Origin: Clostridia bacterium
GTDB taxonomy: Bacteria; Bacillota_A; Clostridia; Christensenellales; Aristaeellaceae
DNA length: 37,791 nt
Direction of reading: 5' to 3'
Assembly: GCA_017509065.1 (NCBI GenBank)
Contig: JAFWQM010000151.1
Location: forward strand, 1-37,791
The position numbers were made by a program, and so were the translations under genes. The notes under the pieces are model-generated. The model did not search any database. It saw nothing but the letters and a program-made list of their open reading frames with translations, and had not been told where the DNA came from. Within the stretch, counting starts at the first letter, position 1, and every line of letters starts with the position of its first letter. This document shows positions 1 to 37,791 of the stretch, piece by piece.

Positions 1-189
1 ACTCAACCTTGAAATACCTCCAGTATTCCTGCGGTTTCGTTCCTTGTCTGGAACGATTTCTCATCCCGCATCTGAATTCACGATTCAATTGGGCGAGCAA
101 TAACTTCCGTAATCCCACATTGACTGGCGAATGTTGTTGGTTTTATCCAATGTTGAAATTTCGCCTATTGGTGTCCAGAGGACGAAGTC

Positions 190-226
190 CTTTGGCGCGG
201 GGTCTGGGGCCGCGGAGGCCCCAGCG
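190..226. repeat. GC-rich palindromic intergenic repeat, copy 1
   Basis: A GC-rich block carries the dyad CTGGGGCC-gcgga-GGCCCCAG. A related block (GGGGCC and GGCCCC arms beside a ggtcc/ggacc motif) lies at the end of addA, so this looks like a dispersed REP-like element. The remainder of 1-346 shows no convincing gene: the two short open frames there have no recognisable product and no good ribosome-binding site. Confidence 0.4.
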
Positions 227-282
227 TTCCCTTTGTTGAGACTATTTATATAGCAGAATTGTAACTGCCCGGCTGTAGAACG

Positions 283-311
283 GTATATTCCGCTCCCGCC
301 TCGCATAAGTA
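283..311 (+). promoter_or_regulatory. Candidate sigma-E promoter of spoIVA
   Basis: GTATATT at 283-289 and CATAAGTA at 304-311 are separated by 14 nt. This resembles the sigma-E pattern (ATATT-type -35, CATA-type -10, about 14 nt apart). It ends about 35 nt before the spoIVA start. spoIVA belongs to the mother-cell sigma-E regulon in Bacillus, so the match makes biological sense. Assigned by eye only. Confidence 0.5.
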
Positions 312-346
312 TTCCACGAAACGGCAAGATGTAAGGAGGCATGAGC

Positions 347-1846
347 ATGGCGCAGGAGAGCGTACAGGGCGCGCGGCCCTTCTATCGGGATATTGCGGAG
401 CGGACACAGGGTGATTTATATATCGGCGTGGTGGGTCCGGTCAGGACAGGAAAAAGCACGTTCATCACCAATTTTTTTGAGCGGATGGTGCTGCCGTTCA
501 TGGCGGAGAGTCCGCGGCGGGAGAGGCTTACGGATGAGCTGCCGCAGTCCGGGTCAGGCAAGACCATCATGACCACCCAGCCCAAGTTCGTGCCGGGGGA
601 AGGCGCGGCGGAAATCAGGCTGGACCCCCGCACCACTGTGCGCGTGCGGATGGTGGATTCGGTGGGCTATCTGATTCCCGGTGCGCTGGGCACGCAGGAG
701 GGGGAAGCCGCCCGCATGGTGTCCACGCCCTGGGCGGATGAGGATTTGCCGTTTGAGGAAGCAGCAGCGCTGGGCACGAAGAAGGTCATATCCGACCACG
801 CGACCGTGGGCGTCGTTGTGACTACGGACGGCACCGTGGCCGACCTGCCGCGCTCCAATTATGTGCCCGCGGAGGAGCAGGTGATCCGCCAGCTGAAGGC
901 GCTTGAAAAGCCCTTCGCCGTGGTGCTGAATTCCGCGCACCCGGAAAGCGGAGAAGCGAAAACCCTGCGGGCGTCGCTGGAAAGCAAATACGACGTGCCG
1001 GTGACGCTGCTGAACGTGAAAGAGCTGAGCGACGAAGACGCCCAGCAGCTGCTGTCCAGGCTACTGTTGGAATTCCCCCTGCGCGAAGTGCGCTTCGCTG
1101 TGCCCGGCTGGATGGGCGCGCTGGAGGAAAGCCACTGGCTGCCCGCCCACGCGCTGGAAATCATCCGGGCGCTGGGCGATACGCTGCATAAGATGCGGGA
1201 CAAGGCGGAAATCGCCGCCGCGTTTCAGGAATCGGATTACCTGCTTTCACCCCGGGAAGCGGAAGTCAGCCTGGGCGAAGGCGCGGTGCTGTTCGAGCTG
1301 CCGGTTAAGGAAGGGCTGTTCAACCAAATTCTCAGCGAGCAGTGCGGCGAAACCATCACGGGCGACGCGCATCTGCTGTCTTTAATGAAAGAATTGGTAG
1401 CGGCCAAACGGGAATACGACCGGGTGTCGGGCGCCTTGAAAGCGGTGCAGCAGACGGGCTACGGCCTGGTGACGCCCGCTATGAACGAAATTCAATTGCA
1501 GCCGCCGGAGCTGATGCGCCAGGGCAGCCGCTACGGGGTGCGCTTGAAAGCCTCCGCGCCGACGCTGCACCTGATCCGAAGCGACATCGAAACGGAAATC
1601 GCGCCTGTGCTGGGCACCCAGGAGCAGAGCGAGGCCTTTGTGGAAATGCTGAACGAGCAGTATGAAAAAGACCCGCCCAGCCTGTGGGAAACCAATTTCT
1701 TCGGCAAGTCGCTCAAGGAGCTGATTCAGGAGGGCGTCAGCGCCAAGCTGAACCGCCTGCCCATCGAAACCCAGGAAAAAGTGCAGTCCGCCCTGACCAA
1801 AATGCTCAACGAGGGCGAAGGCGGGATGATCACCATCCTCCTGTGA
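347..1846 (+). CDS. spoIVA: Stage IV sporulation protein A (SpoIVA), spore coat morphogenetic ATPase
   Basis: SpoIVA polymerises on the outer forespore membrane using ATP hydrolysis and forms the base on which the spore coat is built. The protein is 499 aa, against about 492 in B. subtilis, and is collinear with it from memory. It has the Walker A GPVRTGKST near residues 30-38, the DELPQS..GKTIMTT segment, the VD.VGY motif, the ITTDGT segment, and a C-terminus ending GGMITILL (family GGLIAIIL). AAGGAGG at 333-339 lies 7 nt before the ATG at 347 but only 1 nt before the in-frame ATG at 341, so 347 is preferred. A sigma-E-like promoter lies upstream and a strong terminator downstream, so it is probably monocistronic. 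It marks the host as a spore former. Confidence 0.97.
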   Translation: MAQESVQGARPFYRDIAERTQGDLYIGVVGPVRTGKSTFITNFFERMVLPFMAESPRRERLTDELPQSGSGKTIMTTQPKFVPGEGAAEIRLDPRTTVRVRMVDSVGYLIPGALGTQEGEAARMVSTPWADEDLPFEEAAALGTKKVISDHATVGVVVTTDGTVADLPRSNYVPAEEQVIRQLKALEKPFAVVLNSAHPESGEAKTLRASLESKYDVPVTLLNVKELSDEDAQQLLSRLLLEFPLREVRFAVPGWMGALEESHWLPAHALEIIRALGDTLHKMRDKAEIAAAFQESDYLLSPREAEVSLGEGAVLFELPVKEGLFNQILSEQCGETITGDAHLLSLMKELVAAKREYDRVSGALKAVQQTGYGLVTPAMNEIQLQPPELMRQGSRYGVRLKASAPTLHLIRSDIETEIAPVLGTQEQSEAFVEMLNEQYEKDPPSLWETNFFGKSLKELIQEGVSAKLNRLPIETQEKVQSALTKMLNEGEGGMITILL

Positions 1847-1886
1847 GCCGTTTTCAGCAGGGGTTATAAAAAGTTAGGAGTGACAA

Positions 1887-1936
1887 GAAAAGCGCGCTTA
1901 TCACCATCGTCCGGGCGGTGAGTAAGCGCGCTTTTC
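1887..1936. terminator. Bidirectional intrinsic terminator after spoIVA
   Basis: GAAAAGCGCGCTTA at 1887-1900 pairs perfectly with TAAGCGCGCTTTTC at 1923-1936, and TCACC/GGTGA extends the stem inward. T-rich tracts on both strands suit the convergent spoIVA and metallopeptidase genes. Confidence 0.88.
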
Positions 1937-1982
1937 CTTTAGACAAATCGGAATCTGTCGAACACTTTAAAAACGCTGTGAT

Positions 1983-2501
1983 TCAATCGCTATGCTTTTT
2001 GATTGCATGGATTATTTGAAGCCCATCTGTTTCCAGTCCCTTTACCTCCCCATAAAAATATCGGACAGGAGCAACAGATAAAAGAAAAATAAACAGATTG
2101 ACAGTCAATGCAGTATTCAGGAAAAATTCAACAGTGCCGTCAGCGAAAAAGTCCGATTGAAAGGATAGTCCGCCGAATCTCAGGGCCGCAAGTCCTGCGG
2201 CCAGCAGGAGAGAAAAGGCGGGCCCTCCCAGGAGAGTCATGATAAATTTGGCCTTTTTGTCGAAATTCTTCTCTGAGGGGGCAAAGTAGCCGTCGAAAAC
2301 GAGCAGGTTCACAGTCAGCGCTTTCGTGTTCAGAAGCCGTTTTCCCCATCCTATCCGAATGTGCCAATGCCTGTCTCCTGTCGCAAGCATATAGCCGACA
2401 GCATGCCCGAGTTCATGCAAAAAGGTTGAGAGGAACGTTATCACCCACAAAACGCAGATAGCGACAAGTAGCTCTATGATGACAGCGATGATCTTTGGCA
2501 C
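1983..2501 (-). CDS. Small M50-like membrane zinc metallopeptidase
   Basis: A 172-aa hydrophobic protein with an N-terminal membrane segment (about residues 4-27) running into HELGH at 29-33, the zinc-binding HExxH motif of site-2-protease-type peptidases. A second motif GGPAFSLLLA (near 92-101) lies in another membrane segment, in the place of the NPxxS/D-like element of such proteins, and a further helix lies near the C-terminus. It is shorter than SpoIVFB or RseP and has no PDZ domain, so it belongs with compact M50-like proteins of unknown substrate. The start is GTG, with GGAGGAGG 6 nt upstream. It lies 76 nt downstream of the mreB-like gene on the same strand, so co-transcription is possible. 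Catalysis is inferred from the motif. Confidence 0.75.
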   Translation of the reverse strand: MPKIIAVIIELLVAICVLWVITFLSTFLHELGHAVGYMLATGDRHWHIRIGWGKRLLNTKALTVNLLVFDGYFAPSEKNFDKKAKFIMTLLGGPAFSLLLAAGLAALRFGGLSFQSDFFADGTVEFFLNTALTVNLFIFLLSVAPVRYFYGEVKGLETDGLQIIHAIKKHSD

Positions 2502-2577
2502 TGAATCCTCCTCCGCAAATGCTGAATTTGGCGATGCTTTTCATCACCATTTACAGTATATCTGTTGACAGATTGTA

Positions 2578-3606
2578 TTACCTTCTCTTTCTCCTGTCGC
2601 TCAGATACCGCCCGTACTCTCCGGGATGCTCAAGCGTCTGGCCGCAGCCCCGGGCCACGCATTCCTGCGGGAATTCCGCCACGCGGCAATCCAGCTTCAG
2701 GCATTCGGAGATGGCCTCGCTCAGGCCGGGCAGCAGCGCCCCGCCGCCTGTCAGGGTGATGCCCGTTTCAAAAATATCGGCCAGCAGTTCGGCCGGGGTT
2801 TTTTCCAGCACGGCCTGGATAGCCTCCAGCAGATCATGGAGGGGTTCGTCAAGGGCGTCGGTGATTTCGTCGCTTGTGATGCGCATCACCTTGGGAAGGC
2901 CGGAAATCAGATTGCGGCCCGCCACTTCCATATAAAACTGCTCGTTTCTTGGCAGCGCGGAGCCGATGCTGATTTTCAGATCCTCGGCTGTCAATTCGCC
3001 CAGCAGCAGGTTATGTTTCCTGCGCACATAGCGGATCACCGCGTCGTCGAAAGCGTCGCCGCCAATTTTGTTGGTGGAGTCTTTATTGCTTGCGATGATC
3101 TTGCCCTGGGACAGCACGGCGATGTCCGTCACGCCGCCGCCGATCTCCACGATCATTTGTCCGTAAGCGTCGCCGATCGCCAGCCCCGCGCCGATAGCAG
3201 CGGCAATGGGGCGCTCCATGATCTGGGTGCGGCGCGCGCCGGTTTCAAACAGGCTGGTCATGATCCGGTGGCGCTCCATTTCGTTCACGCCGTCGGGTAC
3301 GGAAATCAGAATCCTGGGGCCGCCGAGGATCCGCTTGCCCACCACCTTACCCACGAAATAACGCAGCATGGTGCACGCCATCTCCATATCGCTGACCATA
3401 CCGTTCTGCAGGGGACGAATGGCGGCAATGTTGCTGGGCGTGCGGCCCAGCATGCGGCGGGCTTCCTCGCCCACGGCAAGCACATTGCGGGAATCCCGGT
3501 CAAAGGCGATCACTGCGGGCTCGTTGAGCACCACATCCTTCCCTTTGCCGTAAATGACGACGCTGGCTGTACCCAGATCAACGCCAATGTCCAGTACCGT
3601 TGCCAT
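2578..3606 (-). CDS. mreB: MreB/Mbl-family bacterial actin, rod-shape protein
   Basis: Actin-like ATPase whose membrane-associated filaments guide side-wall peptidoglycan synthesis. The 342 aa match family length. Visible features are phosphate-1 motif DLGTAS (residues 10-15, usually DLGTANT), NEPAVIA, the ISVP segment, ERPIAAAIGAGL, phosphate-2 region EIGGGVTDIAVLS, IGGDAFDDAVIRY and the adenosine motif LTGGGALLPGL near residue 295. It is not beside mreC/mreD, so it could be an Mbl or MreBH paralogue rather than the main MreB; the symbol is family level. The start has a GAGGGAGAAG ribosome-binding site. The basic C-terminal tail (DRRKRR) is unusual. The gene diverges from addA. Confidence 0.88.
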   Translation of the reverse strand: MATVLDIGVDLGTASVVIYGKGKDVVLNEPAVIAFDRDSRNVLAVGEEARRMLGRTPSNIAAIRPLQNGMVSDMEMACTMLRYFVGKVVGKRILGGPRILISVPDGVNEMERHRIMTSLFETGARRTQIMERPIAAAIGAGLAIGDAYGQMIVEIGGGVTDIAVLSQGKIIASNKDSTNKIGGDAFDDAVIRYVRRKHNLLLGELTAEDLKISIGSALPRNEQFYMEVAGRNLISGLPKVMRITSDEITDALDEPLHDLLEAIQAVLEKTPAELLADIFETGITLTGGGALLPGLSEAISECLKLDCRVAEFPQECVARGCGQTLEHPGEYGRYLSDRRKRR

Positions 3607-3651
3607 GAATCTTCTCCCTCTTTATACAGGATTACGTATTCTTTATTCGAC

Positions 3652-3683
3652 GCGGGATGAAAAAATCCTCTTTTTCACCCCGC
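3652..3683. other. Hairpin between mreB and addA
   Basis: GCGGGATGAAAAA at 3652-3664 and TTTTTCACCCCGC at 3671-3683 form a 13-bp stem with one mismatch. It lies between divergent genes, where no upstream transcript needs terminating, so it may sit in the mreB leader or act as an operator. Function unknown. Confidence 0.45.
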
Positions 3684-3851
3684 AAATGGGAATAGTCTGC
3701 TACTTTTTCTTCGATTTTTTCTGAATCATGGATTCCATTCGCCACTTTTCGCGCTGTTTTGACTGTATAAAAGGGCTTGCATCGTTATACTTGCAAAAAA
3801 TGGATGGGTGCGGTAGAATGTAAAAAAGGCTTTCAGAAGGGGGCGGGACAG

Positions 3852-6800
3852 GTGCAGTGGACTGCTGGGCAGCGGGCGGCGATCGACGCGCGGAATGACA
3901 GCGTGCTGGTGAGCGCGGCGGCGGGTTCCGGGAAAACCGCGGTGCTTGTAGAGCGCGTGCTATCCCTGCTGCGGGAAGGAAAGCGCATTGACCGAATGCT
4001 GATCGTCACCTTCACCCGCGCGGCGGCGGGAGAGATGCGGGAACGCATCGGCCGCAGACTGGACGAGGAAGGCGCGCATGACGCGCACATGCGGCGGCAG
4101 TCCATGCGGCTGAACCGCGCCGCCATCTGCACCCTGCACGTATTCTGCTACCGCGTGCTGCAGGAGCATTTCCAGGCGGTGGGCATTGATCCGCTGTGCA
4201 AAATCGCGGAACCGGAAAAGCTGGCGGCGCTGCGCAAGCACGCCCAGGACGAGACGCTGGAAAACGCTTACGCCGAACCGACCGAGGAAGAACAAGCGCT
4301 GTTTTCCCAGTTCGAGGATCAGCAGGTTGTGGCACTGCTGGATCAGTTGTATGATTTCCTTCTGTCCCAGGCGTCTCCCTGGGAATGGGCGGATACACAG
4401 TGCGCGGACGAAAAAGCGTCACTGAGAGCCTGGATGCCCCTGCTGCGTGAAAGCTGCCTGCAAAAGCTGGAAGGCGCGGCGGAGCTGCTGCCAGAAATGG
4501 AAGCGCTGGTTCACCGCCCCGACGGGCCCGACCGCTATCTTCCCATGTTCGAGAGTGACGCGGCCATGATCGCCCAACTGCTGAAAGAGGCGCGGGACGG
4601 CTCGCTGACCGGCGGGAAAACCACCTTTGTCCGGCTGAGCACAAAGAAAGCCGGCCCTGCCGAAAACCCCGATGTGACGGAACAGTATAAGCAGCTGCGG
4701 GAAGAATGGAAAGACCGCATCAGCGAGGCCCGGCTTTCGCTGCCGGCCAGTCCCGAAAAAGCGGAAGCAGACCTTCGCCACGCAATGCCCGCGCTGCGCG
4801 CTTTGTGCGGCCTGGCGAAACGGATGCACGATCGGTTTTATGAACTGAAACAGCAAAAGAATTACCTGGATTACAGCGACCTGGAGCATCTTACGTTAAA
4901 AGCTTTGCAAAATCCCGATGTCCGTTCAGCGATAGCCGGGAGCTTCGACGCCCTGTTCATCGACGAATACCAGGACGTGTCCGACATCCAGGAGGCCATT
5001 CTCCGCGCGCTGCACGGGGGGCAGCCGAATTTGCTTTTCATGGTGGGCGACGTGAAGCAGAGCATTTACCGCTTCCGCCTGGCTGACCCGACCCTGTTCC
5101 TGCAAAAGTACCGGGACTATTCGCCGGACGAAAGCGCGAAGGAACGAAAGATTTTATTGCAGCAGAATTTCCGTTCGGACGAAAACGTGCTGCTGGCGGT
5201 CAACGAAGTGTTCACCCACGCCATGCGGGAAAAGGAAACGGAAATCGCCTACGACGAAGCGGCGATGCTGCGCCCCGGCGGGGGCCAGCCCTTCGGCGCG
5301 CCGGTGGAAATCCACCTGATGTACCCCAAGGCGGAAGAAGGGGAGGACGAGGAAAACGCCGAAACCGGCGAACTTAGTCAGGGTTATCGGTATGAAGCGG
5401 CGTTCGTAGCCAAAAAAATAAAGGAACTGATGCGGTTCGCAACCGTCCGGGAAGGAGAGATCAGCCGGCCCCTGCGCTTCCGCGACATCGCGCTGCTGGT
5501 GCGCTACGCTTCCGGACGCGCGCCGTATATCGCGAAAGCCCTGCAAATGGAAGGCATTCCCGTGTACAGCGACGCGGACGCCCAATTTTTTGAAATGCCC
5601 GAAGTGGTGGACATGCTGAACCTGCTCCGCGTACTGGACAATCCGTTCCAGGATCTGCCGCTCCTGGCGGCGCTGCGCTGCCCCTGCTTCCAGTTTACGG
5701 AAGAAGAGCTGGCCCGCATCCGCCTGACAGAGCGCACGCCCGGCGTGCCCTTCCACACCGCGTTCCAGACCGCCATGCGGCAGGATTCGCCCCTGGGCCG
5801 GAAAGCGAAGGCCGCGTGGGACAGGCTGGCCGACTGGCGCTTCAAGGCGCGGTTCCTGCCGCTGGATACGCTCATCTGGCTCATTCTGGACGAAAGCGGC
5901 CTCTACATGCGGGCCGGATGCCAGGAAGAGGGCGAGCTGCGCCAGGCGAACCTGCGCCTGCTGGTGGAGCGCGCAGAGGGCGACGGCGGCAGGGAGGGCT
6001 TGGGCGTGTTCCTGCGGGACATGGGCCGCCTGCACGCTTCCGACGACGGAAAAGCCGCCAAAACCCTGGGCGAAAACGAGGATGTGGTACGCATCCTGAC
6101 GCTGCACAAATCCAAGGGACTGGAATTTCAGGTGGTCTTTCTGCTGGAAATGGCGCGTTCCTTCCGCAAGGGTGACAGCAGCCTGATCAGTCTGCACGGG
6201 AAATACGGCATGGCGCTTCAGTTCATCGACGCGGAACAGCGCGTCACGCGGGAAACCGTAGCGCAGAAGGCGCTGGCCGTGGTACAGGAAAAGGAAGCAC
6301 GCGCCGAGGAAGCGCGCCTGCTCTACGTGGGCATGACACGCGCCCGGGAGCGGCTGATCCTGGTCGGCTCCCCCCGAAAGCTGGATCAGGCGCTGGAGCG
6401 CTGGTCCCGCCCCGCCACGCCTTATGCCGCGGGAGAGGCGAAGTGTATGCTGGACTGGGTGATGCAGAGCCTGGGCGGGTTCCATGAAGGGCAGTACGAC
6501 GGGAAAAACGGGAGTGTGTGGCGCATGACCCTGCAGCCCGCCGAGGAAGCGGCCGCGTCCGCCGCCGCGCGGGTGACGCCGCCACCGCTGTCACTGTCCG
6601 GGACGACAGACCGGCTTACGATCGAGCGCATGACGCGCGTGGTGGAGCCGCGACCGCCGCTCAAAACATCCGTCACCGCCATCGCCAAGCGCCTGCGGGA
6701 CGAGCGGGATGAATGGGAATCCCCCGCCGACAAGCGAAAGCTGCCCGAGGAAACGCCGCTGCCACCCTTCCTGCGTGAAACCGCGCTTACCGCAGCTCAG

Positions 6801-7397
6801 CGCGGCACGGTGACCCACCGGGTGCTCGGTCTGCTGGACGAAAGTCTGCTCCGCGAAGGGAAGCTGGACGCGGCGCTCGCGCAGCTGCAAAACCGCAGGC
6901 TGCTCTCCGACGAAGAAAAGCGGGTGATCCGGCGCGACTGGCTGAACAATTTCTTTTCCTCTTCTTTGGGGAAGCGCGCGCTGGCTTCCGAAACCGTTCA
7001 CCGGGAGTGGAGCTTTAATCTGCTTGGTCCCTACGGCAGCATGATACAGGGCGTGATCGATCTGTGTTTTCTGGAGGATGGTCAGTGGGTGCTGGCTGAC
7101 TACAAAACCGACGACGCCGACGAAGAAACGCTTCTGCGGCACTACGGCCTGCAATTGCGCTGGTACGCCAAAGCGCTGGCCGATATCACCGGCCTTCCTG
7201 TGAAGGAGGCGTACCTCTTCGGCCTTCGCGCCGCGGAAAGCTATCCAGTCGCGCTGGACGATTTGGAGAATGTCGAATCGCCGTCGTTACCATTATGGTA
7301 TCGAAATCAGTTACAGGAGGATACGATGGGGCTGTTCGCCCCAAACCCCAACCAGGGGCCTGAGGCCCCTGGACCCACAACAGCGGATAATACTTGA
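3852..7397 (+). CDS. addA: ATP-dependent helicase/nuclease subunit A (AddA)
   Basis: AddA is the UvrD-like 3'-5' helicase and nuclease subunit of AddAB, the Gram-positive counterpart of RecBCD, which resects double-strand breaks up to Chi. Visible motifs, numbered from this start: Walker A AAAGSGKT (22-29), TFTRAAAGEM, Walker B DEYQD (about 371), GDVKQSIYRFR (about 399), QNFRS, LTLHKSKGLEF (about 750), YVGMTRARERL (about 825), and C-terminal nuclease residues in GTVTHR and LADYKTDD (about 1082). The GTG at 3852 is chosen because a GAAGGGGG site lies upstream and the protein then begins MQWTAGQ, as family members do. An earlier in-frame TTG (3777) and ATG (3804) lack such a site. addB is not adjacent, which is unusual. 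The last 20 or so codons come from a GC-rich repeat. Confidence 0.95.
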   Translation: MQWTAGQRAAIDARNDSVLVSAAAGSGKTAVLVERVLSLLREGKRIDRMLIVTFTRAAAGEMRERIGRRLDEEGAHDAHMRRQSMRLNRAAICTLHVFCYRVLQEHFQAVGIDPLCKIAEPEKLAALRKHAQDETLENAYAEPTEEEQALFSQFEDQQVVALLDQLYDFLLSQASPWEWADTQCADEKASLRAWMPLLRESCLQKLEGAAELLPEMEALVHRPDGPDRYLPMFESDAAMIAQLLKEARDGSLTGGKTTFVRLSTKKAGPAENPDVTEQYKQLREEWKDRISEARLSLPASPEKAEADLRHAMPALRALCGLAKRMHDRFYELKQQKNYLDYSDLEHLTLKALQNPDVRSAIAGSFDALFIDEYQDVSDIQEAILRALHGGQPNLLFMVGDVKQSIYRFRLADPTLFLQKYRDYSPDESAKERKILLQQNFRSDENVLLAVNEVFTHAMREKETEIAYDEAAMLRPGGGQPFGAPVEIHLMYPKAEEGEDEENAETGELSQGYRYEAAFVAKKIKELMRFATVREGEISRPLRFRDIALLVRYASGRAPYIAKALQMEGIPVYSDADAQFFEMPEVVDMLNLLRVLDNPFQDLPLLAALRCPCFQFTEEELARIRLTERTPGVPFHTAFQTAMRQDSPLGRKAKAAWDRLADWRFKARFLPLDTLIWLILDESGLYMRAGCQEEGELRQANLRLLVERAEGDGGREGLGVFLRDMGRLHASDDGKAAKTLGENEDVVRILTLHKSKGLEFQVVFLLEMARSFRKGDSSLISLHGKYGMALQFIDAEQRVTRETVAQKALAVVQEKEARAEEARLLYVGMTRARERLILVGSPRKLDQALERWSRPATPYAAGEAKCMLDWVMQSLGGFHEGQYDGKNGSVWRMTLQPAEEAAASAAARVTPPPLSLSGTTDRLTIERMTRVVEPRPPLKTSVTAIAKRLRDERDEWESPADKRKLPEETPLPPFLRETALTAAQRGTVTHRVLGLLDESLLREGKLDAALAQLQNRRLLSDEEKRVIRRDWLNNFFSSSLGKRALASETVHREWSFNLLGPYGSMIQGVIDLCFLEDGQWVLADYKTDDADEETLLRHYGLQLRWYAKALADITGLPVKEAYLFGLRAAESYPVALDDLENVESPSLPLWYRNQLQEDTMGLFAPNPNQGPEAPGPTTADNT
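7326..7377. repeat. GC-rich palindromic repeat, copy 2, inside the addA 3' end
   Basis: Two dyads lie side by side: GGGGCTGTTCGCCCC (GGGGC/GCCCC arms) and CCAGGGGCCTGAGGCCCCTGG (CCAGGGGCC/GGCCCCTGG arms). The block resembles the repeat near 190-226. It lies inside the addA frame and encodes the Gly/Pro/Asn-rich tail of AddA. Confidence 0.5.
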
Positions 7398-7507
7398 CTT
7401 GGAAAGCAAAACAGGTTCCCGCTGCTGCTTGAGAGAGACGGACAAACTTATACTGATGAAAAATTGGGCACAGAAGATTCTTCCTGGAGGAGGCTGGCGG
7501 GAAACAA

Positions 7508-8230
7508 ATGGAGCATAAAAAAAATCTTGGCATTTTAATTGTTGAAATGATACTTCGGCCGTTTTTCTTTCATCGGGTCAAAGGCGCGGAGAACGTGGCC
7601 CTGGACAAAGATATTCCCTGCGTGTTCGTATGCAATCACGGGGAAATCCTCGGCCCGGTGGTCTGTACGCTGTTCTCGCCGTTCCCCTTCCGCGCCTGGT
7701 CAGCCTATGAAATGCTGGACAAAACCGCTGTCATCGACCGCACCATGAACGGTACCTTTGACAGCGTCAGGGGTGTGAAACGAAAGATGCTGCAATGGCT
7801 GATGGAGCATGTCGGAGCGCCGTTCCTGACATGGATGCTGCGGTCCGAGTTCTGCATCCCGGTGTACCACGACAATCCCCGCAAGCTGATGCAGACTTTC
7901 CGTGAAACCATCGCCGCCATGCAGGAGGGCGACAATATCCTGGTGTTTCCGGAAAACGCCGCCACCGCCCCCGGCCACAAGTACGTGGAGGAGGGCGTGA
8001 GCGAATTCTTCACGGGCTTTACGATGATCGGCCAGATGTACGCCAACAAAACGGGCAAGTGTCCCCTGTTCGTGCCGATGTACGCCAATAAGAAAAAGCG
8101 CATCATCACCTACGGCGTGCCCACGCGCTACGACGCCGACGCGCCGGTCAACGAGGAAAAGGAACGGCTGTGCGCTTACCTGCGCGGCGAGATCCTTAGG
8201 CTCGCGGGCAAAAAGGAAGAAAAGCCATGA
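7508..8230 (+). CDS. PlsC-like lysophospholipid acyltransferase family protein
   Basis: A 240-aa protein of the glycerolipid acyltransferase superfamily, which transfers acyl groups to lysophosphatidate or related acceptors at the membrane. The usual NHxxxxD catalytic box appears as NHGEILGP (Asn43-His44), where the Asp is not in its usual place. The FPEG box appears as FPENAA near residue 147. A hydrophobic N-terminal stretch (LIVEMILRPFFF) may anchor it. Because both boxes deviate, the acceptor, and even whether it makes phosphatidate, is uncertain. A GGAGG site lies about 14 nt before the ATG, which is longer than usual. The stop overlaps the next gene by 4 nt (ATGA), so the two are translationally coupled. 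Confidence 0.75.
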   Translation: MEHKKNLGILIVEMILRPFFFHRVKGAENVALDKDIPCVFVCNHGEILGPVVCTLFSPFPFRAWSAYEMLDKTAVIDRTMNGTFDSVRGVKRKMLQWLMEHVGAPFLTWMLRSEFCIPVYHDNPRKLMQTFRETIAAMQEGDNILVFPENAATAPGHKYVEEGVSEFFTGFTMIGQMYANKTGKCPLFVPMYANKKKRIITYGVPTRYDADAPVNEEKERLCAYLRGEILRLAGKKEEKP

Positions 8231-8541
8231 AAAAAGTAAAGATCACCGTGATGCGCGTCACGGAGTATACCGACCTGATGGCGCTGTATGAAAACCCCAT
8301 CGAACACGCCTGCGCCATGCGCGAAGGCATGACCTTCGTCGCCAACGGCTGGGAAAAGCCCGCAGGATTTTGCCCCAGCGCGTGGGACACGCTTTCGCCC
8401 TTTGTGCTGGCTCTTTCCCACGGCGCGGAAAACTTTTACGATGGCTGGATGAAAAACAAAAAAGCCGCCATGCTTTCCTGCAACGACGGCTTCCGTCCCG
8501 TCAGCTTCCTGGTGGAAGCGCTGGAAGAGGACGCTGATTGA
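8227..8541 (+). CDS. TIGR04076 family protein of unknown function
   Basis: A 104-aa protein that I recognise as the TIGR04076 family from its layout: KKVKITVMR start, EGMTFVANGWEKPAGFCPSAW, PFVLALSHGA and a C-terminal CNDGFRPVSFLVE. Family members are small proteins with conserved cysteines; here Cys residues fall in the GFCPSAW and SCNDG motifs and one earlier (HACAM). No reaction is established. It starts inside the acyltransferase stop codon (ATGA overlap), so the two share an mRNA. Confidence 0.75.
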   Translation: MKKVKITVMRVTEYTDLMALYENPIEHACAMREGMTFVANGWEKPAGFCPSAWDTLSPFVLALSHGAENFYDGWMKNKKAAMLSCNDGFRPVSFLVEALEEDAD

Positions 8542-8600
8542 TATCGGAGCAAACCTGCTGCCGCTCTGTAATCGAAAAACTGCGCAAACTTTTTATGAAG

Positions 8601-8626
8601 GCGGAGAGCATCCGTCTTTTTTGATT
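8601..8626 (+). terminator. Weak candidate terminator
   Basis: A short stem (GCGGA with TCCGT around a small loop) is followed by TTTTTT. It could end the acyltransferase/TIGR04076 transcript. The stem is short, so confidence is low. Confidence 0.35.
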
Positions 8627-8698
8627 GTTTTTTCAGATATTCTCAGTTGTTGTCAGGCGCCATATGGGCAGAGGAATCCCTCTTCGTTTTCGCTCGGA

Positions 8699-9556
8699 TC
8701 AGCCTTTCACGCTGCCTGCCGTCAGGCCGGCGATAAAGGTCTTCTGAGCGCACAGATAAATGACCACAATGGGTACTACAGCCATCACAGCGCCGGGCAT
8801 CAGCACGTCGTACGCGTTCCCGTAGGGAGTAATGGTGGTGCCCATACCGATGGGGATGGTAAAATTCTTCTCGTCCTGCATGATGATCAGCGGCCAGAGC
8901 AGATTGTTCCAGCTGTTCATGCAGCTCAGGATGGTCATGGCGCCGAAGGCGGGGATCAGGATCGGCACCATGATGCGCCAGAAAATGCCATAGTCCGAGC
9001 AGCCATCGATCCGGCCCGCTTCCATCAGCTCCCGGGGGATGCCGAGGCAGTACTGCCGGAAAAAGAAGATCATGAACGGCGGCACCAGATACGGAACCAC
9101 CGCGCCGAAATAGGTGTTCATCAGCTTCATGGATATCATGAGCTGATACATCGGCAAAAGCAGGATTTCAAAGGGCAGCATCATCACGATCAGCACCAGG
9201 GAGAAAACGATGTTTTTCCCTTTGAATTGGTACATGGCCAGGCCGTAGCCGACCAGGGAGCTGAAGAACAGGCCGATGGCGGTCTGCAGCACCATAATGA
9301 TCGCGCTGGACTTGTACCAGTGCCAGTACACGCCATCCCGGTAGGTGTTCAGTGCCGTATAGTTCTGGAAGGAAGAAATGCCGGGATCAAACTTTAAAGT
9401 CAGGCCATAGCGCATCATTTCGGTGCCGGGTTTCAGGGAGCTCATAAACATGAATGCAAAAGGCACCATGGCGAAAACTGCTACCAGCACCATCAGCCCG
9501 GTTGCCAGCGCGCTGAGCACGGTCCGCTTTTTCCCTTCAATTCTGTTGGAACGCAT
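8699..9556 (-). CDS. Carbohydrate ABC transporter permease, MalG/LacG type
   Basis: A 285-aa inner permease of a CUT1 importer with about six membrane segments; the first (about residues 15-37) follows a basic start. The EAA loop that contacts the ATPase is visible as EAGRIDGCSDYGIFWRIMVPIL near residues 185-206. The C-terminus ITAGSVKG-like (LTAGSVKG) is typical of the group. The ATG lies 1 nt after the stop of the upstream permease with GAAGGAGG before it, so the pair is translationally coupled. No ATPase gene is present, which is common for these systems because a shared MsmX-type ATPase can serve several importers. The sugar cannot be told from the sequence. Confidence 0.9.
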   Translation of the reverse strand: MRSNRIEGKKRTVLSALATGLMVLVAVFAMVPFAFMFMSSLKPGTEMMRYGLTLKFDPGISSFQNYTALNTYRDGVYWHWYKSSAIIMVLQTAIGLFFSSLVGYGLAMYQFKGKNIVFSLVLIVMMLPFEILLLPMYQLMISMKLMNTYFGAVVPYLVPPFMIFFFRQYCLGIPRELMEAGRIDGCSDYGIFWRIMVPILIPAFGAMTILSCMNSWNNLLWPLIIMQDEKNFTIPIGMGTTITPYGNAYDVLMPGAVMAVVPIVVIYLCAQKTFIAGLTAGSVKG

Positions 9557-9557
9557 G

Positions 9558-10481
9558 TCAATCCTCCTTCTTGAAGAACCCCATCAGGATCAGCTGAATC
9601 AGGTTCACGGCAAGCACGAGGGCCAACAGAACCAGACCCACGGCGGAGGCAAGGCCAAAATTGTTTTTCTTGAAGCCCACCATATACATGTAGCCCACGA
9701 TGGTGCGGCCTACGCCGCCGGCGTTGTTCTGCTGCCAGAGAGCGACGGATTCAGTAAACATGCTGAAGCCGCCCAGCACCGTGATCGTAATGACGTAGAT
9801 CAGCACCGGCTTGATACCCGGCAGGGTCACATGGAAGAATTTCTGAATAGCGTTGGCGCCGTCGATCTGGGCGGCTTCGTAATAATCCGTGGGAATGGAC
9901 TGCAAGCCGGACAGATAATACACGATATTGACGCCGTTCCAGCGCCATAAGGTCAGCAGGATCAAAACAAAATTGCCGGAATCCGCATAACTCAGCCATT
10001 TGATGGGCTTCTGTCCCAGAGCGGTCATCACGCGGTTCATGGTGGCGGTTTCCAGCGTGCCGAAAGCCAGGCGGAAGACGATGCCGGCCACGATGATCGA
10101 GGTCAGGGAAGGGATAAAAAACAGAGATTTAAAGAAGCTGCTGCCTTTTACCAGCCCGGAATGCAGGATACAGGCAATCAGCAGCGGAACAATCGTAAGG
10201 ACGATCAGATCCCAAAAAGCGTACCGGCCGGAGGTTTGCAGCGCCAGCCGAAAATCCCGGGTATCCAGCTTCATATAGTTTTTCAGCCCGATGAATTCCC
10301 GATGATTGGGACCGTCGATTTTCTGGAAGCTCATGATGATGGTCATGATCAGCGGATACAGGTAGACCACCACAAAAAAGATGACGAAAGGCGCAACCAG
10401 CACGTAGGGGACCACCTTGGGATTGTTCAGGAAGTTCCCTCTGCGCCTGAGAGACGGCTGTTTCACGGAAGTATTCTGCAT
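9558..10481 (-). CDS. Carbohydrate ABC transporter permease, MalF/LacF/UgpA type
   Basis: A 307-aa membrane permease partner of the downstream MalG-type protein. The first membrane segment (VVPYVLVAPFVIFFVVVYLYP) follows a basic cytoplasmic N-terminus. The EAA loop reads YEAAQIDGANAIQKFFHVTLPGI. The reading frame stays open upstream to 10694, but that part covers the stem-loop after the binding-protein gene and gives low-complexity basic residues. The ATG at 10481, with GGAG 9 nt upstream, yields the normal family N-terminus and is chosen. It is the second gene of the operon. Confidence 0.9.
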   Translation of the reverse strand: MQNTSVKQPSLRRRGNFLNNPKVVPYVLVAPFVIFFVVVYLYPLIMTIIMSFQKIDGPNHREFIGLKNYMKLDTRDFRLALQTSGRYAFWDLIVLTIVPLLIACILHSGLVKGSSFFKSLFFIPSLTSIIVAGIVFRLAFGTLETATMNRVMTALGQKPIKWLSYADSGNFVLILLTLWRWNGVNIVYYLSGLQSIPTDYYEAAQIDGANAIQKFFHVTLPGIKPVLIYVITITVLGGFSMFTESVALWQQNNAGGVGRTIVGYMYMVGFKKNNFGLASAVGLVLLALVLAVNLIQLILMGFFKKED

Positions 10482-10590
10482 GATCCTGGTCTCCAATCTG
10501 AATTGATCACGGGTGCGTCCGGAGCGGAGAAAGAACAGCGGCGCGTCGTTTGATGGAACAGAGCGAAGGAAAAAACAGAATTTGCGAAGA

Positions 10591-10618
10591 AGCCGGAGAG
10601 GTTTGCACCTCTCCGGCT
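10591..10618 (-). terminator. Stem-loop between binding-protein and permease genes
   Basis: AGCCGGAGAGG and CCTCTCCGGCT form a perfect 11-bp stem with a 6-nt loop, just after the binding-protein stop. On the minus strand the T-rich tract lies about 15 nt further on. It is therefore likely a partial terminator or 3'-end stabiliser that keeps the binding protein more abundant than the permeases. Confidence 0.65.
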
Positions 10619-10635
10619 GCGTTTTTAACGCTGAA

Positions 10636-11907
10636 TTATTCGATGGCGCTGCGGAGCTCTTCCGCGCAGTCCTTGACGATCTGCTCGGGATCATCCATCA
10701 GTTCCGCCAGGCGATAGGCCATCTGGCTCTTTACGATATCCGAAGCGGTGGGGAAGTATTCAGAAATGCAGGTGTCGGGAATATCGTCCAGTATGCCGGC
10801 CAGGACCTCAAAGATGTCCTGATCGTAGTACTCGAAGAACACGTTGGGTTCTTTCATTTCTTCGGAGCCATAGACATCTTTCAGGATCGGGTCAAAGCCG
10901 CAGATCTTCCAGGTGGTGACGCAGCCGTCGAAGGTCAGGCAGGCATAGGCCAGGAATTCTTTGGCCACTTCCACATTGGGGCTGGAAGCCACGACCGCGG
11001 TGCCGGTGCCGCCCATCTGAGCGGACTTGTGCCCGCCGTCAGGCCACAGAGGCATTGCGGAAACCTTCATCTTGCCCTTCAGATCGGGCATATAGTTGGT
11101 GAAACGGTCCAGATACCAGAAAGGCATGCTCACGGACGCGCAGTTGCCGCCGTTCATCCAGCCCCAGAATTCTTCGGAATGGGTGTTGCCGCCGGGGCAG
11201 GCAATGGCAGTGCCGTCATCCAGCATGGACTTCATGAACTTCAGCGTGTCGATCACAACGGGTTCGTCCATCCGGACGGTGCCGTCGGGGGCGAGCCAGT
11301 CGCCGCCATGCTGGTTCACGATGGGATAAATGCTCCAGCAGTCAGCGGACTCCCATACGATCATGGGCTTGCCGGTCTTTTCCAGCAGCACCTTGCCGGC
11401 TTCATGGAAATCATCCCAGGTCTTGATGGCGGTATAGTCGATGCCGGCTTCCTCCAGCAGCGCGGTGTTGTAGAACAGCACGGTGGCGCCGATGTGGTGG
11501 TCAATGCCGTAGAACTTGCCGTCCTTGGCATAGTTGTTCAGGCGGCTCATGACCAGATGGTCTTCGATGGGCTCGACATAATCATTCATGGGAGCCAGGC
11601 CGATATCGCCCTTGAGGTAATTGGCGAACTTGTTGATTTCAATGTCCACCAGGTCGGGAGCGCCTTCGCCGCTCTGCAGGGCGATGGTCAGCTTGTCGTG
11701 CATTTCTTCATAGGGCATGACCTGATAGTCGATTTCGATCTTCGGCTTATCAGGATCGGCGTTCCATTTTTCTTCCATGTTCTTGTACAGGTCGGTATGG
11801 AGCGCCTGGAAGGTCCACAGTGTCAGTTTGATGGGTTCTTCCGCCAGCGCGGCGCAAGCACCCATCAGCAGAGCCAGGGTCAGCAGGACAGCCAACAACT
11901 TCTTCAT
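10636..11907 (-). CDS. Family 1 extracellular sugar-binding protein of an ABC importer
   Basis: A 423-aa solute-binding protein that captures a sugar outside the membrane and delivers it to the two permeases. The signal sequence MKKLLAVLLTLALLMGACAALAEE has a possible lipobox LMGAC; the ALA-EE site would also suit signal peptidase I, and I favour the lipoprotein reading. The mature start IKLTLWTFQ and the PYEEMHDKLTIALQSGEGAPDLV-like segment are typical of the CUT1 family. It is the first gene of the operon, with AAAGGAGG before the ATG and a consensus promoter about 65 nt upstream. The substrate is unknown, though such clusters usually import oligosaccharides. Confidence 0.92.
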   Translation of the reverse strand: MKKLLAVLLTLALLMGACAALAEEPIKLTLWTFQALHTDLYKNMEEKWNADPDKPKIEIDYQVMPYEEMHDKLTIALQSGEGAPDLVDIEINKFANYLKGDIGLAPMNDYVEPIEDHLVMSRLNNYAKDGKFYGIDHHIGATVLFYNTALLEEAGIDYTAIKTWDDFHEAGKVLLEKTGKPMIVWESADCWSIYPIVNQHGGDWLAPDGTVRMDEPVVIDTLKFMKSMLDDGTAIACPGGNTHSEEFWGWMNGGNCASVSMPFWYLDRFTNYMPDLKGKMKVSAMPLWPDGGHKSAQMGGTGTAVVASSPNVEVAKEFLAYACLTFDGCVTTWKICGFDPILKDVYGSEEMKEPNVFFEYYDQDIFEVLAGILDDIPDTCISEYFPTASDIVKSQMAYRLAELMDDPEQIVKDCAEELRSAIE

Positions 11908-11939
11908 GGTGATTCCTCCTTTTTGATATGTAACGTACG

Positions 11940-11961
11940 TTCGGATTCGCGATAATCCGAA
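11940..11961. promoter_or_regulatory. Candidate operator in the sugar-operon leader
   Basis: A perfect inverted repeat, TTCGGATT-cgcgat-AATCCGAA, starts just downstream of the expected transcription start. It adjoins a second palindrome, AACGTACGTT, at 11932-11941. The position suits a repressor site or a leader hairpin. No regulator gene for the operon is in the window. Confidence 0.5.
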
Positions 11962-11972
11962 TTGCTGATACT

Positions 11973-12001
11973 ATATTAACGTCAATCTGATGGATTGTCA
12001 A
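11973..12001 (-). promoter_or_regulatory. Sigma-A promoter of the sugar ABC operon
   Basis: On the minus strand TTGACA (11996-12001) and TAATAT (11973-11978) are separated by exactly 17 nt. The -35 is perfect and the -10 is close to consensus. It reads into the binding-protein gene. Confidence 0.8.
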
Positions 12002-12081
12002 GAAGAATTTGGTAAATTCATAAAGTTTCCCTTCTATAAGACTTTTTTCAGACCCTTCCATAAGACTTTTTTTCAGGGGGA

Positions 12082-12110
12082 TTGACAGTTTGCCTTTCCT
12101 GTGATATATT
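12082..12110 (+). promoter_or_regulatory. Sigma-A promoter of the tRNA-Ser pair
   Basis: TTGACA at 12082-12087 and TATATT at 12105-12110 are 17 nt apart, about 38 nt before the first tRNA. An imperfect direct repeat (ATAAGACTTTTTT..CAG, two copies about 24 nt apart) lies just upstream. Confidence 0.82.
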
Positions 12111-12147
12111 TAACAAGTACCTCTAAAAGATGTCTTTGACAGTATGC

Positions 12148-12236
12148 GGAGGGATGGCCGAGTGGTTGATGGCGCTGGTCTTGAAAACCAGTGATGCTGT
12201 ATGGCACCGGGGGTTCAAATCCCTCTCTCTCCGCCA
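12148..12236 (+). tRNA. tRNA-Ser (anticodon TGA)
   Basis: The 89-nt gene has acceptor arms GGAGGGA and TCTCTCC, discriminator G and an encoded CCA. The anticodon loop is CTTGAAA within the GGTCTTGAAAACC arm, there is a long class II variable arm, and the T-arm contains GGTTCAAATCC. It decodes UCA and, by wobble, UCG. Confidence 0.95.
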
Positions 12237-12271
12237 GTTTCCTTCATTTCAAAGAGGTTCACAGGCTGTAT

Positions 12272-12363
12272 GGAGAAGTACCCAAGTGGCCGAAGGGGCT
12301 CCCCTGCTAAGGGAGTAGTACGAGTGAATCGTAGCGAGAGTTCAAATCTCTCCTTCTCCGCCA
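12272..12363 (+). tRNA. tRNA-Ser (anticodon GCT)
   Basis: The 92-nt gene has acceptor arms GGAGAAG and CTTCTCC, discriminator G and an encoded CCA. The anticodon arm is CTCCCCTGCTAAGGGAG, with a long class II variable arm and a T-arm with GTTCAAAT. It decodes AGC/AGU and is co-transcribed with the first tRNA-Ser. The integrative element starts right after it, so its 3' end is the probable attachment site. Confidence 0.95.
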
Positions 12364-12365
12364 GA

Positions 12366-12400
12366 GAAAGTCCAGGAATTTCAAGGGTTCCTGGACTTTC
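12366..12400 (+). terminator. Intrinsic terminator of the tRNA-Ser transcript
   Basis: GAAAGTCCAGGAA at 12366-12378 and TTCCTGGACTTTC at 12388-12400 form a perfect 13-bp stem followed by TTCTTTCTTT. Confidence 0.88.
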
Positions 12401-12426
12401 TTCTTTCTTTCCACCCAAATTGTTTT

Positions 12427-12597
12427 TCATAGCGATTCGATGAACCTCTGCATCTTATCCGCGCTGTCCTTTATCATGGTTTCTGTAACACACCCATACT
12501 TATCCATGGTAAAGGCTGTGGTGGAGTGTCCAAGATTGTTTGAGACAGTTTTCACATCCACACCGTTTTGCAGCGCTAACGTGGCATACCCATGCCC
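12427..12597 (-). pseudogene. Tyrosine recombinase (integrase), C-terminal remnant
   Basis: The last 57 residues match the end of a phage/ICE integrase. HGYATLALQNGVDVKTVS corresponds to the R-H box (family HTFATLALQNGVDVKTVS). NNLGHSTTAFTMDKYGCV carries the second conserved His and the catalytic Tyr (MDKYG). Everything before the HGYATL segment, including the first catalytic Arg and the core- and arm-binding domains, is missing. The frame stays open to 12672 but with unrelated residues. It points towards the tRNA-Ser pair, as expected for an integrase at the end of an element. A deletion probably removed the 5' part. Confidence 0.75.
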
Positions 12598-12610
12598 TGA
12601 TGGTATAATT

Positions 12611-12743
12611 GCGACAAAACGGGAAATCCTTGTGGCATAAGGGTTTGAGCCGTTTGTCGCTGCGAATTTCAATCCCTTTTCCAGCCTTGAAAGGCAGCGA
12701 AACGTCGTCGCGGTAAGGAGGGTTGTTTCATTTGCGACAAAAC
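12611..12743. repeat. GCGACAAA repeats beside the integrase remnant
   Basis: GCGACAAAAC occurs as a direct repeat at 12611-12620 and 12734-12743, and inverted (GTTTGTCGC) at 12652-12660. The copies start about a dozen bases past the point where integrase homology ends. They may be recombinase-binding or attachment sequences, or a deletion scar. No gene is seen between 12673 and 12850. Confidence 0.4.
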
Positions 12744-12777
12744 ATAATTTGGAAAAAGTGAATCGTAAACCCCGATC

Positions 12778-12810
12778 AATAGCGTTCAGAACATGATTCT
12801 GAGCGCTATT
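12778..12810 (+). terminator. Recurring element hairpin 1
   Basis: AATAGCGTTCAGAA pairs with TTCTGAGCGCTATT (14 bp, one G-T pair, 5-nt loop), followed by CTTTTG. It stands 40 nt before the next start codon and shares GCGTTCAGA with the hairpins at 13216 and 14332. Confidence 0.65.
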
Positions 12811-12850
12811 CTTTTGCCCATTTGCCTATAACAAAAAGGAAGGAGCTTTC

Positions 12851-13192
12851 ATGACGAGACGAATTGAAAATGCAGAGGGTCATCCCATTCAGGTCAACAA
12901 GAAATGGAAAGAGCTGACCCAATACCGGAAGGACTGGGTGCTGAAAAAAGCACGGCGGCTGTTCGAGCAAAAAGTAAAAACATCACAGCAGCCCCTGACC
13001 AACCCGGAGCGGCGATGGCTGATCCATTCCGTGTATGGGATGATCAAATCCCGGGGAATCTGGATTCCCTATGAGGAAATCTATCGTGTTCTCTCCTCGA
13101 AAATCAAAAAATGGAACGACCGGGAAACGAGAAGGCTGATGATGCAGCATCCGCCCAACGAAGAAAAACAGAATAGACCTATCATCGAATAA
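12851..13192 (+). CDS. Conserved small basic protein of the integrative element, function unknown
   Basis: A 113-aa basic, probably helical, soluble protein with no signal peptide, membrane segment or motif I can assign. It is rich in Lys/Arg (KKWKELTQYRKDWVLKKARRLFEQK) and Trp. AAGGAAGGAG precedes the ATG by about 7 nt. It lies between two copies of the element's hairpin family and is the first rightward gene of the element, a position where small regulatory or DNA-binding proteins often occur. A nucleic-acid role is only an inference from charge and context. Confidence 0.65.
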   Translation: MTRRIENAEGHPIQVNKKWKELTQYRKDWVLKKARRLFEQKVKTSQQPLTNPERRWLIHSVYGMIKSRGIWIPYEEIYRVLSSKIKKWNDRETRRLMMQHPPNEEKQNRPIIE

Positions 13193-13215
13193 CGCAGCAG
13201 GCGACTGCTGGTTAT

Positions 13216-13259
13216 AAAGGCGTTCAGATAATTTGAGAACAATTTATCTGGACGCCTTT
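13216..13259 (+). terminator. Recurring element hairpin 2
   Basis: AAAGGCGTTCAGATAA pairs with TTATCTGGACGCCTTT over 16 bp with one G-T pair, and the stem runs into a six-T tract. It lies 33 nt before the antirepressor start, so it looks like a terminator or attenuator placed in front of a gene. Confidence 0.75.
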
Positions 13260-13292
13260 TTTCATTTCCAGAAAAAACAGGAGGTATGGGAA

Positions 13293-14216
13293 ATGAATGA
13301 ACTGAGCAGGATTCAGTTTCAGACGACACAGGATTGCTCCAATTACATCTCCGGCAGGCTGCTCCATCGCGCGCTGGAAATCAAAACACCCTACCGAAAA
13401 TGGTTCCCCCGGGTCTGTACCCAAAATGATTACGAAGAAGGCGTGGATTATGTGACATCGGACAGAATTGTCCGACGTGCGGATGGGGTCGCTATGCCCC
13501 ATGATCTTCACGATCATTTGATCACGGTGGATGTCGCAAAAGAAATCTGTCTGGCGCAGCATACTGCCATCGGAAAACTGCTGCGAAAGAAGCTGATCGC
13601 CCAGGAAAAGGCCGCTTTGGAAGCCCGCGAGCTGGAATTGCAAAGCTGCCAGAACCAGCTGGCACGAACTGTTCAGCAGAACGAAGAATTATCCGCGTCC
13701 CTGGCGGTTCAGAAAGCGAATATGGAGGCGATGGGTGATTTGATCGAGCGGGCTAATACCGCCCTGATCTTGCAGCGGGACGCGCTGCATCGGCAGACCC
13801 GTCAAATGGACAGACTGAGCAGAAAAATCTCCCATCAGGAAAAGTCCATCCAGAAAATGACTCCCAAGGCCGATTACTACGACCATGTGCTGACTGCCCC
13901 GGACACCTACAGCACCACCATTATTGCCAAAGACTGCGGAACAACCGGACAAAAGCTGAACAGGTTTTTGCATGAGCAGAAGGTGCAGTACCGTCTGCAT
14001 GACGGATGGGTGCTGTATGCTAAATATGACGGGAAGGGCTATACCCACACAGTGACACTAATTGAGAAAAAAGACAATTGCCCGGAGAGGGTGCATATCA
14101 TTACCCAATGGACGCAGAAAGGACGGCAATTCATTTTTCAGCTGATGGAAAAAGACAACGAGCACAGAAAGGACGAGGAAAAATGGAAGATACCTGCGTT
14201 ATCTGCGGAAGTGTAA
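13293..14216 (+). CDS. Phage-type antirepressor (AntA/AntB N-terminus, KilA-C C-terminus)
   Basis: A 307-aa protein in three parts. The N-terminal part (LLHRALEIKTPYRKWFPRV..) is an AntA/AntB antirepressor domain with the usual 'L-IKT-Y--W' pattern and the DLHDHLITVDVAKEI segment. The centre (about 110-190) is a Gln/Glu-rich coiled coil. The C-terminal part (PKADYYDHVLTAPDTYSTT) is a KilA-C/phage antirepressor DNA-binding domain ending in GRQFIFQLM. In phages such proteins relieve repression. Here it may control element genes. The ATG at 13293 has ACAGGAGG upstream; the open frame before it covers the hairpin and is rejected. It overlaps the following zinc-ribbon ORF by 34 nt. Confidence 0.85.
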   Translation: MNELSRIQFQTTQDCSNYISGRLLHRALEIKTPYRKWFPRVCTQNDYEEGVDYVTSDRIVRRADGVAMPHDLHDHLITVDVAKEICLAQHTAIGKLLRKKLIAQEKAALEARELELQSCQNQLARTVQQNEELSASLAVQKANMEAMGDLIERANTALILQRDALHRQTRQMDRLSRKISHQEKSIQKMTPKADYYDHVLTAPDTYSTTIIAKDCGTTGQKLNRFLHEQKVQYRLHDGWVLYAKYDGKGYTHTVTLIEKKDNCPERVHIITQWTQKGRQFIFQLMEKDNEHRKDEEKWKIPALSAEV

Positions 14217-14518
14217 TCCCGGAGGGGCGGCAAGTGTGTCCCATCTGTATGCGAAAATACGGAGGCGGGAAAAAGGTAGCCCCTTTAATCTCTGCTCAAA
14301 AAGAAAAAACAAAATACTCCTCACGGCACAGAAAGGCGTTCAGATTATCAATGATTGATTTTCTGAACGCCTTTTTTCATTTGAAGAAAAAGGAGGGCCG
14401 ACATGCGCGGAACCATTATCGCCCTGTCCAATCAAAAGGGCGGGGTGGGAAAAACGACCACCTGCGCCAATTTAGGCATCGGGCTGGCCATGGAAGGGAA
14501 AAAGGTACTGGTCGTTGA
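14183..14518 (+). CDS. Small zinc-ribbon protein, frame runs on into parA
   Basis: The N-terminus (MEDTCVICGSVIPEGRQVCP then ICMRKYGG) has two CxxC pairs spaced like a small zinc ribbon. GACGAGG lies about 6 nt before the ATG. Similar proteins of 40-60 aa are familiar from Clostridia elements. Here no stop follows: the frame passes through the hairpin at 14332-14374 and 116 nt into parA, giving 111 aa with a basic, unrelated tail (from about residue 50). A lost stop or small frameshift is likely, and only the first 45 or so residues look like the real product. It could bind DNA or another protein; no function is assigned. Confidence 0.55.
   Translation: MEDTCVICGSVIPEGRQVCPICMRKYGGGKKVAPLISAQKEKTKYSSRHRKAFRLSMIDFLNAFFHLKKKEGRHARNHYRPVQSKGRGGKNDHLRQFRHRAGHGREKGTGR
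14332..14374 (+). terminator. Recurring element hairpin 3
   Basis: AAAGGCGTTCAGA pairs perfectly with TCTGAACGCCTTT (13 bp), followed by further Ts. The left arm and the trailing CCTTTTTTCATTT are almost identical to the hairpin at 13216-13259. It lies 28 nt before the parA start. Confidence 0.75.
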
Positions 14519-15230
14519 CGCTGATCCCCAGTCCAGTCTTTCCATCAGCCTGGGCTATCCCCAGCCGGATCAGTTGCCTGTAACCATCACAGGTTTAATG
14601 AAGAAAGTCATTCTGGACAAGCCCATCACAGAAGGAGAAGGTATCCTGCACCAAAAGGAGGGCGTGGATCTGCTGCCTGCCAGCATTGAGTTGGCGGGCT
14701 TGGAGGCGTCCATGGTGAACGTCATGAGCCGGGAAACTATTCTGCGGCAGGTGCTGAACGAAATCGGGAAGCCCTATGACTTCATTCTGTTGGACTGTAT
14801 GCCCTCCTTGGGGATGCTGACCATCAATGCCCTGGCGGCGGCGGACAGTGTGCTGATTCCAGTTCAGGCCCACTATCTGCCCGCCAAAGGCCTGGAGCAG
14901 CTTTTGCAGACGATTTCCAAAGTTCGGCGGCAGATCAATCCTGATCTGCGGATTGAAGGCGTCCTTCTGACCATGGTGGACAGCAGGACGAATTACGCCC
15001 GCGACATCAGCAACTTGATCAGGGAAACGTATGGCGGAAAACTGAAAGTGTTTGCTACGGACATTCCCCTGTCTGTCCGGGCAGCGGAGATCAGCGCGGA
15101 GGGCAAAAGTATCTATGCCCACGATCCCAAAGGCAAGGTAGCCGCGGCCTATAAAGAATTGACCAAGGAGGTGCTTCATGATGAAAAGCAGCGTCAGCGG
15201 CAAAAACATCACTCTGACCTCCTACGATGA
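14403..15230 (+). CDS. parA: ParA/Soj-type partition ATPase
   Basis: A 275-aa P-loop ATPase of the ParA family, which partitions DNA together with ParB. It has the deviant Walker A motif KGGVGKTT (residues 12-19), Walker A' region VDADPQSS (about 38-45), Walker B ILLDCMPSLG and the VLIPVQAHYLPAKGL segment. GGAGG lies 6 nt before the ATG. The 3' end overlaps parB by 53 nt, so the two are coupled. ParAB in an integrative element probably stabilises its excised circular form. There is no N-terminal HTH extension, unlike P1-type ParA, so autoregulation would need another protein. Confidence 0.93.
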   Translation: MRGTIIALSNQKGGVGKTTTCANLGIGLAMEGKKVLVVDADPQSSLSISLGYPQPDQLPVTITGLMKKVILDKPITEGEGILHQKEGVDLLPASIELAGLEASMVNVMSRETILRQVLNEIGKPYDFILLDCMPSLGMLTINALAAADSVLIPVQAHYLPAKGLEQLLQTISKVRRQINPDLRIEGVLLTMVDSRTNYARDISNLIRETYGGKLKVFATDIPLSVRAAEISAEGKSIYAHDPKGKVAAAYKELTKEVLHDEKQRQRQKHHSDLLR

Positions 15231-16239
15231 TATTTTTTTGACCGATGAGACCCGTACTGATTCTGAACATGAAAAAATTGTGGGAATCCCACTTTCCGAA
15301 CTCCACCCATTCAAAAATCATCCCTTTAGAGTGATGGATGATGATCAGATGCGGGAGATGGCGGATAGTGTGCGAACGCATGGCGTTTTTATCCCTGCAA
15401 TTGCTCGGCGGTTAAGTGACGGTAGTTTAGAACTCATTTCCGGGCATCGGCGAAAACGCGCATGTGAATTGGCAGGGCTGAAATCCATGCCCGTCATTAT
15501 CCGCAATCTTGATGATGATGAGGCTACAATCGCTATGGTTGAAAGCAATCTGAGGCAGCGAGAAAACATTATGATAAGTGAACGAGCCAAGGCAATGCTG
15601 ATGATGATGGAAGCCGTAAAACATCAAGGTCAGCGTCAAGATTTAACTTCGTCTAAAAATGAGACGAAGTTGCAAAGAGCGGATGAAATAGTGGCAGAAC
15701 AAACTGGAATCAGCCGAAGCAAAGTTCAGCGAATCATACGCTTGAACAATCTAATTCCCAGGATCATGGATTTAGTGGACGAAAAGAAAATTGCCGAAGG
15801 TCCAGCTTACGAGCTTTCTTACCTAAAAGCTGAGGAGCAGGAACAGTTGCTGGATGCTATGGGGAAATACCAATCTTCACCATCTGTTTCCCAGGCGCAA
15901 CGCATGAAAAAACTCAGTCAGGAAGGACGGCTTTCATTCGATAGCATTTCATCTATCCTTTCGGAAATAAAAAAACCTCAAAATATGCCAAAGGAGAGTG
16001 CAGAAGTTATGAATCCATCCCCAATCACTCCGGTTCAAGCCATTAAACAGGAAGAAAGAAGCCCATTGTTTGCAGATGGTTTCATCATGCTCCCCATCGA
16101 GCCTTTTCTCAAATTCCTGCCAAAGTCTCTTTTCCAGAATCCTACCCCGGAAAGCCAGGAGAAGATGACCAAGCTGTTTTTGAGGATGGCAGAGCTCTAC
16201 AAAAAGTACGTCACCAGAAAAAAAGAACAACAGCGATAA
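15178..16239 (+). CDS. parB: ParB/Spo0J-type partition protein
   Basis: A 353-aa ParB-family protein. The N-terminal CTP-binding region has PLSELHPFKNHPF, GVFIPAIARR, SGHRRKRA (the usual GERRxRA box with His for Glu) and VESNLRQRE. A central HTH (EIVAEQTGISRSKVQRIIRLNNL) would bind a parS-like site. The C-terminal part (from about 260) is variable and ends in a basic KKYVTRKKEQQR. Its base composition is more AT-rich than that of parA and the genes around it, suggesting a different origin. I did not identify parS. AAGGAGG lies 6 nt before the ATG at 15178; the next codon is also ATG. Confidence 0.92.
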   Translation: MMKSSVSGKNITLTSYDDIFLTDETRTDSEHEKIVGIPLSELHPFKNHPFRVMDDDQMREMADSVRTHGVFIPAIARRLSDGSLELISGHRRKRACELAGLKSMPVIIRNLDDDEATIAMVESNLRQRENIMISERAKAMLMMMEAVKHQGQRQDLTSSKNETKLQRADEIVAEQTGISRSKVQRIIRLNNLIPRIMDLVDEKKIAEGPAYELSYLKAEEQEQLLDAMGKYQSSPSVSQAQRMKKLSQEGRLSFDSISSILSEIKKPQNMPKESAEVMNPSPITPVQAIKQEERSPLFADGFIMLPIEPFLKFLPKSLFQNPTPESQEKMTKLFLRMAELYKKYVTRKKEQQR

Positions 16240-16283
16240 TTCAATCTCAATCCACAGGCCAATCCAGGCCGTATCTTGCCCAT

Positions 16284-16304
16284 CGGGGCTTTTATTTTGC
16301 CCCG
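16284..16304 (+). terminator. Element hairpin 4, before the DUF6017 gene
   Basis: CGGGGC-ttttatttt-GCCCCG has perfect 6-bp arms. An alternative pairing, GCCC with GGGC just upstream followed by TTTT, is also possible. It sits 22 nt before the next start, like the other element hairpins, but has a different sequence. Confidence 0.45.
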
Positions 16305-16325
16305 AAATCAGAAGGAGGAAATCCG

Positions 16326-17501
16326 ATGGCAGTTTTTCGTGTGAAGAAAACCGGAAATTTTACCGTGATGGCCAACCAACATTTGCGGGATAAAAATCTG
16401 TCCCTGAAGGCGAAGGGCCTTTTGTCCATGTTCCTGTCCCTGCCGGAAACGTGGTCCTACTCTATCAAGGGCCTGGCCCGCATCTGCAAGGAGGGTGTAG
16501 ACGCGATTCGCACGGCGCTCAAGGAATTGATCCAGGCAGGGTATGTCGTCTGCTCTCGCAAACGGAACGCCATGGGTCAGCTAAAAGAAGCTGAATATAT
16601 GATCTACGAAAAGCCGCAGGCTGTGGCACTGCCGGAGAACGAGGAAGAAGCCACTGCCAGAGCTGAAAACGCGCCTGCCTTTTCTTCGCCTGTATTGGCC
16701 AAGCCTGCGCAGGAACAGCCTGTATTGGAAAAGCCAACATTGGGAACCCCGCCCCAAATAAATAATAATATATTATCTCCTACGGGTATGGATACCCGTA
16801 ACTCCGTAACCCCAAAGAAAAAAATAAATAAAAATACCACCAAAGGAAATCCATATCCATCAAATCCTTATCAATCACAGGCTGCCTGGGTATGCGAAAT
16901 GCCCAAGCGCGGTCCTGCCATGTCATACCCAACCAGCGAACGGAATGATCGGTCAGATGGAATCATAAGCGCCGTGAAAAAAAGAATCGGCTATGAAGCC
17001 CTTTCCCAGAAATACGGACAGGATCTGATGGATGAGGTTCTGGATGTGATTTTGCGCGTGAAGTATTTACAGAGAGGCACGGTCCGGGTCGATCAGGGAG
17101 AGTATCCCGTGTCTTTTGTTCAAAGGCAGTTTAACCGCCTGAATAGCCAGCATGTGATCGAGGTGCTGGAGAACATGAAAAAGACTGTCTCCAAGATCAC
17201 CGATCCGGTGCAATATCTGACCACTTGCTTGTTTAGGGTCTCCATGTCTCTGACTATCAGCATTGACGCGAAAATGCGTTATAACGATTACCGCCAGGCG
17301 CAAAGCGCCGTGGCAAGGGCTGAAGCAGCTGCGATGGATGATCTGATGGAGGTCATGGAATCTGATATATGGGAGGAACTACAAAGTGAAAAGAAGCGAA
17401 AAAAAGGAACAGAGACGGCGAAAAATGGAAATAGCTTGCCTGTTTCTCCTGCTTTTGGCGGGTATCGGGATCATGATGTATTCAGTTATTGCGCAGGATG
17501 A
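16326..17501 (+). CDS. HTH/DUF6017 replication-type protein
   Basis: A 391-aa protein. The N-terminal 90 residues (FTVMANQHLRDKNLSLKAKGLLSMFLSLPETWSYS) form the winged-helix domain of plasmid and element replication or DnaD-like proteins. A low-complexity Pro/Ala/Asn linker follows (about 95-200). The C-terminal region (IISAVKKRIGYEALSQKYG to MSLTISIDAKMRYNDY, about 215-330) resembles DUF6017. In Clostridia elements these proteins follow parAB and are thought to act in replication of the excised form; that role is inferred. AAGGAGG lies 7 nt before the ATG. The last 116 nt overlap the sortase frame. Confidence 0.8.
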   Translation: MAVFRVKKTGNFTVMANQHLRDKNLSLKAKGLLSMFLSLPETWSYSIKGLARICKEGVDAIRTALKELIQAGYVVCSRKRNAMGQLKEAEYMIYEKPQAVALPENEEEATARAENAPAFSSPVLAKPAQEQPVLEKPTLGTPPQINNNILSPTGMDTRNSVTPKKKINKNTTKGNPYPSNPYQSQAAWVCEMPKRGPAMSYPTSERNDRSDGIISAVKKRIGYEALSQKYGQDLMDEVLDVILRVKYLQRGTVRVDQGEYPVSFVQRQFNRLNSQHVIEVLENMKKTVSKITDPVQYLTTCLFRVSMSLTISIDAKMRYNDYRQAQSAVARAEAAAMDDLMEVMESDIWEELQSEKKRKKGTETAKNGNSLPVSPAFGGYRDHDVFSYCAG

Positions 17502-18600
17502 GGAATTGCTTCGCGATATGGAGGAATACACCGAACTGATGGAGCTGGTGCAAGCGCCGGAAAAATCACCATCTCCTGATACTGTGGAGACGGTAATTCC
17601 CGCCATCACTGTGGCTCCTTTTCCAAGCGGCTCGGCAAAACCCACAGAATACCCGCTTGACATTTTGCCGGGAGAACAGTACTGGGCAGCAGTAGAGCGG
17701 GCAGATAAAGAAAGCACAGATTACATTCCGGAAAACAATGTCGGAGCCATCATCGTAATCATTCCCGGTACTGACGCGGAGGCTGGCAAGCAGGAGCAGC
17801 AAACGTCTGAAAGCAGGCAACTATCGTCGCAGGAAGATGGCATTCGTGAGCAGCCGCCAAAACCACATATCACACATCAGCCTGCAAAGCTCCCTGACTC
17901 CTCTGTGCCGCTTTCTCCAACGGAGCAAGTTATTTCCCAGGAGAGTACGCCAATAGCCAATGCACCAACAGTCCAGCCGACTGTGCAGCCAGAGCCCACC
18001 GTCACCCCAGCGCCTACGCCCCGTATCGGCAAGACCGGCGTTGATCTGGATGCCTGCAAGGTACAGAACAGCGACTTTGTAGCCTGGCTCAAAATCCCCG
18101 GCACTAAGATCAACTATCCCGTGGTGTGGACGGACAACGTGGATTATTATCTGACCCACACCTTTTCCGGTAAGGAAAGCAAGCTCGGCACACTGTTTTC
18201 CCTGGGCAAGACAGACTACAAAAGTCCCGGCAGAAACATTCCCATATACGGCCACCATATCACCACCAGCGGCGGGAACATGTTCCAGCCGCTGATGTCA
18301 TATAAAAAGCAAAGTTTTTGGGAGAGCCACAAGACCATTTACCTGGACAGCCTGTATCACCTGGGCGAATATGCCGTGTTCGCCGTGATCAATATGCAGA
18401 ACGGTGAATGGGACCCCGCTGCCGCGTCTTTCAGCGGCGATCAGGCTTTCCAGAATTTCGTGCGCCGCGCAAAGGCCCAGGCCCTCTATGATACTGGCAT
18501 CGAGGTCAATGCCGACGATCATATCATTACGCTGATTACCTGTGACCGCAGCTATCAAGACAAGGATGGCCGCCTGTTGGTGATGGCCGTGGAACGGTGA
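17386..18600 (+). CDS. srtB: Class B sortase
   Basis: A 404-aa membrane-anchored transpeptidase. A basic start and membrane segment (about 15-34) are followed by a long Pro/Thr/Ser/Gln-rich extracellular linker (to about 220) and the sortase domain, which begins DACKVQNSDFVAWLKIPGTKINYPVV. Catalytic His is in YGHH (about 289), Cys in LITCDRS (about 386) and Arg in DGRLLVMAVER (about 395). The usual TLSTC motif is TLITC here. The GTG start has GGGAGG about 10 nt upstream; an ATG at 17425 is an alternative. Its stop adjoins the giant surface protein, its probable substrate. The long linker would let it reach across the wall. Confidence 0.92.
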   Translation: MKRSEKKEQRRRKMEIACLFLLLLAGIGIMMYSVIAQDEELLRDMEEYTELMELVQAPEKSPSPDTVETVIPAITVAPFPSGSAKPTEYPLDILPGEQYWAAVERADKESTDYIPENNVGAIIVIIPGTDAEAGKQEQQTSESRQLSSQEDGIREQPPKPHITHQPAKLPDSSVPLSPTEQVISQESTPIANAPTVQPTVQPEPTVTPAPTPRIGKTGVDLDACKVQNSDFVAWLKIPGTKINYPVVWTDNVDYYLTHTFSGKESKLGTLFSLGKTDYKSPGRNIPIYGHHITTSGGNMFQPLMSYKKQSFWESHKTIYLDSLYHLGEYAVFAVINMQNGEWDPAAASFSGDQAFQNFVRRAKAQALYDTGIEVNADDHIITLITCDRSYQDKDGRLLVMAVER

Positions 18601-18632
18601 ATCATAAAAACAAAAAAGGAGAGAAAACGACG

Positions 18633-21600
18633 ATGAAAAGAAAACAAATCCTGTCCCTTCTCTTGGCGCTGCTGATGCTTTTCTCCGTTCTGCCCCTGCC
18701 CGCTTTCGCGGAGACGGATGGACTGGACGCCGCGGAAAGTGATACAGAAGAATCTTTCGATTGGCTGGAACTGAACGACAGCCTGCCGGACGAAACGGAA
18801 CAGGAAGAGACACCATCGGAGACTGATCCGGAAGATGATTCCTGGCTGTCAGAAAATGAGGACGATTCAGAAGAAACACCTTTCCAGGAAGATACTTCTG
18901 ACGAATCGGAAGAAATCCAGGTTTCCTCTGAGGATGAAGATTCCGTTGATGCTTCTGCGCTGGATGATTCGGAAGAAAACGAAGATGAAAGTTTTGCTGA
19001 CGATGATTCCGACGAAAACGATCTGCCTCCGGAAGAACCGGAATCGGATGTGACCGAGAATCCTGAACCCGAAGATACGGCAGATGATACCGCTGGATCG
19101 GATGAGCAGCCGTCCCTGGACGATATAGTGCTGACGGATTACGATGGCAGTTACATTCGCTATGCCATCGCCAATACCGGTCATGGCTATGTTAAAACCA
19201 ATGGTGCTATCACTGTTTACAGCGACAGCAGCCTGACCCGCGTTCTCTGCGGCCTGCTCAATGACGGCGAAGTGTTGCTGGGCACTGACTATGATGCAGC
19301 CGCCCATTCCATTGCCGTGCCCATCGTCACCCCGGAAATGGATGTACTGGAAGGGTATGTCCGGGAAAGCGATCTTTCCAAAGCTGTGGTGACGGACGCG
19401 GAAGCGGACGATCTGGCTGTGGAAAAGGATTACATCCTGCTCCAGATCGGGGATACCTTTTACCCTGTGTTCCTGCCTGCCGTTCATTTTACCGGGTCGG
19501 ACAGCGTGGAAGAATCTTCGGAAGAAACCGTGGAAGAATCAGAAGAACCGTCCACCGATGACGAGGAAAGCGGCGAATCAGATGACGATGGCTTCTACAC
19601 CGTCAACGTGGACGATTTTGATTTCTTCGGTGACTTCCAGGGCCCGTATGACTGGCTCCAGGCATCCGACGTGTATGTGTACACCATTTACGCAGATCAT
19701 GACCCGGCCATTCCCATCAGCACCCGCCCGGTCGCATATATGGCGGGCAACCGGCAGGGCTTTACCACCATTGATCAGGGCAATGACGGATCGGACTTCC
19801 GCTCCATCCACCAATCCTACAACATGAAGGGACAGCAGGTGACCGTGCTGGGTTTCACCCGGTATCATCACGCTGTCATTACCTGCGAATGGTATGATTC
19901 CTCTGCCAATGTTACCCGCCGACTGCTGACCGAAGCCGCTTATATGCGGCCTGTGGAAAAGACCTATTCCTGCACGGTGCGGGACCAGGCAGGCAATATT
20001 GCCCCGAACCATGAGGTCCGCGTCCTGGACGGCAAAGGAAACTATGTGACCACTGTCATGTCGGACGCCAACGGCGTGGCGCGGTATACCGGCCTGCACC
20101 TGGACGTGTCCGCCATGCTGGCCTTTGCCGAAGCCAACTATGTGGAAACGTCATCCAATACCATGATCGAGGACAATGACTGCGCTTCCTTCGTTTCCGA
20201 ATGTCTGACAGCGGGCGGATTCCCTGTGTACGGCGCATACGCCTCCAACAGCGAAGCCAACGAAGGGCAGATCGGCTACGGCCTGTATAACCGCCTGGTC
20301 AGCTGGATCGGCGTACCCGGAAAGGCCAATCCTTCTGTGCGGGAATTATCCCCCGGCGATACGGTGTTCATGCACGCGCAGAGCAACGCCAACTTCCCCT
20401 ATGGTCATTCCATGATCATCGGCCAGGTGGATTACGCATCTGGACAGGTGCTGGTGTACGGCCATTCCTCCGCCAATAAGCAGGCGGGCGATAGCAACAA
20501 AATGTGGATTTCCGTAGACCGCATCTGCTATGCTGCCTTCACCTCCATTTACAACTACACCTTTGATTACAGCTTCTCTACCCCTACGCCGATCCCCACA
20601 GCGACACCGACCACCCCTCCCACGACACCGCCAACCACACCACCGACCACCCCTCCTACGACACCGCCGACGCAGCCGCCGACACAACCGCCTACCCAAA
20701 CGCCGACACCTACGCCTGCCAAGGGGCGTATTCGTATCATCAAAACGGACGCGGTATATGGAACTCCCATTGCTGGGGTCATCTTTGATATATCCCTGAA
20801 CGGTACGGTGATCGCCAGCATCACGACCGACGCCAACGGCACGGCGGTATCCGGCGAACTGCCTGCCGGGAAATACGATGTGGTGGAGCGGAAGACGCCA
20901 ACCGGCTATACCGGGATTCCCGCCTGGGCGGAATGCCAGGTTACTTCCGGGAAAACCACGGATGTAACAGTGACAAACCAGCCCATCCAGTTCAAGGTGA
21001 AAGTGATCAAAACCGACGCACAGACGGGTTCTCCCCTTCCCGGCGCAGAGTTCACCATCACCAGGAAATCTACCGGGAAAGTTGTTGCCACAATTACCAC
21101 CAACGCCAGCGGTGAAGCGACCAGCGCGCTTTTGCCCTACGGCGAATATACGATCAAGGAAAGCAAAGTGCCCGCCAACTATGTGGACAAAGGGTACACC
21201 ACCACCATCAATGGCACGGAGCATAATAAAACCTATGAAATCCGCGTTACCAATGAGCCCATGCAGGGCGGTATCCGCATCACCAAAACGGATAAGCTGG
21301 ATGGCAGCCCTATTGTCGGAGTAATCTTTGACATTTATTCCGGCACCACCAAAGTGGCCAGCATGACCACGAACGCTCAGGGTGTGGCTGTTTCAGGCGA
21401 TTTGCCCAAGGGCAGCTACACAGTAAAAGAACGGGCGTTGCCTACTGGCTATACCGGCAATTTGGTATCCCTGAACTGCGATGTGGCCGCAGGCAAAACC
21501 ACCGAACTGACCGCCACCAATGAGCCGATTCAGTTTAAAGTAAAAATCGTAAAAATCGATAGCCTGACCAAAGAACCTCTGGCAGGAGCGGAATTTACCA

Positions 21601-24600
21601 TCACCAACAAAGCAACAGGAAAGACTGTTACCACCCTGACCACGGATAGTAAGGGCGAAGCGGTCAGCGGCCTTCTGCGGTACGGCGAATACACAGTTAC
21701 GGAAACCAAAGTGCCCACCCACTATACCACCAGCACCTTCTCCACCACCGTGTCCGGTACGGAGCATAACAAGGTATATGAAATCAAGGTAGAAAACACC
21801 CCCACCCAGGGCAAGATTCAGCTGACCAAAACGGATAAGCTGGATGGAACGCCCATTGCCGGGGTCGTGTTCGACATTTACCAGGGCAGCACGAAGGTAG
21901 GCTCCATGACCACCAACGCCCAGGGCGTCGCTGTGTCCGGCCCGCTGCCCAAAGGCAAATATACCGTGAAGGAAAGCGGTCTGCCCACCGGCTATACCGG
22001 CAGTCTGGTTTCTCTGGATTGCGAAGTGAAATCAGACGAGACCACAGAATTGAAGGCTGCCAATCAGCCCATTCAATTCCGAATTAAGATCGTAAAATCC
22101 GACGCTCTGACCAAAGAACCGCTGGCTGGCGCGGAGTTTACCATCACCCGGAAAAGTGGCTTGTCCTCTCACAATGGTGCTGATAATGGGAAAGTGGTCG
22201 CTACCCTGACCACCAATGCCCAGGGCGAAGCGGTAACGGATTTGCTGACCTGGGGCGCCTATGAGATCAAAGAAACCAAGGTTCCCGAGCATTTCGTGGA
22301 TAAGCACTATACCACCACCATCACCGGCTCGGAAGACAAGAAGGTTTACGAGATCCGGGTGGAAAACGAGCCCACCAAAGGTTGGATTCAGCTGACCAAA
22401 ACGGACCGCCTGGACGGTACGCCCATTTCTGGCGTGGTATTTGATATTCTCCAGAACGGAAAGATCGTGTCCTCCATGACCACCGGTGCGGACGGTGTGG
22501 CCAAATCCGAAGCCCTGAACAAAGGAAAGTACACGGTGAAGGAGCATGCCAATCCCACCGGCTATACCAACGAGCTGCTTTCCCTGGACTGTGAAGTGCT
22601 GTCCGATACTACCACCAAAATGACAGCGGACAACCAGCCGATCCAGGGAAAAATCAAGATCGTGAAAAAGGATGAACTGACCAAAGCGGCCCTGGCAGGC
22701 GCGGAGTTCACCATCACCCGGGTGTCCGGTCTGCCGTCCCATGACGGCAGCAACGACGGCGAAGTGGTGGCCGTGCTGACCACTGACGCCAGCGGCATGG
22801 CGTTATCTCCCTTGCTCACCTGGGGCACCTATCAGGTGACAGAAACAAAAGTGCCTGCCCATTACGTGGACAATCATTTCTCCACGAAGATAGTTATCAA
22901 GGACGATATGAAAACCATAGAAGTGCCTGTGGAGAACGAGCCCACCAAGGGCTGGATTCAGCTGGTGAAAACCGACGCCCTGGACCGTACCCCCATTGCG
23001 GGCGTGCAATTCGACATTTACTACAATGACGAATACGGCTCCGGCTTGGCAGCCACCATGACTACCAACGAAGAAGGTGTGGCGAAGTCCCCGGCGCTGC
23101 GGAAAGGCAAGTACCTGGTGAAGGAACACGCTGACCCCACCGGATATGTGACCGATCTGGTGACCCTGGACTGCGTTGTGCGTTCCGACGAAACCACGGC
23201 AATCAGCGCCACCAACCAGCCCATCCAAGGCCGCATCAAAATCATAAAGACGGACGAACTGACCAAGGAAGTCTTAGCAGGCGCGGAATTCACCATTACC
23301 CGAGTCAGTGGCCTGCCCTCTCACAACGGCAGCAACGACGGCGAAGTGGTGGCAGTCATCACCACGGATTCCAAGGGTATCGCGGTCACGCCGCTGCTGA
23401 CCTGGGGTACCTATCTGGTGGAAGAAACCGGCGTCCCCCTTCATTATGTGGACAACAGCTATTCCACCGAAGTGACCATTTCAGAAGAAAACCTGAAAAC
23501 CATTGACGTACCCGTCGAAAACGAGCCCACCAAGGGCTGGATTCGGCTGACGAAAACGGACCGGAAAAACAGAAATCCCATTGCCGGTGTGCAGTTCGAT
23601 ATTTTCTACAACGATCAGTACGGAGAAGGCTTGGCTACCACAATGACCACCGGCGCAGATGGTGTTGCCATATCCGAACCCATCCGCAAAGGCCGGTACA
23701 TCGTGAAGGAACACGGTGCGACAGAGGGTTATCTCTTTGAGGAAGTCACCCTGGAATGCACGGTGAAGTCCGACGAGATCACCGATCTTTCCGCCACCAA
23801 TCGGCCCGTGGGCGTGAAGCTGAAGCTGTTCAAGCGGGATAAAGACGAATACACCGGCAAAACCTCCGATGTGCCCGGCACCCGCGGTGACGCGATGCTG
23901 ACTGGCGCTGTGTTCCAGGTGCTGGCGGGCGAAGCCATCACTGACCGGCAGGGCAACATCCTGTTTGAAAAAGGCGCTGTTGTCGTGGAGAGCCTGAAAA
24001 CCGCAGGAGACGATGCGTCTGTCATCACAGACGAACTCTGGCCCGGCGTGTATGAGATCGTGGAGCTGACGCCGCCCACCGGCTACCAGCCCACGAACAA
24101 GCATACCATTGTTGACGCCACTTCCGCGGCGAAGCAGTCCAAGGAAGCGGTTATCACCTATGAGGGCGTTGTGAAAAACGAAGTGCTGTACGGCTGTCAT
24201 GCTTTCGTGAAGTTCTGCGGCGACAATGAGATTCACGACGAAGCGGGTCTGGTGGAAACGCCGGAAGAAGGCGCGGTATTCCAGGTGTATCTGAAAGCGG
24301 CGGGCAGCTATGAAGCCGCCCGGAAATATGAGCGCGACACCATCACCACGGATCAGTACGGCAGAGCGAAAACTAAGCTGCTTCCTTATGGTATCTATAC
24401 TGTAAAGCAGACGAAAGCCAAGAAAGGATTCGCCATCAAAGCGCCCTTTGACATTTTCATTCGCGGCACGGAGGACCCCGCCAATCCGCCCAGCATGATC
24501 CTGAATAATGAAGCCATTCGCTACCGGCTGAAATTCATCAAGATCGACGCGGAAACCGGCAACACCATCACAGCGGCGCATACCTCCTTCAAGCTGAAAG

Positions 24601-25124
24601 ACAGCGAAAGAAACTATGTAAAGCAGACCGTGTTCTATCCCCACAAGGAGGAAATCGACACCTTCACTACCGATGATACCGGCGAGGTGACGCTGCCCGA
24701 AACTGTGAATTACGGCCTGTATTTCGTGGAGGAGTTCAAAGCCCCCGAAGGGTATCTGATCGCTACCAAGGAGCTGTCCGTTTTCGTGGGCGACGAGCAG
24801 ATGAACCAGCCCGGCGAAGCCTATCTGCTGGAATACAAAATCGAGAATGAAGCGGTGAAGGGCCTCATCCTGCTGGATAAGAAAGGCTTGCAGCTGACGG
24901 GCTTCGAGGAAAAGACCGACAGCTTCGGGAACACCTATTATCAGCCTGTCTTTGAGGAAAAGTATCTGGCAGGCACTGTATTTGAGGTACACGCCGCCGA
25001 GGACATTGTGGGCAAGGATGGGACGCTCTGGTATCACGCCGATGAACTGGTAGACACCATCACCACCACCGCCGCAGGGAAAGACCCTCCAAGGTGCTGC
25101 CCCTGGGTAAGTATTATTTGGTAG
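18633..25124 (+). CDS. Giant amidase/SpaA-repeat surface protein, 5' part (frameshifted)
   Basis: The first 2,163 residues of a surface protein of about 2,825 aa. Order: signal peptide cut after AFA (about residue 26); Asp/Glu/Ser-rich region to about 175; an SH3-like stretch; a second acidic patch; an amidase/CHAP-like domain with Cys in NDCASFVSEC (about 517) and His in YGHSMI (about 591); a Thr/Pro linker (about 650-695); then about 15 SpaA/Cna-B-type repeats that start with patterns such as IKTD or VKIDSLTKEPLAGAEFTI. Each can form a Lys-Asn/Asp isopeptide bond. The ATG at 18633 has AAAGGAGAG before it. A single base is missing near 25087, so the frame leaves the conserved repeat sequence and stops at 25124. 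It is probably a conjugation-linked adhesin with wall-cutting activity. Confidence 0.88.
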   Translation: MKRKQILSLLLALLMLFSVLPLPAFAETDGLDAAESDTEESFDWLELNDSLPDETEQEETPSETDPEDDSWLSENEDDSEETPFQEDTSDESEEIQVSSEDEDSVDASALDDSEENEDESFADDDSDENDLPPEEPESDVTENPEPEDTADDTAGSDEQPSLDDIVLTDYDGSYIRYAIANTGHGYVKTNGAITVYSDSSLTRVLCGLLNDGEVLLGTDYDAAAHSIAVPIVTPEMDVLEGYVRESDLSKAVVTDAEADDLAVEKDYILLQIGDTFYPVFLPAVHFTGSDSVEESSEETVEESEEPSTDDEESGESDDDGFYTVNVDDFDFFGDFQGPYDWLQASDVYVYTIYADHDPAIPISTRPVAYMAGNRQGFTTIDQGNDGSDFRSIHQSYNMKGQQVTVLGFTRYHHAVITCEWYDSSANVTRRLLTEAAYMRPVEKTYSCTVRDQAGNIAPNHEVRVLDGKGNYVTTVMSDANGVARYTGLHLDVSAMLAFAEANYVETSSNTMIEDNDCASFVSECLTAGGFPVYGAYASNSEANEGQIGYGLYNRLVSWIGVPGKANPSVRELSPGDTVFMHAQSNANFPYGHSMIIGQVDYASGQVLVYGHSSANKQAGDSNKMWISVDRICYAAFTSIYNYTFDYSFSTPTPIPTATPTTPPTTPPTTPPTTPPTTPPTQPPTQPPTQTPTPTPAKGRIRIIKTDAVYGTPIAGVIFDISLNGTVIASITTDANGTAVSGELPAGKYDVVERKTPTGYTGIPAWAECQVTSGKTTDVTVTNQPIQFKVKVIKTDAQTGSPLPGAEFTITRKSTGKVVATITTNASGEATSALLPYGEYTIKESKVPANYVDKGYTTTINGTEHNKTYEIRVTNEPMQGGIRITKTDKLDGSPIVGVIFDIYSGTTKVASMTTNAQGVAVSGDLPKGSYTVKERALPTGYTGNLVSLNCDVAAGKTTELTATNEPIQFKVKIVKIDSLTKEPLAGAEFTITNKATGKTVTTLTTDSKGEAVSGLLRYGEYTVTETKVPTHYTTSTFSTTVSGTEHNKVYEIKVENTPTQGKIQLTKTDKLDGTPIAGVVFDIYQGSTKVGSMTTNAQGVAVSGPLPKGKYTVKESGLPTGYTGSLVSLDCEVKSDETTELKAANQPIQFRIKIVKSDALTKEPLAGAEFTITRKSGLSSHNGADNGKVVATLTTNAQGEAVTDLLTWGAYEIKETKVPEHFVDKHYTTTITGSEDKKVYEIRVENEPTKGWIQLTKTDRLDGTPISGVVFDILQNGKIVSSMTTGADGVAKSEALNKGKYTVKEHANPTGYTNELLSLDCEVLSDTTTKMTADNQPIQGKIKIVKKDELTKAALAGAEFTITRVSGLPSHDGSNDGEVVAVLTTDASGMALSPLLTWGTYQVTETKVPAHYVDNHFSTKIVIKDDMKTIEVPVENEPTKGWIQLVKTDALDRTPIAGVQFDIYYNDEYGSGLAATMTTNEEGVAKSPALRKGKYLVKEHADPTGYVTDLVTLDCVVRSDETTAISATNQPIQGRIKIIKTDELTKEVLAGAEFTITRVSGLPSHNGSNDGEVVAVITTDSKGIAVTPLLTWGTYLVEETGVPLHYVDNSYSTEVTISEENLKTIDVPVENEPTKGWIRLTKTDRKNRNPIAGVQFDIFYNDQYGEGLATTMTTGADGVAISEPIRKGRYIVKEHGATEGYLFEEVTLECTVKSDEITDLSATNRPVGVKLKLFKRDKDEYTGKTSDVPGTRGDAMLTGAVFQVLAGEAITDRQGNILFEKGAVVVESLKTAGDDASVITDELWPGVYEIVELTPPTGYQPTNKHTIVDATSAAKQSKEAVITYEGVVKNEVLYGCHAFVKFCGDNEIHDEAGLVETPEEGAVFQVYLKAAGSYEAARKYERDTITTDQYGRAKTKLLPYGIYTVKQTKAKKGFAIKAPFDIFIRGTEDPANPPSMILNNEAIRYRLKFIKIDAETGNTITAAHTSFKLKDSERNYVKQTVFYPHKEEIDTFTTDDTGEVTLPETVNYGLYFVEEFKAPEGYLIATKELSVFVGDEQMNQPGEAYLLEYKIENEAVKGLILLDKKGLQLTGFEEKTDSFGNTYYQPVFEEKYLAGTVFEVHAAEDIVGKDGTLWYHADELVDTITTTAAGKDPPRCCPWVSIIW
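20719..23800 (+). repeat. Tandem SpaA/Cna-B coding repeats in alternating A/B pairs
   Basis: Eleven repeats of about 255-300 nt alternate between type A (KTDxLDGTPIAGVxFDI) and type B (KIVKxDxLTKEPLAGAEFTI). Three successive B repeats share an extra insert (SGLPSHNGSNDGEVV or close variants) and are joined to A repeats by ENEPTKGWI. The A+B unit recurs every 570-585 nt between about 22370 and 23530, with high DNA similarity, which points to unit duplication. Confidence 0.8.
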
Positions 25125-27109
25125 AAGTATCCGCTCCCGAAGGCTTCCTGTTCTCCGAAGAACGGTATGAAGCCAATCTGGAATATACCGACGATCATAC
25201 CGCCTTGGTGGAAATCACTGTGGAAGCGGGCAATGATTACCTGCCTGTGGAAGCATCGCTTACCAAAGAAAAGGAAGATTTGCAGGTTGTCACAGAGGAC
25301 AATAGTGTTCGGCAGTTGCTGACCGTCACGCCCGGGTCTGGCTTCGTGTTCGGACTGTACAATGATACCGACATTCGCTATGAGGGCGGCACGCTGCTGG
25401 CGGATACGCTAATAGCCACCGGCTCTACGGGCGCGGACGGCAGGCTGACCTTCTCCGGCATCTATCCCCATGGCCGCTATTCCATCAGAGAATTGGCCGC
25501 TCCGGAAGGTTGGAAGCTGAATCCCAATTCTTTCTCTTTTGATCTGACCGCCAATAACAAAAACGCCGACAATGTAATCAGTGTCATGCTGCCCGCACCC
25601 GTGCGGGATGAACTGATCTACACCCGCGTCACCCTGACCAAGACGGATATTACCGGCCAGACCACCATCCCCGGTGCGCTGATTGAAGTAACCGATAAAG
25701 AAGGAAACATCATTTACCGCGCTTATACCGATGAAAACGGTGAGATCCCGGATATCCCTGTCACCCCCGGGCGGTACACCTTCAAGGAAATCCTGGCTCC
25801 GGAGGGATATGAGCTGAACACAGCGGAAATGAGCTTTTCCGTGGATAAGGACGGCAACATCACCGGTGATACCGTGATCCGGGATGATTACACTCGCTTC
25901 TATCTCCTGAAGCTGGATGAAGTAGGCCGCGCCTTGCCCGGCGTGGAATTTGGCCTGATCAACGCGAACGATGAAATCATGTTCACTGCAGTATCGGATG
26001 AAAAGGGCGTCGTTACCTTTGAGAAAATCCCTTACGGAACTTATACCGTGATGGAAACCCGACCCTTGCCCGGCTATGTGTCGGACGGTACAACCGTGGA
26101 AATCAACGTGGACGGAACCTTCGTGAATCCTTCCCTGCCCCTGGCAACCATCATGAACCGGAAAAACACGGTGCTGGTAAAGAAGGTTGATCAGGAGGAC
26201 AATCCCCTGGCAGGTGCTGAATTTGCCCTGTGCAATGAATTTGGCGACCGGGTGGATACCGCCGTTTCCGATCAGAACGGCATCGTGCGGTTCAGCGGCA
26301 TCCCCTACGGAAACTACACCATCCGGGAAATCATTGCCCCGCAGGGGTATCTGCTCAACCGGCAGGTGATTCCGCTTACCATCGACAGGGATTTCCGCAG
26401 CAGCGAGGAACCCATTGCCACCGTGGTCAATCACCTGAAACGCCTGAAATACATCAAGGTGGACACCAGCGGGCATTCCCTGCCCGATGTGGAATTCAGC
26501 CTGATCAACGCCGCCACGGAGGAAGTGATGGAAACCGTCACCAGCAATGAAAAAGGCGAGTTTATCTTCACAAAATTCGACTATGGCGTGTGGATCATCC
26601 GGGAAACGAAAGCCCCGGAAGGCTTCAATCGCATGGAGGACATCATAGTATCCGTGGACAGCGATTGGGTGGAGCCGGAACCCTTCACCTGCGTGAACAT
26701 TCCCAATCACTACGAATTTGTGAAAACGGATAACGAAGGGCACCCGCTGCCCGGCGTCAGGTTCACCCTGGAGGACACCGAAGGCAACATCCTGCGCGAC
26801 CTGATTTCCGGCGAGGATGGAATCGTGCATGTGGACGATCTGGCACCCGGCGCTTACCTGATTAGGGAAATTGAAACCCTGGAAGGGTACACGGTCACGG
26901 AGGAAACCATTCCTGTGCTGATCGACGAGCATTACATTGTTCCCGATGAAATGTTCGCCCTGAAAAACTACCCCACCATCCAGACCGGCGCGGGCATTGA
27001 AATGACGCCTATGATGTGGGCAGGCGCTGGCCTGGTCGGTTTGGCGCTGATCCTGGGCGTGTTCCTTGGTATCCGTCATAAACAAAAGAAGCGTCGGCAC
27101 AGCCGATAA
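25094..27109 (+). CDS. Giant SpaA-repeat surface protein, 3' part with sorting signal
   Basis: Continuation of the preceding gene in another frame. Conserved sequence resumes immediately (VLPLGKYYLVEVSAPEGF), so this is not a separate gene; the GTG at 25094 has no ribosome-binding site of its own. It encodes about six more SpaA-type repeats (for example YLLKLDEVGRALPGVEFGL and VLVKKVDQEDNPLAGAEFAL), each ending near an E-x-x-x-PEGY pattern. The C-terminus is a cell-wall sorting signal: NYPTIQTGAG, a hydrophobic helix (MMWAGAGLVGLALILGVFLG) and a basic tail RHKQKKRRHSR. The motif is not LPxTG, consistent with handling by the element's own class B sortase. If the frameshift is real, the upstream part would be released unanchored. 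Confidence 0.88.
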   Translation: MLPLGKYYLVEVSAPEGFLFSEERYEANLEYTDDHTALVEITVEAGNDYLPVEASLTKEKEDLQVVTEDNSVRQLLTVTPGSGFVFGLYNDTDIRYEGGTLLADTLIATGSTGADGRLTFSGIYPHGRYSIRELAAPEGWKLNPNSFSFDLTANNKNADNVISVMLPAPVRDELIYTRVTLTKTDITGQTTIPGALIEVTDKEGNIIYRAYTDENGEIPDIPVTPGRYTFKEILAPEGYELNTAEMSFSVDKDGNITGDTVIRDDYTRFYLLKLDEVGRALPGVEFGLINANDEIMFTAVSDEKGVVTFEKIPYGTYTVMETRPLPGYVSDGTTVEINVDGTFVNPSLPLATIMNRKNTVLVKKVDQEDNPLAGAEFALCNEFGDRVDTAVSDQNGIVRFSGIPYGNYTIREIIAPQGYLLNRQVIPLTIDRDFRSSEEPIATVVNHLKRLKYIKVDTSGHSLPDVEFSLINAATEEVMETVTSNEKGEFIFTKFDYGVWIIRETKAPEGFNRMEDIIVSVDSDWVEPEPFTCVNIPNHYEFVKTDNEGHPLPGVRFTLEDTEGNILRDLISGEDGIVHVDDLAPGAYLIREIETLEGYTVTEETIPVLIDEHYIVPDEMFALKNYPTIQTGAGIEMTPMMWAGAGLVGLALILGVFLGIRHKQKKRRHSR

Positions 27110-27172
27110 AAAATCAACCATAGCAACGCGGCGTTCGGCATCCTGTACAGCGGCGAAAGAAGGTGATACGAT

Positions 27173-27511
27173 ATGAACGAAAAGAAAAACCGTTCGTTGG
27201 GAGGTGTCCTTATGTTCCTGCTGAAACTGTCGTTCAGGATGGCGGCGCTGCCGCTGCTGATCGCGCTGCTGGCTGTTCGATTTTTAAGCGCACTGATCAC
27301 CGGCCTGTCTTCCATCGTTACCAACGCTATCTGCACCTTGTCCTTCGCCGTGGCCGCCGGCATCTGGATGTTCGGCGTCGGCACCAGCCAGGATGCCCTG
27401 CACATTCTTTCCATCGGGCTGACCTTTCTGCTGCTTCCCCGTATCGCAGACTGGGTGGTGGAGAAGGCTACCGACCTGGGTACGACCCTGGTAGCCTTTC
27501 TTCTGGGCTGA
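27173..27511 (+). CDS. Small conserved membrane protein of the conjugative element
   Basis: A 112-aa hydrophobic protein with a basic N-terminus (MNEKKNRSLGG) and three likely membrane segments (about 12-33, 40-70 and 77-92), ending in a further hydrophobic stretch (LGTTLVAFLLG). AGAAGGTG lies about 8 nt before the ATG. Small membrane proteins at this place, between the surface protein and pcfB/virD4, are usual in Clostridia elements and probably belong to the transfer apparatus, but no motif proves this. Confidence 0.7.
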   Translation: MNEKKNRSLGGVLMFLLKLSFRMAALPLLIALLAVRFLSALITGLSSIVTNAICTLSFAVAAGIWMFGVGTSQDALHILSIGLTFLLLPRIADWVVEKATDLGTTLVAFLLG

Positions 27512-27526
27512 GAATATGACCATATT

Positions 27527-27628
27527 GTGGAGCCGAAAGAATTGGCCGAGCCGGGCTATCGGGAACGTGTCACAGCTTACCTGAAAGAGTATGGCTGTGG
27601 TGAAGATGTGAAAAACATCACCCAATAA
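27527..27628 (+). CDS. Short ORF or gene fragment
   Basis: A 33-residue frame from a GTG, reading MEPKELAEPGYRERV and then TAYLKEYGCGED, ends 11 nt before the next gene's GTG/ATG region. The composition looks like real protein, and the frame is open back to 27512 (EYDHIV) without an ATG. It may be the end of a larger gene whose 5' part was lost, or a very small protein. No clear ribosome-binding site. Not recognised. Confidence 0.35.
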   Translation: MEPKELAEPGYRERVTAYLKEYGCGEDVKNITQ

Positions 27629-27648
27629 TCAGGAAAGGAGTGCAGCCC

Positions 27649-28341
27649 ATGTTCTATATTACAGGAGATACGCACGGCCAGTTTCAACATATAGAAGCAT
27701 TCTGCGAAAGAATCCAGCCAAGCGCAAAAGACACCCTCATTATTCTTGGAGATGCTGGGTTCAATTACTATGGCGATTGGCGTGATATTCACGCGAAGAA
27801 GAAAATGAGCCGCCTCCCCATCACCATCTTTGCAATTCACGGGAACCACGAACAGCGGCCATCCACTATTTCCTCTTATCATACTATGAGCTGGCGCGAC
27901 GGGCAGGTATATGTGGAGAAAGAATATCCCAATATCCTTTTCGCCGCAGACGGTGAAGTGTATGATCTGGACGGCAGAAAGGTATTGGCTATTGGCGGTG
28001 CGTACAGCGTGGACAAGCAGCGGAGGCTGACCTTTGGCTGGCACTGGTGGGCAGATGAGCAGCCCTCCGATGAAATAAAAAGGAAAACGGAAGAAGCCCT
28101 GGAAGTCCATGATTGGAAAATGGACATCGTCCTTTCCCATACAGGGCCGCTCAAGTATGAACCGATAGAAGCCTTCCTGCCAATGGTAGATCAAGAAACG
28201 GTGGACAAAAGCACAGAAATCTGGCTGGATCGGATTGAGGACAGGCTGGATTACCAGCATTGGTACTTTGGTCACTACCATACGGAAAAAGAAATCGACA
28301 AAATCAGCATCCTGTTTCAATCCATCCAGCCATTGCCATAA
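27649..28341 (+). CDS. Calcineurin-like metallophosphoesterase
   Basis: A 230-aa two-metal phosphoesterase with the full motif set: GDTHG (residues 7-11), ILGDAGFNYYG, IHGNHE, LSHTGP and FGHYHTE. These supply the Asp, His and Asn metal ligands, so it should be active. It could act on nucleotides, phosphoproteins or nucleic acid; the substrate is unknown. GGAAAGGAG lies 9 nt before the ATG at 27649; the GTG at 27640 directly abuts this site and is rejected. It lies between transfer genes, where such enzymes occur in some Clostridia elements. A role in DNA processing or host signalling is speculative. Confidence 0.88.
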   Translation: MFYITGDTHGQFQHIEAFCERIQPSAKDTLIILGDAGFNYYGDWRDIHAKKKMSRLPITIFAIHGNHEQRPSTISSYHTMSWRDGQVYVEKEYPNILFAADGEVYDLDGRKVLAIGGAYSVDKQRRLTFGWHWWADEQPSDEIKRKTEEALEVHDWKMDIVLSHTGPLKYEPIEAFLPMVDQETVDKSTEIWLDRIEDRLDYQHWYFGHYHTEKEIDKISILFQSIQPLP

Positions 28342-28356
28342 CCGCAAAATGAACGC

Positions 28357-28383
28357 AAGCGTCATTCAATATGGATGGCGCTT
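28357..28383 (+). terminator. Element hairpin 5, before the pcfB leader
   Basis: AAGCGTCATTC and GGATGGCGCTT can form a stem of about nine pairs in eleven positions with a 5-nt loop, followed by TTCTTG. It comes after the phosphoesterase gene and before a strong ribosome-binding site. Confidence 0.45.
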
Positions 28384-28410
28384 TTCTTGTACCCAAAGGA
28401 GGTTCCCATC

Positions 28411-28449
28411 ATGAAATATCTTCTCCACCGTCTGGTGGTGCCGCCCTGA
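28411..28449 (+). CDS. Candidate 12-residue leader peptide upstream of pcfB
   Basis: ATG with AAAGGAGG 8 nt upstream opens a 12-codon frame (MKYLLHRLVVPP, then TGA). It ends 36 nt before pcfB. The ribosome-binding site is stronger than those of several real genes here, and the peptide ends in Pro-Pro, a sequence that slows ribosomes. It may be a regulatory leader peptide or the remains of a truncated gene. Confidence 0.35.
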   Translation: MKYLLHRLVVPP

Positions 28450-28485
28450 CAAAAAACAAAAATACCTTCAAATGGAGGCGAAGCA

Positions 28486-29004
28486 ATGCAAGAAGAGATA
28501 GAAAACAAGTCAATTACTCTCATCATCAACTGCACCAAGTTTTCAGGCCGTGTGCTGAAAAGCGCCATCTCCAAATACCTGGCGCATCGCGGCGCGAAGC
28601 ACCGGGAAAAGAAAATGGATCGAAAAGCGCAGCGCCGGGAACGGCAGACCGGAAACGTGGTGCATCGGGGAAAACAGACCGTAAAGCAACTGGTATCACA
28701 GAATCAGGGTGTCAGCACCATGGACGTGTCGGACAAGGATATCAAGGATTTTCAGCGGGTGACCCGGAAGTACGGCGTGGATTATGCCGTGAAGAAATCC
28801 AAGGGGCAGCCCAATCAATACCTGGTGTTCTTTAAGGCACGGGACAATGATGCCCTGATCGCCGCGTTCAATGAGTTCACCCAGAAGCGGGAATACAAGA
28901 AGGAGCATCCTTCCATCCTCAAGCGCCTGACCAAGAGCATGGTCCAATCCATGCAAAAAAATCCCGACAAAGTGCGGAATAAAAGGCAGGAGATTGACCG
29001 ATGA
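28486..29004 (+). CDS. pcfB: PcfB family (DUF3801) conjugation protein
   Basis: A 172-aa basic protein of the PcfB/DUF3801 family. In enterococcal pCF10, PcfB is needed for transfer along with the PcfC coupling protein. Recognisable parts are an N-terminal region (ITLIINCTKFSGRVLKSAISKYL), a Lys/Arg-rich stretch (HREKKMDRKAQRRERQ) and the core VSDKDIKDFQRVTRKYGVDYAVKK, ending in ARDNDALIAAFNEF. ATGGAGGCG lies 7 nt before the ATG. It overlaps virD4 by 4 nt (ATGA), matching the usual pcfB-virD4 pairing. It is intact although its partner is cut. Confidence 0.85.
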   Translation: MQEEIENKSITLIINCTKFSGRVLKSAISKYLAHRGAKHREKKMDRKAQRRERQTGNVVHRGKQTVKQLVSQNQGVSTMDVSDKDIKDFQRVTRKYGVDYAVKKSKGQPNQYLVFFKARDNDALIAAFNEFTQKREYKKEHPSILKRLTKSMVQSMQKNPDKVRNKRQEIDR

Positions 29005-29954
29005 AAGCGAAGAAAATACTCATTCAGACCATTCCCTACCTGTTCGTGGCCCTGTATGCCACCAAGCTGGGCGAAGCCTGGCGGCTGGCGGAAGGGACGG
29101 ATGCCTCGCAAAAGCTGCTGCATATCACGCAGGGCTTTTCGGCAGCGTTCCAGTCACCCTTTCCCAGCTTTGTCACTTTTGATCTGCTTATCGGCTTCAC
29201 GCTGGCGGCGTGCTTTCGGCTGTATACCTACGCCAAATCCAAGGACGCGAAGAAATACCGCAAGGGCGTGGAATACGTCTCCGCCCGCTGGGGCACCCCG
29301 GAGGACATAAAACCCTTCATAGACCCCAAATTTGAAAACAATATCATTCTCACCCAAACCGAACGGCTCACCATGGCGTCCCGTGTCCCCAATCCAGCCA
29401 ATGCCCGCAATAAAAATGTGCTGGTTATCGGCGGCTCCGGCAGCGGTAAAACGAGATTTTTCGTCAAGCCGAATTTGATGCAGCTCCATTCCTCATACGT
29501 GGTTACTGACCCAAAAGGGACGGTTCTTGTTGAATGTGGAAAGCTGCTCAAAGACAATGGTTACCGCATCAAGGTATTCAATACGATCAACTTTGACAAG
29601 AGCCATCACTACAATCCTTTGGCCTACGTTCACAGCGAAAAGGACATTCTGAAGCTGGTGAATGTGCTGATCGCCAACACAAAGGGCGAAGGAAAATCCG
29701 GGGATGACTTCTGGGTCAAAGCGGAAACGCTGTTGTACACGGCACTGATTTCCTATATCTGTACACAAGGCCCAAATGATGAAAGAAATTTTACCACGCT
29801 GGTATCCATGATCAACAGTATGGAGACCCGCGAGGATGACGAGGATTTCAAAAACCATGTAGACAAGCTGTTCGACGAACTGGAACAGCGGGACCCACAG
29901 CACTTTGCTGTAAGGCAATACCGCAAGTTTAAGTTAGCGGCTGGTGTGACATAA
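29001..29954 (+). pseudogene. virD4: VirD4/TraG-type coupling protein, truncated by an insertion
   Basis: The 5' half of the type IV coupling ATPase that links the relaxosome to the secretion channel. Two N-terminal membrane segments (about 8-20 and 57-74) precede the conserved YVSARWGTPEDI and Walker A GGSGSGKT (144-151), then YVVTDPKGTVL. Family proteins are near 600 aa; this one ends at 317. The sequence is normal through KFKLAAG (29945), then reads VT-stop inside the left end of the serine-recombinase element. The Walker B region and all-alpha domain are missing, so it cannot work. The downstream half is not found in the window. Confidence 0.88.
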
Positions 29955-30020
29955 TGTACACGACATCTTACTTATGAGATATAAAGGAGATGATCATAGC
30001 AGGAGAGGAGAACTGAATAC

Positions 30021-31892
30021 ATGAATAATCCCACGATTACCGCCTTGTATGAGCGGCTGAGCCGTGACGATGAATTACAGGGCGAATCAAACTCGATCAC
30101 GAATCAAAAAAGGCTCTTGGAAGAATACGCGCGAAACCATGACCTGACGAATACCGTTCACTTTACGGATGACGGCATATCCGGCACACGATTTGATCGT
30201 CCTGGGTTTCTGGCAATGATGGCTGATGTGGAAGCCGGAAAAATCCATACTATTTGCGTGAAGGATATGAGCCGTATAGGGCGGGATTATCTCAGGGTCG
30301 GCGAGGTCATGGAGTCACTTCGCAAAAAAGGTGTCCGGCTGATTGCTGTCAATGACGGTGTGGACAGCTTCAATGGAGACGACGATTTTACCCCCTTCCG
30401 TAATATCATGAACGAATATTACGCACGAGATACCAGCAAGAAAATCCGCTCCACCTTCGCTGCCAAAGGACGTTCAGGAAAGCACGTTGCCAGCACAACA
30501 CCTTATGGGTATTTGAAAGACCCGTTGGATCATAATCAGTGGGTCATCGATGAAGAGGCCGCTCAGGTGGTACGCCGTATCTACCAACTGACGATCGACG
30601 GGTATGGCCCCTATCAAATTTCGCAGATTCTTACCAGCGACAAAGTGGAAATACCAGCCGTTCACATGGCAAAGCACGGCGCTGGCTTATGGCAGGGTCG
30701 AATCGAAGAAATCAAAGATCCCTATGCCTGGGGTTCGTCCACGGTTGTGGGCATCCTCTCAAAACGGGAATACCTGGGCGAAACAGTGAATTTCAAAACC
30801 CGTAAGCATTTTAAGGATAAGAAAAGCCACTATGTTTCCATGGATCAGTGGACGGTATTCGAGGGAACCCAAGAGCCGATCATTGATCAGGAAACCTTCG
30901 ATACTGTGCAGCACATCCGTACTCAGGTCAAGCGCTATCCCAATGGCTGGGGTCCCGCTCATCCGCTGACCGGCCTGCTGATTTGCTCCGGCTGTGGGAA
31001 AAGGCTGTACGAGCACCGTAACTATAATGGCTCAAAAAAATCGATGTTCTCCTGTGGTGAATATGGCAAATATCCCATCGGCACGAAGTGCCCCAGCGCA
31101 CATCGTATTTATGGGGATACAGTAATGAAGCTGCTGTCGGAAATGCTGCGGGCCTGTGCCGAGTATGTTCATATTGACCGGGAACAATTCATGCAGAAAA
31201 TCCAGCAGGAAGAAGAAGCGCTCTATTCAGAAGAACAGGCTCGATTTGCAGAACGTATCCGTGTAGCGCAGGTCAGGGCCAATGAGCTGGAAAAGCTGAT
31301 TTGCCGCATCTATGAAGATCACATTCTCGATAAGATTCCCGATGAACGGTATGAAGCGTTGGACAGCCAGTATTCCCAGGAATTGAAACGGATGAAGGAA
31401 GAAATCACGGGTTGCGAGGCGGCAATGGCAGAACACGCGAAAAAGCGCGGCGCTGCCGGAAAATTTGCTGATCTGTTTGACAATTATCAGACCTTTGATC
31501 ATCTGACCTCCGCCATCGTCCATCAATTTGTGGACAAGATCGTCGTGCATGAGCGGGAAGTAAAAGGCAGCCAGACCAGCCCTCAGCAGATCGACATTTA
31601 TTTCAACTTCATCGGTAATTTTGTGCCTCCGAATTTTGGCGATGCGCCTTTGACGCCTGAACAAAAAGAGGAACAAAAACTGCTTGTGGAGCGTCGGGAA
31701 AAGTTCAAGCAGATTTATCAGAAACGCAAGGCGAATGGCAGTCAACAGGTTTATAAAGAACGGTACAAGGAAAAGCATAAAGCGCAGGTTGCGGCCAAAA
31801 AGGAAGAGTGTCGGACAGAAGCCATTGCAAGTGGCATTTATACCCACGTTCAGCCCATCCTTCAACCGCAGAAGGGAGTGGCAGCGGTATGA
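30021..31892 (+). CDS. tnpX: Large serine recombinase, TnpX-like
   Basis: A 623-aa recombinase that excises and inserts the mobilizable element. The resolvase domain starts ALYERLSRDDE with catalytic Ser14, followed by the conserved DDGISGTRFDRPGF, VKDMSRIGRDYLRVGE and the D--D-FTPFRNIMNE-YARD-S-K segment. A recombinase domain (GKHVASTTPYGYLKD, about 155-260), a zinc ribbon (CSGCGKRLY near 323, second pair of Cys near 349 and 361), a coiled coil (about 395-465) and a C-terminal DUF4368-like domain follow. TnpX of Tn4451 is 707 aa. AGGAGAGGAG lies before the ATG. The stop overlaps tnpV by 4 nt. Confidence 0.93.
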   Translation: MNNPTITALYERLSRDDELQGESNSITNQKRLLEEYARNHDLTNTVHFTDDGISGTRFDRPGFLAMMADVEAGKIHTICVKDMSRIGRDYLRVGEVMESLRKKGVRLIAVNDGVDSFNGDDDFTPFRNIMNEYYARDTSKKIRSTFAAKGRSGKHVASTTPYGYLKDPLDHNQWVIDEEAAQVVRRIYQLTIDGYGPYQISQILTSDKVEIPAVHMAKHGAGLWQGRIEEIKDPYAWGSSTVVGILSKREYLGETVNFKTRKHFKDKKSHYVSMDQWTVFEGTQEPIIDQETFDTVQHIRTQVKRYPNGWGPAHPLTGLLICSGCGKRLYEHRNYNGSKKSMFSCGEYGKYPIGTKCPSAHRIYGDTVMKLLSEMLRACAEYVHIDREQFMQKIQQEEEALYSEEQARFAERIRVAQVRANELEKLICRIYEDHILDKIPDERYEALDSQYSQELKRMKEEITGCEAAMAEHAKKRGAAGKFADLFDNYQTFDHLTSAIVHQFVDKIVVHEREVKGSQTSPQQIDIYFNFIGNFVPPNFGDAPLTPEQKEEQKLLVERREKFKQIYQKRKANGSQQVYKERYKEKHKAQVAAKKEECRTEAIASGIYTHVQPILQPQKGVAAV

Positions 31893-32278
31893 GGAATCAA
31901 GCATTGCCCGGGAAAAAATATGATGCCAATAACGGTTTGACTTATGCTCTGCACGGTGACTATTATCTCCCTCTGATTGAAGTTCCGCAAGATGGACGGC
32001 CTATCGGGAAATATGGACGGATGCGGAAGATGTATCTGAAAGAACATCATCCTGTTCTTTACAATCAACTGGTATTCACCGGGAAGCTCCAAGAACATCT
32101 GATCGAAGTGAACGAATGCTGTATCCGTATGAAGCAGATGCTTGTGACAGAAACAGCGAAAAAGCAAGGCGTAACAGAAAAACTGAAAGCCATGGATCAG
32201 CTTGCTTGGGTGGGAATGATGAACAACATCGACAGCAGCATGGAGGAATTCATCCTTTCAGAGTATGTTTACGGCTAA
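31889..32278 (+). CDS. tnpV: Transposon-encoded protein TnpV
   Basis: A 129-aa protein of the TnpV family, known from Tn4451-type elements directly after tnpX. The family pattern is clear: LTYALHGDYYLPLIEVP, RPIGKYGRMRKMYLKEHHPVLYNQLVFTGKL, and a C-terminus with DQLAWVGMMNNI. Its function is not established; it is not essential for Tn4451 excision as far as I know. It is translationally coupled to tnpX (ATGA overlap) and followed by a terminator. Confidence 0.88.
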   Translation: MRNQALPGKKYDANNGLTYALHGDYYLPLIEVPQDGRPIGKYGRMRKMYLKEHHPVLYNQLVFTGKLQEHLIEVNECCIRMKQMLVTETAKKQGVTEKLKAMDQLAWVGMMNNIDSSMEEFILSEYVYG

Positions 32279-32307
32279 TGAGAATGATGATCAACTGATA
32301 TAAAAGC

Positions 32308-32331
32308 GCCGCTTCAGAAGAAGCGGCATTT
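32308..32331 (+). terminator. Terminator of the tnpX-tnpV operon
   Basis: GCCGCTTC-agaa-GAAGCGGC is a perfect 8-bp stem followed by ATTTTC, about 30 nt after the tnpV stop. Confidence 0.8.
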
Positions 32332-32387
32332 TCATTGGTGGGGAGAACTGCAACCTGAAATTGTACGATTGACCGCTGGTCTGTCAT

Positions 32388-32912
32388 TCACGAGATTTTT
32401 CTCCCCATCTCTATCCGCATATTGTGTTCTTCAGGACCATTGTTGGAATATGCGTACCGGTCAAAGCCGATGATTTCAAACCCGTTTTTCTGATAAAATG
32501 AAACAGCCTTGAAGTTGAAGCTCCGTGTTTCAAGCACTGCCATCCTCGCGCCGGAGTTTACGGCGTCAGCCATGATTTTGTCCAGAAGCAGCGTTCCCAC
32601 CCCGTGTTTACGGTCTGATTCATTAAAAACACAGATATTGGTGATTCGAAAGCGGTTATTCCACTTCTCAAGAAAACCCTCGACAAATCCTACCATCCTG
32701 CCGCCTTCGAACGCGCCATACGCAATCGGGTCTTCCAGCCAGTCTAAAAGTATACTGTCCTGAATCGACATTTTCAAATCGGTTTCTGCGTCAACCCAAT
32801 GCATGTCAAATCCGTTATCCCCGGGCTCAATCGATAAATATCGATCCGAATGAATCTCAGCGGTGTATTTCCTCCCCTTGTACTCGCTGTAATCGAGTTG
32901 GCTTATTTTCAT
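32388..32912 (-). CDS. GNAT-family N-acetyltransferase (cargo gene)
   Basis: A 174-aa GNAT protein that transfers acetyl from acetyl-CoA to an amine. The acetyl-CoA loop is RKHGVGTLLLDKI (R-x-x-G-x-G/A), preceded by ITNICVFNESD and followed by VLETRSFNFKAVSFYQKNGF. The fold and the FDRYAYSN-like ending resemble streptothricin acetyltransferases, but similarity judged by eye is not enough to call it a resistance gene. It replaces catP in the Tn4451 layout and is the only gene of the element on the minus strand, as expected of cargo. The ATG at 32912 has GGAG 8 nt upstream; upstream in-frame ATG/GTG codons are too close to it. A TATAAT-like -10 lies near 32993 on the minus strand. Confidence 0.85.
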   Translation of the reverse strand: MKISQLDYSEYKGRKYTAEIHSDRYLSIEPGDNGFDMHWVDAETDLKMSIQDSILLDWLEDPIAYGAFEGGRMVGFVEGFLEKWNNRFRITNICVFNESDRKHGVGTLLLDKIMADAVNSGARMAVLETRSFNFKAVSFYQKNGFEIIGFDRYAYSNNGPEEHNMRIEMGRKIS

Positions 32913-33056
32913 TTCCATCACTCCATCGAAAATGATTCCTGTGGGAGCTGTTCATTGACAGATCCCAAGTTGTCGAGCTATTGCTCACCAATATTATAGC
33001 ACATTGATGATCTATGGAAAATACATAACTTTCGTTTTCATTCCAACAAGCAGCGC

Positions 33057-33087
33057 AAAGGGCATCGGTCAAAAGCCGGTGCCTTTT
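33057..33087 (+). terminator. Element hairpin 6, before the DUF3847 gene
   Basis: GGCATCGG and GGTGCC-containing arm CCGGTGCC form an 8-bp stem (one wobble), flanked by AAA and followed by TTTT. It lies about 40 nt before the next start and matches the pattern of the other element hairpins. Confidence 0.6.
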
Positions 33088-33128
33088 GCATTGCCTGTTG
33101 GCGGCAATAGAAAGAAGGTGAATTGAAT

Positions 33129-33476
33129 ATGAGTGCCCAAATGGACAAGCTGCTGGCGCAGCAAGCCAAAGCCCAGCAGAAGCTGCACAAGGCGGAAATG
33201 GAAGAAAAGCGGCTGAAGAAACAGATTGCCGAAGTTCAGCGGAATGAGCGCACCCATCGGCTCTGTACCCGTGGCGCTTACCTGGAAAAACTGCTTGCGG
33301 AACTTGGCGCACCAGAGCTTACAGACGAGGAAGTGTTTGGTTATCTGGACTATGCCCTCAAAACGCCGTATGCAAAAGCACGGCTTAATTCCATCCTGGA
33401 GACAAAACGGAAGCAAGCCGCAGAAAAACAAGTCGCTCAGGCCGAAGAAACCGAAGCTGGGAAGTCGTTTGAGTAA
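33129..33476 (+). CDS. DUF3847-type small coiled-coil protein of the mobilization module
   Basis: A 115-aa basic protein. The first half is a heptad-like coiled coil (MDKLLAQQAKAQQKLHKAEMEEKRLKKQI), then NERTHRLCTRGAYLEKLLAEL, a pattern seen in DUF3847 and MobC-like relaxosome accessory proteins, and a helical end. GAAGGTG lies 8 nt before the ATG at 33129; the in-frame TTG at 33123 is too close. It stands just before the probable oriT and the relaxase, in the place of tnpY in Tn4451, so a role in relaxosome assembly is likely but inferred. Confidence 0.78.
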   Translation: MSAQMDKLLAQQAKAQQKLHKAEMEEKRLKKQIAEVQRNERTHRLCTRGAYLEKLLAELGAPELTDEEVFGYLDYALKTPYAKARLNSILETKRKQAAEKQVAQAEETEAGKSFE

Positions 33477-33489
33477 CCACCGGAGTTTT

Positions 33490-33640
33490 AGGACGGTGCG
33501 CAATTATACGCACTAAAGTGCATCATTGCGCTCTCCGAGGGCCCCTGCGGGGAGCTCGATGGGATTGGCGCTTCGCCCAATCGCCATCCACAGGGGCAAG
33601 CCCCTGCGCCGATTCCATCGGCTACCCCTTTACAGCGCAT
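33490..33640. other. Probable origin of transfer (oriT), hairpin-rich
   Basis: This non-coding stretch upstream of the relaxase has five dyads: GTGCG-caattata-CGCAC (33496-33513), GCAC-taaa-GTGC (33510-33521), a GAG/CCCC-tgc-GGGG/CTC hairpin (33537-33557), an imperfect 13-bp dyad built on GATGG-GATTGG and CCAATC-CCATC (33558-33588), and CAGGGGC-AA-GCCCCTG (33591-33606). Stacked hairpins directly before a MobL relaxase gene are typical of oriT. The nick site is not identified. Confidence 0.6.
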
Positions 33641-33672
33641 GACGCTGAATTCACGAGGGAGGTGACGACGAA

Positions 33673-35304
33673 ATACCCTGTCCCCATTTCAATATCAGAA
33701 TTGTGTCCAGGGCGAAGGGAGAATCCGTAATGGCCGCCGCTGCCTATCAAGCCGGCGAAAAACTTTTCTCCGAATATGATGGGCAATGGAAATCCGGCGA
33801 CCATCAGGAACGGATCGTTCATAAGGACATTCTCCTGCCGCCCAATGCGCCAAGAGAATATGCGGATCGTCAGACGCTCTGGAACGCAGTGGACGCATCG
33901 GAAACCAAGGATAACGCCCAGACTGCCCGGCGATTTATCATCACGCAGCCCAAGGAATTATCCATCGAAGAAAACATCCAGCTGATCCGGGATTACTGTC
34001 AAAAGCAGTTTGTGGACCGAGGCATGATCGTTGATCTGGCTGTTCACTTCGATGACAAGGAGCCGCCTAATCCTCACGCCCATATTCTCTGCACGATGCG
34101 TTCCATAAACGAGCAAGGACAATGGAACGATAAAACAAAAACTGCCTATGCTCTGGACGAAAACGGGAACCGCATCATGGGCAAAAACGGAAAGTGGAAA
34201 CGTATCCGCATAGACACGGTGGATTGGAATGATCGGAAATACTGCGAGATATGGCGGCATGAATGGGAAGTGATGCAGAACGCAGCTTTGGAAGAGGCTG
34301 GAAAAACAGAACGGGTCGATATGCGATCCTACGAGCGGCAAGGCATTGAGACGGCACCCCAGGTGCATCTTGGCCCTGCCGCTTTTGCTTTGGAGAAGAA
34401 AGGTATCCGTACTGAACTGAGAAGCCATAACAATGCTGTGAAGATCATCAATGCACTGTTCAATGCTATCAAGCGTAAACTGAAATCTTTGACGGGTTGG
34501 ATGAAAGAACTGCATGAGGTAATCGCTGACCATGAGAAGATAGAAAACCCTTCCGCTTTTCCCCTCTATGAAGTGCTGTTTGCCTATTACGATCTGCGAA
34601 AAAAGGAACGCCGGTATTGGAATATCTACGCGCAGAACAAAGCGGGAGCGAAGGACTTAAAGACTCTTTCACGGGCAATCCTCTTTCTCCAGGAACACAA
34701 TATCCGCACCGTCAACGATCTGGCTGCCCTACTAAACGAAACCGGTGCCAGGATCGGAGAAATGAACGCTGTCAAGAGAGCAAAAGAACAGCGCATCCGG
34801 GATATTGACGCCATCATGGAAGCGGATAAAAATATCCGTGAGTTTGGCCCGGTTTTGGAGAAGTACAACGGTATTTTCTTCAAAGGAGCAAAAGAAAAAT
34901 ATGGATGTGAACATGCCGATGAGATCGAGAAGGTGAAGAAGGCTCAACGTCTGCTGTACAAATTGAAAATGACACAACCCATTCCAAAGAAAGCCCTCAA
35001 GGCGGAATCTGCCCAGCTTCGGGGCGAAGTGGAATCCATGCTGCCCGAGTTGGAAACCGTCAAAGCGGAAATGGAACAGCTTTTGTCCTTCCGATCCCAG
35101 GTAAGAAAGGTACTGCCAGAAGCATTGTCGGTGAAGCATGAGGAAGGAAAGAAATCCTTTGAGGATATTTCAGAGGAAGTCCAGAACCAGAAGGAATTGC
35201 GGAAACTTTTGGAGCAATCCGCAGAACGGGCAATCCGATATAACGAAGAACAGCATAGGCAGCAGGAACAACAGCACCAACAACAGCAGAAGGGGGCTTT
35301 ATGA
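33673..35304 (+). CDS. mobL: MobA/MobL-family relaxase
   Basis: A relaxase that nicks oriT and leads the strand during mobilization. The N-terminal domain carries PCPHFNIRIVSRAKGES, AAYQAGEKL and the metal-binding HAH of PNPHAHILC (about 135-137), with a long helical C-terminus ending in Gln repeats. The family start M-PCPHF is encoded here by ATA at 33673, 8 nt after a strong GGAGGTG. The next accepted start, GTG at 33703, would remove PCPHFNIRI and has no good ribosome-binding site. I give the ATA form (543 aa); the GTG form is 533 aa. Either the gene uses a rare ATA start or a G-to-A change has weakened it. The stop overlaps the next gene by 4 nt. Confidence 0.9.
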   Translation: MPCPHFNIRIVSRAKGESVMAAAAYQAGEKLFSEYDGQWKSGDHQERIVHKDILLPPNAPREYADRQTLWNAVDASETKDNAQTARRFIITQPKELSIEENIQLIRDYCQKQFVDRGMIVDLAVHFDDKEPPNPHAHILCTMRSINEQGQWNDKTKTAYALDENGNRIMGKNGKWKRIRIDTVDWNDRKYCEIWRHEWEVMQNAALEEAGKTERVDMRSYERQGIETAPQVHLGPAAFALEKKGIRTELRSHNNAVKIINALFNAIKRKLKSLTGWMKELHEVIADHEKIENPSAFPLYEVLFAYYDLRKKERRYWNIYAQNKAGAKDLKTLSRAILFLQEHNIRTVNDLAALLNETGARIGEMNAVKRAKEQRIRDIDAIMEADKNIREFGPVLEKYNGIFFKGAKEKYGCEHADEIEKVKKAQRLLYKLKMTQPIPKKALKAESAQLRGEVESMLPELETVKAEMEQLLSFRSQVRKVLPEALSVKHEEGKKSFEDISEEVQNQKELRKLLEQSAERAIRYNEEQHRQQEQQHQQQQKGAL

Positions 35305-35597
35305 AACACCTGGACAATCAAATCATCAGCAGCGCAAAGCGGCTTGCGCAGAGAGAATGCGCCAATTATGCCAACGGTTCCTGCCTGTTGGATGAATGTC
35401 CTTGTTATGCCGTCAATCCGGCATACGGGACAATTCACGATGGCGCTATCAGCTGCGATTATTTCCTGAAAGCTGTTCAGCCGTCAGATCAGGAGCTGAA
35501 CACCGCCGTCTGGCATGAAATCTTCTGTGAAGAAGGAACGGCAGGCGAAGGTTGGAAAGCTTGTATCCGTTGCCATAAGCCTTTTCATTCCAACTAG
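35301..35597 (+). CDS. Cysteine-rich VLP-domain protein
   Basis: A 98-aa protein with the pattern of the Cys-rich VLP family: RECANYANGSCLLDECPCYAV, then ISCDYFLKAV and a final CIRCHKPF. Seven Cys residues suggest a bound metal or disulfides. These proteins regularly follow MobL relaxases in Clostridia elements; their role is unknown. It is translationally coupled to mobL (ATGA overlap) with AGAAGGGGG upstream. Between it and tnpW (35598-35843) only a hairpin is seen. Confidence 0.8.
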   Translation: MKHLDNQIISSAKRLAQRECANYANGSCLLDECPCYAVNPAYGTIHDGAISCDYFLKAVQPSDQELNTAVWHEIFCEEGTAGEGWKACIRCHKPFHSN

Positions 35598-35757
35598 CAA
35601 CCGGTAGCGCTACTGCACATCTTTCGGAGGAGATGCAAAGCAGCTCAGGATCAAGGAAGAGCAGCGCTGTTACCAAGAAAGGTAGAAAACGCTCGTGTAG
35701 CGTTACCCTTTAGAACGAAAAAAACCAGTAAAATCAAGGCTTCCTGGACACGCTTTC

Positions 35758-35793
35758 GGGGCAAGACGATACATTGGTCGTCCTGCCCCTTTT
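35758..35793 (+). terminator. Element hairpin 7, before tnpW
   Basis: GGGGCAAGACGA at 35758-35769 and TCGTCCTGCCCC at 35778-35789 pair at 11 of 12 positions, followed by TTTT. It lies 50 nt before tnpW and after the relaxase operon. Confidence 0.7.
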
Positions 35794-35843
35794 CAAACCG
35801 AATTATGACTTTTGTGGACGATGAATTGAAGGAGAACAAGAAT

Positions 35844-36038
35844 ATGGAAAAGGATGTTATCGCAAATACTGAAAATGAAGCAGAAAAGACTTATACTACT
35901 GTAACAAAAACGATTGATGGTAGATCGTTTTCTATTTGGGTCTTTTTTCCGGATGCAAACACAGAAACAATGCAGGAAAAAATAGAGCGTATGCTCCACA
36001 CAGATATTGTGAAAGCCATACGCCAAACTGCTACTTGA
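35844..36038 (+). CDS. tnpW: Transposon-encoded protein TnpW
   Basis: A 64-aa protein with the TnpW pattern: TTVTKTIDGRSFSIWVFF then ETMQEKIERML and a short helical end. In Tn4451, tnpW is the last gene before the right end, as here. In the excised circle it would lie just upstream of tnpX. AAGGAG lies 9 nt before the ATG at 35844; the open frame further upstream lacks such a site. Function not established. Confidence 0.82.
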   Translation: MEKDVIANTENEAEKTYTTVTKTIDGRSFSIWVFFPDANTETMQEKIERMLHTDIVKAIRQTAT

Positions 36039-36135
36039 GAGAAAGCGTGTTTCTATATCTGTACAGAGTGGATTTTGGGGTAAAAGTGATCAAGTAAATG
36101 GGGTTTCAATTGAAAATTGCATTCTGCGGAGTCCG

Positions 36136-36414
36136 GCGGCCGCAGTTGCGGTTTGTGAACGGCCGGCTTGCGGCATAAACGGCCGCATGTTTATACGGAA
36201 ATTTTCCTCTGGGGGTTGACGTCGGGGCCCTGTCGGCGTGGATAGCCAGCCTTAAGGGCCATCCCCGTGGCCGCCATCTGTATAGGCGTCCACTGGGCTG
36301 GTGCCTACGGCAAGGATACCACACCGACTGCACAACATAAACCCCACGCCGAGAAATTTCCTTACAAAATCGTGAAAATAACCTGCGGCCGTTTTGCTCC
36401 GCAAACCCGGCCGC
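36136..36414. ncRNA. Candidate large structured RNA or nested-dyad DNA element
   Basis: This GC-rich non-coding stretch has a series of helices that nest in the right order: GCGGCCG (36136-36142) with CGGCCGC (36408-36414); TTGCGG (36146-36151) with CCGCAA (36399-36404), separated from the first by a 3x3 internal loop; GGAAATTT (36197-36204) with AAATTTCC (36354-36361); CGGCGTGG (36234-36241) with CCACGCCG (36344-36351); CCAGCC (36246-36251) with GGCTGG (36296-36301); and the hairpin GGCCA-6 nt-TGGCC (36257-36272). Further local hairpins lie in the outer loops. No reading frame through it is convincing. It could be a non-coding RNA, a leader of the downstream HTH/methyltransferase operon, or a DNA-level element such as an origin. 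Strand undetermined. Confidence 0.4.
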
Positions 36415-36475
36415 TGGCTTACGCAATATGCAAAAATCCTGTTGACAGTAATAAGTAAACATAAGTTCCTATCTC

Positions 36476-36504
36476 TTGACTGATTTCGTTTAAACGAATA
36501 TAAT
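36476..36504 (+). promoter_or_regulatory. Consensus promoter with palindromic operator for the HTH/methyltransferase operon
   Basis: TTGACT (36476-36481) and TATAAT (36499-36504) are exactly 17 nt apart. The spacer holds the perfect 14-bp palindrome TTCGTTTAAACGAA (36485-36498), which abuts the -10 box. A dimer bound there would block RNA polymerase, so the promoter is probably repressed, perhaps by the HTH protein it drives. Confidence 0.8.
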
Positions 36505-36538
36505 AAAAATGGTGAGATTTTTTTTACGAGGTTGTTGA

Positions 36539-36748
36539 ATGAACGGATACATGACGACACAAGAAGCTGCTGTAAAATGGGGAATTACCGATCGACAGGT
36601 GCAGATACTCTGCAAGGAGAACCGCGTTGTCGGAGCGACTCGTATGAGTAGAATATGGGTAATTCCAGAAGAGGCTGAAAAGCCAACGTGCGATAAGCGT
36701 AGGAACAACGTTAATGGACGGCCAGCAGAGGGAAGAAACGATGAATAA
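36539..36748 (+). CDS. Small helix-turn-helix DNA-binding protein
   Basis: A 69-aa protein with one HTH of the excisionase/MerR-like type: MTTQEAAVKWGITDRQVQILCKE, then VVGATRMSRIWVIPEEAEKP, the usual wing ending in W-IP. Such proteins commonly precede methyltransferase or restriction genes and act as regulators. ACGAGG lies before the ATG. It overlaps the methyltransferase start by 8 nt. The palindrome in its promoter is a plausible binding site for a dimer, making this an autoregulated pair; that is inferred. Confidence 0.8.
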   Translation: MNGYMTTQEAAVKWGITDRQVQILCKENRVVGATRMSRIWVIPEEAEKPTCDKRRNNVNGRPAEGRNDE

Positions 36749-37791
36749 CACAATGGGAACGAAACGCCCTATAGCACAGCCCGCTCCCTGGCGCATGCAT
36801 GAGTTTTTTGCCGGCAGCGGTTTGGTTTCTTATGGCTTGCAGGGAATGTTCGATTCTGTGTGGGCGAATGATATTAGCGAGCAAAAAGCAGCCGTTTATG
36901 AAGCAAATTTTGGATTGGATCATTTTGTTCTAGGGGATATCAAAAACATACAGGGCGGCGACTTGCCAAACGCTCACATGTCGTGGGCTAGTTTCCCATG
37001 CCAAGATCTATCTCTGGCCGGATCGCTTGGAGGAATTCATGCGTCTCGAAGCGGGCTTGTATGGGAATGGCTTAGAGTGCTTGACGAGCTTAAAACAAAG
37101 CCTAAAATTCTGCTGTTAGAGAACGTCACCGGTCTTTTGTCAACCAATCATGGAGATAACTATCGTGTTTTACACAACGCGATAGTTGAACGTGGTTACG
37201 ACTGCGGCGCTATCGTATTGAACGCTTCATTGTTTGTTCCACAGTCTCGCCCCAGAGTTTTTATCATCGCGGTTAAGCAAGGGTACGAGATTCCAAGAGA
37301 CTTGGTTGGCGATGGGCCCTGCTGGCTCCATAATCAATCAGCGATTGATTTAGGAAAAACACTGTCACATTGGATTTGGTGGCAAACCGATAAGCCTCCA
37401 AAGCGTAAAGAATCGCTTAAAGATATCGTCGATTTATCCGCTCCATTCGATAAAGACGACGTCTTAAAACTTATTCCCGATAATCATAAAGCGAAACTTG
37501 ACGAACATGATACCGTGTATGCGACTGGTTACAGAAGGACGAGAAACGGTAAACAGCAACTTGAAATAAGATGCGATGGAACTGCGGGATGCCTTAGAAC
37601 GCCGGAAGGCGGAAGCAGTAAACAGTATCTTGTGGTAAAAGACGGTAGCACAATCCATGCTCGTCTTCTTACCGTTCGCGAAGCTGCTCGTTTAATGGGC
37701 GCTCCCGATACGTTCATTCTACCAGGAAGTTATAACGACGGTTATAAGGCAACGGGCGACGCGGTAGCGATGCCTGTAGCCAAGTTTATTG
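36741..37791 (+). CDS. C5-cytosine DNA methyltransferase (3' end outside the window)
   Basis: At least 350 codons of an m5C methyltransferase that modifies a specific DNA sequence using S-adenosylmethionine. Motif I is FAGSGLVSYGL (from residue 23), the catalytic motif is SFPCQDLSLAG (Cys near 87), motif VI is LLENVTGLL, motif VIII is PQSRPRVFIIA, motif IX region is LLTVREAARLMGAPD and motif X is TGDAVAMPVAKFI. All are in order, so the visible part is nearly complete and probably active. AGGGAAGAAACG precedes the ATG, which overlaps the HTH gene. Codon use is more AT-rich than the backbone, suggesting transfer. A restriction enzyme gene, if any, would be beyond the window. Confidence 0.93.
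   Translation, partial: MNNTMGTKRPIAQPAPWRMHEFFAGSGLVSYGLQGMFDSVWANDISEQKAAVYEANFGLDHFVLGDIKNIQGGDLPNAHMSWASFPCQDLSLAGSLGGIHASRSGLVWEWLRVLDELKTKPKILLLENVTGLLSTNHGDNYRVLHNAIVERGYDCGAIVLNASLFVPQSRPRVFIIAVKQGYEIPRDLVGDGPCWLHNQSAIDLGKTLSHWIWWQTDKPPKRKESLKDIVDLSAPFDKDDVLKLIPDNHKAKLDEHDTVYATGYRRTRNGKQQLEIRCDGTAGCLRTPEGGSSKQYLVVKDGSTIHARLLTVREAARLMGAPDTFILPGSYNDGYKATGDAVAMPVAKFI

Follow-up and report, generated by a model that had tools for sequence, protein, structure and literature searches.

What is a large, stable fold doing in the non-coding DNA between the end of a mobile element and a DNA methylase operon? The question is raised by a 37,791 nt contig of a Clostridia bacterium (JAFWQM010000151.1; this whole stretch of DNA is referred to below as the window), in which the initial annotation described, at positions 36136–36414, a nest of long-range helices without a convincing reading frame and likened it to a large structured RNA of no recognized class.

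The folded region and its surroundings

The window opens with the genes for SpoIVA and a UvrD-type helicase/nuclease and with two tRNA-Ser genes, followed by genes of integrative-element type (AntA/KilAC, ParA, ParB, a sortase, SpaA-repeat proteins and a T4SS coupling protein). The next module comprises a large serine recombinase (30021–31892, + strand; Pfam Resolvase, Recombinase and DUF4368), TnpV, a MobA/MobL relaxase (33703–35304, + strand; Pfam E 4e-80), a Cys-rich protein and a TnpW-like ORF (35805–36038, + strand; a weak match, E 2.5e-4, under the Pfam cut-off), a gene set that we take to be that of a TnpX-type mobilisable transposon. The hairpin has the TnpW-like ORF on one side and, on the other, a small HTH ORF (36539–36748, + strand; weak HTH_59 and HTH_17 matches, under cut-off), which is followed by a C5-cytosine DNA methylase gene truncated by the window end (36714–37790, + strand; Pfam E 1e-53). 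Upstream of the methylase genes is a promoter-like site (36476–36504, + strand; 11/12, a consensus match only). SpoIVA is present in five of the ten genomes reached via the relaxase, the nearest being 93% identical (G003, the genome that holds the RUG563 locus L003). Related transposons at two loci (L001 and L002) align across the relaxase module and TnpW, and a search with covariance model R3, described below, found no hairpin in L001, L002, L003 or L006. Two further features of the region may be mentioned here. Within 29001–31892, the ORF for the T4SS coupling protein (317 aa) stops just upstream of the serine recombinase gene, which looks as though the transposon had landed in this ORF, and within 18597–27109 the sortase gene has beside it two SpaA-repeat proteins of very large size, 2175 and 671 aa.

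That a large nested structure exists at this locus is borne out by minimum-free-energy folding. Positions 36136–36414 fold at −126.7 kcal/mol on the + strand (shuffled sequences, −101.35, SD 4.98; z −5.09) and at −137.3 kcal/mol on the − strand (z −6.30), with none of 200 shuffles as good on either strand, and the longer stretch 36100–36450 keeps the signal (z −5.80 on the + strand and −6.85 on the − strand; 0 of 100 shuffles each). The arms that had been taken as closing the whole region are present as noted, but they are not the outermost, since they sit within a longer inverted repeat with arms at 36117–36151 and 36399–36433 (74% complementary), and pairing spans about 36117–36433. The description of the structure as multibranched suits the + strand, for which the minimum-energy fold is branched, better than it suits the conserved consensus: the − strand fold, which is the better one, is mainly a single long rod, and the covariance models built from the hairpin family are without a branch point. 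Reading frames do cross the folded region (118 and 102 aa on the − strand, 63 aa on the + strand), but a Pfam search at E up to 0.1 matched none of them. The failure to match a known class was repeated with Rfam 15, which at the gathering cut-off gave no match to the hairpin in the window or in 29 fetched loci. Rfam matches lay elsewhere only, namely two tRNAs in the window and a pemK RNA (RF02913) at 3475–3570 of L151, outside the hairpin and near a hairpin-bearing IS3-type copy. No promoter-like site was found for the − strand core in the window.

A family of hairpins with one conserved fold

The conserved part of the structure is a core hairpin of 132 nt on the − strand (36213–36344), defined by covariance models R1, R2 and R3 (R3, 76.1 bits) and by covariation. 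Helix 1, whose 5′ strand (36331–36344) forms columns 1–14 of alignments A3 and A4, is completed by its 3′ strand at 36213–36226. Adjoining it on the 3′ side is an asymmetric internal loop (36227–36231), AGGGC here and mostly AGAGG in relatives, which is unpaired yet largely invariant in both alignments. Helix 2, established from the covariation alignments, pairs 36318–36328 (5′ strand) with 36232–36242 (3′ strand). The apical part (36243–36317) varies in length and sequence among relatives, an entire hairpin being as short as 73 nt in L161 and 79 nt in L159, and a small GCC-UNNNN-GGC hairpin on the 5′ side is, as judged by eye, repeated in many members.

Beyond the core, a left outer arm (36117–36212) is complementary to a right outer arm (36345–36433); the sequence held in common with L018 begins in the former at about 36118 and ends in the latter at about 36377. 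Palindromic repeats at three loci of another genome (L014, L016 and L017 in G002) have CGAGAAATTTCCTTACAAATCC in common with the window outer arm and are perhaps another repeat family. At L012, L013 and L015, contigs of G009 and G006 break inside the left arm of the hairpin, beside a common IS-like end, and such assembly breaks fit a repeated element.

The window element is not particular to its locus. By blastn, the core has a 79% match in G004, and 186 bases are matched at 91% in G111, for which alignment extends the similarity from about 36118 to about 36377 of the window. A strict pattern found G111 as the sole match among 396 genomes of the order, and the class-wide model search proved this pattern too narrow. 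At E up to 0.01, model R1, built from three cores, matched 13 of the 300 genomes searched in the nearest family. With model R2, built from 17 cores, matches came from 18 of 308 genomes in that family (E up to 1e-3) and from 26 of 391 in the class (E up to 1e-4), with G111 counted in; these counts are minimum values of limited precision, since only the top candidates in each genome were scored and the model E-values are rough. From the 47 class-level matches listed outside G111, 28 hairpins in 27 loci were fetched. Model R3 was built from 26 members, L166 included, without the Bacillales plasmids discussed below. As relatives are found by covariance model and not by plain sequence search, such sites become searchable across Clostridia and Bacilli. 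Blastn of the window element against plasmids and phages gave no match, nor did searches of the plasmid or phage type with the L011, L034, L037 and L146 copies, and five patterns gave 0 matches in viral contigs. The family is apparently not yet catalogued; we recognized no paper describing it in the open-licence literature, which does not mean that none has been published.

The support for a conserved fold of one strand is strong, covariation among relatives standing far above shuffled and slid controls. In A3 (17 sequences, 28 pairs), 95.1% of cells are paired, double changes occur in 14 pairs, and covariation is 0.408 as against 0.167 when shuffled. In A4 (26 diverse sequences, 23 pairs), 94.5% are paired, 18 of the 23 pairs show double compensatory changes, and covariation is 0.656, as against 0.205 when shuffled and at most 0.134 when slid. 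Both alignments were made without structure, the structures themselves being drawn from the same sequences; partial or weak members (L035/L065, L038/L061 and L045) were excluded from both, and A4 further excludes L025, L026, L032, L033, L041 and L043 as well as L037-type copies that are near-duplicates. Compensatory changes could also arise by template switching at palindromes, but the preservation of the asymmetric loop argues against this as the whole cause. Wobble pairs outnumber A–C pairs by 49 to 28 (23 sequences, near-duplicates included), a strand bias on which we do not rely because the relatives are not independent.

Occurrence in insertion sequences and rolling-circle plasmids

The hairpin is found in mobile elements that are unrelated to one another. 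In 17 of the 27 class-level loci fetched (10 genomes), a transposase gene ends at most 100 nt upstream on the same strand, encoding a UPF0236 protein in six, IstA/IstB in five and IS3 orfB in six (one broken gene). The labels ISLre2, IS21, IS3 and ISL3 derive partly from Pfam (for proteins other than IstA/IstB and ISL3) and locus similarity, and are in part presumptive. Five of the eight copies in G712 were fetched and lie within repeats of 1878–1896 bp that are 98–99% identical, the UPF0236 transposase ending 74–90 nt upstream of the hairpin, and three copies in G884 lie inside repeats of about 2720 bp, 98 nt downstream of an IstB-like gene. Other arrangements include inverted copies downstream of IS3 orfB and ahead of the likely right end (L024), upstream of IS3 orfA (L034, L036) or adjoining rve genes (L156, L162), a copy with an IS3 gene about 900 nt off (L144) and one with an IS110 transposase 322 nt downstream (L167); no transposase was present among those neighbours examined of L148, L168, L169 and L172.

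Some copies belong to small units. Those of the L037 type (five in G111, more in G115 and G122) form units of 255–259 bp, and the ends of these units match those of an element in L096 that is longer, intact and without the hairpin; ends matching an autonomous element, as in a MITE, were found for this type only and not for the window copy. A 282 bp unit is common to L139, L140 and one L138 copy (three places in G976), and L026 is surrounded by a segment of 378 bp that is bounded by perfect terminal repeats of 20 bp. Locus L138 also has a pair of hairpins that differ in type, face opposite ways and are separated by about 350 bp, and at L058 (7259–7492) the hairpin lies beside a partial EcoRI-type methylase in a unit of 234 bp with inverted ends of 19 nt. 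Target-site duplications were not consistent among five copies, and the search for an empty site gave no clean one; at L030 a long direct repeat in the flanks was set aside, its right flank being duplicated nearby too.

Members of the family are also carried by small plasmids. The foot of the L166 and L151 hairpins matches Bacillus plasmids by blastn (E 1e-4 to 1e-3), and L166 is on a 3183 bp contig with an SSB gene and a Rep_trans protein. The hairpin of pPM2 matches 13 plasmid records, nine of them across most of its length, and one architecture is seen in pFL5, pPM2 and plasmids of B. sonorensis, Planococcus and Exiguobacterium. Model R2 missed the Bacillus plasmids; R3, which was built from more diverse members, recovers these five (E 2e-10 to 3e-8, the E-values being rough), and a single sequence-structure model covers clostridial and Bacillales copies. 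Matches of R3 in Macrococcus and Halobacillus plasmids are weak (E 0.025 and 0.062, filters off) and fall at or near the blastn places. Apart from the hairpin, plasmid pPM2 (1768 bp) contains little more than a Rep-like ORF and a gene of 68 aa. The orientation of the hairpin is that of rep in all six records in which it could be placed, namely pFL5, pPM2, pMC5, L166 and, with their weak matches, Macrococcus and Halobacillus, the rep of pPM2 being our own reading of an unannotated ORF; no rep was seen in the Planococcus and B. sonorensis records. Local alignment of 12 members to pFL5/pPM2 was clear for L166, L151, L133, L167 and L168 (z 7 to 16) and modest for L141 and L146, and showed no similarity for L145, L149, L152 and the window-type L051 and L052; the plasmid link of these last five rests on R3, as direct similarity is absent.

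A candidate single-strand origin and its rivals

In rolling-circle plasmids, rep runs with the leading strand. We hypothesize that the members of the family are imperfect palindromes in DNA, each folding as a strand-specific hairpin and acting in the manner of a single-strand origin (sso), a reading to which we give an even chance. It draws on the covariation, the near-invariant unpaired loop on the 3′ side, the R3 matches in plasmids, the orientation shared with rep, the SSB gene of L166 and the relaxase of the window transposon; counting against it are the lack of resemblance to the plasmid sso's compared below, the absence of direct similarity between the window type and pFL5/pPM2, and the modelled hairpin strand in the window, which is opposite to the relaxase gene. 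Our working model is that a mobile element becoming single-stranded, whether in rolling-circle replication, in conjugative transfer or possibly in IS copy-out, would fold at the hairpin, that the fold would be recognized by a priming enzyme of the host, by analogy to the sso's already described RNA polymerase, and that second-strand synthesis would start from there. A hairpin or sso role in insertion sequences is, to our knowledge, not established biology. IS3, IS21, ISLre2 and, for the MITE ends, ISL3 are all among the eight copy-out-paste-in families listed in PMC9333248, according to which figure-eight replication starts from a free 3′ OH; we infer that copy-out insertion sequences need second-strand priming. 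The broader proposal, that second-strand synthesis begins at one hairpin family in rolling-circle plasmids, in mobilisable transposons and in insertion sequences of the copy-out-paste-in kind alike, is one we regard as tentative and somewhat doubtful. Were it true, IS copy-out in these bacteria would pass through a primed single-strand stage. Conversion from single to double strand is known for few Gram-positive mobile elements, and second-strand synthesis during IS copy-out would become directly testable if the sso reading holds.

The main rival, which we consider unlikely, is a selfish palindromic unit (ERIC-, MITE- or REP-like) that spreads in non-coding mobile DNA without any part in replication. 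It would leave copies scattered among unrelated flanks, as observed, and the L037-type units in G111 and G122 with their L096 ends, the unit present three times in G976 and the L026 segment with its terminal repeats all suit it; yet the outer arms and ends differ between whole units while the core fold and asymmetric loop stay the same, no clean empty site is at hand, and the fact that the hairpin is kept close to transposase stops and in rolling-circle plasmids of minimal size suggests that it is of use. A structured RNA produced by the mobile elements, for instance a 3′ UTR or an antisense regulator of the transposase, would likewise explain the strong covariation and the same-strand position after the transposase stop in most of the class-level loci, and the excess of wobble pairs is in its favour, although it would also be compatible with one strand of single-stranded DNA. 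Against it stand the five copies inverted relative to the transposase (L024, L034, L036, L156 and L162), the solo and plasmid copies that have no transposase, and the outcome of the Rfam and promoter searches. Because the same fold recurs in several kinds of mobile DNA and keeps the orientation of rep in rolling-circle plasmids, we favour folded single-stranded DNA; RNA is possible but ranks second, and we think it distinctly improbable. What survives of the structured RNA first proposed is therefore the fold of one strand, conserved by covariation, rather than its RNA nature. Least probable, and by our estimate very much so, is a transcription insulator or terminator limiting read-through out of or into the transposase: the location just downstream of transposase stops would suit it, but the cores inspected have no regular T run directly 3′ of the hairpin and a terminator has no need of a conserved asymmetric loop.

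The sso reading can be set beside systems already described. REP sequences (RAYT) resemble the family in being a palindromic single-strand fold, and were rejected because eight of 14 host genomes gave no Y1 transposase match and none of 11 Y1 loci fetched contained a hairpin. Integron attC sites have in common with the family a folded single strand with a conserved base and a variable apex; they were set aside because the family's end boxes appear to differ from the attC consensus. ERIC, MITE and small palindromic repeats are likewise dispersed, non-coding and palindromic, some in units with transposon ends, whereas the present family keeps one fold across unrelated units and plasmids. The sso comparison used stretches of pTA1040 and pTA1060, which we take to be ssoT, and the record of pUB110, which presumably carries ssoU. 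The pTA1040/pTA1060 stretches, named as sso's in PMC4595007, showed no similarity to 12 queries on both strands (best z 3.0) and R3 matches to them were at chance level, as they were on the whole pUB110 record (best E 2.2), and membership in either was rejected on these grounds. In PMC5703833, sso's are described as functioning solely on the leading strand and not in reverse, ssoA as a large fold primed by RNA polymerase, and an RSB motif as common to ssoA, U, T and W; sso1 of ICEBs1 extends the need for second-strand synthesis to a conjugative element, virtually nothing having been known of this step in ICEs (PMC4595007). A large conserved fold of one strand and a fixed orientation relative to rep are the sso features seen in the present family. 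Like the sso's of plasmids and ICEs, it is a large strand-specific imperfect palindrome on mobile DNA, with plasmid copies in the orientation of rep. It differs in bearing no resemblance to the pTA1040/pTA1060 stretches, in having chance matches only in pUB110, and in lying also inside insertion sequences. If the sso reading holds, one class would be added to the five named in PMC5703833 (ssoA, ssoU, ssoT, ssoW and ssoL).
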